Shown piece by piece: positions 1 to 55,640 of a stretch of DNA of 55,640 nucleotides. Position 1 is the first letter of the stretch. Each line of letters starts with the position of its first letter. Location of the stretch: positions 1-55,640 of the IMG/VR virus record IMGVR_UViG_3300042309_002031. The stretch is one strand, 5' to 3'. The notes under the pieces are model-generated. The model was not told where the DNA came from. It searched no databases and worked only from the letters and a program-made list of their open reading frames with translations. This DNA comes from a virus. The translations under genes and the position numbers were made by a program.

Positions 1-797
1 ATACCAGAGACCGTGTGTTGAATCATAATCTCGTACTGGGACTTTATGGCGCGCTGCACCAAGCTTTCGGGATTTTCTACCGTCAAGTCCGCATGCATTT
101 TCTCTTTGTTCACATAAGTCGTTGTTTCCTCGCCCAATGCCTTAGAGGCCATCTTGTCTATCCAGTCGCCGCTGTTCACTATAGAAAACTGGAATATGGG
201 GGCGCCGTACATTGCATAGCAAAGATTTACCATTCCCGCTCCGAAGGATATTCCCACGCCGGTCCAAGCCTTGTTGGAAAGTTCTGCGTATACAAGCGCC
301 AATGCCTCGTTGATCGGATGGGGATCTACTGTATACCCCTTCTCGCTCTTGTAAGACCTGAACATTGCTTCCAAGACTTTTGCGTGATAATCCGCGTCTG
401 TCTCTTGATTTATGGCGTTGGCGGGAACGGAGTAATACAAGGGCGTGCCGTCTTCTTCTACCTCTCCTATGAGGCTGTGGCACATCACGTTCATGATCTG
501 CTGGGCGTACCTTTCCTTAGGATTGAGGCAGCCATCCTTCATCGGCCGCTTCAACTCTATCTGGTTCATGGTGTACGCCATGTTCACCGCAGACTCACCC
601 AAAGCATAGGCCAGATTCGATTCAGGCTGCTCTATCAGAGGAACTCCGGCGTTCTTCATCATGTTGAATACAAATCGATTCTCCAAGGGCATCTGCAAGA
701 AGGCATTTACTTCCTTCTTGTACGAAAATTCGTTCTCGGCCGTCCTCTTGCAACTGACGAGATGGTAAGTACCCGCGTCGAATCCTCTTGCTGACAT
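1..797 (-). CDS. Actin/MreB-like ATPase, 3' end outside window
   Basis: Partial: about 265 N-terminal residues are visible and the frame is still open at the left edge. The order of motifs follows the actin/MreB/ParM fold. A phosphate-1-like GFDAGTYHLV lies at residues 5-14, RPMKDG at 84-89 matches the MreB RPLKDG segment, and SVPANAIN lies at 123-130. A phosphate-2-like GVGISFGAGMVN at 180-191 is followed by a glycine-aspartate (NSGDWID) like the MreB VGGDxxD turn. A clear AAGGAGA ribosome site precedes the ATG. Known relatives form filaments or segregate DNA; a role in positioning phage DNA or virions is inference. Some glycines differ from canonical MreB, so ATPase activity is not assured. 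It lies just downstream of the virion module on the same strand. Confidence 0.68.
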   Translation of the reverse strand, partial: MSARGFDAGTYHLVSCKRTAENEFSYKKEVNAFLQMPLENRFVFNMMKNAGVPLIEQPESNLAYALGESAVNMAYTMNQIELKRPMKDGCLNPKERYAQQIMNVMCHSLIGEVEEDGTPLYYSVPANAINQETDADYHAKVLEAMFRSYKSEKGYTVDPHPINEALALVYAELSNKAWTGVGISFGAGMVNLCYAMYGAPIFQFSIVNSGDWIDKMASKALGEETTTYVNKEKMHADLTVENPESLVQRAIKSQYEIMIQHTVSG

Positions 798-807
798 AAT
801 TTTCTCC

Positions 808-1032
808 TTATTTTCCGAATTTTATCTTATTATTGGAGGCGAAATCTTGAATCGCCCAGTCTACTTTTTCTTCTTGCTTTGCTGCGTGCGAAGCAGTTCC
901 GACTCCCGATCCCGAAAAGACCTGAAGGTTTGATCCGTCCAATTTTATTGTGAGTTCCAAGGCTATGTTCACAAAAACTTCGCCGTTTTTTGTTACTACC
1001 CTCGCCTCTCCTTGTTTGATCAAATTTGGCAT
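808..1032 (-). CDS. Small conserved-looking protein of unknown function
   Basis: A 74-residue protein with a beta-rich, mildly polar N-terminal half and a lysine-rich end. I chose the ATG giving MPNLIKQGEARV; an in-frame GTG ten codons upstream (1062) is possible. It ends 10 bases before the start of the actin-like gene, so the two are probably co-transcribed. A weak TATAAAC box lies about 35 bases upstream. I do not recognise the family. Confidence 0.6.
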   Translation of the reverse strand: MPNLIKQGEARVVTKNGEVFVNIALELTIKLDGSNLQVFSGSGVGTASHAAKQEEKVDWAIQDFASNNKIKFGK

Positions 1033-1064
1033 GAATCGTTCCGTTGTTTGGGTGCGATGCACCA

Positions 1065-1071
1065 GTTTATA
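1065..1071 (-). promoter_or_regulatory. Weak late-promoter-like box (TATAAAC)
   Basis: On the minus strand TATAAAC sits 33 bases before the ATG at 1032. It resembles the T4 late box TATAAATA and the TATATA boxes found elsewhere in this window, but it is the poorest match of the set. Confidence 0.3.
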
Positions 1072-1100
1072 ATAGTCGCAACTTTATTGTTTTTGAGGGA

Positions 1101-1652
1101 CTAGGAAGTCCCGATAGAACTCACAGAAACCAGTATTTGGACCGGAACATCTGCTGCTCCACTGGCGTTGTCTATTTCTATTGTGCCTATTGTTATGTCG
1201 CCCACACTGAAAACTTGTGTGCTTCCTGCGGGAAGGTCTATTATGGCCGAATTCAATCCATTAAGTCTGACCTTGACTCCGTCTGTTTCGCTCTTGTTGG
1301 TTATTTGTGCGAAAAGAGCCCAACTCTTGGAATCGCCCGCTATGTCCGCTTTGTTGCTTTGGTAGGTGGATCCCATGGCGGCAACCAAGTCGTATACCTT
1401 CGGGTATGTGTTCTCGGCTATTTTGTCGCTGTATATCGTGCCGTCGTCCTCCACTACCTCAATAAATGATTCCTCCAAAGGAACGTTGGGGTATGCAAAA
1501 CGCTTCCAGTAATTACAGTCAACGAAGGTCTCTCCATCCTTCAACTTTCTGTTTATTCTGTTGGGTCCCGTTATGTACGCCGTTCTCTGATTATCGTAGA
1601 CATCAAGAAGGCCTTGTCTAGAATTCGTGAGTCTCACTCTAAAAACGCTCAT
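1101..1652 (-). CDS. Putative virion-associated protein, unknown family
   Basis: A 183-residue protein starting MSVFRVRLTN behind a good AGAGGAA site. The frame continues upstream to 1697, but the ribosome site and a TATATA box at 1682 favour the inner ATG. The sequence is rich in beta-strand patterns and has no membrane segment or catalytic motif. Its C-terminal part (ITIGTIEIDN, VPVQILVSVSS) looks like a beta-sandwich. Its place at the end of the fibre block suggests a structural or accessory virion protein, which is inference. Confidence 0.6.
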   Translation of the reverse strand: MSVFRVRLTNSRQGLLDVYDNQRTAYITGPNRINRKLKDGETFVDCNYWKRFAYPNVPLEESFIEVVEDDGTIYSDKIAENTYPKVYDLVAAMGSTYQSNKADIAGDSKSWALFAQITNKSETDGVKVRLNGLNSAIIDLPAGSTQVFSVGDITIGTIEIDNASGAADVPVQILVSVSSIGTS

Positions 1653-1681
1653 GGTTCCTCTTTTAAGTTGTAAAGCAATAG

Positions 1682-1689
1682 TATATAGT
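1682..1689. promoter_or_regulatory. TATATA late-promoter-like box, possibly bidirectional
   Basis: TATATAGT lies 30 bases upstream of the minus-strand gene at 1652 and 63 bases upstream of the plus-strand gene at 1752. The core is palindromic, so it could serve both directions. Confidence 0.4.
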
Positions 1690-1751
1690 GCAGACATTCG
1701 GTGAATTAATGCCTTTTGTCAAAAGCGGGCTCGGTCGAGCAAAGGAATTAC

Positions 1752-1883
1752 ATGGATCAAGAAACCAGTGAAAACGAGGTCGGGGAGGCTATGAAGGCCT
1801 TCCTAGATCAGTTCGGACACATGGACATTTATGCTCAGATAGTTCTGGAAGAGGTACTCGGGGAGTTGATCAATGGCAAGTAG
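1752..1883 (+). CDS. 43-residue acidic mini-protein
   Basis: A short acidic frame that starts MDQETSENEVGEAMK and ends ELINGK, with AAAGGAATT before the ATG. Its last 11 bases overlap the start of the next plus-strand gene at 1873, a typical translational-coupling arrangement, which is the main support. It looks helical and amphipathic. No family recognised. Confidence 0.55.
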   Translation: MDQETSENEVGEAMKAFLDQFGHMDIYAQIVLEEVLGELINGK

Positions 1884-2238
1884 TTTGTACGTATATCTCG
1901 CAAGGCTAGACAAGAAAGGAATGAAAGTCATAAGCGCCTTCCCTTTTGGGCAAAAAGTCTACGCTACCAAGGTAAGCGATATAGAAAAACTAAATCTGAA
2001 CCCAGAACTGTCCTCAAAAATAGCGAAGGAAGCCTATGAAAACAGAATGATGTACGAACTGTACCTTGAGTCTGCTGATTCTTTTGAGGATCTCAAGGCC
2101 TCATTAAGGAAACGGGGCTATTCCCGTCTTCCCGTGAGCCAGTTCACAGGGTTTGAATCGCCGACCTTCGTCAACAAACACGCCTTGGTTACGAAGTCCT
2201 CCACCATGTTGAGGAGAAACTCGGACATCAGACGATGA
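1873..2238 (+). CDS. Unknown 121-residue protein
   Basis: A soluble mixed alpha/beta protein beginning MASSLYVYLARLDKKG, with a basic C-terminal end (MLRRNSDIRR). It starts inside the stop region of the upstream 43-residue gene and its own end overlaps the convergent gene at 2228 by 11 bases. The pair forms a small plus-strand island in an otherwise leftward virion module. Function unknown. Confidence 0.6.
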   Translation: MASSLYVYLARLDKKGMKVISAFPFGQKVYATKVSDIEKLNLNPELSSKIAKEAYENRMMYELYLESADSFEDLKASLRKRGYSRLPVSQFTGFESPTFVNKHALVTKSSTMLRRNSDIRR

Positions 2239-2515
2239 CGTACTTCTTGTGGATGTAAAAAGATCCCGAACCAACCTCTATCAAATATTCGTCGCCGTCC
2301 ACCTTCTTTAGCACCCCCCCGGCCTCGACGAATTCTTTCGCCATCTTAGGAACCCTTCCCTCCTCGGGAATCATATGGGCGATTATCCTTTTGGCGGAAA
2401 ATCTCGTCTCCACAGAAGACCCCTCTAGGCTTTGATCCATGCTCGCGTCAAAGTCGCTCTGTGATCTCATCCATTTTTTGAAGTTGTCCGGATTCAAACT
2501 AAAAAAATCACTCAC
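2228..2515 (-). CDS. Unknown 95-residue protein
   Basis: A small protein starting MSDFFSLNPDNFKKWMRSQ. The FKKWM segment is a weak echo of the F-x-x-W-L peptide at the start of other proteins in this window, but here it lies 12 residues in. The C-terminal half (YLIEVGSGSFYIHKKYVIV) looks like a small beta-barrel. Its start overlaps the stop of the upstream gene by 8 bases. No recognised family. Confidence 0.62.
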   Translation of the reverse strand: MSDFFSLNPDNFKKWMRSQSDFDASMDQSLEGSSVETRFSAKRIIAHMIPEEGRVPKMAKEFVEAGGVLKKVDGDEYLIEVGSGSFYIHKKYVIV

Positions 2516-3368
2516 TGCTTTCCTTGCTGAAAAAAGACGGTAAATTGTCCTTCTCTATATACGCAGCATTCTCATATTCCACGCCGGAAGAACAATCCGC
2601 TAGTTTTACGCCCGACTTCTTTAGCCAGTACAACTGCTTGTCTATGATCCGCTGACACATTATCTGCTGGGGATATTGGTATAGTCCGTTCTTCATTTTG
2701 ACCGCACCGGGACGCTCGTCCTCAAATGATTCGTCGCAGCAAAAAAGAGCCAGTTTCTTCACTCTTTTTTTCCATGCGAAACTGATGGCTGCGCATATGG
2801 GATTTCTGTAGTCGTCCAAACACATGTTGTTTTCTTCACTGCCTATGCCGGAATAATTAATATCCGGCGATGCCTTGTAGAAAAAAGGCTGGTTTCTGTA
2901 TTCCTCGAAAAACCTGGGATTGGTCTTTGTCGAAGCCATCAAGTTTGGATAATACCTGTGCTTCTTCGGCAAGAAGCTCAACGCCTCCGGATAAGGATTA
3001 TTGATCAAGTAGAACGTCATTGTTCTTTTAAACTCGGCGTCGTTCCCGACCATGTCCCATTTTGCAAGGCTGCCGTTCACGCCTATTGTCTTCACCATCG
3101 AGTTGGGCATCGACGCGAGGATCTTTTGTCTCTCCTTCCATCCATAGCCGTCCGACATAATTATCAAATTGTCTATGGAGAAGTCGTCCGTGTCATCCAT
3201 CGTCATCCCGGAAACTCTCTGATTGGAGCACTCATTACCCAGAAAAAGTTGCAAATCCCTGCCCCCCAGCCGATTTATGTCTATCGGTTTTGCTGGAAGG
3301 CAAAGGTTCCTCACCCAGACACCCTCAGCTAGGATATACTCGTTATTCTTGAATTTCTTGATTCTCAT
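2508..3368 (-). CDS. DUF115/CST-I-like Rossmann-fold protein, possible glycosyltransferase
   Basis: A 286-residue protein. LIIMSDGYGWKERQKIL (about residues 68-84) and the later PICAAISFAWKKRVKKLALF resemble the paired elements of DUF115/CST-I sialyltransferase-like proteins, in which an N-terminal naming segment is followed by 'A..lA..lG.k.i.l.G.D'. Members of that superfamily transfer sugars or act in flagellin glycosylation. The assignment is by pattern only, without a clear catalytic residue set. It starts four bases inside the stop of the giant fibre gene (ATGA overlap), so it is co-translated with it. A role in decorating the fibre is a guess. Confidence 0.4.
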   Translation of the reverse strand: MRIKKFKNNEYILAEGVWVRNLCLPAKPIDINRLGGRDLQLFLGNECSNQRVSGMTMDDTDDFSIDNLIIMSDGYGWKERQKILASMPNSMVKTIGVNGSLAKWDMVGNDAEFKRTMTFYLINNPYPEALSFLPKKHRYYPNLMASTKTNPRFFEEYRNQPFFYKASPDINYSGIGSEENNMCLDDYRNPICAAISFAWKKRVKKLALFCCDESFEDERPGAVKMKNGLYQYPQQIMCQRIIDKQLYWLKKSGVKLADCSSGVEYENAAYIEKDNLPSFFSKESSE

Positions 3369-6300
3369 TTTTTATTGCAAGGAACAAGGGCGAAGCAAGC
3401 TTGTTCATCACCACCCATAAGGTTTGATGCGTCAAATTGTATGGGAACAGGCCCACCCTTGTAAACGAGAGGTATTTCAATATTTTCCGGAATTTCAAGG
3501 CGAGCGACTATTTCGCTTGGCATCTTCACCTCAATTGAATCGGGTATGCCCACAACCCTTATGGTTTCCGGTATCTCAGATCCGTCAATCCTTATGACCG
3601 ATGGAAGGTCTATCGGCACAAGACTTATCATTCCGGGCAAGGAACTTGTGTCCAACTTGATAGAATTGGGTATTTCGGCGGCGTCAACCTTTATGCTCTG
3701 CGGTATTACGGCTTCATTGACGATCTTTATTTCCTTGGGAAGCGCGTCAATTTGATAGAGTTCTATCCTTTCCGGAAGATCAGATCTTATATTGATGAAT
3801 TCCGGTATGTCGTGCTTCACTTGTATTTCTGGGAATTTGGGGACCACTACCTTTATTTCCGAAGGTATACCCAGATCATTTATCTCTATGTCGTAATCTT
3901 GTGTGTTGAAGTCATCCACGAAGTTTTCGTCCAAGGTCATTCCTCGCCGGAAAGGTGAGCCCGGAGAACTGCTGGGACACTGCACAGTGACCACGCATTC
4001 TATGGTGGGAGCAGAGCCCCAGTTTATTTCAATCCTAGGAGGACTTCCCCATTCAAAACTTCCGCTCACTGTAGGTGCGTTTCCCCATGTGAAACTTCCT
4101 GATGCGGTCGGAGCCGATCCCCATGTGAAACTTCCTGATGCGGTCGGAGGACTACCCCAGTTGAACGAGGCTCCCTCTATTTTCGGAGGACTTCCCCAGT
4201 TGAACGAAGCTCCCTCTATTTTCGGAGGACTTCCCCAGTTGAACGAGGCTCCTTCTATTTTCGGAGGAGTGCCCCAACTGAACGAGGCTCCTTCTATCTT
4301 CGGTGGCGTACCCCAACTGAACGAAGCTCCCTCTATTTTCGGAGGACTTCCCCAACTGAAGGATCCGCCTTCAATCTTCGGAGGAGTGCCCCAATTAAAA
4401 GATCCGCCTTCTATCTTCGGTGGCGTACCCCAACTGAACGAGGCTCCCTCTATTTTCGGAGGACTTCCCCAACTGAAGGATCCGCCTTCAATCTTCGGAG
4501 GAGTGCCCCAGTAGATAGAGGCTCCTTGAATCTTGGGTGGAGTGCCCCAATTGAAGGATCCGCCTTCAATCTTCGGAGGACTGCCCCAGTTGAAAGATCC
4601 ACCTTCTATCTTTGGAGGACTTCCCCAGTTGAAAGATCCGCCTTCGATCTTCGGAGGAGTGCCCCAACTGAACGATGCGCCTTGAATCTTGGGTGGAGTG
4701 CCCCAATTGAAAGATCCGCCTTCGACCTTCGGAGGATTTCCCCAATTGAAAGATCCGCCTTCAACCTTCGGAGGAGTGCCCCAACTGAACGACGCGCCTT
4801 GAACCTTGGGTGGAGTGCCCCAATTGAAAGATCCGCCTTGGATCTTGGGAGGATTGCCCCAGTTGAAGGATCCGCCCTCTATCTTCGGAGGGGCGCCCCA
4901 ATAGAATGAGGCGCCTTGGATCTTTGGTGGAGTGCCCCAATTAATTGACGCCTCGATCTTTGGAGGAATTCCCCAACTGAACGACGCACCTTGAATCTTT
5001 GGAGGAATTCCCCAACTGAACGACGCACCTTGAATCTTTGGAGCCGGGCCGAAATTAAAGGTGGCGGGTGATACCTTTGGAGCCGGACCAAAGCCAAAAC
5101 TGGCGGGACTTATTTTTGGAGCCGGACCAAAGCCAAAACTGGCGGGACTTATCTTTGGAGCCGGACCGAAGCCAAAACTGGCGGGCGATACCTTGGGAGC
5201 CGGGCCGAAGCCAAAACTGGCGGGTGATATCTTGGGAGCCGGACCGAAATTAAAATTGGCTGGACTTATCTTCGGGGCAGGACCAAAGCCAAAACTGGCG
5301 GGGCTTATCTTCGGTGCAGGGCCGAAGTTTAAATTTACGGGCGGCACCGTCGGGGCGGGCCCGAATGTAAAACTTGCGGGCGGCACCGTCGGAGCGGGAC
5401 CAAATGTAAAACTTGTGGGTGGCACCGTCGGAGCAGGACCGAAGAAAAAACTACCCGGAGTTATACCAGGAGCAGGACCAAAGAAAAAACTACCCGGCGT
5501 TATTCCAGGAGCAGGACCAAAGAAAAAACTACCCGGAGTTATCCCTGGAGCAGGACCGAAGAAAAAACTACCCGGAGTTATACCAGGAGCAGGACCAAAG
5601 AAAAAACTACCAGGCGTTATTCCAGGAGCAGGACCAAAGAAAAAACTGGCGGGGCTTATCCCGGGAGCGGGACCAAATGTAAAACTACCAGGCGTTATTC
5701 CGGGAGCGGGACCAAATGTAAAACTACCAGGCGTTATTCCTGGGGCAGGACCGAAGAAGAAACTACCAGGCGTTATTCCAGGCGCAGGACCGAAGAAGAA
5801 ACTACCAGGCGTTATTCCAGGCGCAGGACCGAAGAAGAAACTACCAGGCGTTATCCCTGGGGCAGGACCGAAAGTGATAGTTGGTATAATAAATGGCGCC
5901 GGTCCAAAACTAGGTACGCTTATATTTATGGATATAGGCGGTATGACAATGCTCGGCATGCTTATTGGGAGGACATCCAAACAAGGGAACATTATCTGCG
6001 GCAGTTCTATGGGAGTCTGCGGAATTATAGAGGGTATTGTGATGTTGGGAAACGCCGGCACTTGCGGGATAGGAAGCGTAAATGGGTTGTTGGGGGGCGT
6101 TTCCGGAACTATAGTGAAAATTCTTGATTTTGGAGTCTGCACCACCGTGCATGTTGGGCTAACGACAGTAACAACGGGGTCTATGGTCGCACCGGCGGCG
6201 TAAGTGTGGGTTCCCGATTGGGTGGAATTCGTGGATTGTCCGTCGCCAAAGTCCAAAGTGAAGGTGTCAAATGTTCCATTTATATAGATCTGATACTCTA

Positions 6301-7048
6301 TTGTGGTCCCTTCGCAATTAGCAGTCCCGTCAGACACCACATTCGTATCAATCACCACATCAACGCAGTACGCGTCATCTAGACAGATGGGCTGATTCTC
6401 AAGTTTTCTTATCTCATCTTGTATTTCAAAAATGTACTGCTCAACCGCCAAGGTCGCATCCACGAGTTGATTGTGGTGTTCCGCCATCACGAATCCTCTG
6501 ACCCACGAGCCCGAAGGATTAAACTTCGTCGGCTTTCCGCCTACGCTCCGGGCGCACCTTTTTAGTTTGAAAACCTTGCCCTCAAACTCAAAAGACAAGC
6601 CAGACTCGGAATATCCGGAACCTCCTCTAACCACCTCTATGTTTTTTATTGATCCATCTACAACATTGGCCTTTAACCTACCCCCCGAACCAGGACCCAA
6701 GATCTTTATTGCCGGATTTATGTACCCAAAGCCTCCGTTTAACACAGACACGCTCTTTAAGGATCCGTCTTCGTTGACCTTTGGGTTTCCGAGCAAAGCG
6801 CCCGAACCTTCGACTTGAGTCTTCTCCACGGCGTCGTAATAAAACATCTCCCCTGAGATGTTGGCGAATCCGTTGTCTGCCCATATTTCGTTCTGATGTG
6901 GCCCAACGGGCTCAATCTCTATCTCCTCTCCCCACGCCGAGTTGTCCTTGGTCGTCTTGGCCTCGCTCGTGTTATACACGAGGAACAGAGTCCTGTCGGA
7001 ATCTATCGCTAGGGGAAATGATGGTTGAGGGGGAAATCCTGTTGGCAT
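3365..7048 (-). CDS. Giant repeat-containing virion fibre protein with PKD-like domain
   Basis: A 1227-residue protein. The N-terminus (FPLAIDSDRTLFLVYNT, then SGSWVRGFVMAEHHN) is shared with the two upstream genes and probably anchors it to the virion. A PKD-like domain follows (LDFGDGQSTN, then GTHTYAAG) near residues 260-300. Next come about 23 copies of a 13-residue unit of type FGPAPGITPGSFF and about 27 of type WGTPPKIEGGSFN. The C-terminal 230 residues carry looser repeats with an IPxxIK core and end in a short cysteine-containing tail. The repeat pattern suggests an extended beta-structured fibre. No enzymatic motif. Long open frames on the opposite strand are by-products of the repeats. 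Confidence 0.75.
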   Translation of the reverse strand: MPTGFPPQPSFPLAIDSDRTLFLVYNTSEAKTTKDNSAWGEEIEIEPVGPHQNEIWADNGFANISGEMFYYDAVEKTQVEGSGALLGNPKVNEDGSLKSVSVLNGGFGYINPAIKILGPGSGGRLKANVVDGSIKNIEVVRGGSGYSESGLSFEFEGKVFKLKRCARSVGGKPTKFNPSGSWVRGFVMAEHHNQLVDATLAVEQYIFEIQDEIRKLENQPICLDDAYCVDVVIDTNVVSDGTANCEGTTIEYQIYINGTFDTFTLDFGDGQSTNSTQSGTHTYAAGATIDPVVTVVSPTCTVVQTPKSRIFTIVPETPPNNPFTLPIPQVPAFPNITIPSIIPQTPIELPQIMFPCLDVLPISMPSIVIPPISINISVPSFGPAPFIIPTITFGPAPGITPGSFFFGPAPGITPGSFFFGPAPGITPGSFFFGPAPGITPGSFTFGPAPGITPGSFTFGPAPGISPASFFFGPAPGITPGSFFFGPAPGITPGSFFFGPAPGITPGSFFFGPAPGITPGSFFFGPAPGITPGSFFFGPAPTVPPTSFTFGPAPTVPPASFTFGPAPTVPPVNLNFGPAPKISPASFGFGPAPKISPANFNFGPAPKISPASFGFGPAPKVSPASFGFGPAPKISPASFGFGPAPKISPASFGFGPAPKVSPATFNFGPAPKIQGASFSWGIPPKIQGASFSWGIPPKIEASINWGTPPKIQGASFYWGAPPKIEGGSFNWGNPPKIQGGSFNWGTPPKVQGASFSWGTPPKVEGGSFNWGNPPKVEGGSFNWGTPPKIQGASFSWGTPPKIEGGSFNWGSPPKIEGGSFNWGSPPKIEGGSFNWGTPPKIQGASIYWGTPPKIEGGSFSWGSPPKIEGASFSWGTPPKIEGGSFNWGTPPKIEGGSFSWGSPPKIEGASFSWGTPPKIEGASFSWGTPPKIEGASFNWGSPPKIEGASFNWGSPPKIEGASFNWGSPPTASGSFTWGSAPTASGSFTWGNAPTVSGSFEWGSPPRIEINWGSAPTIECVVTVQCPSSSPGSPFRRGMTLDENFVDDFNTQDYDIEINDLGIPSEIKVVVPKFPEIQVKHDIPEFINIRSDLPERIELYQIDALPKEIKIVNEAVIPQSIKVDAAEIPNSIKLDTSSLPGMISLVPIDLPSVIRIDGSEIPETIRVVGIPDSIEVKMPSEIVARLEIPENIEIPLVYKGGPVPIQFDASNLMGGDEQACFALVPCNKK
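3430..3900 (-). repeat. Degenerate IPxxIK protein-level repeats
   Basis: The coding DNA for the C-terminal part of the fibre protein contains about ten diverged units of 13-18 codons with the core I-P-x-x-I-K/R-V/L (for example EIPNSIKLD, EIPETIRV). The repeat is clear in protein but weak in DNA, so it is older than the adjoining 39-bp array. Confidence 0.6.
4010..5030 (-). repeat. 39-bp tandem repeats, WGxPPKIEGxSF type
   Basis: About 27 in-frame units of 13 codons, with some shorter units at the downstream end. Neighbouring units are nearly identical in DNA while distant ones differ (KIEGGSFN, KIEGASFS, KIQGASFS, TASGSFT). This is the pattern expected from duplication and local homogenisation by recombination or slippage. 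Confidence 0.85.
5037..5915 (-). repeat. 39-bp tandem repeats, FGPAPxxxPxSF type
   Basis: About 23 in-frame units of 13 codons. They fall into blocks: GITPGSFF copies upstream, TVPP copies in the middle, KISPASFG copies next, and a transition unit KIQGASFS that joins the WG-type array. The shared 13-residue period shows that both arrays derive from one ancestral unit. Confidence 0.85.
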
Positions 7049-7069
7049 GTTTTCTCTTTTAGGTATCTA

Positions 7070-9385
7070 TCAATAAACGCCCATTTTGAATTGAACCCCG
7101 GAGGGTCTCGTCTTCGCCATGGAAAATGTGAGATCTGTGCCATTGAATTTAATCATGGCTTTTTCGCTATAATCATAGCTTAAATAGGCTATTCTGTCAC
7201 TATCAGAAGCCGCCAAAAGCGTATTGGATTTGTCGTCAAAGTTTGACTTGTTAGTGTCTTGTACGGATCTGAACGACAAGGACGATGAATTTGCGCGCCC
7301 AACTTCCCAAGTGAGGGAGGTGTCATTCCAAGCACATATCTCTCCGGAGTTGTTAAACATGAATATTCCATTATACAAGGCAACTAACTGCCCCTCCAAT
7401 TTGACTGATCCTATCATGCTAGGTAGTTTGGTAATTGTTCCGTACGGATCCGAAACCGTTCCCTTTGTTTTGTAGAAGTCAGACAGTCTAAAGAACTCGT
7501 TCACCGACGAGTTTCTAAGAATGTATCCGATTGAATCCTTCCACGCCGTCTTGTACACGGCGAAGTAGCCGTTCGTAGCCACGTCGTCATCGTCAAAATA
7601 AGCGGGATGATCCAACAGCTCGTCCGCCCCATTCTCAAAACTGGAGGTCGTAAGATCCACAGGAGCAGAAGCCGACTGTGTCAGAATATCATAGTCTAAT
7701 CTCTGGGCCAACGCTTGGTTTTGTCCCGGAGTTGTTGCGGATCCTTGGCCGAATATGAAGTAAGTTCTGTCTTGTGAATTTAACGCAGCCCAATTCCAAG
7801 GTCTATTGGTTATTGAATTGACGCTATCATAATGATCGTCGAATGCATTGTACTTCTTGATATTTATGTTTTTGTCATCTACTACCGAGCCGCCCGATGC
7901 CCACATCAAAAGAGAATTGCCTTTGTTGCCCGAACTAGCCGTCCCAGCAAGCGTAAACTCCACATTTCTTCTGAACTCTTTCTTTGCTTTGCTGTAGGTC
8001 CCTTCAAAATAAGGTGCGTTGTCGTTCTCAACGCCATTCAAACTTGTATTTCCGTACGACAATGGACTCTGAGACAAAAAGGCGTCACTTCTGTTCAAAG
8101 AAAGCGTTTGGTTCCCTAGCGTCTTGAAGGTCTCGCTTCCGAGAGCAAACTCATAGGCTTGCACCGTGCCGCTGCCGTTGCTGTTGAGCGTCTTGAAGTT
8201 AAACAACCAAAGATTCTTGGATTCTATTATGTCTATAGAGTCCTTGTATTGGGTTATCCTGTAAGATCCATATTTTGTGTCTACACGAAGAATTACATCG
8301 TAGTATCCTCCCAAACTGTAAGAGGCTCTCGCTACGCTAGAGTTTGTGTGAGGCAGATCGTCTCCCAAAGACCAAGTGTACTCCTCTATGCTATCCATGG
8401 GCGTGCCCAAAAGTTCCCCGCCGTATGTGTACCCCGGGTTGTCGGGGTTTTCGCCGTCCGGAACCTCTATGTTTATGAAGGCATTTGCGATTGATCTTAT
8501 CTTCGGATATATTCCGTTCGGCAAGTCGCCTTGGCTATAATTCTGAGACGCTCTTGGTATTATTTTTATAACGGCTTCTTCCGGGGCGTCGTTCTTAGTG
8601 TTGATTAACTTTTCAAACACTACTTCGTTTTCCCCGTACTTGTTCTCCACGGTCAGTTTTACCGTGTACAGCCCCGGTGAAGAGTACGACTTTGCGAACT
8701 GTTTGCCAGAAATATCCACTCCGTTGATTGTTTGCTCCCTAGAAGCGTATTCTTCCATGGTTTGCGAAGTCACTTCCAGAAGAGGCGAACCATCCCCAAA
8801 ATCCCAAGTGTGCTTGAAGGGTCCGTCCCCGAGCCTAACGCTTTCGTCATTGAATCTGACTTTAAAAAAAGGATCCAGCCTCCCGATTGCACTATCTACC
8901 GTGAACCAAGCCTTAGGCGATAGCACCAAATCGTTCAGTAAGCTTATCCTAGCCGTTATGCTTGTTTCGCTTGGAGAGTATTTCGTCCCAACAAATTTTT
9001 CTATCTCAATAAGCGCGTCCTTCAGATAGTTGTGATGAAGGTCAAGCACATTCATTGTCACATTTGTTATTTTCTTTGGTTTTGATATTTCTAGTCCGAT
9101 GAATTCCGGAAGCAGTTCCAATTCGTCAAAACTCACGGATGTTCTTGAGTTGTAGTAAAAACTCAAGGCTCTTCTGTCTATGTCGCTGCACTGCTCCGTA
9201 AGAGTGATCACCCCGGTCGGCGGAAATTTTTTGATGACATTAGCGTCACCTTCCACCAATATGCTGGCATCCCCTGGTTTGTAGTCGTCTAGAAGTCTGA
9301 CTCTCAACGAATCGTGGACTAAGAAAAGATTTTTGTCGGTATCCAAAGAATTCGGAAAGTCGCTGGGTTTGGGTATGTTTGTCAT
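7070..9385 (-). CDS. Virion protein with two PKD-like domains and a repeat-rich C-terminal half
   Basis: A 771-residue protein. The N-terminus ([20 protein letters not shown]) matches those of the two neighbouring fibre genes, followed by the shared [16 protein letters not shown] element. The first PKD-like domain ([10 protein letters not shown] to [12 protein letters not shown]) lies near residues 165-260, and a second ([10 protein letters not shown] to [12 protein letters not shown]) near 330-370. The remaining half has repeated strands such as [11 protein letters not shown] and [12 protein letters not shown] that could form a propeller or sandwich. PKD domains commonly mediate binding to proteins or polysaccharides on surfaces; receptor binding is inference. 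Its start overlaps the stop of the upstream gene by four bases. Confidence 0.68.
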
Positions 9386-10389
9386 GTAACCTCCAGAGAC
9401 TCACTTAAAAACACCCTTCGTACAACATCGCCCGCGAAACCCACCAACAAGGACGGCTGATATAGTCCTTTTTCAAGGTAGGTCACTTCCACAAAGTGCT
9501 TGTTCTTGTCCAATTCCACATATTTTTCTATTTGTTCGCCGTCATTTATCTTTACTTTTCCATCAAACACCCAGAAGCGTTGAAGAACATCTCCGTCCGT
9601 TTGATCCATGAACATATATTTTCTAGGGCCTGTTCTTTTTACGTAGAAGAACGTTTGCTGTTCGTCCTTGGAGACTGTTATGTAGTTACTCTTCGTGGAT
9701 ATGCATTGGGCTCCCGCACTTGTTATCAAATGAAGTTTGACCGTGTATGTGCCTTCGCTCGTATAAGTGTGGGTTGGGTTTTGCTCGGTGCTTTGCCCTC
9801 CGTCCCCGAAGTCCCAAAGGTATCGTATTATGTCTCCCTCCGAGAAACTCTGGAACCTTACCGAAACGCCCGGCTTCATCTTCTTGGGGAACGCTCTAAA
9901 CACCGCCCGAGGCGAAAAAAACTTGGTCTCAAGGTCCTTTAGCCTTCGGTTCAAGGAGCCACTTTCCGGAAAATTCTTCACCCCTAGTTTTTTCTCTATG
10001 TTTAACAAGGCGTCCTTCACTGCGTTGTGAGGTTCTGCCGTGACGGCGTTGGTCGCCCAAGATCCCGAAGGCCATTGATTCTGCCTCGATCCAGCGAACC
10101 CCCTGATCAAACCCTTGAAGGTCGTTTCGGTCTTTGACTCATAGTAAACCAGTTCGGCCTCGCCCGGGCGACCCGCCGGCGGCCCGACCCTGACTAAACC
10201 CTTCCCAGGAAAGGCGGCGGTATTTGCTACGATGATCTTCTTCCCGTTAAACGGTAGTCCTGCCGTAAGCTGAGTTTCCGCGTTGTTCTTGACCTCGTAA
10301 AGGCTGTCTTTGTCGTCTGCTATGTCCGGAAAAAGGGACAAGTTGCCCGAAACATAACCCTTGTCCAAACTCGACACTCGTTCAGCCAT
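9382..10389 (-). CDS. PKD-domain virion protein, shortest of three paralogues
   Basis: A 335-residue protein with an N-terminal module ([19 protein letters not shown], then [20 protein letters not shown]) homologous to the next two genes downstream. One canonical PKD domain follows at about residues 180-255 ([12 protein letters not shown], then [15 protein letters not shown]). The C-terminal 80 residues form a second all-beta domain. The shared N-terminus suggests that three proteins use the same virion docking site or stack on each other. Starts at ATG 10389, three bases from the coiled-coil gene upstream. Confidence 0.7.
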
Positions 10390-10391
10390 TT

Positions 10392-11045
10392 CTATTTTTC
10401 CTCTATTCTAGAATGATTCCTCGCTGCTATCGTCTGGTTCTGTATCTGCTCCAGAATGCCTATCATCTCCCTTCTGGTGGAGGATTGCTCATCCAATGCC
10501 AGAATGCACTTCACAAGTTCCAGATCGAGAGGCTTCTGTAAAAGAATTCTGAGTTGAAGTTCTTGAGCAAAATTCTCGTTCCAGAATTGGGCGTTGGACT
10601 CAGGATCGTCGTATCTCCTTAGGGGCTCTATCTTCTCCAACTGCTGGTAGGCACTCATGAAAAAACTCATTTCCTCTTCGGTTTCCTTGAGTTTCTTCCT
10701 CATTTCATGGATCGAGTCCAAAAGGGAATCCTTTTTCCTAGCCAACTTCCTTTTTTGAATGGATTTGTACTCCCTATCTAGTTCGTTTTTTGCTTTCTTT
10801 TTCTCCAAAGCCGCCGTTTTTAGATCTAGAATTCTACCCTCGTCCTCGGCCTCCTCTACGCCTAAAACCATAGACTTCAGCGAACTTCTCCTTGCATCTA
10901 TCTCCCTGAGGCACTTCTGGAGCTTGGCTTGGGTGGTCAACTCCTTGCCCAAGATGAAATGCTTCAATTGGTAAAATGTATGCCTTGTGGAGACGGGTCT
11001 GCTTTCGACCAACTCACACGCTTTTTGATAAATTTCACTTGACAT
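10392..11045 (-). CDS. Coiled-coil phage protein, possible fibre assembly factor
   Basis: A 217-residue, strongly charged helical protein starting [20 protein letters not shown] long coiled coil (about residues 50-135) is rich in E, K and R with heptad leucines. The segment [18 protein letters not shown] and the tail [16 protein letters not shown] resemble a conserved but uncharacterised protein of marine T4-like phages, from memory. It directly precedes the three fibre genes, so a role as a fibre chaperone or structural coiled coil is plausible but not shown. A GGAAGG ribosome site precedes the ATG. Confidence 0.6.
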
Positions 11046-11118
11046 ATAGCCTTCCTTTCATTAGTCTCTAGTCTTAATAGAGGACTTTCCCGTTAGAATT
11101 TGAAATAAAGGACTCACC

Positions 11119-11682
11119 TTGAACAGGCTTAAAAATCAAAGAGTTTACTTGGCTGGGGCAATGGACAGGGTTCCCGACAGGGGCGCCGGATGGCGTGCCG
11201 ACATAACCCCCTTCCTAGAAGAGAAGGGCTCGGTCGTCTTCAATCCCCTCAACAAGCCGAGCGACATCGGGCTTGAGGACGAGGACTCCCACGTTCTCAA
11301 GAAACTTCTTAAGGAAAAAGGCAACTATGATGAGTTCTCCAACATCATGAAGACGGTCAGAGCCATAGATTTGAGACTTGTTGACATAAGCGACTTCTTG
11401 GTGGTGAACCTTGATCTGAATACTCATCCATGCGGCACGCTTGAGGAGATTTTCCTTGCGAACAGATCCAAGAAGCCGGTGGTGGTTCACATGGAGCAAG
11501 GGAAGGGACACACGCCCGACTGGCTTTTTGGAACGCTCCCCCACAGCATGTTCTTTTCCACTTGGGAGGAGGTAAAGAGCTATCTGTCCCACATCGACAG
11601 CGACACTTTCATAAATTGCGAGGGTCGGTGGAGGTTTTTTGGTGACCGGCCACGCCAAAGTTTAATCCACCATTCCGTATAA
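11119..11682 (+). CDS. Nucleoside 2-deoxyribosyltransferase-like protein
   Basis: A 187-residue protein beginning MNRLKNQRVYLAGAMDRV, from a TTG start with AAAGGA eight bases upstream. VYLAGAMD and the later HPCGTLEEIFLANRSKKPVV (about residues 115-134) match the substrate-binding and catalytic glutamate region of the nucleoside 2-deoxyribosyltransferase/PF05014-like family. That family moves deoxyribose between bases or cleaves nucleotides. A role in nucleotide salvage during infection is inference. It lies alone on the plus strand and abuts the convergent gene at 11683 without a single spacer base. Confidence 0.65.
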   Translation: MNRLKNQRVYLAGAMDRVPDRGAGWRADITPFLEEKGSVVFNPLNKPSDIGLEDEDSHVLKKLLKEKGNYDEFSNIMKTVRAIDLRLVDISDFLVVNLDLNTHPCGTLEEIFLANRSKKPVVVHMEQGKGHTPDWLFGTLPHSMFFSTWEEVKSYLSHIDSDTFINCEGRWRFFGDRPRQSLIHHSV

Positions 11683-12246
11683 CTAGCAGATCTTGATTCC
11701 GAGTATGGCTTTAAAATTTGCGCCTTTATCCGCAGCCTCCATAGCCCAGAATTCCCTAGAAATTTTGAGAGGGTTCTCTGAAAGGTTTCCGACTTCAAAA
11801 AAGAAGTCCTTATCCAAAAGTATCCCGTTGAGCGTACATTCGCCGAATGTGCTCAATATTCTTGCCGGTACGCCTTGCCTATCGAAATTTATTACGATTG
11901 GGAAAAGCACATCTTTCGAACTAGAGATCCATCTGGAATACTTGTATTGAATGTTTTTGGGCACCCAAGCGCCCTCCACGACAAGCATGTTCCATCCGGA
12001 TAGAGCGTGTTTCATCCCATTGTTGATCAAAGACGTCACGGTTTGCCCTCCCCTAAATGTAGGACAAACTTCTCTCATTTCTTCTATTTGAGGCTTTTTT
12101 ATCCCCTTCTCTACGGAACATATTATTTTTGCATCTTCACGATAGTTGTTTTTTATCGATCTAACAGTTCCCTTGAGCCTTCCTATGTTCGGCTCGGGTG
12201 ATATTATTACAAAATTTATGTCTGGACTATCTTTGGCAAAGAGCAT
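11683..12246 (-). CDS. Glycosyltransferase-A-like phage protein
   Basis: A 187-residue protein. INFVIISPEPNIGRLKGTVR at the N-terminus, a central block GGQTVTSLINNGMKHALSGW and the following LVVEGAWV recall GT-A fold nucleotide-sugar binding cores found in T4-like phages. A clear DxD metal motif is not visible, so it may be inactive or mis-assigned. It follows the Pro/Thr-tailed virion protein in the same direction. Function unproven. Confidence 0.4.
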   Translation of the reverse strand: MLFAKDSPDINFVIISPEPNIGRLKGTVRSIKNNYREDAKIICSVEKGIKKPQIEEMREVCPTFRGGQTVTSLINNGMKHALSGWNMLVVEGAWVPKNIQYKYSRWISSSKDVLFPIVINFDRQGVPARILSTFGECTLNGILLDKDFFFEVGNLSENPLKISREFWAMEAADKGANFKAILGIKIC

Positions 12247-12267
12247 GATCTATCAACCGGGCCTTGA

Positions 12268-13380
12268 TTATGTGGATGTAGGCGTTTGAGAAGGGGAGGG
12301 AGTATTGGTTGGGGTGGGCGAGGACGTCGGCGTTCGGGAAGGAGAGGGAGTATTGGTTGGGGTCGGTGTTCGCGTGGGCGAGGACGTCGGCGTTCGGGAA
12401 GGAGAGGGAGTGTTGGTTGGAGTTCGGGTGGGCCATGGTGTTCGAGTCGGGGTGCGCGAAGGCTCTGGGGTGCGTGAAGGGGTAGATGTAGGCCCAGTTC
12501 CCGAAGGTGTTGGCGACGGCGACGGCGTAGGAGTTGGCCCAGTACCTGACGGGGTTGGTGTTGGACCCATGTGAACCAAAAAGACTTCGTCGAAGTCTAT
12601 TCTGATAACATCGTAATTTGTTAATTCCCTGTTTAGTTCAAAAGCGCCCGTTGTGTGGTCTTGGCTTTTTACATATGTCGGGATCCACGGAGCATTCGGA
12701 TCGCTGTAATCGGGTACATCGACCCCAGCATTCGTTAATCTAAAGCCATTTACATAAACACGAAGCGAACCCTCTTCGAAAGGCGTATTGATGGAAGTTG
12801 TCTTGAATATTTTGTAAGTAGGGCTGGAAGGAATATCATACGCGGGAATGACATCGTAGTGATGTCTGTGGGCGGCGTCCGGAGGGAATATGGAATGGGC
12901 TTTCAATATATCCGGGGCTTCAAAGTCAAAGAAGATAGTTGGAGAGTTCCTTATCCTCAGTGTGCCGTTAGTAAAAGTAACGAACGAACCTATCGTTGGA
13001 AGCGTATCCTCTATATCTATCTGCAAGTTATTCGCTCCCGATCCTATGTCTGCGAGCTTGCTTCTTTCGTCCGTCTTCATCCTGACGTATTCGACCCCAT
13101 CAGGTCCGGTTCCATCCACATGGTGCCCTATATTGTGGAGCGACTTGTCTACGGCCTCCGCTTTTATGTCGCCCGAATCTTTCAGAGACGCGTCCAGCCT
13201 ATTACTAAGCGATCCGGCAGTTCCGCACGACCCGCGCAGTATGTCCGTATTGGCATCCACTTGGATGTTAACTAAACCAATCCTTGTGAGTATGTTTTGC
13301 AGGGGAAGGTTGTCGTAGAGGTAATGATATGGCTGGTTTGCATCGTATGTTACTTCTGGAATGCTGTTAATCTGGGGCAT
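12268..13380 (-). CDS. Virion surface protein with Pro/Thr/Ser-rich C-terminal tail
   Basis: A 370-residue protein. The first 275 residues form a mixed globular region. It includes a coiled stretch (KSLHNIGHHVDGTGPDG) and a beta-rich module (FKTTSINTPFEEGSLRVYVN, then DYSDPNAPW) of a kind common in tail fibres of marine phages. The last 95 residues are almost only P, T, S, R and N in units such as TPSPSRTPTSSPTRTP. Such tails are typical flexible linkers or stalks on virion surfaces. It starts seven bases downstream of the SET-domain gene. Confidence 0.65.
   Translation of the reverse strand: MPQINSIPEVTYDANQPYHYLYDNLPLQNILTRIGLVNIQVDANTDILRGSCGTAGSLSNRLDASLKDSGDIKAEAVDKSLHNIGHHVDGTGPDGVEYVRMKTDERSKLADIGSGANNLQIDIEDTLPTIGSFVTFTNGTLRIRNSPTIFFDFEAPDILKAHSIFPPDAAHRHHYDVIPAYDIPSSPTYKIFKTTSINTPFEEGSLRVYVNGFRLTNAGVDVPDYSDPNAPWIPTYVKSQDHTTGAFELNRELTNYDVIRIDFDEVFLVHMGPTPTPSGTGPTPTPSPSPTPSGTGPTSTPSRTPEPSRTPTRTPWPTRTPTNTPSPSRTPTSSPTRTPTPTNTPSPSRTPTSSPTPTNTPSPSQTPTST
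12275..12560 (-). repeat. Coding repeats of the Pro/Thr-rich tail
   Basis: A near-identical block containing GACGTCGGCGTTCGGGAAGG on the plus strand occurs at about 12323 and 12382, with shorter variants around it. The repeats are in frame and encode the PSRTPTS units. Confidence 0.7.
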
Positions 13381-13386
13381 TTTTCC

Positions 13387-13878
13387 TTACCTCTTGAGTT
13401 TCCACAAATTATATAGGCCTAGTTCAAGAAAACTGCTCCACTCCTCTTCCTCGTCAGAATCGGCTTCTCTAGACCATTCTAGAACGGCCCGCCAGTCATC
13501 GCCGTAGTCGCCAAGAATCTCGTCGCCCTTTTTTGCGTCTTTTATGAAATGGTATACGCACACCATGTCTCCATTCTTCTTGATGTACCTTATCTCTACA
13601 TTTTGATCCTTTTTTTCATTGGCGTGGTTGACCATTCCTCCGTAGCCCATGGGAATTATGTGCTTCTTAAACGAGTCCGAATAGTCCGCGGCGAACTTGA
13701 ATGTATTGGCATACGAGGTGCAAACGTCAGCCGGAGAGTCCCTGTCCACCAAGACCCCGATCACCTCCAAGTGATTCCCCTTTTTTATATCTTCAGAGGC
13801 AAAAAGACCCAAGCCAGCATTTGGTTGAAGAGATTCTGCAACATAAAATCTTTTGTCTTTCTCTTCAATGCTAATCAA
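13387..13878 (-). CDS. SET-domain protein (putative protein-lysine methyltransferase)
   Basis: A 163-residue protein with the SET-domain order. GLGLFASEDIKKGNHLEVIG (about residues 23-42) is the N-terminal SAM-binding strand pair. MVNHANEKKDQNVEIR (about 82-97) carries the N-H of the knot. KGDEILGDYGDDW (about 116-128) has the catalytic-type tyrosine. The acidic C-terminus (EADSDEEEEW) follows. SET enzymes methylate lysines; a phage target or a host target is possible. It sits within the virion block and overlaps the next upstream gene by 8 bases. A second SET protein lies at 42306. Confidence 0.7.
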   Translation of the reverse strand: MISIEEKDKRFYVAESLQPNAGLGLFASEDIKKGNHLEVIGVLVDRDSPADVCTSYANTFKFAADYSDSFKKHIIPMGYGGMVNHANEKKDQNVEIRYIKKNGDMVCVYHFIKDAKKGDEILGDYGDDWRAVLEWSREADSDEEEEWSSFLELGLYNLWKLKR

Positions 13879-14119
13879 TGAATCCCTCCTTCAACGCGTC
13901 GTTCACTTGCTTCATTGTCGGCTTGTATCCGAGATGCTCCGCAAGACAATCTAAAAAGTGGTTTTTTATGTCCGAGTGTATGGCTTTCATCATGCTCTTG
14001 TTAGGTGCGTACTGGTTCGCTTGGGTCAAAGCCTCCTCGTCCAAGGCCCAGTCAAAAACATCATCCCCGATCATCAGCACCTTCTGGTCTCCGACCTGGC
14101 TTACGCTGAAAGTTTTCAT
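13871..14119 (-). CDS. Small conserved phage protein
   Basis: An 82-residue acidic protein (MKTFSVSQVGDQKVLMIGDD at the start). It is mostly helical in its second half. It overlaps its neighbours on both sides by 8 and 4 bases, which supports it as a real member of the structural operon. Function unknown; size and place suit a baseplate or fibre accessory protein. Confidence 0.6.
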   Translation of the reverse strand: MKTFSVSQVGDQKVLMIGDDVFDWALDEEALTQANQYAPNKSMMKAIHSDIKNHFLDCLAEHLGYKPTMKQVNDALKEGFID

Positions 14120-14589
14120 ATGAAGGAAAGCCGCCAGTTGAATGTTATCTGGGTCTGGGCGGTCTTGGATATGCCAGGGAAAGTAGCCATACTATAAAGG
14201 TTTCCGTTCTGCATCATCAAAGCCATTTCGTTGAGATCATATCCGTTGCCCTCGTCAAAGGACACAACCGACGTAAATATTACTTGCGTACCTGTGGCCG
14301 CATCTATATTTGCAACTACGGGCTTGTTGACTCTTGCCGCGCCGAATAATCCGTTCCGGTCAGCAGAGACAACCTTGGGCGAACCTCCGGTCGTTCCACC
14401 GTCTCCGAATATCATCCGGTTTACGAAGAAATCGAAGTCATCGCCTATCATGTTCGCGAGAGATAGAGCCAAGGCTTCCCTCCCGGTTTGCAATATCGTG
14501 TTCCTAAATTCTATGACTTCCTTTGCTCCGTCGATGCGCTCCACGATTGCTTGCACATCGCCTCTACACTTCATTCTTTCTTCGTTCAT
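14116..14589 (-). CDS. Tail-fibre-like structural protein
   Basis: A 157-residue protein. TGREALALSLANMIGDDFDF (about residues 35-54), FGDGGTTGGSPKVV and the C-terminal YSMATFPGISKTAQTQITFN resemble conserved structural proteins of marine myoviruses. They also resemble the N-terminal tail-fibre domain type (DUF3751-like) that binds the baseplate. ATGA overlaps at both ends tie it to the large baseplate gene. The exact position in the virion is inferred. Confidence 0.6.
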   Translation of the reverse strand: MNEERMKCRGDVQAIVERIDGAKEVIEFRNTILQTGREALALSLANMIGDDFDFFVNRMIFGDGGTTGGSPKVVSADRNGLFGAARVNKPVVANIDAATGTQVIFTSVVSFDEGNGYDLNEMALMMQNGNLYSMATFPGISKTAQTQITFNWRLSFI

Positions 14590-17500
14590 GGTTCCTCTCT
14601 GTATTCTATCTGGAATTCTATATTTTCGTTCTGTCCCACCACGTCCACCCTTTCGCCCGAGTTGGCCGAGTTAAGCATGGTCAAGGTTCCTGCCAAGGCG
14701 TTGTCTTGGGAAACCTTAATGGTGCCTTTTCCGGATCTGTCTATGAACTCAAAACTATTGCCAGGGACGGATGGAATCTGCCTTTCGGCCACCGAAAGGC
14801 TGCGTTTCGAGAACTTGTAGATCGAGAAGGTGGCATTTTGGCCGCTCAAGGTAAAACTCTCCATGGGTCCGTTAAGGGTCAATGTAGAGCCATCTATCTC
14901 CGCAATAGAATAGTATTTTTGATCAAATAACACCAAGAAGTTTTCCTTTATGTTATCCGACCTTATGTTGTCCGGGTTTTTGTTGGCCCCATTGGATATT
15001 GAAAGATCTTTTTCCATGTCAGATTCGGCGTCTAGCACAATTCCCTCATATCCGAACTGCCCCACCTTGTTCTCCATTATCCTTCTGTAGATCTTGATAT
15101 TTTCGCCCCCGACCGATCCTTCGTTGTATCCCTCTATGTAAAATCCATTTTCGCCCCCCGTCTTGAACGACTTTATTTTGTATCTTCTGGTTGTGGATGG
15201 CCATCCAATGTAGACATAGTCCCCTATTTCTAGAGTTTCCCTCATATTCACGTCGGGATAGTTAATTTCTACAAGTCCATAATTCGTAGTGGTTTTTGTG
15301 CCCGAAACGGAACTTTTAACAACTTTGGTTCCGTCACTGAGTTCCCAGCCAGATATCGGGCTTATGGAAGACCCTCCGTCGAGAAGCAAAGATCCGTCCG
15401 GCATTACGTTCTGAACCGCGTACTCCTTGTCTTGATGTCTGAAGGCCCAGACCGAAGATGTAGAAAGGCCTTGGTCTACGTCGTGCTGGGTCGTTATCCC
15501 GAGCATCCAGAAGTCCGCATCTTCATCGCTGAACGTGATCCGATTGGATTGTGTTATGTCCACGTTCAAATCGGCGATTTTGTTGGATATTCTGTATTCA
15601 AATAACGGGCCTACGGACATATCGTCTACCGTCCCGTAAATTTCGGCGGAATTTTTGCTGAAATCAGAAATCGTATAGTTCTTGACAGTGTTTCCGAGCA
15701 CTTCCAGAAGATTTTCGCTCTCGAAAGGATCCAAATCAGGATATTGCGTATTTATGTTGTTGGCTTCAAACACTTGAGTCTTGTTCTTAAATGACGGATT
15801 GTTCAAGTCGTCCTCTGTACTAATCCCGGAGGGCTGCAAGACGACTCTCTTGTTGCGCATGATCCCGGATGCGTTCGTAATCGCTATCGTCATGTCAGCC
15901 AGCGCATTCCTCTTTACGTTCTGCATCTCTCTACGATCCATGTCTCTATTGAACACATGTTGGCCCTCTCCCGCGAGAAGCACGTCCTCCGCTGCATAGG
16001 TGACCAAAGCTTCTATTTTTTCTTCGTTTGGCTTAACGAACTCGTTCACGGATCCGGAAAAGTTAAATGAATGTACGACGGCGTGCATGGGCATGAATTC
16101 TTCGGACACCCTTCTTGCTTCTTGGAGGCTTTCGTCGGACAGACTCTCTACTTCTAGGTCCAGGCTGTACTTGCTGCTTTGACACTGTCCGCAAGGATCC
16201 ATAAACTCTTTATCTATGTCGCAAGGATCCATGCTGTCTCGTTTGGACCCGTTGTACTCGTCCATATTGTAAGCGTTTTCGCTGTACGGGAACTCCGTCC
16301 TGATTCTTCCCCATACGATCGGGTCTGCGAGCGGATGTCTTACTGGAATTAGAAGATCAAAAAGATCGTCGTCCTCTTCGATCAAACGCGTATTCCAATT
16401 CTTCGGAGGATAAACTTGTTTCCTTTCGTCTCTGTCGTCCATTAGGGGCAACTGCCTAATGTACTCTTCTATGTTCCGCTCGCCCGATGGAATTTGTCGA
16501 GTCTTGTACGATACCCGTATTGAATCGCCCTCTTGGAGTTGATCCCCAATCCAAGTCATTTGTCCATTTGAAAATGTCACATACAACTCGCTCCAGCCCG
16601 CGGGCGCAACATCCGGTTTGAGATTCTCCCACTCAGACCCAGCCTTTCTTATCCATAGTCCGAAGTCCGAGTCGCCTTCCGGAGTGATTCCCAAATCGAG
16701 AACGATATTCCTTGAAAGGTTGAACACATTTGATCCAGAGTAGTCAAAGTGCTCTTGGAATGTGTATTTTGAAACTATCTGCCACAACTTGGTGATTTTT
16801 AAAAATTTCATGCCCGCGTCCGAAAAAGCTTCCTTAAGCCCCACCACACTCCCCTTCTTCTTGAAGTTTGGAATGGCTTTCTTTATCTGCCTTCTCCACA
16901 ACGTGGGATCACTTGATTTCAAGTTCAAGTTGAACATGTTCGCCAGCAAGGGAAGTAGTTGTTCGTGTGTCGCGTTGGAATCCAAGAGGTCTATTATCTG
17001 GTTCGCCATGTTTTCCAAAGAAGTGAACCCGGCCGCCACGGCGCCGTTCAAGCCACGCATCACCTTTGGCGTAATATCCGTATCCGATATTGCCGTACTG
17101 AACATATCTGGGGTGTACCGATCAAGAAGCGTCTCGTACTTGTTCGGATTTGTGAAGTGGGTGGGCATACTGGTCGTCACCAAAGTGCTGCCATCCAATG
17201 AAAAGAACATATGGGCGGAAACAATATCCCCCGCTAGGTTGGGCATCCAAGACCAACATATGAAATAGTCCCCTTCCCTGTGCCCGTTCGTATCCCATTC
17301 TAAAACAAACTTGCCCTCTACAATTTCGTTTTCACTTTCGTACGGAACGAGTATGTTGTCACTCTCTGTCTTGGTCTTTAATTCATTCGGAACCATTTGC
17401 GGATTTAACCACGCCGGAAACAGTTCGTTGGTTTCTGGATCCGTGTATCCTCCGAAAACCTTTGCCGCGACAGCCTCCTTGTAAAAGAACTGAGATGTTG

Positions 17501-18131
17501 TCTTGGAGTTGTCCAGTCTGGCTTTTAAGAATTTAAGCCTTTCCAACGAATTTTCTGTTGGGGCTTCCACCGGATCCAACGGGGATGAGAACCTTAAGAA
17601 ATTCAAAGAAGAAGAGCCTAAAACGACATTCGCAGAATCAAGAACCCATCCCGTGCTTATGTTCGCTATTCCTTCATCCACGAACGCATACATTCCGTTC
17701 GTCACTTTGTCCGTGCTATTTGCATCCTCAGATCTTGCCCAAGAACCATTCATTACTACATATATGCCGTTTGCTCTTTTATCGGATTGATCCTTGACAA
17801 GAACTCTATCGCCCTCCACTAAGCCTATGCCGTCTATAGTTTGCTCGCCGAAAAGGGCGATCTCTTCAGTCGTTGAGACGCGAACATTTTTTTTGGTCTT
17901 AGAGCAGATGTGTCGCTTCAAGGTTTCATACTGTTCCTTGAGGCTGGCGTCCACCGTCTCATTTTGGTATTCGGTTGCCGTAGGATCAGTGAACTCCCTG
18001 TTTACGAAGTATATGGTAGCATTGGTTATTTTGTAAGGTGTACGTAGACACCCATCGCCGTCTTTCGTTTCTAGCACGAACCTTACTCGGTCGGAAACTT
18101 TTATGTTTTCTTCGCCTGCTGTTTTAGTCAT
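14586..18131 (-). CDS. Large baseplate protein with P2 gpI-like domain
   Basis: An 1181-residue protein. Near residues 105-185 is a phage tail motif with QTIDGIGLVEGDRVLVKDQS and NGIYVVMNGSW, also seen in tail-fibre proteins. HEQLLPLLANMFNLNLKSSD to KKKGSVVGLKEAFSDAGM (about 390-450) matches the Tail_P2_I domain of baseplate protein gpI. The rest is beta-rich and includes a small cysteine cluster (DPCDIDKEFMDPCGQCQSS, about 637-655). P2 gpI is only about 176 residues, so this is a strongly expanded version, perhaps replacing several wedge proteins. It follows the gp6/J-like gene, as gpI follows gpJ in P2. Confidence 0.7.
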   Translation of the reverse strand: MTKTAGEENIKVSDRVRFVLETKDGDGCLRTPYKITNATIYFVNREFTDPTATEYQNETVDASLKEQYETLKRHICSKTKKNVRVSTTEEIALFGEQTIDGIGLVEGDRVLVKDQSDKRANGIYVVMNGSWARSEDANSTDKVTNGMYAFVDEGIANISTGWVLDSANVVLGSSSLNFLRFSSPLDPVEAPTENSLERLKFLKARLDNSKTTSQFFYKEAVAAKVFGGYTDPETNELFPAWLNPQMVPNELKTKTESDNILVPYESENEIVEGKFVLEWDTNGHREGDYFICWSWMPNLAGDIVSAHMFFSLDGSTLVTTSMPTHFTNPNKYETLLDRYTPDMFSTAISDTDITPKVMRGLNGAVAAGFTSLENMANQIIDLLDSNATHEQLLPLLANMFNLNLKSSDPTLWRRQIKKAIPNFKKKGSVVGLKEAFSDAGMKFLKITKLWQIVSKYTFQEHFDYSGSNVFNLSRNIVLDLGITPEGDSDFGLWIRKAGSEWENLKPDVAPAGWSELYVTFSNGQMTWIGDQLQEGDSIRVSYKTRQIPSGERNIEEYIRQLPLMDDRDERKQVYPPKNWNTRLIEEDDDLFDLLIPVRHPLADPIVWGRIRTEFPYSENAYNMDEYNGSKRDSMDPCDIDKEFMDPCGQCQSSKYSLDLEVESLSDESLQEARRVSEEFMPMHAVVHSFNFSGSVNEFVKPNEEKIEALVTYAAEDVLLAGEGQHVFNRDMDRREMQNVKRNALADMTIAITNASGIMRNKRVVLQPSGISTEDDLNNPSFKNKTQVFEANNINTQYPDLDPFESENLLEVLGNTVKNYTISDFSKNSAEIYGTVDDMSVGPLFEYRISNKIADLNVDITQSNRITFSDEDADFWMLGITTQHDVDQGLSTSSVWAFRHQDKEYAVQNVMPDGSLLLDGGSSISPISGWELSDGTKVVKSSVSGTKTTTNYGLVEINYPDVNMRETLEIGDYVYIGWPSTTRRYKIKSFKTGGENGFYIEGYNEGSVGGENIKIYRRIMENKVGQFGYEGIVLDAESDMEKDLSISNGANKNPDNIRSDNIKENFLVLFDQKYYSIAEIDGSTLTLNGPMESFTLSGQNATFSIYKFSKRSLSVAERQIPSVPGNSFEFIDRSGKGTIKVSQDNALAGTLTMLNSANSGERVDVVGQNENIEFQIEYREEP

Positions 18132-18137
18132 TCATCC

Positions 18138-19712
18138 TCATTCGTACATGAAAGCCACTTCTATGGATCCGGGCCGTATTATCTCAAAGAACTTCGTAGA
18201 TACCGAAGATCCCGAATTGTCTGCGTAGTCTGTCGTGAAAACTATCTCGAATCCCTCTGCTTGCTTTACCGAAGACAAACTCTTGATTAGATCGTTATCT
18301 CTCAATCCTTGTCCGAACTCCCAGTTCTGCAGGTTAAAGAAATTATTCACGCTGTTTTCTATGTTTGTTCTTATTTCTTGCTCAAATTTTCTGTTTATTT
18401 TAGAAAGAGTAACCTCTACTGACACATCGGTCTCTATGATTTGGCCGTCTTTTATGCAGATATAGTCCGTTATCATCTTCTTCGACTCTAGCAGATCTGC
18501 AAGGCCTCTCTTAAGGCTGTCGCCTGCCTCTTGCAGACCAGAATTTCCGTTCCTTGCTAAAACGTATATGTCTACAACATTGCCCGCGCAACCGTGGTTT
18601 CTTAGGGCTGCAATGGATTTTCCTATCTGCCCATGGTAAGGAGTAACAAACTGATCGGCAAGTGTCTTGTAATCCAAACCTGTTACTGCCCTATCTTGTG
18701 TGCGCAGATACGCGGGTAACTTTCTTCTTATGTCTTCTATCGTGTCGCCGTCGTATCCGTAGTCGCCCTTCGTATAATTAGAAAACGTAACCGGAACATT
18801 GGAGTTTAATCCGAACACGGTGGCTTGGCTCTGGTACTCCACATAGCCTGTTATTATATTGCCTTTTACCCCGCCTCCGGTTCTCGCCTTTATTTCTATC
18901 TGGGATCCGTTGGGTGGCGAAAGCCCTGCTCGATTGTTGCCAAACATGATGTAGGCTCTGTAAGACGAGTCCAACTCCACTCTGTATTCCCTCCTTGGCT
19001 GAGAGTCGCTGAAGTATTCAACCCTTTCCCAAATTATTCCATCTACCTTCACACTTATGGAATCATATATGACCGAGGTCTTTGTTGTCTGGTACGACTG
19101 GAGCGTCTGACCTGTTCCCGTATAGTTGTCTATAAATGTACGACCTTCTAGTCCGATCAAGGAAGAGTTAGTATATGTGCCCGCTGGTATGACTATAGGA
19201 TCATCAAAAACTGGATTATTATTGGAGTCGGCCGCAAATAATTCTATTGATATGAGGCCATCCTCTGTTCCTACGTCTATGGATATAGGTGTCAATATCT
19301 CAAGATCTTTATCTATCGGATTATTTATTGTCGCCGTCCACATGGAACTTGAGGGGATTGGCGGGGTGGGCTTGAATCCGACGAGCTGGCACAGCCTGAA
19401 AGCATTGTCGGGCTCTGTGACCGTGTCTATAAAAAGCTCGTTCACCATCTGATCCATCTTAAATGACAGCGTATCCGCTATGAACGCCCAATTCTCCACT
19501 AGCATCACGGCTATGGAACTCTCCACGAAGTCGTTGAAGGCATTCGGAATCACGGTTCCGGTTTCTCCGAACCTTTCCCTGATAAACTGAACAAGCCTCG
19601 TCTTCAGCGACCAGAAGTCTTGATTTGTATAATTGAGGCTGATTATCTTGTCATTCTTTATCGGGTTAGATTGAGAGTATGGGGATATTTCAAAAGGACA
19701 GTTTTCGGGCAT
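18138..19712 (-). CDS. Baseplate wedge protein, gp6/J-like
   Basis: A 524-residue protein of the baseplate J family. An N-terminal helical region (ETGTVIPNAFNDFVESSIAV) is followed by the typical GDYGYDGDTIEDIRRKLPAY (about residue 340) and RAVTGLDYKTLADQF, then the C-terminal alpha/beta repeats of J proteins. It forms the wedge ring that joins hub and fibres. I chose the ATG of MPENCPFE, which has GGAGG nine bases upstream; a TTG five codons earlier would overlap gp25 more. It lies directly after gp25, as in T4 and P2. Confidence 0.82.
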   Translation of the reverse strand: MPENCPFEISPYSQSNPIKNDKIISLNYTNQDFWSLKTRLVQFIRERFGETGTVIPNAFNDFVESSIAVMLVENWAFIADTLSFKMDQMVNELFIDTVTEPDNAFRLCQLVGFKPTPPIPSSSMWTATINNPIDKDLEILTPISIDVGTEDGLISIELFAADSNNNPVFDDPIVIPAGTYTNSSLIGLEGRTFIDNYTGTGQTLQSYQTTKTSVIYDSISVKVDGIIWERVEYFSDSQPRREYRVELDSSYRAYIMFGNNRAGLSPPNGSQIEIKARTGGGVKGNIITGYVEYQSQATVFGLNSNVPVTFSNYTKGDYGYDGDTIEDIRRKLPAYLRTQDRAVTGLDYKTLADQFVTPYHGQIGKSIAALRNHGCAGNVVDIYVLARNGNSGLQEAGDSLKRGLADLLESKKMITDYICIKDGQIIETDVSVEVTLSKINRKFEQEIRTNIENSVNNFFNLQNWEFGQGLRDNDLIKSLSSVKQAEGFEIVFTTDYADNSGSSVSTKFFEIIRPGSIEVAFMYE

Positions 19713-19713
19713 C

Positions 19714-20139
19714 TCATTGACCTCCAAGAGGTATTTCTAGTTTTAGTTCTTGAACATTGCGTATGTTATTAAAGTCGGTGAACAAAATTCTTATCAATAG
19801 TATGTGGCCCAAGTCTTCCTTTTTGTCCGAGGCGTCAAGTGAAGATCTCACGTCAGCGTCTGAATTCGTGACGTCTATCTGTGTGACGGCTATCCTTGGC
19901 TCCCAAGTTTTTATTGAATCCGCTATGACTTGCTTTAGATTATCAACCACTATTGAATCGTTCGGCTCAAAAAAGAACCGCTTGAGCGGGGTCCCGAACT
20001 CAGGAAGCATGACCCGTTCCCCGGGCTCCGTAAGGAGCAAGACGAGAAGGTCTGATTTTACTTGGTTCATGCCGCTTTGAGTTCTGAACAGACCTAGAGG
20101 ATGTTTGGTTATTGGATAAGGAAGGCCTAGAAATGACAT
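19714..20139 (-). CDS. Baseplate wedge protein gp25 (GPW/gp25 family)
   Basis: A 141-residue protein with the family hallmarks: PLGLFRTQSGMNQVKSDLLV near the N-terminus, the strongly conserved EPGERVMLPEFGTPLKRF (about residues 38-55) and the following FEPND. gp25 is the inner wedge component that contacts the sheath and starts contraction. Its neighbours, the spike upstream and the J-like wedge downstream, match the order in other contractile tails. Confidence 0.85.
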   Translation of the reverse strand: MSFLGLPYPITKHPLGLFRTQSGMNQVKSDLLVLLLTEPGERVMLPEFGTPLKRFFFEPNDSIVVDNLKQVIADSIKTWEPRIAVTQIDVTNSDADVRSSLDASDKKEDLGHILLIRILFTDFNNIRNVQELKLEIPLGGQ

Positions 20140-20141
20140 TT

Positions 20142-22268
20142 TTAATTACCTATGTAGGGGGGAGGGCAGTTTACGCCTATGCTCTTGTCCATCATCATCA
20201 GTATACTTATGGGCTGAGCCTCTAATGATGCCGAGGCGAAAACCCTGTCGCTAGCCACAAGCTTGGATCGCTTGGTCTCCGGATCGGTGAGCAAGACCGC
20301 CACCCGACCGATGCAAGGCACACACTCCATGCTTTCCGATTCTGGCGGCGGCGGACAGTCCTTACCCGCCATCAGCAATATAAACTTGTCTGCCAAGAAC
20401 GCGTGGATCTCGGCTATATTGAAGTAAAAATTACATGACAAGTGAACCGAGTGTCTAGAGGCTAATGTTATCCAATTTTTTGGACCTAGACAGCCTCCCT
20501 TGCAAAAATCGTCTTTGGGCGTAGTTTCTCCCACCCCCACGACGGTCACATGGTCTCCTTCCGTCATGCACATGTAGTCGCCGCCAGCCCTGATAAATAT
20601 ATAACCGCAGTAGTCGCTCTCTTGCATTCTTATGAAGTGAGGCCCGCAGCAAGCATCATACTGAGGAGCCATAATCTGGATATACTGGGTCTGGGTGTCC
20701 TTCTGGTGGTTGTCGTCGGCCATCATTATCTCCAACCCGTATCCCGTCCTTATCCTGACGAATGCGTCTGTGGCCTTGTTGGTGGGCATTCCGCCCTCTC
20801 TCCTCTTCGGCCCGCACTGGTCGTTGTTCTCATCGATCATCTGGATGATATGATTAGAGGTACTGTGAAGTTCAATGCCCCTTCTCGGCCCCGCACGGCA
20901 GTTTTCACCTTGCGTGTCGTCATTCATCTCTATTCTGTTGCCGGTGGCTGTGAGCAGCCGTATGAAGTTTTCGTCACCTCTTGTTTCGGGCAATCCGTCG
21001 GGCTCCACGTCGCTGATCATTATCTGGTGACCATGGGCGGACTTCCAAGTTGTCTTGCCCTTGAAAACCTTGTCGCACCCGTAGTCGAACATCTGGATCC
21101 CACGCTCCCAGTTATTTTTGCCCTTGGGTTCGTTTACCGAGTCGTCCATCCAGAACGTGTGTCCGCTCAACGAGGTCATTTGTATTCCGGACTGCGGGAG
21201 CGTAGTCTTATCGACTTTGTTATTCTGCGGATTGCCAGGCCCAGTATAGGGGCGACACTCACTTCTATGTTTAAAATAAGGATTTGCACATTGTCCCTCG
21301 GAACTCCCACCACCTCCGCCCCCGCCGCCTCCGCCGCCACCTCCTATCATCATCACATTTGGAGATACCGGAGTGTTGTCACCTTGTACGTCCGGGGGGC
21401 ACTGATCGGGTTTCTCTATCGGTTCGTCGCCCTCATTACACTTGCTGAAGTCCCCTGATCCGCATCCACACTTTGGATTGGCCCATTGTGCGGCCGGATG
21501 TACTCTGTCGTCCTTAAGTATCAGATGGTTGCCTTGAGCCGACTTAATCTCAAGCCGCTGCCAGCGAAAATTACACTTGTAATTTCCGTCCACCATTTTG
21601 ATCATGTGCTTCTGGGGGGTCTTCCATCCGTATATGTTCGGATATGTTATCTTGTTTCTTGCTTCCGGATCGTTTTCGAAGTCAGATATCGCATCAATGT
21701 CTATCCCGTTGTAATTTTCTGTGTTCCAAGGAGGAAAGACTTGCGTCTCGTCATCACCTAGAAGATATCCGCCTCTGTGCCCCCGGTGTATTTTCTCGTA
21801 TTCCGGCACGGGGAAATTCCACCCGGGAGTTCTGTCCCTGTCCCATGTTGTTCCGAGATAATAGGGCCACTGTCTGTTTCCGGCCTCAAATATCAAACAT
21901 AATTTTGACCCAGCCGGGGGAACCCAAGTACATCCCGAGTCGTCAAATCCACCTTGGTTTGATATGGGGTAGGCCCAAGGAAGAGATTTGACAGCGGACT
22001 CCATCATGTGCTGTAGCGGGCTAAAATATCGAACTCTTCCCATCTTCCAAGGATCTATTGTGCTTATGCATATGGCCGTGTGCATACCGTAAATGGCTTC
22101 TTGTTGAGCGGGGACAACCATGCTTTCCTTAATGACCGTGGAAACCAAGGCTTTTACGCCGTATCCCATATCTGAAAATCTGCTTTCAACTTGAGCAAGT
22201 CTCTGCTCAATCATTTGAATGTTCTCAGGAATGGAACTATAATTTGATCTTGTTTTGTTGTCTGCCAT
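20142..22268 (-). CDS. Baseplate spike protein, gp5/gpV-like
   Basis: A 708-residue protein. After an N-terminal helix (MIEQRLAQVESRFSDMGYG) an OB-fold-like domain appears (GMHTAICISTIDPWKMGRVR, then ESAVKSLPWAYPISNQGG, about residues 60-110), the usual hub-binding part of gp5/gpV/VgrG spikes. The long remainder carries repeated short units with H-x-I/F-x-M (GHTFWMDD, GHQIMISD, GNRIEMND, NHIIQMID) typical of the trimeric beta-prism of spikes. A run of about 13 glycines lies near residue 315. No lysozyme domain is visible, unlike T4 gp5. Confidence 0.75.
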   Translation of the reverse strand: MADNKTRSNYSSIPENIQMIEQRLAQVESRFSDMGYGVKALVSTVIKESMVVPAQQEAIYGMHTAICISTIDPWKMGRVRYFSPLQHMMESAVKSLPWAYPISNQGGFDDSGCTWVPPAGSKLCLIFEAGNRQWPYYLGTTWDRDRTPGWNFPVPEYEKIHRGHRGGYLLGDDETQVFPPWNTENYNGIDIDAISDFENDPEARNKITYPNIYGWKTPQKHMIKMVDGNYKCNFRWQRLEIKSAQGNHLILKDDRVHPAAQWANPKCGCGSGDFSKCNEGDEPIEKPDQCPPDVQGDNTPVSPNVMMIGGGGGGGGGGGGGSSEGQCANPYFKHRSECRPYTGPGNPQNNKVDKTTLPQSGIQMTSLSGHTFWMDDSVNEPKGKNNWERGIQMFDYGCDKVFKGKTTWKSAHGHQIMISDVEPDGLPETRGDENFIRLLTATGNRIEMNDDTQGENCRAGPRRGIELHSTSNHIIQMIDENNDQCGPKRREGGMPTNKATDAFVRIRTGYGLEIMMADDNHQKDTQTQYIQIMAPQYDACCGPHFIRMQESDYCGYIFIRAGGDYMCMTEGDHVTVVGVGETTPKDDFCKGGCLGPKNWITLASRHSVHLSCNFYFNIAEIHAFLADKFILLMAGKDCPPPPESESMECVPCIGRVAVLLTDPETKRSKLVASDRVFASASLEAQPISILMMMDKSIGVNCPPPYIGN
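21303..21352 (-). repeat. Polyglycine-coding tract in the spike gene
   Basis: GGN codons in a row encode about 13 glycines followed by SSEG. The codons vary (ggt, ggc, ggg, gga), so this is protein-level selection for a flexible linker more than simple slippage. Confidence 0.6.
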
Positions 22269-22277
22269 TTTTTATTT

Positions 22278-23822
22278 CTAGGTATTTTGGACCACTGGTC
22301 CGCCACTTCCTGCTCCTCCTAGCGGTTCGTAACGGTAAATATCCACTCCTGTAACTTGAAGTGCCATTTTTAATGTAGTAGTATACGATCCCGATTGAAT
22401 TGAGTGATTTATTCCCGTCACTCTCCATTTTTTATTACTCATTATGGGATTGCATCCCGGCTCGGCGAGCCAATTTCCACAGCGTCCGTCTCCTCCCAAA
22501 TGAAAAGGATTTATTGCCACTATTGAGGCGGTTCTGCCACCTGGAATCCCACAAAACGCAGGCCTTGGATCTCCCAATATTTTTAGATCCGCTTCCATCT
22601 CAGTTTTAGACCCGACAACCCTACCCGCAAGAAGATGTGCTCTCTGCGACTTTAGCAACTCTGTCCACGCATTTTTAGGGCCGTACGACTCCCATGCTTG
22701 CTGGGTTATTGTGGCTTGTTGTTGCAAGCCCACCGTATCTCCTCCCCGCTCTCCGCAATCAGCGTCTTTTCCCTTGATTTTTGCTTCTCTTTGACTGTGG
22801 TTTGATGTATTACCAGGGCCGGAAGTTCCTCCTCCTGCGCTGAAATTTTGAGTTGCGCCCACCCAATCAAATGTCGGACTAAACTCTATTACCGAACTGC
22901 ATTTTCCTCCATTTACTATGAATGTCCCAATGTTTCCGTCAACTTGAGAAGCCCCCCAAAATAAACCCCGGCTTACCGATTCCGTACACTCGGATTCTTC
23001 GCCTTTAAGCACATCTTGAAAGAGGACCATCGTATTGGATTCGTAAGGAAACCAAGCTATCGCTAGTCCAGCCCCATCCGCAGTTCCATCATTTATTCTG
23101 TACGGCTGTATCCATTTCGTGATGACCGCCATTCTATTTGAATTGTCACATTGCCACGCTGCAAGCGGTCCACCCTTGCCATAACCCTTCCAGTCAAATT
23201 CAGTGTCAACAAATCTTCCATCGGGCTGCTTCTTCATGAACCTTACGTTGACTTGTGGATCTCTAGAACAAATGGTTCTTATTGCTGTTTCTATGTTTAC
23301 TTTATTGTCCTCTGTTCCTATTGGCTCCCTTTCTCTCATCCCTTCAAGTAATACGTCTACAGATTCTCCATATATTTTGTACTTTACTTTTCCTTCGGCA
23401 TAATTAACTTCGAGTTTTTGTATTGTAGATTTGAAAATTAATGACGGTATGACTTGCTTTTGATTTTGGCAAGTGGTCATTATCCAGCCGAATTGAAATT
23501 TTAGTTCCGTCCCATCTGAAATGCCTCGAGCCGGGCATTTCACTAATGCATCCAAGAGCGCACCCATTCGCCCACCCGCCTCGTCCATTATTTCTAATTG
23601 AACTGTGGGTTTGCTTATCCAGCCCACCTCGAAAGACTTTATGCACGCCTCGTTTTTTGTGGGGTAAGACTCATTGCCTACCGTTATTGCATCTCCTTCT
23701 CCGATCTTTACCCACACCCATGGAGCGAAGCTCTCCGCTTGCTGTCCGGCTGGTCCGGGCAAATGAAGTTCTCCACAAGCATAATCAGCAGCGCATCCGG
23801 CAAGACAGTCTTCACTAGGCAT
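22278..23822 (-). CDS. Baseplate hub protein, gpD/gp27-like
   Basis: A 514-residue protein in the position of the hub, between the LysM protein and the spike. The N-terminal part has FEVGWISKPTVQLEIMDEAG and TELKFQFGWI, as in late-control gpD/gp27-like hubs that turn the sixfold baseplate into a threefold spike platform. The middle (WQCDNSNRMAVITKWI) and end (WRVTGINHSIQSGSYTTTLK) fit the same family, where the last beta domain resembles the tube. Assignment is by pattern plus synteny. It overlaps the upstream gene by 8 bases. Confidence 0.65.
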   Translation of the reverse strand: MPSEDCLAGCAADYACGELHLPGPAGQQAESFAPWVWVKIGEGDAITVGNESYPTKNEACIKSFEVGWISKPTVQLEIMDEAGGRMGALLDALVKCPARGISDGTELKFQFGWIMTTCQNQKQVIPSLIFKSTIQKLEVNYAEGKVKYKIYGESVDVLLEGMREREPIGTEDNKVNIETAIRTICSRDPQVNVRFMKKQPDGRFVDTEFDWKGYGKGGPLAAWQCDNSNRMAVITKWIQPYRINDGTADGAGLAIAWFPYESNTMVLFQDVLKGEESECTESVSRGLFWGASQVDGNIGTFIVNGGKCSSVIEFSPTFDWVGATQNFSAGGGTSGPGNTSNHSQREAKIKGKDADCGERGGDTVGLQQQATITQQAWESYGPKNAWTELLKSQRAHLLAGRVVGSKTEMEADLKILGDPRPAFCGIPGGRTASIVAINPFHLGGDGRCGNWLAEPGCNPIMSNKKWRVTGINHSIQSGSYTTTLKMALQVTGVDIYRYEPLGGAGSGGPVVQNT

Positions 23823-24141
23823 ATATGTTTTCCGGTAGGACTATTGTCCTTCCCGCCTTAAAATCGAATACGTCCTTGATGCCGTTCGCTTCAAGTATCT
23901 TCCACCAAAAATCCGGCAATCCATATTTTTCTTTCGACACAAGATCTGGTCTAAACTCCATTCCTGGAGGAATTACAGCCACCTTATCCCTACTTGATTC
24001 GACGAATTTTCTTTTTTTGTACGTTTCGAATGTTATTATTTTTTCATCCGAGTAATAAATTACCTTACTTTCGGAATATCTGCTCACCCGAGTTACGAAA
24101 TTAGTAGGTCTTAAATTTGTAAATTCTATGTTATTTGCCAT
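23815..24141 (-). CDS. Baseplate LysM protein, gp53-like
   Basis: A 108-residue protein. The C-terminal half (VIPPGMEFRPDLVSKEKYGL, then FWWKILEANGIKDVFDF, then GRTIVLPENIY) is a LysM-like fold as in T4 gp53 and P2 gpX. It locks wedges or the tube end in the baseplate. It lies between the hub and the tube-initiator-like gene, the usual place. Confidence 0.7.
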   Translation of the reverse strand: MANNIEFTNLRPTNFVTRVSRYSESKVIYYSDEKIITFETYKKRKFVESSRDKVAVIPPGMEFRPDLVSKEKYGLPDFWWKILEANGIKDVFDFKAGRTIVLPENIYA

Positions 24142-24151
24142 ATAATACCCA

Positions 24152-24733
24152 TTACCTTCCTAAAGAAAATATTCTGTCTTGTCCTGGAAGATCAGCGCTT
24201 TTATACACGACATCCCAACTGGTTTCTATGTCAAACTTAAAAGGAACGAAGGTCGCCTCGTCCCACGCCACTTCCGTTGGGAACTTAACAGAGTAATTCT
24301 TCAATATTACGCATAACTCAGACCCAGCAGAAAGAAGTCTGCCGCATTTCATTCTGCACACTGGGGGAGGTACGAAAGGGGCTCCATTTTCCCCAATTTG
24401 CGGATAAGTAGCACTTTGTATAGCTCTTAACGCCACCAAATTGTACTCTATATCGTTAGGCTCAGAGACAACCATGTGTATTTGCATTGTGATGGACCTG
24501 TTGTCCGACTGAGCATAGGTTTTCAAGGGGGATGATCGGCCTATCACGGTCTCGTCATTATACGAAGCGGATTTTGTGTCGGTTATGTCAGGCAAAACTT
24601 TAAGAATCAACTTGAACTCATCATTTTGAATGTATTTTTTATCTCTAGACCAAACCAAGTTATTGCATGGTATTATTACATAGCAATTTTGAATTGGTAC
24701 AAGAGGTCCGCCTGTTATTGTTGCTGCTGGCAT
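24152..24733 (-). CDS. Baseplate/tail-tube initiator-like protein
   Basis: A 193-residue beta-rich protein beginning MPAATITGGPLVPIQNC. The order VVWSRDKK-like start, RSITMQIHMVVSEPND and a C-terminal SVKFPTEVAWDEATFVPFKF recall the proteins that connect hub and tube (gp48/gp54 or XkdP-type). It lies directly downstream of the tape measure gene, where such proteins are encoded. The family call is tentative; the structural role is well supported by position. Confidence 0.5.
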   Translation of the reverse strand: MPAATITGGPLVPIQNCYVIIPCNNLVWSRDKKYIQNDEFKLILKVLPDITDTKSASYNDETVIGRSSPLKTYAQSDNRSITMQIHMVVSEPNDIEYNLVALRAIQSATYPQIGENGAPFVPPPVCRMKCGRLLSAGSELCVILKNYSVKFPTEVAWDEATFVPFKFDIETSWDVVYKSADLPGQDRIFSLGR

Positions 24734-24745
24734 TATTTTACCTTT

Positions 24746-27700
24746 TTACTTACCTGGATTTACAAGACTTCTGTTTTCACTATCTCCCACTCTTCCATAT
24801 CTACTGTTTCCAAAAAGAGCCGCGTGCACCGGTGTCTTTGGATCCCTTGTGCTTCCCGGACCCGAACCGCCGCCGCCTTCTAATACCGATCCCTTCGGCC
24901 TCATCAGATCGACTAACTTATCAATAGACTCTCTTACACGAATGAGTTCATCGACTTGCTGGTTCGAGGCTTCTTCTATCCTTGACAGTTCGTCACTCTG
25001 TAACTTGTTAGTTCCGGCTTGGGCGCTCGTTTTGTCCCTGAGTATGGATTCAGTTATGTCGCGCAGATGCATGGGCTGGACGGCACCCACATCTGACTCT
25101 CCCTCGGGTCTGAGCATCGGCACCGCATGATGACCCACGGGCGTCGTTAGTGCGGCAGCCTTTCCCTCCAATCCGACTTGCGTCTTTTTCAAGAAATCCT
25201 CAAGTCCCGATGCAGAGGAGGCGGAAGGTATTAGATCTCCGCCGCCCGCATTGAGTATGTCCGCCTCCAGATTGCTCATCGCCTTTATAAATTCTGGATT
25301 TCTCTCCACGGACTTGATGGGCTCCCAAGCGGAAGCGTCCGTAGGTGTAGGAAGAACCGGAGATATCGCTGCATTACTTTGAGCAATGAGATCATTTGTT
25401 TTTAACGCTTCTTCTTTGTTCTGCTCTATCAGTTTTGATCCAAAAGCTATATGTTTCGCAGGGTCGGCCAACTTTTTCAAGTTATTCAAATCAGAGAGTA
25501 CTCCCTCGAGAACTTTCTCTGTATGCGTGTCATGAACGTATATGGATCCTGGGTTCTGCCCCATTTCCATGGTTTTTTCCATGGCTTTGCCTTGCTCAAC
25601 TTGTTGCTCCCCGTAGCCGAACATGGACTTTAGCCCGCTCCAAGCTGAACTCAATCCTTGTTGGACGGCTCCTCCGACTATCTTTGCATTCTCCACCGCC
25701 GCCATTCCCGTTTCTTGTATGGCCATTCCCGCCTTAGATCCGGCCTCCCACACATTCCCTTGCATTAAGTTCGCCCCGGCTCCGTAGAGGCTCCCTGCGG
25801 CGTGTGCACTGCTTGGGCCCTTTTCTCCCATCGTCTTCGCTTGTTCGGCGGCCGTTTCTTTGAAGCCCGAGGCGGCCTCTTCTACCGCCCCGAGCCCTGG
25901 GATCCAGCTCTTCATCCAGTTCCATATCCCTCCCAACGAAGATTTCATTCCGTCGTACAAACCTCCTAGCCATGCTCCCCAAGCAGACGGATCAAGCATC
26001 TTGCCCATGTAGTCGCTCAAGTCCTTTGACTTCTGAAGAGCCCAATCGACCGCACCTCCGGCCGCCTCGTATGCTCCGTACGCCTTCTCTCCTATCCATG
26101 AACCAACGGTATTAAATCCGTCCTTGACCTTGCCTCCAACCCACATCGGGAAGTCAACGAAAGTGGATTTTAATCCGCTTCCTACGGTTTCAAGTGCTCC
26201 TCCAAAATTGTCATAAATACTATCCGCTAACCATCCTCCCCCTAAACTCCCCGCAATGCCTCCTACGAAACCTCCCACAGCAGGCCCTATCGCAAGACTA
26301 AGCCCCGCTGTGAAAGGAGCCAAAGCCGCTCCTACTACAGCCCCAGTACTCGCACCCGCTGCCGCACCAGCAAGACCACCAGCGAGACCACCGGCAGCCC
26401 CAGTCGCCGCTTTGCCGACACTTTCTCCTCCTATCAAATACCTAACTCCAAAGTCAATTGCGGGTCCTATTACTGGAAGTTTCTTTGCGGCCACGCCCAC
26501 AAATTTCGATGCCTTTCCCAAGAATCCAAGGGCCTTGGGCGCTGCCTTTGCTATGTCGTCGGCACTGGAAAGAACGACCTTCGCAGCGTCGTCAGCGGAT
26601 GATGCCGCAGCCTTTGATGTAGCCCTCGCGGCCTTGCCCATGCCGCCTCCCATCTTTGCGAATGGATTGGCCGCCTTTGCAGCGTCGTCCGTTTGTCCAA
26701 ACATCCTTCTTAGCCATCCGCCCCTTTGAGCAGCCTTTCCGGCGGCTTTCGCAGCATCGTCCGCCGCAGATGTCGCCGGTTTTGCCCCGGCCGCAGCAAC
26801 CTTCCCAGCAGTCTTTGCTGTGTCTTTTAGCATTCCAATTCTTCGCATGAAGTTGGTAATTGGTGTAAATAGGTAGTCGCTAAACTTTTGGCTAATCGTT
26901 TGAATCGCATTAGATATTGGTTTAACAAGCCAATCGTCTGCAAGTTGTGCGATTTTGGATCCAAGAGCCCGAAGTGGAGTTACAATATAATCGTCGGCCC
27001 ACTTCAATACTTTTCCGCCAAGAGACTTAAGAGGCTGCCACATGTAATCATCTATCCACTTTCCAAACCCCTTAAACCAGCCGAGTATCTTGCTGAACCA
27101 ACCAAAAGATATATAGTCCAGCAATCCCTTCCAAGAACGCGTGGCTATCATGACATAGTCATAAAGATTTTTCTTGAACATAGAGAAGAAGTCATCCGCA
27201 TATGGCGAGAGTTTCTGCCATATCTTTCCGGCTCCCTTGATGAACCTTCCGAGCATCTTTATCGGCGACTTGACGAAAGCATTGAACAAGCCCTTCGCCA
27301 TCCTTAGGGGCAGTTTCAAGAAAAATCCCAAAATCCTAAATGGAAGCATTGCAAAAAACTTGATTAAATTAAATGCAAAAGAGCCAATTGTGCTTAGAAC
27401 TTTGAGAGCCATCTTTGCAAAAAAAGCACCTATTGCTAAACACAAATCCGGAATAACGCTGTTCCAAACCAAATAACTACCCAACCAATCAAACCAATCT
27501 GCAACTTCTGTCACTATTGAAGAAACTGTATTGTAGATAAATTTAAATGACCCTACGACCAAACTTACAAAGCCAGATATTAATGAACTTATTCCCGTAA
27601 CTTTTCCTATCTGCCATAATGCTTGTCCAATCTTGCCTATCGCCCAAATGAAATTCTCTATCATCTTCACCACTACAATCAAACCAAAAACCAGACCATT

Positions 27701-30700
27701 GAGTATAGCTCCTGCAAAGTGTCCTATCGCATGACCAATTGGCTTGATTATCTTGTAAAACTGTTCGAAGCCTTCAGTCATGCTTTTTGCTTCCTTGAAT
27801 CCAAACAAGCCAGCGAAAGTCTTCCATAAATCACCCAGAGCGCTGCCGAGAGCCGCAAACGAATTTGCAAGAGGTTTCAACCAAGGTTCAAATCCTTTTT
27901 TAATTGCATCTCCAAATAATATAATTCCATACACTAACATACTTATGAATTCCGCCAGTGGCTGTTTGAGCCCCGTCAGCGTCAATAATCCAAAAAGCAA
28001 ACCATCAATTATTCCCGCTAATCCTCCGCCGACAGCAGAACTTATCTTCATTGATGTTGTTAATTCATTCACTCCATCTATGTTACTTTTTATCACCCCG
28101 GCAAAAACATCACCGGCCTTGTTCCATCCTTCATAAGCCCCCATCGCTCCATCTATTGCTGCAAATATTATGTTGAGCCATCCGCCCGTCAAGGCTCCGC
28201 CAATTCCTCTCAATCCAGTTCCTATTCCTCTGCCCATCATGCGGAATACATTAGATATTTTTTTCATATCAATAGCCGCATCTAAGCCTTTTCCTATTCC
28301 TGATATTGCTGATGTTATTTTCTTGACGTTGAATATCTTCTTCCAAGTTTCAAATTTGAATAGACTTTTTGCGGCATCAAAAATAATTGTGCCCGCCTTT
28401 GTCCAATTTTTTAAGTTGAACAATGCCTTGAATGCATCTTTTATGCCATGACCCGCACGATATGCACTTGCTGAAAATATAAGTATAGAATTTTTTAGAT
28501 ATCGGGATATTATAGACATGTAAGTTTTGAACATGTCGCCAAAATGCAATAAATTAACGCGAGTTCCGAATATGAAATCTTTGATAGATTTCGAAACTCT
28601 TCCGCTTGTTTTTCTAAAAAGATCGTTCAAATGTTTGAAGTTAACCTTAATCCTAAAAATTGTATCTTTTATTGATCTTGAAACTTTTTCTTTTCTAAAA
28701 ATATCGCCCAAATGTTTGAAGTTAACCTTAATTCTAAAAATTGCATCTTTTATTGATCTTGAAATTTTTCCGAACGCCTCCCCAATTTTTCTTTGTATGT
28801 TTTCAAATTTAATGCCCTCAATCATATCCGCTGTTTTTCCAAAGAAACTCTGGACGGCATCCCCGGACTTTAACAACCAATTTCTAATTGGCTCGTAAAG
28901 AAATTTATCTAGTTGCTTCGGCACATACTGGAGTTTTGCTTGCCTAGTTTTTCTAGCGGCCTCGCCCATGCCGCCGCTCATGTTGGCAAATGGATTAGTC
29001 GCCTTTCCGGCTCTCGCCACACCCGCTCCCGTACCTGCTGCCGCCGCGGGCGCTGCCATTCCTCCCAAACCCGCAAGCCATGCGCCTACTCCCTTGATCG
29101 GGCGGCCCAATGTCGCCCACAACGCGGCACTGTTGAGGGCGACTTGCATCGCGAGCAGACCCATGCCTCCGAGCAAGGCCATCGAGGAGGTGACATACCC
29201 AGAAATGAATTTTCTTACATTCTCATTGAATTGCAATATTGAAAGGTTAAGCTTTTTCTGAGGATCAGTATCGGCTTCTGTTTGTATTGCAAGTTCCTTC
29301 TGATCCTTGTCGAACTTGTCGTACATCTCATTGAAGGTCTTTGTATCTCCCGTCTTTAAGGCCTTGAGCATTCCACTGTAATCTCCGACATCCATTCCTT
29401 TTTCTTTCTGAGCTTTCATTAAATTTTCAACACTAGCAGTCATGCTGTTTTCGAAGAACTTCTGCTCTCCCATACCCGAAACTTGAGCAGCCATCTGCTC
29501 CTTGGTTCCACTAAGCCCAAACTTCTTCGCCATCTCCGCAGACCCGGAGGCCATGTTGATCATGGCGGCAGACATGTCTTGTTTGCTGTTTTTGAAATCG
29601 TCACTCTCATATAGTTGCTTGGCGGCATCTTGGAGACCCATATCCCCAGAAGTTTTTTCGCGCAGCGCAGAAAGGGCATTTTGCCCCGCGCCCATTATCG
29701 CTTGATCTTTTTGCTGTAATGCTTGTTTCTTTTCCTCCTCGGTTCCGAACTTTGAATTGGCTCTCTGATCTAAATCATCTAAGGTTCCGCTCAGACCCTT
29801 ACTTGCCTTTTCGTGCGTGGATATTAGATTTTCTAATCCTGCTATGCTCGTGCCTCTAGCTCTGGCGAACACGGCCAAGGATCTCCTTTCCTCCTTGGAC
29901 ATTGTCTTAAAATCAAAATCTTTTGTGTCTTTGCCAACAACACTAGCCACCATTTCTTTCATTTTTTCAGCTATGTCGCCTTGGTCTTGTCTAGTTTTGC
30001 CGAACTCTCCGAAAAGAAGCCTTTGTGAAGCGTCGCCACCAATTCTGTTCGCGACATCGTATAGCGTAGACCTTGTTCCAGCGTCTGCATTCTGAAGGGC
30101 TTCATAGCTAGACATCGCTTCTGTGAATTTAATATTTTCTTCAAACCCTGTCTTCTTAAATTCTGCGACCATTTGAACGGCACTTCTTGCGGCGTCGGAG
30201 GTCAGCGTTCCTTGATTCCTCATATTTTTGAGGATTCCTTCAGAAGACTTCATTGCTCCAAGAAGTTCGTCTCCCGTCACTCCCGTGGAAAGAGCGACAT
30301 CTCTCATGCTCCTTGAGAGATCGCTCATCTGGTTTGCGCTCATACCGAGAGTTCTATGCCAATCTCCGAATAAATCGGCTGTCTGTTGGGTCTCGGATCC
30401 GATCATCGTGGATAAATGCAAGCCAGACTTCAGAACCTTAAGGCCGTCCTTCTGATTCTTGAATCCCTTCTTGAAATTAGATATGGCGGCTTTATTGAGA
30501 GCATCCACAGACTTTCCGGTCTCGCTCACCACCGAACTGCCAAGGTTGGCGAATTCTCTCTGCATGTCTTTGAAATCGCCAGTCACACCTTGGGTTTGGA
30601 ACGCTATCTCTCTCATCTCTTGTCCGAACTCTGTTGCGTCGGAAACCGATCCGGCAAAAATTTGTTGCATGATGTTGCCTTCGCCGCCGGATATCATGTT

Positions 30701-31342
30701 GCTAACGCCCATCGCAAACTTAGCCGACTTTGTGCCGAAATCGTCCCAGAAGCCTTTATTTACATATTTGGCCATGTCCTTGCCGTACTTATCGTAATTT
30801 CTTGGCGGTTCTAGCGGATCCGGGTCATCACCACCACGACCACCACCACCACCACGACCACCACGACCACCACGACCACCACGACCACCATCACCGCCAT
30901 CACTTTTCGGAGACAATGCTGCGGCGGCGTTCCTTTCGCGTTTGCTTTCTGGACTTATTGATGCGGTTCCGACTGCCAATCCTTTGAGATGTCTTGCTTG
31001 TTGTCTATTGGCGCCTAATATCTTACTAAGCAAATTGATCATGCCTTTATCTGTGCCTTCGGACCGCTCTGCCTTCCTAGAAGCAGCCGCTGGCTTCGTA
31101 GTCTTTTGCTTTTCAAGAGTCTCGCCAACCTCTTTAAGTTTGGTGACTAGATCCTTGAATTGGTCGGTGCTTTGCTCTATGTTCTCGCCAAGATCTTTAA
31201 ATGCTTGAACAACTTCTGGATCCAGACCCCCAGCCACCTTAGAAAAGTTGTCAACTACCACTTGCGTTGCAGACAATAAGGCAGCCTTCAAACTTTCGAA
31301 GGCGGCATCCATTTCTTTTATTTTTCCTAACGAGTCTTCCAT
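24746..31342 (-). CDS. Tail tape measure protein
   Basis: A 2198-residue protein, by far the largest here. The first 125 residues are helical, followed by a Gly/Arg-rich linker (about 140-175). A conserved tape-measure-like region (LSTMIGSETQQTADLFGDWH, LSRSMRDVALSTGVTGDELL) comes next, then long stretches of hydrophobic and amphipathic helices with glycine-rich segments (AAGGLAGGLAGAAAGASTGA). A three-fold repeat lies near residues 860-945, and NPFAxMxGGMGxAAR occurs twice (about 785 and 1560). Tape measure length sets tail length. No peptidase or lysozyme domain is obvious. The ATG overlaps the upstream stop (TGATG) with GGAG close by. Confidence 0.85.
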   Translation of the reverse strand: MEDSLGKIKEMDAAFESLKAALLSATQVVVDNFSKVAGGLDPEVVQAFKDLGENIEQSTDQFKDLVTKLKEVGETLEKQKTTKPAAASRKAERSEGTDKGMINLLSKILGANRQQARHLKGLAVGTASISPESKRERNAAAALSPKSDGGDGGRGGRGGRGGRGGGGGRGGDDPDPLEPPRNYDKYGKDMAKYVNKGFWDDFGTKSAKFAMGVSNMISGGEGNIMQQIFAGSVSDATEFGQEMREIAFQTQGVTGDFKDMQREFANLGSSVVSETGKSVDALNKAAISNFKKGFKNQKDGLKVLKSGLHLSTMIGSETQQTADLFGDWHRTLGMSANQMSDLSRSMRDVALSTGVTGDELLGAMKSSEGILKNMRNQGTLTSDAARSAVQMVAEFKKTGFEENIKFTEAMSSYEALQNADAGTRSTLYDVANRIGGDASQRLLFGEFGKTRQDQGDIAEKMKEMVASVVGKDTKDFDFKTMSKEERRSLAVFARARGTSIAGLENLISTHEKASKGLSGTLDDLDQRANSKFGTEEEKKQALQQKDQAIMGAGQNALSALREKTSGDMGLQDAAKQLYESDDFKNSKQDMSAAMINMASGSAEMAKKFGLSGTKEQMAAQVSGMGEQKFFENSMTASVENLMKAQKEKGMDVGDYSGMLKALKTGDTKTFNEMYDKFDKDQKELAIQTEADTDPQKKLNLSILQFNENVRKFISGYVTSSMALLGGMGLLAMQVALNSAALWATLGRPIKGVGAWLAGLGGMAAPAAAAGTGAGVARAGKATNPFANMSGGMGEAARKTRQAKLQYVPKQLDKFLYEPIRNWLLKSGDAVQSFFGKTADMIEGIKFENIQRKIGEAFGKISRSIKDAIFRIKVNFKHLGDIFRKEKVSRSIKDTIFRIKVNFKHLNDLFRKTSGRVSKSIKDFIFGTRVNLLHFGDMFKTYMSIISRYLKNSILIFSASAYRAGHGIKDAFKALFNLKNWTKAGTIIFDAAKSLFKFETWKKIFNVKKITSAISGIGKGLDAAIDMKKISNVFRMMGRGIGTGLRGIGGALTGGWLNIIFAAIDGAMGAYEGWNKAGDVFAGVIKSNIDGVNELTTSMKISSAVGGGLAGIIDGLLFGLLTLTGLKQPLAEFISMLVYGIILFGDAIKKGFEPWLKPLANSFAALGSALGDLWKTFAGLFGFKEAKSMTEGFEQFYKIIKPIGHAIGHFAGAILNGLVFGLIVVVKMIENFIWAIGKIGQALWQIGKVTGISSLISGFVSLVVGSFKFIYNTVSSIVTEVADWFDWLGSYLVWNSVIPDLCLAIGAFFAKMALKVLSTIGSFAFNLIKFFAMLPFRILGFFLKLPLRMAKGLFNAFVKSPIKMLGRFIKGAGKIWQKLSPYADDFFSMFKKNLYDYVMIATRSWKGLLDYISFGWFSKILGWFKGFGKWIDDYMWQPLKSLGGKVLKWADDYIVTPLRALGSKIAQLADDWLVKPISNAIQTISQKFSDYLFTPITNFMRRIGMLKDTAKTAGKVAAAGAKPATSAADDAAKAAGKAAQRGGWLRRMFGQTDDAAKAANPFAKMGGGMGKAARATSKAAASSADDAAKVVLSSADDIAKAAPKALGFLGKASKFVGVAAKKLPVIGPAIDFGVRYLIGGESVGKAATGAAGGLAGGLAGAAAGASTGAVVGAALAPFTAGLSLAIGPAVGGFVGGIAGSLGGGWLADSIYDNFGGALETVGSGLKSTFVDFPMWVGGKVKDGFNTVGSWIGEKAYGAYEAAGGAVDWALQKSKDLSDYMGKMLDPSAWGAWLGGLYDGMKSSLGGIWNWMKSWIPGLGAVEEAASGFKETAAEQAKTMGEKGPSSAHAAGSLYGAGANLMQGNVWEAGSKAGMAIQETGMAAVENAKIVGGAVQQGLSSAWSGLKSMFGYGEQQVEQGKAMEKTMEMGQNPGSIYVHDTHTEKVLEGVLSDLNNLKKLADPAKHIAFGSKLIEQNKEEALKTNDLIAQSNAAISPVLPTPTDASAWEPIKSVERNPEFIKAMSNLEADILNAGGGDLIPSASSASGLEDFLKKTQVGLEGKAAALTTPVGHHAVPMLRPEGESDVGAVQPMHLRDITESILRDKTSAQAGTNKLQSDELSRIEEASNQQVDELIRVRESIDKLVDLMRPKGSVLEGGGGSGPGSTRDPKTPVHAALFGNSRYGRVGDSENRSLVNPGK
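28525..28790 (-). repeat. Threefold internal repeat in the tape measure gene
   Basis: Three units of about 33 codons share S-K/R-S-I-K-D-x-I-F-R-I-K-V-N-F-K-H-L-x-D. The two upstream copies are very alike in DNA as well, so the duplication is recent. It may change the encoded tape length. Confidence 0.7.
30829..30895 (-). repeat. Gly/Arg-coding microsatellite in the tape measure gene
   Basis: CCACCACGA-type units repeat about seven times on the plus strand and encode GGRGGRGG in the linker behind the N-terminal helices. It is a likely slippage site that stays in frame. Confidence 0.7.
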
Positions 31343-31887
31343 CACTCTCCAGAGTTAATTTGACCCTGTTGGGGCTGATTTAAAGTAGTCATTTGGCTGG
31401 CTTTTGGATTTATTTGTTGTCTTATCTGCTCTTGCACTTGTCTTCTTATGATCTGAACCTCGGCGGGATCGTACGATCTCACTGCCGACATGATTCTCAA
31501 AAGGAAATTGCTGTCGAGAACCTTCATCTGGCGCACACCAATTCTCTTGTAGGAACGGTAGGCCGCCTTGAAGTTCTCGTCGTCGGAAACGGACTTGTAA
31601 GAAAAGCCCATTTTGCTTGTTCTTGCAATCAATTCTCTTATAGAAGGGAAGGTTAGTCTGTGGAGATTGATGCCGGATAATTTGTCCGAGGCTGGATCGT
31701 TATCGATTATTATTATTAGTGGATAGGGATCGTGCTTCCAAAATGTGTAGTTAAAACTGACGAGGCTGCCCTTGACCGCCACGAAGTTCCCCTTCATTCT
31801 TCGGTTGGGGTTGGCGGCAACGTCTTGACCCACCGGGGCGAAGAACTGCTCAAGTAAACTTTGTCTATTACGGGGTTGAAGCGCCAT
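31342..31887 (-). CDS. Conserved phage protein before the tape measure gene
   Basis: A 181-residue protein. VSFNYTFWKHDPYPLIIIID (about residues 43-62) and GINLHRLTFPSIRELI look like a small beta-barrel core. FKAAYRSYKRIGVRQMKVLD and the helical end (EVQIIRRQVQEQIRQQ) follow. I recall similar unnamed proteins next to tail genes in cyanophage-like myoviruses. Its stop overlaps the tape measure start, so it may be needed in matching amounts, for example as a tail or baseplate assembly factor. That role is inference. Confidence 0.6.
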   Translation of the reverse strand: MALQPRNRQSLLEQFFAPVGQDVAANPNRRMKGNFVAVKGSLVSFNYTFWKHDPYPLIIIIDNDPASDKLSGINLHRLTFPSIRELIARTSKMGFSYKSVSDDENFKAAYRSYKRIGVRQMKVLDSNFLLRIMSAVRSYDPAEVQIIRRQVQEQIRQQINPKASQMTTLNQPQQGQINSGE

Positions 31888-31927
31888 TGTTAGCCTACGG
31901 GTAAGCCCGGGTGGAGGTGGGACTACG

Positions 31928-31933
31928 TATATA
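31928..31933 (-). promoter_or_regulatory. TATATA late-promoter-like box
   Basis: TATATAC on the minus strand lies 40 bases before the ATG at 31887, upstream of the tape measure operon. No coding sequence covers it. Confidence 0.45.
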
Positions 31934-31960
31934 GGATTTTTGGCGGAAAATTTGATCGAA

Positions 31961-32422
31961 TTACATTGTGTTTGAAAGGTCTCCGGCGCTTCCGTTAACC
32001 ATTATCTTACTCTGCGGGTCGCCCGGGGTTGAATTTAACTCCTCTTGAGCCTCAGAACTTTTCTTGAAGAAGTTCTTGAACTCGTCCACGACCGCCTCCT
32101 TAATCTTCTCGGCAGCCTTTTCTCCCGACATGTCCGATATGAGGTCGGAAAAAATATCCTCTAGATCGAGCGAATAGGCTTGGCCATAGGGCTCGGTGGA
32201 ACTTTCGTTCTGTATCCTGTAAGCGAGGTTGGATCCGACCTTGTATATGCGCACGCCCTCGAAATTCAGTCCTTCTTGAGGACTTGAGAGGAAAATATAA
32301 GGACTATCGCTCTTGAGGAAGTCCTCTACTTTGAGTCCGCCATCCTTGAGTATGTCGCGTATTATCTCCAACTCCTCTCTGGCCCTCGCGTTTTTCTTGT
32401 CTATGAAGCTTGAAAATCTCAT
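31961..32422 (-). CDS. Unknown protein with capsid-targeting-like N-terminus
   Basis: A 153-residue protein starting MRFSSFIDKKNARAREE, with an AAGGTG site before the ATG. The first residues fit F-x-x-F-I, similar to the T4 capsid-targeting peptide. The rest is helical and acidic (AREELEIIRDILKDGG) with a central beta portion (EGVRIYKVGSNLAYRIQNES). No family recognised. Ends in a Ser/Gly-rich tail. Transcribed with 32425-34635. Confidence 0.6.
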   Translation of the reverse strand: MRFSSFIDKKNARAREELEIIRDILKDGGLKVEDFLKSDSPYIFLSSPQEGLNFEGVRIYKVGSNLAYRIQNESSTEPYGQAYSLDLEDIFSDLISDMSGEKAAEKIKEAVVDEFKNFFKKSSEAQEELNSTPGDPQSKIMVNGSAGDLSNTM

Positions 32423-32424
32423 TT

Positions 32425-32913
32425 TCACCTTGTGCTGTTGTAAAGGCTGGTCATCGTCTGTTTTTGATCTTCGCTGTTTTTCTTGTCATTCATGTACTTT
32501 GCGTAGGCTTGTTCTCTTTCCGAGAACTTTGGTGGATTAGGGCGCTTCCACTTGTAATGATCGCCCATTTTCACGTACCACATCGGAGGGGTTATCTGTT
32601 TACCCATATTGAAGGCTATCTGCCTATCCTTTAAGAATTCGCCAACCTTCTTCAACTGATAGTAGTACAAGTCGTAGTCTGAAATGTGATAGTCGGGACG
32701 CGGACCTATTCGGCTGTCAAATGGGATGTCGCTGAACTCACCTTGGGCATCCATAACCGGGGCTTGAGGCATTGCAGCCCCGACCTCTGACGGCCTCCCC
32801 AATAGTCCCGCCGCCGCCACCATAGGCATCACTGCTCTCTGCAATGACTTGGGGATCTTGACCTCGTCTAGCATTTCGGGGTGATTTTTCGCGAGATATT
32901 CTTCAAATTTCAT
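32425..32913 (-). CDS. Unknown protein with capsid-targeting-like N-terminus
   Basis: A 162-residue protein beginning MKFEEYLAKNHPEMLDE. F-E-E-Y-L fits the shared N-terminal peptide, and L-D-E at 15-17 matches the T4 prohead-protease rule. A hydrophobic alanine/proline-rich segment (VMPMVAAAGLLG) follows, then a tyrosine-rich part (YHISDYDLYYYQLKKV). It could be a packaged or head-related protein. Function unknown. Confidence 0.6.
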   Translation of the reverse strand: MKFEEYLAKNHPEMLDEVKIPKSLQRAVMPMVAAAGLLGRPSEVGAAMPQAPVMDAQGEFSDIPFDSRIGPRPDYHISDYDLYYYQLKKVGEFLKDRQIAFNMGKQITPPMWYVKMGDHYKWKRPNPPKFSEREQAYAKYMNDKKNSEDQKQTMTSLYNSTR

Positions 32914-32914
32914 T

Positions 32915-34189
32915 TCAGCACTGCCTCATGAGTAAGTCGTGGACGCTGTATACGCATCTCTTGAGTACCTTCAAGTCGCTCGGATTGCCGGGATAAGCAA
33001 ATTCCTTGAACTCGGTTCCTTGCATCGCCTCCGCCGCCTCCTTGATTGTTGACAGCCCGGCCGTGAGGAACAACATTCCGTTCCTTTTTTCCATGAACTC
33101 TATCTCGTCAAGTTCTGGATTGCCGTACTCGTCTTGACCTCCGGTTTCCTTCACGAAGTAGATTTTAAGGTCTATCATCGGCACTATTTGTCCGTCGTCG
33201 GTTATCATCGCCTCCGAGTTCTCGGATTTGACAGTTTTGACGAGCACTTTGCCTTCCGTATAGGCGCCTCTCAAGGCGTTGGACATGTCCCATCCGAGGT
33301 AGTAGATCGTTCCGTTGTCGTCCACGACGTTTATGATGAATGCTTGCTCGTCGAACTGTTTCGCGATCGATTCGACGACGATCCTTCTCCTAAGCACGTC
33401 TCGTTCTTCGGGGCTTCCCTCAGAAAGTCTCTTGAGCTCGGGCTCTGACAGATACCTCTCGGGATCGTCCTCCCTCAAACTCCAACTCCCAAGGGCGACC
33501 TCTCCCCATTCTGAGTTGAGCCTCGTGGACATCTTGATCGAGTATTCCTTGTCGTTGAATATGATATTTTCCTTGTCGGGGCTGCTACTGACTTGGACCG
33601 AACCCGTCAGCGCCGCGAGGAACTTCCTGTGTATCTCGCCTTTGTTCCCGCTGTATCCCATCATCCTGATAAAAGCCTCGTTTAGTCCAGGAACCGGCTC
33701 CAGTCCTTGAAAGACATGGTTGACGACGCTCGTAGCGGGATTGTTCTTGTCAAGCTGATCCTTGATGCTCTTCCTTATGTTCTTTGAGGCGCTCGCGACA
33801 TTGGCGTTGGCCCTCAAGAGTTGCACGTTCCAGTTGTCATCCACGAACTTCCTCTGGTACGGCTCCATCTCGTCCTTTTCCCTCATTGGAGATAACATTT
33901 CCATCAACTTGGCCGCATCGCCCTTGGTGCTTTCCTTGAAATAATTTGACTTCCACACCTCAAAATCCACATTGTCATCAGACTCCTCGGGCATGTCAGG
34001 AGCCTCGGGATCTTGCGAGACGTCGTCTTGGGCTTGGTCTTGGGCCGTAACATCTTCGCCCGGAGATTGTTGTCCGTCCGGCTCCATCTGTCCTCCGTCC
34101 ATTTCCGGGCCCGCTTGTGCGACGGCAGCAACCGGATCTACTTGTTCCGGACTCTCGGCCTCTAGCCAAAATTCAAGATTGTGGTTCAT
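32915..34189 (-). CDS. Unknown 424-residue phage protein with acidic N-terminal region
   Basis: It starts MNHNLEFWLEAESPEQ behind AAGGAAAC; the frame is open further upstream but overlaps the preceding gene. L-E-F-W-L resembles the shared N-terminal peptide. Residues 10-85 are acidic and low in complexity (Q, E, D, P). The later part is globular, with FLAALTGSVQVSSSPDKENI and a strand pair ending DDNGTIYYLGWD. Its position before the tail genes suggests a virion or morphogenesis role. No known family recognised. Confidence 0.6.
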   Translation of the reverse strand: MNHNLEFWLEAESPEQVDPVAAVAQAGPEMDGGQMEPDGQQSPGEDVTAQDQAQDDVSQDPEAPDMPEESDDNVDFEVWKSNYFKESTKGDAAKLMEMLSPMREKDEMEPYQRKFVDDNWNVQLLRANANVASASKNIRKSIKDQLDKNNPATSVVNHVFQGLEPVPGLNEAFIRMMGYSGNKGEIHRKFLAALTGSVQVSSSPDKENIIFNDKEYSIKMSTRLNSEWGEVALGSWSLREDDPERYLSEPELKRLSEGSPEERDVLRRRIVVESIAKQFDEQAFIINVVDDNGTIYYLGWDMSNALRGAYTEGKVLVKTVKSENSEAMITDDGQIVPMIDLKIYFVKETGGQDEYGNPELDEIEFMEKRNGMLFLTAGLSTIKEAAEAMQGTEFKEFAYPGNPSDLKVLKRCVYSVHDLLMRQC

Positions 34190-34635
34190 GTTTCCTTCTT
34201 CTCCCTCTGAATCTTTTCCATCAGTGACTTTCTGTTGATCCCGCTGGAGTCGTATATATTGATCGTATTTCCGCCTTTTTCTTTGCCCTTCCCCATCCAT
34301 GGTTGGAAGGTGTCAGGCTGCTTCAGTTTGACCCTCGTCATCAAGTCGGCTATCTTCGCCATCCTGTCGCTTGTCTCTATCTTCGTCTTTAGAAGATTAA
34401 CAAGCGCCTCCTTGCTGGCAGTGGACGAGTCTCCGTCGTTGAGGACCATGTTAGAAAAAGTGTCGACAAGTCCCGAAACTTGATTTCTGTCGTCGCGCAA
34501 ATTGTCCATTATCTCGCCGTAAACACCCAGAAGAGACTCGTCGCTAATAATAGACAGTTCTTGGGCTTGAGGCCTCGCGGCTGCGACCTCTTCCGCCCCG
34601 ATGACCTCTCCTCCCAACTCTAGTTCTTTATCCAT
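34186..34635 (-). CDS. Conserved phage protein, possible DNA-packaging or head accessory factor
   Basis: A 149-residue, mostly helical protein. The segment GEIMDNLRDDRNQVSGLVDT and KEALVNLLKTKIETSDRMAK, followed by IADLMTRVKLKQ, resemble an uncharacterised family of marine T4-like phages. Size and helical character would fit a small terminase-like or head accessory protein, but this is a guess. It overlaps the next gene by four bases (ATGA). A TATATA box lies only 6 bases upstream of the ATG. Confidence 0.55.
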   Translation of the reverse strand: MDKELELGGEVIGAEEVAAARPQAQELSIISDESLLGVYGEIMDNLRDDRNQVSGLVDTFSNMVLNDGDSSTASKEALVNLLKTKIETSDRMAKIADLMTRVKLKQPDTFQPWMGKGKEKGGNTINIYDSSGINRKSLMEKIQREKKET

Positions 34636-34641
34636 ACCAAC

Positions 34642-34647
34642 TATATA
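34642..34647. promoter_or_regulatory. TATATA box between divergent genes
   Basis: CTATATAG is a perfect palindrome. It lies 6 bases from the minus-strand ATG at 34635 and 31 bases from the plus-strand ATG at 34679, so one box may serve both directions. Confidence 0.5.
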
Positions 34648-34678
34648 GAATGACTTCTTACAATTGTCAAAGGCACTT

Positions 34679-35026
34679 ATGGACGAAGACCGCCCAGATT
34701 ATTCCTCGCTTCAAGAGTCAATTAATAAAGTAATAGACAAGGCAAAGTCAATCACAAAGAGAATCTCCGAAATGGAGAGGGAAATTGATGACTTGATTCG
34801 GTCAAAACACGATCTGGAGGCGAGGGTGAGAACCTTGGAGTCAGAAGACATTGAGGTCGTAAAAAAACAGTTGTATGAGATAGATAGTAAAGTCCGATCT
34901 TTCGAGTCGGATCACGACAAGAGAAGGCAGAGTTGGAACATGGTTCTCAACTTCTTCGTACAGTTGTTATGGGTTTCAATGGCCGCATGGCTACTAACAA
35001 AATTAGGACTACAAGGCCCTTTATGA
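34679..35026 (+). CDS. Coiled-coil protein with C-terminal membrane segment (XhlA/holin-like)
   Basis: A 115-residue protein. Residues 10-80 form a coiled coil (ITKRISEMEREIDDLIRSKH), and the C-terminus is one hydrophobic helix (VLNFFVQLLWVSMAAWLLTK) ending in a few polar residues. This architecture, coiled coil then one C-terminal helix, is that of XhlA-type holin accessory proteins, but it also occurs in other small phage membrane proteins. I chose the ATG at 34679 with AAAGG upstream; an in-frame TTG lies five codons earlier. Shares ATGA with the next gene. Confidence 0.5.
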   Translation: MDEDRPDYSSLQESINKVIDKAKSITKRISEMEREIDDLIRSKHDLEARVRTLESEDIEVVKKQLYEIDSKVRSFESDHDKRRQSWNMVLNFFVQLLWVSMAAWLLTKLGLQGPL

Positions 35027-35724
35027 ACTTCAAAGAATGGCTCTTATCTGAAATCGCGCAGAGAACAAAACTTTCTTCGGACACTGTTTCCGACAAAGCA
35101 ACTGCCTATGGGATTCCATTCGGAGGCGACAGAACTCCGGGTTTGGTCCAAGCGGCGGCCGGCGGTTTGGCAGGCGGTATAGGCCTTGGTGCTCGTAGAG
35201 CCTACGAACGTTCCGGAGGAGTTACAAGAGCAACTCCGCAAACAGCTGATCTTCCTTCACTGCCAAACAAAAAGGTTTCTGACGGTATTTCCTTGCCGCT
35301 ACAGTTGCCGGCCTTGCCCACGGATGAAAGTCCTTCGGGTAGACGCCAAGGCAATCCTCTATACAACATCACTTCCGCTTCGTGGAATGCTGTCAATAAT
35401 TTGACACACGACCCAGAAAATGATCCAAGAGTAAGAAAGGTTGGAGAATCCTTTAGAGAGGGAGATGGAAAATTCATCCCTCCGGCCTCTGGGAACCAAC
35501 AAGAACTAAACTTTGCAATATCTTTCACAAAGACCTTGATCCACATCATGACGGTTCAAAAGATGAATGATATTGACCCCGAGGTACTCAAGAAGTACGA
35601 CTTCGTAAATGCCCACACAGAAATGGAGCATGTCGATAAAGACAATGTTCTGACTTGTGTATTCTCTTTCAAGAAAAGAGACAACGTTCCGGACGGCATC
35701 AAGAGACAAAACGAACAAGATTGA
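35023..35724 (+). CDS. Unknown protein with capsid-targeting-like N-terminus
   Basis: A 233-residue protein beginning MNFKEWLLSEIAQRTK. F-K-E-W-L fits the shared peptide, and L-S-E at 8-10 fits the T4 prohead-protease rule exactly. A glycine-rich segment (AAAGGLAGGIGLGARR) follows, then a proline-rich linker and a C-terminal alpha/beta domain with FAISFTKTLIHIMTVQKMND. No catalytic motif recognised. The ATGA overlap couples it to the coiled-coil membrane protein. Good candidate for a packaged internal protein. Confidence 0.6.
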   Translation: MNFKEWLLSEIAQRTKLSSDTVSDKATAYGIPFGGDRTPGLVQAAAGGLAGGIGLGARRAYERSGGVTRATPQTADLPSLPNKKVSDGISLPLQLPALPTDESPSGRRQGNPLYNITSASWNAVNNLTHDPENDPRVRKVGESFREGDGKFIPPASGNQQELNFAISFTKTLIHIMTVQKMNDIDPEVLKKYDFVNAHTEMEHVDKDNVLTCVFSFKKRDNVPDGIKRQNEQD

Positions 35725-35739
35725 GGAGAAGGAAGAAAC

Positions 35740-37239
35740 ATGAAATCATTCAAAGAATTTATAGCGAATAGAAACGTCATATCCGAGGAGACGGAGAAGA
35801 AGGAATGGCGTAAGGAATACATAAAACTAGAGAAAGGATTTGTTCCTCCTTCAAATTTGCGTCCAATCGTTCAAGCGTTTATCGACAGCGGATCAATATC
35901 TCTTACTAATGACATTTCATCCAAAGTGACCATGCCCAAGAAATCCTTGTTCTTGGTTGGAGGTCCCGTACGCGACTTTTTGCTCGGAAAGAAGTCCAAG
36001 GATCTTGATCTTGCAACAAATGCTACGCCCGAACAGATCGCCGTGATCCTCCACAACGCCGGGTTCTCTATGACGAAGGAAGATCCAAAATGGGATCTTC
36101 CTTTCAAGCCCAAGATTGCGGGCGATGACGATAACAAGAAATACTACTTGAAAGGAAGAGATTCTGCCGACAAACCGTTCGTCGTCGGCGCAGTTGTGAA
36201 TGGGGAGGAATTTGACGTCGCAACGTTCAGGAAGGACGCGAAGACCGTCAACGGCCAGTCGGAAGTTGACTTCGTGGACAATCCCCACGACGACGCTGAA
36301 AGAAGAGACTTTACCATCAACGCCATGTACATAGAGCTCAACAAGGCCGATGGAGAAAACAGCAAGCTTTATGACCCAACTAAATCCGGATACCATGACC
36401 TTCACTCAGGAATAATAAAGGCGGTTGGTAAAGCCGAAGCTCGATTCGACGAGGACAAACTCAGAGTCATGAGAGCAATAAGAATGCAAGCCAAGTACGG
36501 CAAGCAACCCATGAATCAATCTTTAAAGGATGCCATATCTAAGTTCTCGGACTTAGAGGGCGTGGCTTTAGAGAGAGTCCGAGAGGAATTCCTCAAGGGC
36601 CTAGAGGATCCGTTAGTAAATCCCAAAAAATATATAGTCATGTATTCTAGGCTCGGACTGTTGAAAAAAGTCCTTCCAGGAGTTCACCTTAACGCAGAAG
36701 TTCCTCCTCAATTGGCGGACAAAAAGGATAAGCATCTCGCCCTTGCGTGGATACTAAAAGACAATCCGATAGAAAGCGTGGAGCGAGCCCTTGGAAGAAA
36801 CAGAAAGATTGGCGACAGGGAGGCTCCTACCGGATGGTCTAATCAAGAAAGAGACATAGTCGTATATCTCCTCCGGCTCAAGGAATTCGACAAAGATCAA
36901 CTGGACGATCTTTTGAACAAGAAAAAGATTCTCGGCATCACCAAGGACCAGATTAAAAAATGGGTGGAACTATTTGACGTGGTGGACAAGCACACCGTCA
37001 GAACTCCACGTCCAAACTGGGCACAAAGTGTCAAGAGGTTCGCTGACTTTACGCCCGACCCTATGAAACTAGTAAGTTGGCACGCGAGGGACGAACAAGG
37101 AAATCCTACGACCGAAATTCACCCGGAGATCAAGACATTGGGCATGCACGATGTTCCGCCCCATTTCAGAGGATCTGTGGTGAAGGACATAAACAAAAAG
37201 AAGTTGCGTCAGATGTTCGACGACCAAGGCGCCGCTTGA
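35740..37239 (+). CDS. CCA-adding enzyme / poly(A) polymerase-like nucleotidyltransferase
   Basis: A 499-residue protein of the class II tRNA nucleotidyltransferase superfamily. GGPVRD at residues 74-79 and DLD at 88-90 form the nucleotidyltransferase site. ERRDFTINAM and KAVGKAEARFDEDKLRVMRA follow in the usual order, then a helical C-terminal part. Such enzymes add or repair the CCA end of tRNAs. Unusually, 60 residues precede the catalytic domain and begin MKSFKEFIANRNVISEE, with F-K-E-F-I and I-S-E as in the T4 capsid-targeting peptide. Good GAAGGAAG site. It ends directly against the convergent gene at 37240. Confidence 0.8.
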   Translation: MKSFKEFIANRNVISEETEKKEWRKEYIKLEKGFVPPSNLRPIVQAFIDSGSISLTNDISSKVTMPKKSLFLVGGPVRDFLLGKKSKDLDLATNATPEQIAVILHNAGFSMTKEDPKWDLPFKPKIAGDDDNKKYYLKGRDSADKPFVVGAVVNGEEFDVATFRKDAKTVNGQSEVDFVDNPHDDAERRDFTINAMYIELNKADGENSKLYDPTKSGYHDLHSGIIKAVGKAEARFDEDKLRVMRAIRMQAKYGKQPMNQSLKDAISKFSDLEGVALERVREEFLKGLEDPLVNPKKYIVMYSRLGLLKKVLPGVHLNAEVPPQLADKKDKHLALAWILKDNPIESVERALGRNRKIGDREAPTGWSNQERDIVVYLLRLKEFDKDQLDDLLNKKKILGITKDQIKKWVELFDVVDKHTVRTPRPNWAQSVKRFADFTPDPMKLVSWHARDEQGNPTTEIHPEIKTLGMHDVPPHFRGSVVKDINKKKLRQMFDDQGAA

Positions 37240-38118
37240 TTACTTGTTGTATCTTCTCTTGTATGATCTTATGACTTGCTGGAGGTAGTTCGTGTTCACG
37301 GTCGGATTGTGCTCCATCAGCGTCTCGTAGGGCCCTTGGCTGCTGTAGAAACTTCCATTATTGAACTGGTAGAACTTCTTGTTGAACACGGGAGGCACCC
37401 CGTTCTTGTAGTGTATGAAATTAAGGTTGTCGTCCGCATGGAGCAGCGACGCCGCCAAAAACTTGCCCTTGATCCCGCAGTGCTGAAAGGACTCCGTTAG
37501 CGTTAGTTCCCACGCCGCTTGCTCGCATGGAAAACTCTTGTCCTTTGATTTCATGATCTGTATCAGATTTGACTGCAACTTTGAGAAAAAGGTACTCAGT
37601 ACATATTCTGAGGGCTCGTTGAAGATAATCGGCGCCGACACGAAGGGCAGTTTCGGAAGTTCGTCTAAGCCCACTCCCCGCTCCTCGGCCAACCGCTGCA
37701 AGTTCGGGTCTATATAATCCTTGACCAACTTCTCCTCTGCGGCCGATATCTCCTCGTAGTTGTTGACTATGATTCCATATTCCTTGTCCTCCTCGCCGAG
37801 CACAATAGGGTTCCTTAGAATCATGTCCGAATGAATAAGAACGAATGGCGGCTTGATTATCTCATAGGCCAGTGCGTATCTGAGGGCTCCAACCCGGTTC
37901 AATGGGAGATAGCCCAGTTCCTTACCCTCGTTGGAATGTATGAATTTCTTGCCGTAACGCACCAAGTTGGACGAATAGTCTTTTATTTTCTGGTCGTTGT
38001 TCTCGGCCAAGCCTATGACCAGGTCGTTCTCCAATCCATGCATCAAGAAACTCTCTATGAGCAGTTCCAACTGCCAATAAAAATAACTTGAATTTTCCGC
38101 GCTCACGAAGTATTGCAT
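37240..38118 (-). CDS. Putative glycosyltransferase (GT-A-like)
   Basis: A 292-residue protein. FYWQLELLIESFLMHGLEND (about residues 13-32) and ALRYALAYEIIKPPFVLIHS, followed by D at the place of a DxD-like site (HSDMILRNP, near 95-103), fit a GT-A fold such as hydroxyproline or serine galactosyltransferase-like families. Likely substrate is a cell-surface or virion glycan, which is inference. It stands alone on the minus strand between two plus-strand blocks and abuts the preceding gene with no spacer. Confidence 0.55.
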   Translation of the reverse strand: MQYFVSAENSSYFYWQLELLIESFLMHGLENDLVIGLAENNDQKIKDYSSNLVRYGKKFIHSNEGKELGYLPLNRVGALRYALAYEIIKPPFVLIHSDMILRNPIVLGEEDKEYGIIVNNYEEISAAEEKLVKDYIDPNLQRLAEERGVGLDELPKLPFVSAPIIFNEPSEYVLSTFFSKLQSNLIQIMKSKDKSFPCEQAAWELTLTESFQHCGIKGKFLAASLLHADDNLNFIHYKNGVPPVFNKKFYQFNNGSFYSSQGPYETLMEHNPTVNTNYLQQVIRSYKRRYNK

Positions 38119-38152
38119 GCCATAAAATAGTATCCGGTCCCTCTTTTTCTTC

Positions 38153-38180
38153 TTGACAAAATGGACCTCTCTGGTACTAT
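38153..38180 (+). promoter_or_regulatory. Sigma-70-type promoter (TTGACA, 16 bp, TACTAT)
   Basis: TTGACA at 38153-38158 and TACTAT at 38175-38180 with a 16-base spacer lie 45 bases upstream of the ATG at 38226. This is the only perfect -35 box I noticed next to a -10 box in the window. It suggests early or middle expression by the host polymerase for the two small genes that follow. Confidence 0.55.
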
Positions 38181-38225
38181 GCGAATATGATCCTAGAAAC
38201 TACGTTTGTAATGCCGGGAGCAAAG

Positions 38226-38468
38226 ATGTCTACCATCCAAAAGAATTTGACCTTTGAGACCCTCAAGCAGCAAGTAAGGGAACTCGCCTACAAAAAGTGG
38301 GAGGAGTCGGGTCGGCCGTGGGGACGGGACAAGGAATTTTGGGTAACCGCAGAAAAGGAACTTTTCGGCGACGAACCACTTAGGTCCGGCGGTTACCGTT
38401 TAAAGATCAAGGGATCCCAACTGCTAATATGCCCAATAAATTCTGAAATCCCAGTCGAAAGAGATTGA
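38226..38468 (+). CDS. DUF2934-like small protein
   Basis: An 80-residue protein. VRELAYKKWEESGRPWGRDK (about residues 17-36), then WVTAEKELFG, is the DUF2934 signature. The family has no known function. I chose MSTIQKNLTF with GGGAG upstream; the in-frame ATG at 38187 would leave almost no leader behind the promoter at 38153-38180. It shares TTGA with the next gene. Confidence 0.65.
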   Translation: MSTIQKNLTFETLKQQVRELAYKKWEESGRPWGRDKEFWVTAEKELFGDEPLRSGGYRLKIKGSQLLICPINSEIPVERD

Positions 38469-38737
38469 CGAAGCTATATTATTTCATGAAAAGCAAACTT
38501 GAAAAGCAAAAAGAGGCCGAGGAACGAGCCGCACATAGAAGCAAGATGAGCCACAAGGATCAGATCGCCCGTCTAGATTCGTCATTCGGCAAGGATCTTG
38601 GGGCCACAAAGGAGCGGGCAAGGCTCAAGGCCTTGATTGAGGGGGCGAAGAGTCCTAAGAGCCAAAAAGAAACCTCAGAACCTAACCCTTCAGAGAAGCC
38701 AAAAAAGAATCGAAAAAAGAAAAACGAAGAGTCTTGA
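38465..38737 (+). CDS. Small basic phage protein
   Basis: A 90-residue, lysine-rich protein that contains MSHKDQIARLDSSFGKDLGA and KERARLKALI. These resemble short proteins of T4-like cyanophages whose function is not known. The start is uncertain: TTG at 38465 overlaps the upstream stop (TTGA), and an ATG seven codons later (38486) is also possible. The C-terminus is a Lys/Asn/Pro-rich tail, probably disordered and possibly nucleic-acid binding. Confidence 0.55.
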   Translation: MTKLYYFMKSKLEKQKEAEERAAHRSKMSHKDQIARLDSSFGKDLGATKERARLKALIEGAKSPKSQKETSEPNPSEKPKKNRKKKNEES

Positions 38738-38762
38738 AGTCGCTTATCCTTCGCAATAAAAA

Positions 38763-39581
38763 TTATGGATTCACAAGATCAGAATCTGTAAGTACATAAG
38801 GTATTTCTGTAATTGTGCTAGGATTTGTATTTGCAGAAGTGTATGTGTAGTTAATTTTTCTTGCAAAATCCCCCTCCACAGCCCCAGCCGGGTATTCTAT
38901 TATCTGTGTTATTCTGTCTGATCCATCAACTGTCAACTTCTTAAATGTGAACAGCCCTGCACGCCCGCGCAGTAGTTCCCAGTCTGCCTTCATGTCTCCG
39001 GGAACGAATCCGGCGGCTTCTATGATGGCTTGGTCGGCCGGATCTGACTCATCCAGCATTATTAGCATGCCGACGGAATCATCGTACTTGAATCTGTTTT
39101 GTATCGTGTGCCTCGCGAAGTATTCGGGCAATTCAGCCACGCCGGCCCTTTTGTTGAAGCCAAGCTGGGTCTGCGCTCCGTAGTTTCCGAAATATAGCTT
39201 GACGTTCTGCTTCTTGGCTGGATTCTTGATCACACCGACCGAGTCCGAGCCTTCCACCTTGACCAACTTGGCTATGAATAACGACGAGAATAGCGGCTCG
39301 GCATTCAACTTGCTCGCCACCTCGTAGGCGCTCGTGTTTGAGGGATCCGCCCCCGCCACATCTATAGACACAGACGACCAGTTTTTAAACTCCGGATCCC
39401 ACGAGAAATTGAACTCTAAAGTGCTTGATGACGAAAAGTCATATGGCCCCGGATTCCAAGCAACTTGGTTGGATTGAAGGTTCTTGTTCGATGGGACTTT
39501 GAAAGTAGGAGACAACTTTCTATCGGATAGAAGAAGAGAGCCTTGGTACTCTTGGTCAAACAAGTTCTGGAAAAATGCCAT
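38763..39581 (-). CDS. Putative virion protein
   Basis: A 272-residue protein starting MAFFQNLFDQEYQGSLLLSD. It is mainly beta-rich (STLEFNFSWDPEFKNWSSVS) with a central mixed region (DDSVGMLIMLDESDPADQAI) and C-terminal strands (RITQIIEYPAG, FARKINYTYTS). I have seen similar unnamed proteins in large marine myoviruses and consider a structural role likely. It has its own TATATA box 30 bases upstream and is not part of an operon. Confidence 0.55.
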   Translation of the reverse strand: MAFFQNLFDQEYQGSLLLSDRKLSPTFKVPSNKNLQSNQVAWNPGPYDFSSSSTLEFNFSWDPEFKNWSSVSIDVAGADPSNTSAYEVASKLNAEPLFSSLFIAKLVKVEGSDSVGVIKNPAKKQNVKLYFGNYGAQTQLGFNKRAGVAELPEYFARHTIQNRFKYDDSVGMLIMLDESDPADQAIIEAAGFVPGDMKADWELLRGRAGLFTFKKLTVDGSDRITQIIEYPAGAVEGDFARKINYTYTSANTNPSTITEIPYVLTDSDLVNP

Positions 39582-39610
39582 CTTTCGTCCTTTGGTTTAA
39601 CGACAAAACT

Positions 39611-39616
39611 TATATA
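39611..39616 (-). promoter_or_regulatory. TATATA late-promoter-like box
   Basis: On the minus strand CTATATAAG lies 30 bases upstream of the ATG at 39581. The spacing equals that of the boxes before 1652 and 55357. The plus-strand gene at 39719 lies about 100 bases away on the other side. Confidence 0.5.
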
Positions 39617-39718
39617 GACTTTTTTTACCGAAATCTTCGCGCCCGAACGCAGATTGACTCGGATTCCAAAATTCATTAAAATTTGGAACCACCCCCTCAT
39701 GAAAGAAGTGTTGATCAT

Positions 39719-40621
39719 ATGCAACTTAAAATATGGGAAGTACACCCGAAGGCCTGCAGAATAGAGAAGGCCGAAAAGTCTTGCAAGGGCATCGCTAACC
39801 AAGCCGCCGTCCAATGGTGCGGCCCGTATGTCAACGCAAATCAGTCTGGATTCTGGGTCTATCCGCCTGTGGACATGGATTTTGTTTTAGATGACGGGAA
39901 ATTCAAGATAATTAACATGGAGGCGTACGACGATGAGGACTATCGCATCGTCCGCTCGCTCGTGAGACCAGAGGATCACTCCGATTTAGAGAAGTGGATA
40001 TTCCCTAATTCGGGACGGACAAAGATGACATTGGGTTTCGTAGAGCCCAATGTGATTCAAATCTGGACTGGCCTAATATTTCAGACCCCCCCAGGCTGGT
40101 GCCTTCACATACGAAGCCCAATAAACTTCCCGCCGCAAGGGTTTAGCCTCGTAGAGGCAGTTTTGGAGTCCGACTGGCTTCAGTATGATATATGGATGAA
40201 CTTGTCGGTGACGGAAGTTGGAAAGACCATATCTATACGCAAGGATGTTCCCATAGCACAACTCGTTCCAACGAGGAGAGAGAGTTTCAAGGGCGAATGG
40301 GAGGCGAATAGGGAGAGAATTAATCGGGATTCGGACGAAGCAGACAAAGTGTTTAGATACTGGTTGCACTACAACAAGCAGAAGTTTGAGTTCGGAGGCA
40401 ACCAAGCACTTACGGAAAACTTGACAAAGGACTCTACGACCTATTTCAGGGAAAGGAGTAGGCTCTTAGGCAAGGACATGGAGCCCTCGCAGAGTGTCGA
40501 TAAGTGTCCTCCCGCGCAGCCGAGTAAGTGCCCGTTCGCCCATCTCCACGGTCATCAAGAGACGCCGGAATACGAGGCGTTGGACAACTCCTTTATGAAG
40601 AAATTTTTCAAGACAACCTAA
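39719..40621 (+). CDS. DUF6065-like protein
   Basis: A 300-residue protein. Its order of WEVHPKA, VQWCGPYVNANQSGFWVYPP (about residues 32-51) and FPPQGFSLVEAVLESDWLQY, then WMNLSVTEVGKTISIRKDVP, fits proteins annotated DUF6065. No enzymatic role is known for these. The C-terminus has a cysteine pair region (KCPPAQPSKCPFAHLHGHQE) that may bind metal. I chose MQLKIWEVHP; an open frame extends 12 codons upstream but has no ribosome site. It shares its stop bases with the convergent patatin gene. Confidence 0.5.
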   Translation: MQLKIWEVHPKACRIEKAEKSCKGIANQAAVQWCGPYVNANQSGFWVYPPVDMDFVLDDGKFKIINMEAYDDEDYRIVRSLVRPEDHSDLEKWIFPNSGRTKMTLGFVEPNVIQIWTGLIFQTPPGWCLHIRSPINFPPQGFSLVEAVLESDWLQYDIWMNLSVTEVGKTISIRKDVPIAQLVPTRRESFKGEWEANRERINRDSDEADKVFRYWLHYNKQKFEFGGNQALTENLTKDSTTYFRERSRLLGKDMEPSQSVDKCPPAQPSKCPFAHLHGHQETPEYEALDNSFMKKFFKTT

Positions 40622-41442
40622 GATATCTTCATGTAATTAAGGAGTCCCCTTCTGTCCATCACTTGGTGGTGCGTCTTGCCGTATGTCACTCCCTCCTTGC
40701 ACCTATTGAAACTGACTGACTCAAAAAGCGTCTCGTTTGGCTGAACAAGGTGTATGCTTATTCCCTTATATCCGAATTCGCCCTCTTTCTTGAGGCATTG
40801 GTTGATGTCCCTCATCATGAACTCATTTAGACTTATGTCCAACGCCCGGTAAGCCATCTTTACCGCCCTCATGAATCCCGTGGGTCGCTTCCACTCGTCT
40901 ATCTCAAAGCGTCGCCCCATTATCACATAGATGTCTTGGCACCCGGCCTCAATGCACTGCTCCAAAGGTGCCAGTTGCCTGCTTCCGGCATCCACCCACC
41001 CGTTCCTGTCCTCGACTAAAGCGGTGATCGCGACACTCCCCAGAACGGCCTCGGCGAATTCTTCGGGCGACACGGACTTGTTCGAGACATAGTCCATCCT
41101 GCCGTCTTCAATGTTCATTCTCACAACGACGCTCTCGCATATTGGTTGATTTTTTACGGCGTTGTAGACAATCTTCTCCATGGGCCGCTGGTTCATGAGT
41201 CCGCTTCTCCAAGGAAAGTCATAATTAATTTTGAACACGTCGAATATGTTGCCTATGTTGCTCCACATGTCGGCAAGTCCTTGCGGCCCTAGAAAGGAAT
41301 ATGATGCTGCGCATATAGAGCCCGAAGAAACTCCTATGGTAAAGTCGGCATTCACGCCTCGCTCGTGTAGTCCGAGGGCTATACCCGCTTGTATTGATCC
41401 TCTTGCGCCCTCGCCCGTGAAGCAGAATCCTATTTTGCTCAT
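40618..41442 (-). CDS. Patatin-like phospholipase
   Basis: A 274-residue protein with all patatin hallmarks. GEGARG at residues 10-15 is the oxyanion-hole loop, GVSSG at 37-41 holds the nucleophile Ser39, and DAG at 151-153 holds the dyad aspartate. Patatins hydrolyse membrane phospholipids or lipid acyl chains. No signal peptide is present, so it would act on the cytoplasmic face or be delivered by another route. Possible roles are host membrane change or lysis. Its ATG overlaps the stop of the Gly/Lys-rich gene upstream (ATGA). Confidence 0.78.
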   Translation of the reverse strand: MSKIGFCFTGEGARGSIQAGIALGLHERGVNADFTIGVSSGSICAASYSFLGPQGLADMWSNIGNIFDVFKINYDFPWRSGLMNQRPMEKIVYNAVKNQPICESVVVRMNIEDGRMDYVSNKSVSPEEFAEAVLGSVAITALVEDRNGWVDAGSRQLAPLEQCIEAGCQDIYVIMGRRFEIDEWKRPTGFMRAVKMAYRALDISLNEFMMRDINQCLKKEGEFGYKGISIHLVQPNETLFESVSFNRCKEGVTYGKTHHQVMDRRGLLNYMKIS

Positions 41443-41795
41443 TTTTCATTTCCCTTTTTTGATTTCTTTCCTTTCTTCTTTCTACGCTTCTTCTTGCAGT
41501 TGCCGCAGTTGCAATGCGGATAGCAATATCCACATCCGATGACTGAGGGGCGAATCGCGATTGAACTTGAAGTCGTTCCTGTGCTCGGAGGAGGCGTCGT
41601 CGAACCTCCGGATGAAGACCCGTCCCCACCACCAGTCCCACCCCCAGAGTCCCCACCCCCAGAGTCCCCACCCCCAGAGTCCCCACCACCAGCAGCCCCA
41701 CCACCACCAGCACCTCCACCAGCAGCTCCACCAGCGGCTCCACCACCACCAGCGGCTCCATCTTCTCTTAGCCTAACCCATTCAGAAAATTTCAT
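41439..41795 (-). CDS. Gly-rich/Lys-rich protein with capsid-targeting-like N-terminus
   Basis: A 118-residue protein. It starts MKFSEWVRLREDGAAGG; F-S-E-W-V and L-R-E at 9-11 fit the shared peptide and the prohead-protease rule. Residues 12-70 are mainly Gly, Ala, Ser and Asp in repeats. A cysteine motif (CGYCYPHCNCGNC) comes next, then a very basic tail (KKKRRKKKGKKSKKGNEK). The tail could bind DNA. A GAGGT site precedes the ATG. Encoded just upstream of the patatin, with which it overlaps. Confidence 0.65.
   Translation of the reverse strand: MKFSEWVRLREDGAAGGGGAAGGAAGGGAGGGGAAGGGDSGGGDSGGGDSGGGTGGGDGSSSGGSTTPPPSTGTTSSSIAIRPSVIGCGYCYPHCNCGNCKKKRRKKKGKKSKKGNEK
41590..41760 (-). repeat. Gly/Ala/Ser-coding simple repeats
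   Basis: CCACCACCAG-like and CCCCCAGAGTCC-like units recur; the latter is repeated three times in a row. They encode GDSGGGDSGG and GGAAGG runs in the protein starting at 41795. Confidence 0.75.
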
Positions 41796-41810
41796 TTTTT
41801 ACCTCAGCCA

Positions 41811-41816
41811 TATATA
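41811..41816. promoter_or_regulatory. TATATA box between divergent genes
   Basis: CTATATATGG on the minus strand lies 16 bases before the ATG at 41795; on the other side the plus-strand gene at 41888 is about 70 bases away. Confidence 0.45.
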
Positions 41817-41887
41817 GATAAATTGACTATTGAATTGATAACTACTATATTGTTGGATCGGAAGCAAACCGCCAACCCCTCATCAAT

Positions 41888-42088
41888 ATGAAATATGAAT
41901 ACAAATACGTGATGTGCGTATTGGACGAAGACAACTCCTCCTTGAAGCAGCTTGAAAAGTTTATTCAAGACGGATGGGAACCGCTCAGGGAAACTGGGAT
42001 GCCCTCAAGCGGATCAAACTATTCGGAAAACGCTCAGCCGCCCATATGCTTGTGCGTACTTCGAAGACTGATCACCAGTGCCGAATAA
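41888..42088 (+). CDS. DUF4177-like small protein
   Basis: A 66-residue protein. MKYEYKYVMCVLDEDNSSLK followed by LEKFIQDGWEPLRETG is the common pattern of DUF4177 (a strand, then 'LN.lG.eGWelv'). These are small proteins without a known function, often in mobile elements. The last 17 bases overlap the convergent gene at 42072. Confidence 0.55.
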   Translation: MKYEYKYVMCVLDEDNSSLKQLEKFIQDGWEPLRETGMPSSGSNYSENAQPPICLCVLRRLITSAE

Positions 42089-42269
42089 TATTGGCTATTA
42101 CGAATCCGCAAGTAACAAAATTCACGAGCACTATGATGAATTTTATGAAGAAGGAAATCAAGGCCTCTTCTACCGTAAGTATTGGCAAATCTGGCTTGTC
42201 GCTGTCCGTCTTGCCTATTCTATGATCTATAGTTCTAGCCAATATTAAAAAGAATCTGCTGTGTGTCAT
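42072..42269 (-). CDS. Small membrane protein
   Basis: A 65-residue protein with one clear membrane helix near the C-terminus (ALISFFIKFIIVLVNFVTCG) and a polar, basic N-terminal half. It has a strong GGAGGTGG site and a TATATA box 25 bases upstream, both of which favour a real gene. Function unknown; a role in lysis or membrane change is possible. Confidence 0.55.
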   Translation of the reverse strand: MTHSRFFLILARTIDHRIGKTDSDKPDLPILTVEEALISFFIKFIIVLVNFVTCGFVIANIIRHW

Positions 42270-42293
42270 ACCACCTCCATATGTGTTTAAACA

Positions 42294-42299
42294 TATATA
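42294..42299 (-). promoter_or_regulatory. TATATA late-promoter-like box
   Basis: CTATATATG on the minus strand, 25 bases before the ATG at 42269, in a 36-base non-coding gap. Confidence 0.5.
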
Positions 42300-42305
42300 G
42301 ACGAC

Positions 42306-42845
42306 TCACAGCGGCCTATAGACTTGTTTGTCTTTAATTTCTACCACAGGGGTCTCCATCATCGTAGGAGGTTTGATGGGAGGAATCTGATCCTTGATTT
42401 GGGACGAAGGCTGCGCTGGTGACTCTATCGTTATCTTCTGTTTATTCTTGAAGTAGTTCGGCCCATAATTGACAAATATTTCTTGTCCCTTTTTTATTTT
42501 TTTTACGGCCCTTATATCAGCAATTTGATTCTTTAGGTCAAAGCGAATCTCGGCGCTGTTATCATCTTGGTGATTGTAAATCTGACCGTATCCCATGACC
42601 ATGAGAAAATGTCCGCCGTGCTTCTTGCAATCATCGCAAGGACATGTATTCGTGAACATATAGTTCCAAATCACAGGATCCTTGTGGTAGTTCATTCTAA
42701 ATCCCATTACCACCAAGGGAGCACGCTCCACGATCTCTCCCGGAACTATATCTTCAGTAGCAAAAACTCCTCTTCCTTGAAGGCTAGAATACCCAAGTTC
42801 TATCTTCTTGGGGAGGTTTAATTTCGGCTTTTCGTCTTTATCCAT
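42306..42845 (-). CDS. Second SET-domain protein
   Basis: A 179-residue protein. GRGVFATEDIVPGEIVERAP (about residues 24-43) is the first SET strand pair, MGYGQIYNHQDDNSAEIRF (about 88-106) carries the N-H knot, and KKGQEIFVNYGPNYF (about 118-132) the catalytic-type tyrosine. Between the first two motifs lies CPCDDCKKHGGH, possibly a metal site. It differs from the SET protein at 13387 and does not look like a recent duplicate. Predicted activity is protein-lysine methylation. The start lies only 4-6 bases from an ATATATT box, with no ribosome site between. Confidence 0.72.
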   Translation of the reverse strand: MDKDEKPKLNLPKKIELGYSSLQGRGVFATEDIVPGEIVERAPLVVMGFRMNYHKDPVIWNYMFTNTCPCDDCKKHGGHFLMVMGYGQIYNHQDDNSAEIRFDLKNQIADIRAVKKIKKGQEIFVNYGPNYFKNKQKITIESPAQPSSQIKDQIPPIKPPTMMETPVVEIKDKQVYRPL

Positions 42846-42858
42846 GAAATATATTAGT

Positions 42859-43056
42859 TCAACCTGTCCAGATGTCCCAGTCGTCGGCTTCCTTTTCTAT
42901 TATTTCGGCCATAACGCTCAGCGTGGCTTCCTTGTACATCTTTGAGGCTTTTCTTAATGTTTCACTTCTCTTGTCGCTGAATACGGATCTGGCGAACCTT
43001 ACAAGTTCGTCCGCTTTTTCTATCAGTTCCTTGCGAACATAAGGAGCCATTCCCAT
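42859..43056 (-). CDS. Small helical protein
   Basis: A 65-residue protein (MGMAPYVRKELIEKADELVR at the start) predicted to be almost all helix, with mixed charge and an acidic end (EKEADDWDIWTG). I chose the ATG with GGGGTGG just upstream; a GTG three codons earlier is possible. It has a TATATAAAT box at the usual distance. No recognised family. Confidence 0.55.
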   Translation of the reverse strand: MGMAPYVRKELIEKADELVRFARSVFSDKRSETLRKASKMYKEATLSVMAEIIEKEADDWDIWTG

Positions 43057-43082
43057 GTTTTCCACCCCATTTGAGTAATTTC

Positions 43083-43091
43083 ATTTATATA
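43083..43091 (-). promoter_or_regulatory. Late-promoter-like box TATATAAAT
   Basis: On the minus strand TATATAAAT lies 27 bases upstream of the ATG at 43056. This is among the closest matches in the window to the T4 late box TATAAATA. Confidence 0.5.
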
Positions 43092-43110
43092 CCTTCGGGG
43101 GGTAGCGGGA

Positions 43111-44148
43111 TTATAAGTTTTTTGACCTTTCTACAATCGCCTTCTCATGGCTCTCCTTCGCCTTGAAAACTTGATCTAAACTGCATCCTTCTGTGCTTTT
43201 CGCGAGATCAAGCGGAAGAAGTTTCATTCTGGTTTCAAGGCTAGGGTTCGCGAAGTGTTTGACATATTTAAACCGTGACGGTCTGTTTTTGAGCGCCTCG
43301 TCGACTTTATCCAAGTCGTTCACAGTCATGATGAAGACCACATTCTCGTGCGTCGTGTAAGCGCCATCAAGACCATTCAATATGATGTCAAAAGTGAACT
43401 TGATAGACTTATTGTCGCCGCCAATTATGCATGTTCTCTTGTCGAAATAGTTATCAAAGTCCTCGAACAGAACAATGCAGCCTTTTGGTATCTGGGCAAA
43501 TATAAGAAGGAGGTCGTGATTGGTCCAGTCTGGGTTCAACGTGAATATCATCATGGGAAGTCTGTACTTTGAAGCCAAGTACTTTATGCAAAAACTCTTC
43601 CCGTTTCCTGGTGATCCGTAAAGAAGAGCGCTCGTTTTCTTCCTTTTCCCTTCAACCACCTCGGCGACTTCGTTCTCGAAGTCCCTCCAAAGGCTCTCCT
43701 CAAATATCGGCTCTGCGAATGTCTCTTTTAAAGATCCTATTTTGTCGGTTCCGTACGGAAGCATTAGTTGCACGGGTACGCCGAGGGTGCAGAGTTGCAT
43801 CTCCTTCAACTTTGTCCTCAAAAATGACTTCAACTTGTCGTAATTCCATCTGAAGCAGGTCAGTACAGTCACGTGATCCTTCTCGTTGAACCCCGCTTGC
43901 ATGAGCCTTTCTGAGTGGTTCATGTGGAACCACGGCGCCCCCTTGAAGAAACAAAAAGCCACATATGCCACCGGATGCCTATTCTCTGATACGAACTCCT
44001 CGTAAATCATGAACTTCTTTTCGCTCCCACACAAGTCGTAGACCGTCTTGTATGTGTTGGAATCCACTCTCATCTCTACGAGAAGAATATATTTAAAAAA
44101 GGCCCACATCCCCACGAATGAGGCTAGCAAAGTGAATATTGTTGTCAT
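43111..44148 (-). CDS. BCS1-like AAA+ ATPase with N-terminal membrane segment
   Basis: A 345-residue protein. Residues 3-24 form a membrane helix (IFTLLASFVGMWAFFKYILL). A middle domain of about 140 residues follows, then the AAA+ core: Walker A (YGSPGNGKS, about 175-185), Walker B (CIVLFEDFDNYF, about 225), sensor 1 (VVFIMTVNDLDKVD) and an arginine region (KNRPSRFKYV). This order (membrane helix, own domain, AAA core) is that of BCS1-type ATPases, which move folded proteins across membranes or remodel complexes. In a phage it might act at the inner membrane; the substrate is unknown. The upstream in-frame TTG at 44154 is less likely as start. Confidence 0.75.
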   Translation of the reverse strand: MTTIFTLLASFVGMWAFFKYILLVEMRVDSNTYKTVYDLCGSEKKFMIYEEFVSENRHPVAYVAFCFFKGAPWFHMNHSERLMQAGFNEKDHVTVLTCFRWNYDKLKSFLRTKLKEMQLCTLGVPVQLMLPYGTDKIGSLKETFAEPIFEESLWRDFENEVAEVVEGKRKKTSALLYGSPGNGKSFCIKYLASKYRLPMMIFTLNPDWTNHDLLLIFAQIPKGCIVLFEDFDNYFDKRTCIIGGDNKSIKFTFDIILNGLDGAYTTHENVVFIMTVNDLDKVDEALKNRPSRFKYVKHFANPSLETRMKLLPLDLAKSTEGCSLDQVFKAKESHEKAIVERSKNL

Positions 44149-44153
44149 AGCCA

Positions 44154-44170
44154 ATAATCTAGCAGATTAT
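44154..44170. promoter_or_regulatory. Perfect inverted repeat before the AAA+ gene
   Basis: ATAATCT, three bases, AGATTAT: seven-base arms without a mismatch, ending six bases before the ATG at 44148. There is no T-run, so an operator or a hairpin that masks the start is more likely than a terminator. Confidence 0.4.
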
Positions 44171-44180
44171 CGGTTCGACA

Positions 44181-44402
44181 TCAATCTCGGGACTGATCAA
44201 TTGCTCTTCTATTTCTAGACGATCTGGATCCTTGATCTTTTTTAGATTTGAATGTCGTGTCCCTACGTCCCGAAACTTGTCGCTGCGGACTCGGCTCGGA
44301 AAGTTCGACCTTATTGGTCTTCTCCTTGGGCATCTGCACCGGGACGGACTTGCCCTTTGCCTCCGTCATTAACCTCTGTTCTAGCCAAGATGAAAATTGC
44401 AT
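44181..44402 (-). CDS. Small basic protein resembling T4 internal proteins
   Basis: A 73-residue protein. It starts MQFSSWLEQRLMTEAKGKS; F-S-S-W-L fits the capsid-targeting-like peptide, and M-T-E at 12-14 is close to the prohead-protease rule, leaving A-K-G-K at the new end. All that follows is polar, highly charged and low in complexity (QRQVSGRRDTTFKSKKDQGS). This design, targeting peptide plus small basic body, is that of T4 internal proteins IPI-IPIII, which are packaged with DNA and injected. GAGGG precedes the ATG; the open frame upstream crosses the divergent promoter and is not used. Similarity is in design, not in sequence. Confidence 0.6.
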   Translation of the reverse strand: MQFSSWLEQRLMTEAKGKSVPVQMPKEKTNKVELSEPSPQRQVSGRRDTTFKSKKDQGSRSSRNRRAIDQSRD

Positions 44403-44412
44403 ATTTGCCCTC

Positions 44413-44428
44413 GTATTTCTAAAAATAC
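44413..44428. promoter_or_regulatory. Short inverted repeat in the divergent promoter region
   Basis: GTATTT, four bases, AAATAC, between the TATATA box at 44441 and the minus-strand ribosome site of the gene at 44402. It may be an operator or part of a leader hairpin. Six-base arms in AT-rich DNA can arise by chance. Confidence 0.25.
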
Positions 44429-44440
44429 CAACAACATAGG

Positions 44441-44448
44441 TATATATT
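44441..44448. promoter_or_regulatory. TATATATT box between divergent genes
   Basis: Six bases separate its end from the ATG at 44455 on the plus strand, with no ribosome site in between. In the other direction TATATAC lies 38 bases before the minus-strand gene at 44402. Confidence 0.5.
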
Positions 44449-44454
44449 TTCACT

Positions 44455-45975
44455 ATGGATTTTTCAATTTGGCTCTTTACAGAAGAACAGCAAAAATACG
44501 TCAGAACCAGAAAGGACATCAGTCCCAAGAACCCAGCAAACAGTTTTCTGGTGCTCTACGGGGCGGACAAACAAGAAAAAGATTTGATGTTTTCGTTCAA
44601 GGATGAACTGAGGAGAATGGGGTTCGGATACTACAGGCCAGCAGGAACCTACTCCATCTTCTCGGCGAAAGTTGACGACGCCATGAGAAACAAACTTTCT
44701 CAACTAGGCGTGGATTTAAGCGGATACGATAGTGGACAAGTAGTGACATCAGTCCCCAAAACAACACAACCGGAGACGCCGGCGGATCAAAATCTAGAGC
44801 AAATGCACAATGAGCTGTCCAAGGTCATTGCGGACGACCCAAAAACTCAAGAACTCATAGACAGCATAGAAAGAATGATAGAACGGATAGCCAACAGCAC
44901 CGACGAGGCGGCCAAACAGGCCTTTATTAGAAACTTTTTCCAATTTGCCGGAAAGTTCTACGACTACAGCATGCATAACCAGTTCTTGATTTGGATACAG
45001 ACCAAGGGAAGGGCCAACTACGTAGCCACAGAGAATCAGTGGACCGAAAGATTCGGAAGGGCCGTCCGAGACCATAAATCCTTCATATCCCTACTCAGGC
45101 CAAATAACACCAATGACAAAAAGAAAGAATCCGATGACAAAAAGAAAGAGCCCGCTTTGGAATTAGATTCTGATACGACAAAGAAGAAAACGGGTAGGTT
45201 GTTCTTTACGGCCTACAAAGTCTACGACGTAAGCGCGACTGTTCCCATCCCCGGCCACCCCAGCCCCTTTGAGCCCATGACCAGGAAACAGTGGAGCGTG
45301 GATTCGAACGAAGACGTGGAAGAGGTCAAGCAATACATAGCGGCCTTGAGCGACTGGGCCAAAGAAAACAATATAAACGTAGCCTACGAGGAACTTGATC
45401 CCGAACTTGGAGGCTATTCGGCGGGCGGAAAGGTTGCCATCAACAACGTTTTCAAGGGAATCAACCATTTTAGCACGTTTGTCCACGAAGTCGCCCATGA
45501 AATCCTCCACTGGAAGGACAAGGACAAAAAGAGCACCAAGATGGAGAAAGAGATAGACGCTGAAAGTACTGCCTTCATCGTACTCAGCCACTTCGGTTTC
45601 GAAACCAAAGACACGAGCAACTATCTGGCCATGTGGCGAGCGAAAGGAGACGACATCAGGGCGAGGAGGCGCAACATCCAGAAGGCATCGGAAGAAATAA
45701 TCAACGGCATAAAGAGCAAAATGACAGAGGAACAGCCTAAAGAGGAGTCAGACATAGAAGAAAACACGCAACACAACTCGGCGATCATCAAAGTCTATAG
45801 AGCGGACGGAGTGATACACGCCAACATAAACGGCGAAGAAAAGAAGTTTGAGGTTGATAAATTCTACTTCCAAGAACTGAGGGATTCCAAGAACGCATAC
45901 AAGACGCTCATGGAGCTAGTTCGCAAGGGCTACGCCAGCGAATTGACCTCTCCAAAGAGACCCGCAAACGATTAA
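44455..45975 (+). CDS. ArdC-like antirestriction protein with metallopeptidase domain
   Basis: A 506-residue protein. The N-terminus (MDFSIWLFTEEQQKY) fits the capsid-targeting-like peptide. Near residues 170-215, YSMHNQFLIWIQTKGRANYV, then WTERFGRAVRDHKSFISLLRP and the VYDVSATVP segment, match the ArdC N-terminal ssDNA-binding domain. HEVAHEILHW at 344-353 is a zinc HExxH motif as in the ArdC peptidase domain. ArdC of plasmid pSA protects incoming DNA against restriction. A lysine-rich insert (KKKESDDKKKEP) splits the N-terminal domain, and an extra 90 residues follow the peptidase. ArdC is usually about 300 residues, so this is a long form. I infer it travels in the head and acts on entry. 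Confidence 0.72.
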   Translation: MDFSIWLFTEEQQKYVRTRKDISPKNPANSFLVLYGADKQEKDLMFSFKDELRRMGFGYYRPAGTYSIFSAKVDDAMRNKLSQLGVDLSGYDSGQVVTSVPKTTQPETPADQNLEQMHNELSKVIADDPKTQELIDSIERMIERIANSTDEAAKQAFIRNFFQFAGKFYDYSMHNQFLIWIQTKGRANYVATENQWTERFGRAVRDHKSFISLLRPNNTNDKKKESDDKKKEPALELDSDTTKKKTGRLFFTAYKVYDVSATVPIPGHPSPFEPMTRKQWSVDSNEDVEEVKQYIAALSDWAKENNINVAYEELDPELGGYSAGGKVAINNVFKGINHFSTFVHEVAHEILHWKDKDKKSTKMEKEIDAESTAFIVLSHFGFETKDTSNYLAMWRAKGDDIRARRRNIQKASEEIINGIKSKMTEEQPKEESDIEENTQHNSAIIKVYRADGVIHANINGEEKKFEVDKFYFQELRDSKNAYKTLMELVRKGYASELTSPKRPAND

Positions 45976-45993
45976 CATTTTCCCGACTGGGAG

Positions 45994-46566
45994 TCATATA
46001 AACTTTGCCTTTGACACGTTCATTCTTGGAAATCGCTCAATTGGAACATCTTTTTCAAGAAACGAACAGAGAGGCTTCCATCCTTCTTTGATTGACATGA
46101 TCAATAATTTATTCTTTTGATTTGAGAAGTGTTCAATTATCGCCTTTTTTCTTTGTAGAAATTTTTGAACAAGAAATTCTTTGTCGTTTGTATGAAGACA
46201 TCCTATGTTTTGAAGTCTTGCGTAGTGAAATATAGTAAAGTTGTCTATTTTTGTTGTTTGCGAATGATCCACAGATGATAATTGGTAAATTGTTGATTTT
46301 GCCCAATCGCTTTCATCTCTGTCAAGATAGATGAATTTTGCTCTTGGATATGCTTTTTCTAATTGGTAGTAAGCGAAATTTAATAGTCCACAAACTGCGT
46401 CAAAATCTTTGAATAGATTCAAATTCATATTGTTTTGTAGCAATTTTGAAATTGTATCTTCTTCGTATTTTGCCGGGCACCCATGACAAGAATTAAATCC
46501 CAATACGGAAAGGGCTTTACATAGACTTGTCGTGCCTGTTTTGGCAGAACTTATGTCGAATATCAT
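45994..46566 (-). CDS. Sulfotransferase family protein
   Basis: A 190-residue protein. SAKTGTTSLCKALSVLGFNS at residues 6-25 is the PAPS-binding 5'-phosphosulfate loop, and YPRAKFIYLDRDESDWAKS (about 93-111) the 3'-phosphate strand-helix with Arg and Ser. EGWKPLCSFLEKDVPIERFP is the typical end of the Sulfotransfer_4 type. It would transfer sulfate from PAPS to a sugar or peptide, perhaps a surface glycan. I chose the ATG of MIFDISSAKTG because the family starts just before the loop; a TTG at 46611 has GGAGGTC in the wrong place. The gene is visibly more AT-rich than its neighbours, a sign of recent transfer. Confidence 0.75.
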   Translation of the reverse strand: MIFDISSAKTGTTSLCKALSVLGFNSCHGCPAKYEEDTISKLLQNNMNLNLFKDFDAVCGLLNFAYYQLEKAYPRAKFIYLDRDESDWAKSTIYQLSSVDHSQTTKIDNFTIFHYARLQNIGCLHTNDKEFLVQKFLQRKKAIIEHFSNQKNKLLIMSIKEGWKPLCSFLEKDVPIERFPRMNVSKAKFI

Positions 46567-46656
46567 TCTATTAAAGTAGTTATACAAAAGCAAAGCGCGT
46601 TCGGAGGTCAATTCTTGATGAATCGCCGCTACGCAAAATCGACTTTCTTGAATAAG

Positions 46657-47289
46657 TCAAGACCTATGTTGCTTTAAGACCTCCCTATACCTTTTGTGGA
46701 GCGATTTTACATTGCTCACCCCCTTGGCCGCCTTTTTACTTATCTCCGTCGCCATATATGCTTGAATCTCGTCCTTCAAGACGCCGGAGCAGTAACCCAT
46801 ATTCTTGAGGTTTTTTTTGAACTTTTGGAGATTCGCTTTCGAGATCGATGCTGTTATTTCGTCCATCTCTACCTTGTATACTATATCAGTGTAGTATAGG
46901 GCATGACACAGTTCATGTTCGAATGTCGAGTTTTTTAATGAATCCACACCTATCAAATACTTTCTTTCCCCCGGCACAAAAAGTTCATCGACGATCTGCT
47001 TCATCTCTGTGTCGTAGGGTGTTTCTGCTTCATTCATCTGGTAGCACTTCTTCGCCACGATCAGCGGAAGATTAAAGCCGACGAAGTCCTTGACATACGA
47101 GAAACACCCGGCATTATTCTTGCTGTACCACTCGTAATAGTCCCATATGGAAAACTTCTTGTTCCTAAAATTTAAGTTGGGGCTCTCGTAAAACTCTTGA
47201 ACTCGACAGAAAAGCATGGCTCTGTCGTAGTTGTCGGGAACAACCAGTGCGATCACGTTGCCGCATATGGTTTTAACCTTGTATTTCAT
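46657..47289 (-). CDS. HExxH zinc metalloprotein, putative peptidase
   Basis: A 210-residue protein with STFEHELCHALYYTDIVYKV (about residues 121-140). The HELCH motif would bind zinc and activate water, and a later acidic residue in LKDEIQAYMATEI (about 171-183) could be the third ligand. No signal peptide. It is the last gene of a six-gene overlapping operon and shares ATGA with the caspase-like gene. Proteins of this shape occur in phages without known substrate. A processing partner of the caspase-like protein is possible. Confidence 0.6.
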   Translation of the reverse strand: MKYKVKTICGNVIALVVPDNYDRAMLFCRVQEFYESPNLNFRNKKFSIWDYYEWYSKNNAGCFSYVKDFVGFNLPLIVAKKCYQMNEAETPYDTEMKQIVDELFVPGERKYLIGVDSLKNSTFEHELCHALYYTDIVYKVEMDEITASISKANLQKFKKNLKNMGYCSGVLKDEIQAYMATEISKKAAKGVSNVKSLHKRYREVLKQHRS

Positions 47290-48245
47290 CTTGCTATCGG
47301 TACGGGAACGAAGTTGATGTCAAACTCCTCCCGCCTCCCGAAATTCTTGATGGGCAAAGTCTGTACATACCAAGGACCGAACAGAAGTTCTCCGAACATG
47401 GAGTTGCCGGGAAGTATCTTGTAGTGCGGCTGCTGGCCTGAAGATCCGTGACTTTCGGCGAACTTCTTGAGGAACTCTCCGACAGTAACGCTTTTGTCAT
47501 TCCTTATGGACTTAAATGTGGAAGCCAACCTAGACGCGAACGCCCCTCTCACAGACAAGTCCTCCACGCTCGACGAACTGATTATCAGTATTTCGTCATA
47601 AACCCCGGAGTCCTCACCGTAGTCTATCTGGGCGTCCATTACCTTTTTTCCTGACTGCTCTATCGGATTCAAAAATACGGAGAGGAAAGGAAGGTCATTC
47701 CTGGAATAGGCGGAAGGAAGCTCGGGCAAGAAACTAGTCGGCTTGGCCGTTTTTATATTCCTCAATAGGTCGCCGTCTTGCTTGAGGCTGTCTTGTATGC
47801 TTCCCTCGGCGTGGCATGTATCGACCAAGAATATCAAGCGGCTTATCTTTCTGTCCGCCTTCTTCAAAGCCTCTAGAGCCTTGCTGAATTTAAAACTACC
47901 GCCTTGGGCAGTCATCGCGAACCGGTCGCCGCTGCCTCCCCCGTGGCTGTTGAAATAAAGCAAGAGAGTCGCTCCATCCTCCAATCCCGAGGCAAGCTGC
48001 GTCAACTTCCCATAAATGTACGGCGAAGAAACATTGTGATGACGCTCAGATGTGAACCCCAGCGACTTGTCGGCGAATATGCTTTCCATTAGTTCCAAAT
48101 TGCGAATTCTTCCGCCCTCGTCTGTCATGGTGAACAAGGCAGCCACATTATTCATGCCCGGATTTATGGCAATCCCCGTCTTCTCTTGCGCCGTTGCTAC
48201 CACATGACACAAAAGACAAGCGATGAATGCAATCTTCTTAATCAT
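47286..48245 (-). CDS. Secreted caspase-like protease (peptidase C14 fold)
   Basis: A 319-residue protein. MIKKIAFIACLLCHVVATAQ is a signal peptide with an A-T-A cleavage site. The caspase dyad is visible: LLLYFNSHGGGSGDRF with His near residue 101, and LIFLVDTCHAEGSIQDS with Cys near 144. The C-terminal half continues with DEILIISSSSVEDLSVRGAF, as in bacterial caspase homologues (orthocaspases), which cleave after Arg/Lys or Asp. An exported caspase-like protease in a phage is unusual; it may cut host envelope proteins or receptors. A strong GGAGGTGG site lies at the end of the upstream gene, which it overlaps by 8 bases. Confidence 0.75.
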   Translation of the reverse strand: MIKKIAFIACLLCHVVATAQEKTGIAINPGMNNVAALFTMTDEGGRIRNLELMESIFADKSLGFTSERHHNVSSPYIYGKLTQLASGLEDGATLLLYFNSHGGGSGDRFAMTAQGGSFKFSKALEALKKADRKISRLIFLVDTCHAEGSIQDSLKQDGDLLRNIKTAKPTSFLPELPSAYSRNDLPFLSVFLNPIEQSGKKVMDAQIDYGEDSGVYDEILIISSSSVEDLSVRGAFASRLASTFKSIRNDKSVTVGEFLKKFAESHGSSGQQPHYKILPGNSMFGELLFGPWYVQTLPIKNFGRREEFDINFVPVPIAR

Positions 48246-48396
48246 CTTCCACCTCCACAAATTCTTTCGGGGAAAGCACGACCGCTGAGTCCGCGCTTTC
48301 AAGCCACACCTCATAAGAGTCAGCATTTAGCCTTCTCAAGATATATCCGTATTCTTCTCCATCTTTGACTTTGATCTTGACCCCTTTGCTTTTCAA
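48238..48396 (-). CDS. 52-residue SH3-like mini-protein
   Basis: It starts with TTG inside the stop of the HAD gene (TTGA overlap) with GGGGG upstream, and its stop overlaps the caspase-like gene start. The protein (KGVKIKVKDGEEYGYILRR near the start, ending SPKEFVEVEDD) shows five alternating strands, like an SH3/KOW-type barrel. Overlaps on both sides support it. Function unknown; perhaps an adaptor for its neighbours. Confidence 0.5.
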   Translation of the reverse strand: MKSKGVKIKVKDGEEYGYILRRLNADSYEVWLESADSAVVLSPKEFVEVEDD

Positions 48397-48818
48397 GATG
48401 CCCCCAAGTGCTTGATGACCCTCTTCGCTACCTCCCCGGTCAAACCCATGTCTGCATCCGTTTGGAAAAAATTCTTTCCAAAGCCCACGCCCGCGTCCTC
48501 GTCGTCGTCCAAGATCGCATATTTCTTGATTTTGTGCCGCCCGAGCCATTCCTTGATCTCCTCTGCCCTCTTCTTGCCCTTGATGCGAACCGTGCAATCC
48601 AGAAGCCCCATCTTCGTCTTTTCAAGTTCTTTTTCTACTATTTTCTTGCTGTGGCCGTCAATCCTCCAACTAGAACTTAAGACAATTTCCGCACCTGTCG
48701 CGTTGACCACGTGCTTCAAAAGTTCCACCATGTCTTCGTCGATATAGTCGAAACCATAATGATAAAGCAAAGTGTGGTTATTCAAAACCCCATCTATGTC
48801 CAAAAATATTACTTTCAA
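48393..48818 (-). CDS. HAD-family phosphatase, SAK/RNA-repair type
   Basis: A 141-residue protein starting with TTG (KVIFLDIDGVLNNH) with GGAG eight bases upstream; a GTG eight codons earlier has no ribosome site. DIDGVLN carries the nucleophile and acid/base Asp, SSSWR is motif II, and a Lys (KKRAEE) followed by ILDDDED gives motifs III and IV. This compact form resembles the HAD domain of 'Swiss army knife' RNA-repair proteins and phage 3'-phosphatases. A role in end repair of RNA or DNA is possible. Coupled on both sides by TTGA overlaps. Confidence 0.68.
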   Translation of the reverse strand: MKVIFLDIDGVLNNHTLLYHYGFDYIDEDMVELLKHVVNATGAEIVLSSSWRIDGHSKKIVEKELEKTKMGLLDCTVRIKGKKRAEEIKEWLGRHKIKKYAILDDDEDAGVGFGKNFFQTDADMGLTGEVAKRVIKHLGAS

Positions 48819-48910
48819 TTCAGGATCTCCATTAGAAAACACAAAATGACGATCGCAAACGCCAACAATCCCAATAACTTCAAGGGCAAAACTTTTTCTC
48901 TGTCAACCAT
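48815..48910 (-). CDS. 31-residue single-span membrane peptide
   Basis: It begins MVDREKVLPLKLLGLL and continues as one hydrophobic helix to MEILN. The ATG lies in the last codons of the upstream gene (8-base overlap), and the TGA overlaps the TTG start of the HAD gene. The frame fills exactly the gap between two genes, which is the chief support. Could be a membrane anchor, toxin-like or lysis peptide; unknown. Confidence 0.5.
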   Translation of the reverse strand: MVDREKVLPLKLLGLLAFAIVILCFLMEILN

Positions 48911-49352
48911 TTTTGCCCCCCAATTTTACAATAGGCGAGCAATTCACCCCGCATTTTTCGGGAGCAAGACAAGCGGTATGGATTAAGCCGAGGTGGAACC
49001 TGATTCTGTCTTTTGAAATGTCAAATCCAGTCACGGGATACTGGGAAACGATCACCTTCTCGTACTCCACTTGAACCTCCGGATCTTCACGGCCGAACAG
49101 CGAATCTGCGGATTTCAAAATTTTTAGCATCTTTCCGGCGTCGATGCTGTGGTTAATGTCATCCGCAACCCAAGCTTGAAGCACGCACTTTAGCGATTCC
49201 CTCACCGTACCGCCGCAGTCTACGAAAACCTTTGAAACCCTTGCTACCTCCGTAAGGTGAAAGTGGCCCGGTATCTTCTCGTTGTGTATCACGAAATCTA
49301 CCTTGTGCGCAAGATTTTCTTCTAAGACTCTTTTGACTGCGTTCAGATTCAT
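48903..49352 (-). CDS. DUF6428-like protein
   Basis: A 149-residue protein. IPGHFHLTEVARVSKVFVDC, then GGTVRESLKCVLQAWVADDI (about residues 28-67), SIDAGKMLKIL and CLAPEKCGVNC at the end resemble proteins annotated DUF6428, which I recall mainly from Bacteroidetes and Planctomycetes. Their function is not known. Histidines and cysteines in conserved places hint at metal binding. First gene of the six-gene operon, with an AATATATT box 23 bases upstream. Confidence 0.6.
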   Translation of the reverse strand: MNLNAVKRVLEENLAHKVDFVIHNEKIPGHFHLTEVARVSKVFVDCGGTVRESLKCVLQAWVADDINHSIDAGKMLKILKSADSLFGREDPEVQVEYEKVIVSQYPVTGFDISKDRIRFHLGLIHTACLAPEKCGVNCSPIVKLGGKNG

Positions 49353-49373
49353 GTTTTTAAATTAGTAACTGGG

Positions 49374-49381
49374 AATATATT
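49374..49381 (-). promoter_or_regulatory. AATATATT late-promoter-like box
   Basis: GAATATATTCCC on the minus strand, about 23 bases before the ATG at 49352, in a 34-base gap. It probably drives the six-gene operon down to 46657. Confidence 0.4.
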
Positions 49382-49386
49382 CAAGA

Positions 49387-49578
49387 TTATTTCAAATGGC
49401 TCTTGATATAGGATATTGTTTCCGAAGCCCCCTTCATGAAATAACTAACGCACATCATGACTATCGCAAGATAGGGAAGGCTTTGAACTAAGCGCCCAAA
49501 TGAAAGATAAGACAAGCCGATCCATCCCAAGGTCAACAAGGCCTCAAACGACAAGATAAAAACCAGCATTTTGAACAT
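49387..49578 (-). CDS. Small two-span membrane protein
   Basis: A 63-residue protein with two hydrophobic segments (LVFILSFEALLTLGWIGLSY and LPYLAIVMMCVSYFMKG) and a short polar, basic end (ETISYIKSHLK). AAGGAT precedes the ATG. It follows the 128-residue gene after one base, so both share a transcript. Holin-like by size and layout, but this cannot be decided from sequence. Confidence 0.5.
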   Translation of the reverse strand: MFKMLVFILSFEALLTLGWIGLSYLSFGRLVQSLPYLAIVMMCVSYFMKGASETISYIKSHLK

Positions 49579-49579
49579 T

Positions 49580-49966
49580 TTAGATCCTTGATGAAGCCAT
49601 AATTGATTTGTCTATATCCTCTAATGTCGCCTTAGCCGCCCTTCTCTCGCTCTCTTTTGAATTGAACTGGCCTCCATCCGGATCCTTGATTATGCGTTCC
49701 GCGAGTTCCTTGAGATTTGCCAACTCTTCGTTGGAGGCATTAACAAAGACAAAATCTACGTTATCTCCTCTGCGATTTAGAAGCGCCCCCGCCAATTCGT
49801 ATCTTGGCGTGATGTATCTCTTGAACACATTGTACGTAGCGTACGAAAGCCTTATGCGAATGATATTGAACCCGCTTTCATTGGGCTTGACCTTGGAGTA
49901 CGACCTTAAAGAGTCGACTTGTTTCTGTATTGAATCCATGGCGTAGGGGTTAACCGCTATTTCCAT
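49580..49966 (-). CDS. Unknown 128-residue protein
   Basis: A protein starting MEIAVNPYAMDSIQKQ with GGAAAG before the ATG. Residues 25-55 form strands (NIIRIRLSYATYNVFKRYIT), followed by a segment VDFVFVNASNEELANLKELA and a charged helical tail. The upstream in-frame ATG at 49987 lies only three bases behind the TATATAAA box, so it is unlikely to be within the mRNA in usable form. No recognised family. Confidence 0.55.
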   Translation of the reverse strand: MEIAVNPYAMDSIQKQVDSLRSYSKVKPNESGFNIIRIRLSYATYNVFKRYITPRYELAGALLNRRGDNVDFVFVNASNEELANLKELAERIIKDPDGGQFNSKESERRAAKATLEDIDKSIMASSRI

Positions 49967-49989
49967 GAACTTTCCGAATGTAATCATGC

Positions 49990-49998
49990 TTTTATATA
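49990..49998 (-). promoter_or_regulatory. Late-promoter-like box TATATAAAA
   Basis: GTATATAAAAGC on the minus strand lies 23 bases before the ATG at 49966. It decides the start choice for that gene. Confidence 0.5.
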
Positions 49999-50054
49999 CG
50001 GTTTCAAATTGATTCCCTTCGAGGATAGATACAAAGCCCAAACAGGAGGTCAAT

Positions 50055-50150
50055 ATGTGCAAGTGTAAGTGTCTTCCGTGCGTCAAGGGAAAGTGCGAAA
50101 AATGCAGATGCAAAGACTGCAAATGCGAAGGTTGTTCCTGCAAGAAGTGA
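50055..50150 (+). CDS. Metallothionein-like cysteine-rich mini-protein
   Basis: A 31-residue protein with 11 cysteines arranged as C-x-C and C-x-x-C pairs (positions 2, 4, 6, 9, 14, 17, 19, 22, 24, 27 and 29), nine lysines and no aromatic residue. This is the composition of metallothioneins, which bind zinc, copper or cadmium as clusters. A perfect AGGAGGT lies four bases before the ATG, a strong argument for translation. The next gene starts inside the stop codon (GTGA). I see no closer family, so the match is by composition and spacing only. Confidence 0.65.
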   Translation: MCKCKCLPCVKGKCEKCRCKDCKCEGCSCKK

Positions 50151-50836
50151 TCCCCAAGATCTGGCTAGCAGTCCTTACAATATCTATATGTCAAAACCTC
50201 CACGCAGAGGACATAGACATGCTTATATCGGCACTCGGAAGTAGTTCCTATGCCGAAAGGGAAGATTCTGCCAAAAAAATAAGAAAGGCCGGGCATGAGG
50301 CAGTCGCCCATCTTGAGAAGCACTTTGAAGACTGCGACTTAGAGATCGCCTTGAAGTCCAGAGAGCTTTACGAGGAATATTTACATATCGAGGATGTGGA
50401 GATGCCCTCCATATGGTTCCTTGACAACGAGCACAGGTTTCCGGAAGGATACGAGATAACCTATGCTCCTAACTTCAGCGTGTGTTCAATAAAATCTAAA
50501 ATGGATGTGGCGGAACATTTTTACTGCGATGTCAAGCGGCCGAAGCTTGAAACCTTCGCTGACCACTGTAACGAGTTGTATCTCAATCTATTCGATACGT
50601 TCTGGCGGGATCCCAAGGCAAGCTCCAAAGCGATGAGGAACTATGTGAGGAGCGAGTTGAAGCGCGGAAAAAGCAAGGAAGAAGTCAAATCCATGCTAAA
50701 GAAGGCCTCCGACAATATGAATTCACAAGAACTTATGTACCAGACATCCGACATAAACAGCAACAGCTGGGACTACTGGAGGCTCCCACCTGGGGTGATG
50801 GTTTTTAAGGAAGAGTTTGTGTTTCCTTCCCGCTAG
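50147..50836 (+). CDS. Exported HEAT-like helical protein
   Basis: A 229-residue protein from a GTG that overlaps the stop of the metallothionein-like gene. IPKIWLAVLTISICQNLHA is a signal peptide. The next 45 residues (SALGSSSYAEREDSAKKIRK, then GHEAVAHLEKHFEDCDLEIA) form a HEAT-like helix pair of a kind very common in secreted Planctomycetes proteins. The rest is helical with scattered cysteines (FYCDVKRP, FADHCNELY) and an unusual C-terminus rich in N, W and Y. Function unknown; a partner in metal handling or an envelope scaffold is possible. Confidence 0.6.
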   Translation: MIPKIWLAVLTISICQNLHAEDIDMLISALGSSSYAEREDSAKKIRKAGHEAVAHLEKHFEDCDLEIALKSRELYEEYLHIEDVEMPSIWFLDNEHRFPEGYEITYAPNFSVCSIKSKMDVAEHFYCDVKRPKLETFADHCNELYLNLFDTFWRDPKASSKAMRNYVRSELKRGKSKEEVKSMLKKASDNMNSQELMYQTSDINSNSWDYWRLPPGVMVFKEEFVFPSR

Positions 50837-51573
50837 GACCTAAGATAAGCCAGAAGATCCGAACATCCGTCCAGCCCCTTGTATTTTTTCTGATCCGGCG
50901 TCATGACATCTATCACATCCGCAAGGGCCCTCTTGTCCAAGTCTTCCTCCCGAATCAAGTACTGCCGCAGAATGAATAGGCAAAAGTTTTGTTGGGGAAA
51001 TCCAACAGTGACTTGTCGCTCCACCTTGACAAGAACTTTAGGTTCGTTTTTGTTGAACTTGCTGTACGGCAGCCTCGGATGGAAGTTGTAACGTTCGTCA
51101 TGGACGACGCTCCATACAAACCTCTCAAAAATGCCCGCATTAACCATTGCGTGAACCAACTTCTGGCTGTTTTTGAGGTTCATGGGTACGGGCTGGTGTA
51201 TCTGATTAAAGGATGTGCCTATCTTGTCCTCAGGTCGCCAGTGGCTCGCGAAACATATATGGGCGCTACTAAGCCAGTCCCTTTCTCCTTCAATTCTGTG
51301 GATGAGAAAATCCTCCTCAGTCTCCCTCGCTATTTCTAAGTAATCTTTACCCTTCAGAGGCCTCGGATAATGCTCTAGTATCCATTTTTCGCACGCCTCG
51401 TAGATCGCCGGGTCGTTCTCGTGCTCCATGAAGTAGTTCTGGTTCAGAAGGGCCTCGGCCTTTTCGGCCCGTATCGCTTCCAAATCCGATTCGTCTTTTT
51501 CAAAGACATCAACCGGATCCAATTTTTTCAAGTTGGGCAAGGTGCTATATCCCGCCTTATAGACATGATACAT
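50833..51573 (-). CDS. DUF3445 protein, haem-dependent oxidative N-demethylase-like
   Basis: A 246-residue protein. ERDWLSSAHICFASHWRPED, then KIGTSFNQIHQPVPM, with a following RFVWSVVHDE, RQVTVGFPQQNFCLFILRQY and the helical end, is the DUF3445/HODM alpha-subunit pattern. Characterised members oxidise dimethylamine with haem and oxygen. Substrate in this case is unknown, and I cannot confirm the haem ligand. Usual length is 250-350, so it is nearly complete. Its stop overlaps the stop of the exported HEAT-like gene. Confidence 0.72.
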   Translation of the reverse strand: MYHVYKAGYSTLPNLKKLDPVDVFEKDESDLEAIRAEKAEALLNQNYFMEHENDPAIYEACEKWILEHYPRPLKGKDYLEIARETEEDFLIHRIEGERDWLSSAHICFASHWRPEDKIGTSFNQIHQPVPMNLKNSQKLVHAMVNAGIFERFVWSVVHDERYNFHPRLPYSKFNKNEPKVLVKVERQVTVGFPQQNFCLFILRQYLIREEDLDKRALADVIDVMTPDQKKYKGLDGCSDLLAYLRS

Positions 51574-51590
51574 TTTTAATTTCCGCTAGA

Positions 51591-51596
51591 TATATA
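51591..51596. promoter_or_regulatory. TATATA box between divergent genes
   Basis: GATATATAGG ends three bases before the ATG at 51601. In the other direction CTATATATC lies 17 bases before the minus-strand ATG at 51573. Both starts are close, so one of the transcripts would be leaderless or nearly so. Confidence 0.5.
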
Positions 51597-51600
51597 GGTT

Positions 51601-53115
51601 ATGTTCAAAAAATGGCTTATAGATGAAGAGCAAAGACAAGAGATAAACTGGGCTATATCCAGCAACATATCTGACCTCCTACCTTTGTACCTAATAGAGT
51701 CAAAGTTGGAGAAAGAAGAGGAGGCATACAAGCCAAAGCATCCCTCTTACAGCATAATAGGCGGCGGCGACACAAACCCGAAGACCGCCATACATCCGGA
51801 GACCAAACAGACTTATCTCGGAGCCGTTCTGCATCTTGAGCCCTATATGGCTTCGGGCGAACAGACGTGCCCTTTTGCTACCGCGATATATAAGATCACC
51901 GTCAAAAACCTAGATCCGCAAACTATGCAATTGATCAAATCGACACCCGGATACGAAGAAGTTTATGGAAATCATGTCTTCTACGGTTTCGAACTCAGGT
52001 CCAAGGATAAGGACTCGGGATGGGGAAAGGTCTCCGATACACTCCTACCGAAAGACAGACAAGCTCAATGCCCCTTGAGGATGAAGATAAGGCTCCCCGG
52101 ATCAAACCTAAGAGACTGGACGACCGGCCAAACAATACAACTAAGCAGAAGCGACATAGTGCACTCTGATCTCGTGGGAGGTTGCGCCAACGCGTGCCTC
52201 CACACCAGCGGTAATCCGGCACAAGCAAGCGGCAAACTCACTTCTAGGAGAAGGAAGACCTTGGAATTGAAAAATGACTCCGAGGGCTTCATGAATAAGG
52301 TCCTGCTAGATGTTTTTAGATTATCCCAATCGGCTGAGAAACAAGGCCACAAACCCGTCATCAGACTCAACGCCACAAGCGATGAGGCTTGGGAAAGGGA
52401 TTACAAGTTCCCCGAAGATCCAGCGAAGACGGAGAGCATGATAAGGACTCAATGGCCTAAGAAGTTAAGGGGCGAACTGGCCGCTCACATCCGTAAAATG
52501 ATCAACTTCCAATCTAATAGGTTTGAAGACGCAATTCCAGAAATCGCCAAATATGTAAGTGGAAAGACACTGATGGAGGTTTTTCCCGAAGTCCAATACT
52601 ATGACTACACGAAGAACCCTTCTAGAATGGTACAGTACATAAGGTCTAGAAACGGAAGAACAGGAAATTGGCCCAAGAATTACCATCTCACTTTCAGCTT
52701 AGCCGAAGATAACAGAGAAATTGCAAAGAAAATACTTGCGGACGGCGGAACTGTAGCGGCCGTATTCAACGTAGAGAAGAACCCCAGTAAAGAAGGAGAT
52801 CTTCCAAAGACGTGGGCGGGCTTCCCTGTAATAGACGCCGACAAGCACGATTACAGATTCTTGGATGCCCCGGGCCATATAGCCGGACTGCGGGCCAAAG
52901 GCGAAGCAAAGTTTCAAAGTACCGACTTTGGATTCGTCATACAGCCCGACGATCCCGAACTAGATCCGGAAGACCCGGCCGTAATTCAAGCCAAGAAATA
53001 CTCGGACAACTTTGAGAGAAGAATAAGCAGCGGAGAATTAAAGTCTCGCCCTGGGTCAATAAGAGGAAGAATGAGGGCCGCCGGAAAAGCGACCGGAAAC
53101 GCTGTTTACTACTAA
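51601..53115 (+). CDS. GP88-like protein with capsid-targeting-like N-terminus
   Basis: A 504-residue protein. It begins MFKKWLIDEEQRQEIN; F-K-K-W-L and I-D-E at 7-9 fit the shared peptide and the prohead-protease rule. VGGCANACLHTSGNPAQ, then RRRKTLELKNDSEGFMNKVL, HKPVIRLNATSDEAWE and the later YYDYTKNPSRMVQY with YHLTFSLAEDN follow the order in 'Gene product 88' (PF17338) proteins of phages. Those have no known function, though the C-x-x-x-C and barrel-like strands recall radical-SAM or TIM-barrel proteins. The C-terminus is basic (SRPGSIRGRMRAAGKATGNA). No ribosome site: the TATATA box lies 4 bases upstream. Confidence 0.62.
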   Translation: MFKKWLIDEEQRQEINWAISSNISDLLPLYLIESKLEKEEEAYKPKHPSYSIIGGGDTNPKTAIHPETKQTYLGAVLHLEPYMASGEQTCPFATAIYKITVKNLDPQTMQLIKSTPGYEEVYGNHVFYGFELRSKDKDSGWGKVSDTLLPKDRQAQCPLRMKIRLPGSNLRDWTTGQTIQLSRSDIVHSDLVGGCANACLHTSGNPAQASGKLTSRRRKTLELKNDSEGFMNKVLLDVFRLSQSAEKQGHKPVIRLNATSDEAWERDYKFPEDPAKTESMIRTQWPKKLRGELAAHIRKMINFQSNRFEDAIPEIAKYVSGKTLMEVFPEVQYYDYTKNPSRMVQYIRSRNGRTGNWPKNYHLTFSLAEDNREIAKKILADGGTVAAVFNVEKNPSKEGDLPKTWAGFPVIDADKHDYRFLDAPGHIAGLRAKGEAKFQSTDFGFVIQPDDPELDPEDPAVIQAKKYSDNFERRISSGELKSRPGSIRGRMRAAGKATGNAVYY

Positions 53116-53693
53116 TGACAATACTATTCTTGATATATTGCCTACCTTTATTTGCCATCTACGCCATCCTCTGCCTCACAGTTCCTCTACTAAGATTCGG
53201 AGACATCAAGAACGGCAAGGGAATCAAACTCTACATATCAAAAGATATGATCCACTCAGACTACTTGTTCGAATCCTCGCTATGGAAGAATGAGTTTGCT
53301 CCAAAGGGAAAGTACATAAAAATAGGCTGGGGAGACAAGAAGATATTCCTTGAAACGAAAGATTGGTCTAGCCTCAAAATTATTGATTTCCTCTTTGCCT
53401 TTTTTGGTTTGAACAAGACAGTGTTGAGGGTCGACTTTCTGGACGAAATCCCTCAAGGTAGCACAGAAATAAGTATAGATGAACTGCAACTAGAGGTGCT
53501 GAAAATATATGTCAAGGAATCGCACAACGGACGGATCGTCCAGAAGAGGCCACACTACTACCAGAAGGGCGACTTCTATGAGTCCAACCTCAGGTACAAC
53601 TGTATAACAAACTGCAACAACTGGGTAAATCGCGGCTTATTCATAGCAAGAGCCACCAACCGGATCTGGTGCCCGCTCAGTTTCTGGTTGTAA
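53115..53693 (+). CDS. DUF2459-like membrane-anchored protein
   Basis: A 192-residue protein. The first 25 residues are a membrane helix (LIYCLPLFAIYAILCLTVPL). KYIKIGWGDKKIFLETKDWS, then a strand LRVDFLDEIPQGST and the ending TNCNNWVNRGLFIARATN with W-C-P match DUF2459 (TIGR02117). That family is usually chromosomal, next to urease or PHA genes, and has no known function; conserved H, D and C suggest a papain-like fold (inference). TAATG overlap with the GP88-like gene shows co-translation. Confidence 0.65.
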   Translation: MTILFLIYCLPLFAIYAILCLTVPLLRFGDIKNGKGIKLYISKDMIHSDYLFESSLWKNEFAPKGKYIKIGWGDKKIFLETKDWSSLKIIDFLFAFFGLNKTVLRVDFLDEIPQGSTEISIDELQLEVLKIYVKESHNGRIVQKRPHYYQKGDFYESNLRYNCITNCNNWVNRGLFIARATNRIWCPLSFWL

Positions 53694-53697
53694 TCGA

Positions 53698-53703
53698 TAT
53701 ATA
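53698..53703 (+). promoter_or_regulatory. TATATA late-promoter-like box
   Basis: GATATATAC lies five bases upstream of the ATG at 53709, without a ribosome site between. It would give a leaderless transcript for the sigma-like gene unless that gene is read from the upstream operon. Confidence 0.45.
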
Positions 53704-53708
53704 CTTGC

Positions 53709-54251
53709 ATGACGAGTTTTGCCAAATATTTCATAACAAGAGAATTGAAGGGTTTGGAAGTTTCCGGGGTACTCTCCGAATCCGCTAAATCCCTTCAAAT
53801 CGGGCGCCTCAAAGAAAAATATGCGGGGCACTTTTACGATAAGTTCCCCAAGGCGCAGTACGAAGACATAGAAGAGGCCCTCCACGATTCCTTTGAAAAG
53901 GTCATGGTCGGCAAACACGACGCAAGATCGGCAGAAAACCTCTTCAAAAAAATGGTCGACGACAGCCTTTCCGGCCTCCGCAGAAAGAAAAGCACCGCGA
54001 AAAAGAGCCTATCTTGCGTGAAAGTCCTCAAATCCTTGGGATCCGATATGCCCTCGCTAATCAAGAGAGCGGAGAGGATGCTCACAAGCCAAGAAAAGAA
54101 GATCATAGAAATGTGCTCCCAAGGAAAGTCGGTCAGATCCATAGGTTCGGAACTCGGAATTTCCGCCGCTACCGCGTGGAGATCCCTCAACGATGGACTG
54201 GACAAAATCAGACTCTCGTATGGTATGAAATCAAGAAAATTAGGAAGATAA
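53709..54251 (+). CDS. Sigma-70-like transcription factor
   Basis: A 180-residue protein with the outline of a small sigma factor. A region-2-like helix set lies at about 35-95 (YDKFPKAQYEDIEEALHDSF, then ARSAENLFKKMVDDSLSGL). A region-4-like helix-turn-helix at about 125-170 has LTSQEKKIIEMCSQGKSVRS, then IGSELGISAATAWRSLNDGL. ECF sigma factors have this size, and T4 late genes use a small sigma, gp55. I infer that it may recognise the TATATA boxes in this window. It is the only candidate regulator seen. Confidence 0.7.
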   Translation: MTSFAKYFITRELKGLEVSGVLSESAKSLQIGRLKEKYAGHFYDKFPKAQYEDIEEALHDSFEKVMVGKHDARSAENLFKKMVDDSLSGLRRKKSTAKKSLSCVKVLKSLGSDMPSLIKRAERMLTSQEKKIIEMCSQGKSVRSIGSELGISAATAWRSLNDGLDKIRLSYGMKSRKLGR

Positions 54252-55277
54252 ATGGCGATCGTCCAATCGTGGCCAAAAGAGATGCTCAACCCGCACTCTA
54301 ATCCAAGGCTTGAAAAAGCACTGACACTTTTTAAAGAAGACCGCTACAGACGAGAAAAGAATGTGGTCTTCATAGATTTGCTTGACTGGCAGCATCCTTG
54401 CTTGACAGAGAAGCAAGCCATGTTCAACCACATCTTCCATCACCGTTTCCCACCGGAAGGTCAAGTGTACTTCGCGTTTCCTTGGGCAACAATCATAGAT
54501 CTGGAAAGTGAATTCAAGCTGAAACTCAATGAACACTCGTGGAGATTCAAGGATGCCTTGAAGGAAAGAGAAGGATCAAGAATCCACACGGTATGCCAAC
54601 ACATACGATGGAGAGAATTCTTGGGATTCTGGCGAGAGTTCGGGATCACTGACCTTCATGTTTCCCACTGCGAACTCAATGACCACGAAGCGGAAGGGAT
54701 GAAGATTCACTCGTGGCCAATAATAGCCACCAACTACGAAAGCCCCGAAAGGATGAAGGGAATTTCCATAAAAGAAAACAAGCACAAGAAATACTTGGTC
54801 TCATTTATGGGCAACCACGACAAGGACTACAGATCCGACATAAGACCCAAACTGCTCGAACTACTCAAAAACGAGACAGAAGTGTTTTATGAACTCGGCA
54901 GCAAATGGTTCTATGACAGCACAGTCTACAGATTCAAGAACTTATCCTCCGACGAGTCCGAAGATCAAAAAACCATAAAATACAATCAGATTATGTCTGA
55001 CTCCATCTTCTCGTTGTGTCCAGAAGGATCAGGCCCCAACACAATAAGGCTATGGGAAAGTATGGCCGTAGGATCAATACCAGTCATCTTCTCCAACGGA
55101 TGGAAGCCCCCGGAAATTGAAGGACTTTGCTGGAATGATTTCTCAGTTCGTATACCGCTGGATGAATATAAACATACTTTAGAAATACTCAAGTCTATTA
55201 GCAACGATCAGAGGGATTCCATGAAACACAATTGCCTTACTGCTTACAAAAAATTCGCAAGCATGAGGTGCTTCTGA
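54252..55277 (+). CDS. Exostosin-family glycosyltransferase (GT47-like)
   Basis: A 341-residue protein that begins directly after the stop of the sigma-like gene. The C-terminal half has the exostosin core: KYLVSFMGNHDKDYRSDIRP, then the strongly conserved SDSIFSLCPEGSGPNTIRLW with ESMAVGSIPVIFSNG (about residues 255-290), the nucleotide-sugar site. The N-terminal half lacks known motifs. GT47 enzymes transfer glucuronic acid, galactose or related sugars. No signal peptide or membrane helix. It could decorate a phage or host surface. Confidence 0.72.
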   Translation: MAIVQSWPKEMLNPHSNPRLEKALTLFKEDRYRREKNVVFIDLLDWQHPCLTEKQAMFNHIFHHRFPPEGQVYFAFPWATIIDLESEFKLKLNEHSWRFKDALKEREGSRIHTVCQHIRWREFLGFWREFGITDLHVSHCELNDHEAEGMKIHSWPIIATNYESPERMKGISIKENKHKKYLVSFMGNHDKDYRSDIRPKLLELLKNETEVFYELGSKWFYDSTVYRFKNLSSDESEDQKTIKYNQIMSDSIFSLCPEGSGPNTIRLWESMAVGSIPVIFSNGWKPPEIEGLCWNDFSVRIPLDEYKHTLEILKSISNDQRDSMKHNCLTAYKKFASMRCF

Positions 55278-55318
55278 CACTTGGAAATAATATAGAGCCA
55301 AACGGTTGATGCGCCTTC

Positions 55319-55327
55319 TATATAAAT
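55319..55327 (+). promoter_or_regulatory. Late-promoter-like box TATATAAAT
   Basis: CTATATAAATG lies 30 bases upstream of the ATG at 55357, in a 79-base non-coding gap; same sequence and nearly the same spacing as at 43083-43091. Confidence 0.55.
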
Positions 55328-55356
55328 GTAGGCATGGACTGCACAAGGAGGCTAAA

Positions 55357-55640
55357 ATGACAAGGATGAGAACCGCTGTTCTAGCGTTATTCTTAATGTT
55401 ATCAATAGCCAATGCCCAAGAACACACTTCCAGCTTTTCGTATGTAAACGACTACGAGCAAGCCGTGGAAACAAAGGACAAAAAGATCCTCGTCGTGTTC
55501 GGGGCCGACTGGTGCAAATACTGCCATGAACTCAAGAGGGATCTCAATCTCATGCATCTTGACAACTACATCGTTTGCGTGGTTGATGTAGACGTAAAAC
55601 CAGACCTAAAGAAAAAATACTCGTGCAACATGCTTCCGTG
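55357..55640 (+). CDS. Exported thioredoxin-like protein, 3' end outside window
   Basis: The first 94 residues are visible. MTRMRTAVLALFLMLSIANA is a signal peptide with cleavage after A-N-A. The mature part has VVFGADWCKYCHELKRDL, with WCKYC at residues 52-56 as the redox site, then VVDVDVKPDLKKKYSCNMLP, where the cis-proline loop begins at the window edge. Such envelope thioredoxin-like proteins form or reduce disulfides. AAGGAGG precedes the ATG. With the caspase-like and HEAT-like proteins it is the third clearly exported product here. Confidence 0.75.
   Translation, partial: MTRMRTAVLALFLMLSIANAQEHTSSFSYVNDYEQAVETKDKKILVVFGADWCKYCHELKRDLNLMHLDNYIVCVVDVDVKPDLKKKYSCNMLP

Follow-up and report, generated by a model that had tools for sequence, protein, structure and literature searches.

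An ArdC-like protein of an uncultured virus with a T4-like capsid-targeting-type N-terminus: a candidate internal head protein

The sequence analyzed here, which we refer to as the window, is a 55,640-base record of an uncultured virus with contractile-tail genes, including baseplate wedge proteins and a 2199-aa candidate for the tape-measure protein. At 44455..45975 on the plus strand it carries an ArdC-like gene of 506 aa with an ATG start (the stop codon is included in the coordinates). Genes in the window and in related contigs were called with our own simple codon-usage script. Orthologues of the ArdC-like ORF occur at 76% identity in three contigs and 63% in a fourth, with others at 46-56% identity in further contigs, and the ORF is a genuine, conserved gene. 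In an alignment-based search we found the ArdC-type HExxHxxLH core at 80 viral loci. Neither NCBIfam nor PHROGs assigned it to a useful family, and no protein with its architecture was found among annotated phages. For the form that carries the N-terminal tag described below, the 'phages' collection of cultured phages yielded only partial matches to the core, at less than 32% identity.

Beginning at the N-terminus, the protein consists of a short tag (aa 1-13, 44455..44493), an alpha/beta domain (aa about 16-95, 44500..44739), an ArdC-N domain of the ssDNA-binding type (aa about 109-260), a gluzincin domain of the IrrE/ArdC type (aa 288-425, 45316..45729) and a C-terminal alpha/beta domain (aa about 440-498, 45772..45948), all on the plus strand. 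The original prediction had recognized an ArdC-type DNA-binding segment and a HEVAH zinc motif, and both are borne out by profile and alignment evidence. The Pfam model ArdcN (PF08401) matches aa 131-257 (44845..45225) with an E value of 1.2e-6 and 29.2 bits against a curated cut-off of 22.6, a cut-off that the orthologues L002 and L004 also pass. The gluzincin domain is recognized by alignment and by fold matches, with a sub-threshold Peptidase_M78 match to L004 (E 4e-4). The HEVAH motif lies at aa 344-348 (45484..45498), and across 36 diverse sequences the residues that do not vary are S172, N175, Q182, W196, H344, E345, H348, H352, E366 and E370. The zinc ligands in ArdC of plasmid R388 are H201, H205 and E229 (PMC7213743), and the third ligand here is probably E370 (45562-45564). 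In the phage clade the ArdC-N motif is partly degenerate.

We modeled the protein with AlphaFold using the alignment of 36 sequences, which gave a mean pLDDT of 82; an alignment of the five close orthologues alone gave 38. A structural comparison with ArdC had been proposed as one check on the original prediction, and the result was positive, with R388 ArdC as the top solved match (6i89 and 6sna, Foldseek E 6e-7 and 5e-6). By VIA-align, R388 ArdC matches the model with Z 9.2-9.6 over aa 149-425, while IrrE reaches Z 7.0 over one domain. IrrE/PprI follows ArdC in the ranking of PDB folds and Spartan comes lower, with the peptidase domain alone. Superposing both domains on R388 ArdC gives an rmsd of 17 Å, so the relative placement of the domains either differs or is poorly predicted. 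A sequence search of the PDB with a five-sequence profile returned nothing useful, and a fold search of BFVD returned no full-length match.

Two further domains flank this core. The one at aa about 16-95, which the original prediction did not mention, is modeled with pLDDT mostly above 85 and has an equivalent in the same position in phage relatives; we tentatively call it DUF5710-like, as the relative L072 alone gave a match to this family, which was below threshold (E 0.0011). The extra C-terminal domain that had been predicted is present in the model, and we also found it as a standalone copy in contig G016, where a 73-aa protein consists of this domain alone (E about 1e-12) and starts MNFFEWILFEE. 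A lysine-rich insert had been noted as well, and it exists as a loop within ArdC-N (aa 222-246, 45118..45192, plus strand). Because this loop is modeled with low confidence (pLDDT about 45) and is much shorter in relatives, it is not a conserved feature, and we rejected it as a functional one: it is variable and disordered, and we give it no weight.

The first 13 residues, MDFSIWLFTEEQQ, are modeled with pLDDT below 50. Their start, MDFSIWLF, had been likened to a capsid-targeting sequence, and this resemblance is above chance, as the start is kept in six orthologues and the pattern is enriched on unrelated N-termini. In the clade, the start is kept as MxF[SRK]xW[LF] in 6/6 orthologues, the window copy being MDFSIWLFTEE. 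The internal proteins IPII and IPIII in the T4 record NC_000866 have the start MKTYQEFIAEA. In T4, residues 4 and 7 serve targeting and residues 8 and 10 serve processing, and the prohead protease gp21 cleaves after L/I-x-E (PMC9026906). The window tag has F-T-E at this place, which does not fit the strict T4 triplet, while other ArdC starts do fit it: L-N-E in G005, L-E-E in G006 and L-K-E in G007. Cleavage of the tag by a prohead protease after E10 or E11 is possible. In the ArdC-like proteins L066 and L069 we noted C-terminal ends (for instance ESFKSFLLKNY and ESFKSFFNRKVLSE) that look similar to the N-terminal tag, as though a tag might also be placed near the C-terminus.

We searched for the tag on other proteins using the pattern M-x(1,2)-[FY]-x-x-[WFY]-[LIVF] in six contigs (the window and G003-G007), excluding ArdC and taking internal methionine sites as the control. 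The pattern occurs at 36/346 N-termini compared to 5/2113 internal methionines (p 1.7e-26). We had seen it in these genomes before testing it, although it has the spacing of T4 IPII and IPIII. Because the contigs share genes, we repeated the count with one protein per family, which gave a median of 21/184 N-termini and 3/873 internal methionines (p about 7e-14, 3e-11 in the worst draw). Including ArdC, 24 protein families have at least one tagged member, and the tagged proteins of one genome showed no convincing similarity to each other beyond the tag. Half of the tagged N-termini (18/36) also have an [LIFV]xE triplet near residues 8-12, compared to 40/310 of the untagged ones (p 8e-7). In T4 itself, the strict pattern is found in 5/252 called genes, counting downstream methionines, and IPII and IPIII are among them. 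An unsupervised EM motif search on the N-termini without ArdC placed the G006 and G007 ArdCs in the top 0.05-0.3% of the null, while the window ArdC was average (0.52 of null sites scored as high); the motif weights K/E at positions where the window protein has S/I. We count this average score, like the F-T-E of the window tag, against head carriage.

In the window, tagged genes on the plus strand are 35023..35724 (MNFKEWLLSE), a tRNA nucleotidyltransferase at 35740..37239 (MKSFKEFIAN), a GP88 family gene (PF17338) at 51601..53115 (MFKKWLIDEE) and 53709-54251, whose product MTSFAKYFITRE has a C-terminal match resembling a helix-turn-helix or sigma region 4. On the minus strand we found two in the structural operon, at 31961..32422 (MRFSSFIDKK) and 32425..32913 (MKFEEYLAKN), a glycine-rich one at 41439..41795 (MKFSEWVRLRE), and one divergent from ArdC at 44181..44402 (MQFSSWLEQRL, from the ATG at 44402). 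Some tagged genes adjoin the tape-measure gene, and there is no evident reason for packaging a tRNA nucleotidyltransferase. Such bearers are contrary to an expected list of injected defence proteins and leave room for another meaning of the tag.

The head genes of the group are of the T4 type. The 143.6-kb relative G004 encodes a T4-type portal (phrog_213, E 3e-77), a gp21-type protease (phrog_207, E 7e-50) and a terminase, and portal and protease of these families were found in G004, G007, G013, G017, G018 and G021, with the protease also in G015; these contigs are phage relatives whose ArdC is extended at the N-terminus. Neither was found in the conjugative-element-like contigs that were tested. 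They were also not seen in the window, which, like several other fragments, does not cover these genes. In G007 the ArdC gene (682-1974) is downstream of the protease and portal; the gene in the major-capsid position (5994-7439) is on the same strand, and ArdC follows it at a distance of about 4 kb. When a tree was built from the core only, leaving out the N-terminal region, the ArdCs of T4-head-type phages separated from the proteins of other viral contigs (98/93). The phage ArdCs in this split have the tag and a domain in front, while most of the others begin at or near ArdC-N.

Other lineages appear to have starts of their own. Contig G010 belongs to another, more distant phage type and yielded no T4 portal. 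Its ArdC begins with MNWYKIVKIA, and the products of three neighbours in the operon begin with MNWYKQIKLA, MNWYRQIKLA and MNWYRQIKLA, giving a common tag MNWY[KR]xxKxA. One pair among these neighbours is paralogous (41% identity), and the proteins are otherwise unrelated beyond the tag. The G017 ArdC starts LILENIYTEM, resembling the LESLY- or LESIY-type starts of neighbours at 149507 and 151912; the enrichment of the LExIY-type pattern in this lineage (11/373 compared to 8/1348, p 6e-4) is weak, and the pattern was chosen after looking. Together with the standalone protein in G016, these observations fit an exchangeable address tag.

Upstream of the ArdC-like gene, a putative T4-late-promoter-like TATATAT (44441..44447, plus strand) ends 7 nt before the start codon. 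The same element precedes ArdC in G003 and G005 and is absent before ArdC in G004, G006 and G007; the tail operons of G003 (L023), G005 (L130) and G006 (L133) also have it ahead of their first gene. ArdC, several tagged genes and the tail operon have elements of this type about 5-15 nt upstream of their start codons. They look like T4 late promoters, and would yield nearly leaderless mRNAs. Because their enrichment before tagged genes is modest (14/59 compared to 30/293, p 0.006) and three of the six contigs lack the element in front of ArdC, we treat the late promoter as a hint only.

Several neighbouring genes deserve mention in their own right. Beside ArdC, an AAA+ ATPase with a hydrophobic N-terminus, BCS1-like in outline, is encoded at 43111-44148 on the minus strand. 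A caspase-family protein (Peptidase_C14, E 2e-8) with a signal-peptide-like start lies at 46657-48203, also on the minus strand, and is adjoined by a gene for a small HELCH-motif protein; similar genes are found beside ArdC in G003, G004 and G005. The window also encodes a patatin-like phospholipase, two SET-domain proteins and a sulfotransferase (40618-41442, 42306-42845, 13387-13878 and 45994-46611, all on the minus strand). Contig G006 has a DUF1559 protein (E 1e-40) and a GH18/CBM2 enzyme (L133:5701-6636 and L132:3666-7616, both on the minus strand). DUF1559 is typical of Planctomycetota, and its presence in G006 hints at a host in this phylum.

The ArdC core, the tag, its occurrence on unrelated proteins and the T4-type head genes of the group can be read directly in the sequences. 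Carriage in the head, as originally predicted, is likely in our judgment, based on the enrichment of the tag, the six tagged orthologues, the T4-type portal and protease, the split in the core tree and the tag shared in G010. The best explanation that we can offer is an internal head protein in the style of T4, similar to IPI and built on an ArdC core, a reading whose chances we rate as close to balanced but somewhat short of it. Loading, tag removal, ejection and protection of the DNA are the steps that we infer. The protein would be expressed late from its own promoter, after which its first ~10 residues, to judge from the shared pattern, would probably attach to the scaffold core and thereby bring the folded protein inside the prohead. 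The prohead protease would then cut off the tag behind a glutamate at about residue 10-11. On infection the protein would be ejected with the DNA and, by analogy with ArdC, its ArdC-N domain would bind single-stranded or damaged phage DNA and might shield it from restriction. Antirestriction is plausible, and we are less confident of it than of head carriage.

R388 ArdC counters HsdRMS only when it is expressed in the recipient, expression in the donor gives no rescue, and its protease activity is dispensable (PMC7213743). These results contest the claim in the original prediction that ArdC can travel with plasmid DNA, and they are a point against a head-delivered ArdC; delivery from the head would place the protein in the recipient at entry. 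The original interpretation is supported in part: the structural match to ArdC stands and head targeting has gained comparative support, while the plasmid-transport argument is disputed and the lysine-rich insert is set aside. The activity of R388 ArdC made in the recipient would also suit an ordinary cytoplasmic counter-defence protein, made early and with an incidental N-terminus. We consider this improbable given the conservation and enrichment of the tag; the T4-late-like TATATAT that precedes the gene in three of the six contigs also speaks against it.

There are two other explanations. The tag may address another structure or complex of the phage, such as a replication site, the membrane or tail assembly, with the ArdC-like protein acting inside the infected cell; the tagged tRNA nucleotidyltransferase, the tagged genes beside the tape-measure gene and the membrane-type AAA+ gene adjoining ArdC (see above) all suit such an address. 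We regard it as rather unlikely, however, as the spacing of the tag is that of the T4 IPII/IPIII signal, these phages have T4-type heads, and triplets that resemble glutamate cleavage sites are enriched where they would be expected. It is also unlikely, in our view, that the protein is a head-delivered metallopeptidase whose main job is something other than antirestriction, namely the IrrE/PprI- or Spartan-like cleavage of a DNA-bound host protein (a repressor, a repair protein or a defence protein) immediately after entry. This protease reading stays a candidate because the catalytic HExxH...E is fully conserved in the 36 sequences; the partly degenerate ArdC-N motif of the phage clade agrees with it, as does the fact that IrrE and Spartan come after ArdC as the next solved structures that make biological sense. 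Against it, the nearest fold over both domains is that of ArdC, with IrrE matching less well and over only one.

Returning to the IPI-like internal head protein, a broader version would be that T4-head phages captured an ArdC lineage anciently and load it into the head by means of each lineage's own N-terminal tag (MxFxxWLxxE, LxxIY or MNWYKxxKxA), as one of about two dozen tagged, head-delivered families. We offer this version as a tentative proposal that is somewhat doubtful as a whole. If it is true, the tag reveals a whole set of injected proteins from sequence alone. If the head-protein reading is right, ArdC, known from plasmids as an antirestriction protein, also has a phage branch that is delivered from the head as T4 IPI is, and two separate antirestriction themes are joined. 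The tag would then make it easy to compile candidates for head delivery from the genomes of uncultured T4-head phages. On the same reading, the ArdC-like protein may enter the host with the phage DNA and blunt host defences.

The closest known relative is ArdC of R388/pSa (6i89, 6sna), which has ArdC-N and the gluzincin domain in the same order, the HExxH and the downstream glutamate. In contrast, identity is 14%, the window protein adds the tag, the N-terminal domain, the loop insert and the C-terminal domain, and proteins of its type are found in T4-head phages instead of a conjugative plasmid. Polyvalent proteins with ArdC-N and MPTase have the identical core domain pair, and those of phages are predicted to be packaged, although ArdC-N is described as rare in the phage-type ones (PMC5512222); unlike them, the window protein is short, carries a tag and comes from a T4-head lineage. 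A survey of jumbo phages reported ArdC-like peptidases in some of them, with no loading route (PMC7824862), and we found no tagged, head-addressed ArdC in the limited library of literature that we searched.

The original prediction had named the packaged Dar proteins of phage P1 as a precedent. In the P1 system (DarA, DarB, DdrA, DdrB, Hdf and Ulx), antirestriction proteins are delivered from the head, and DarA and Hdf bind the inner capsid wall (PMC12810830). The likeness lies in the proposed head delivery of antirestriction proteins with the DNA; the proposed loading route differs from the DarA-Hdf binding, and Pfam and PHROGs scans detected no Dar-family domains on the window protein. The T4 internal proteins IPI, IPII and IPIII differ in other ways: only the tag is in common, they are about 100-200 aa compared to 506 aa, and the window protein, a candidate for packaging, has W where they have F as the second aromatic, and F-T-E in place of L/I-x-E. 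They share with it the aromatic-x-x-aromatic start at residues 3/4 and 6/7, and with its group the T4-type portal and protease. As a restriction inhibitor carried in the head, T4 IPI is the better precedent (PMC9026906).
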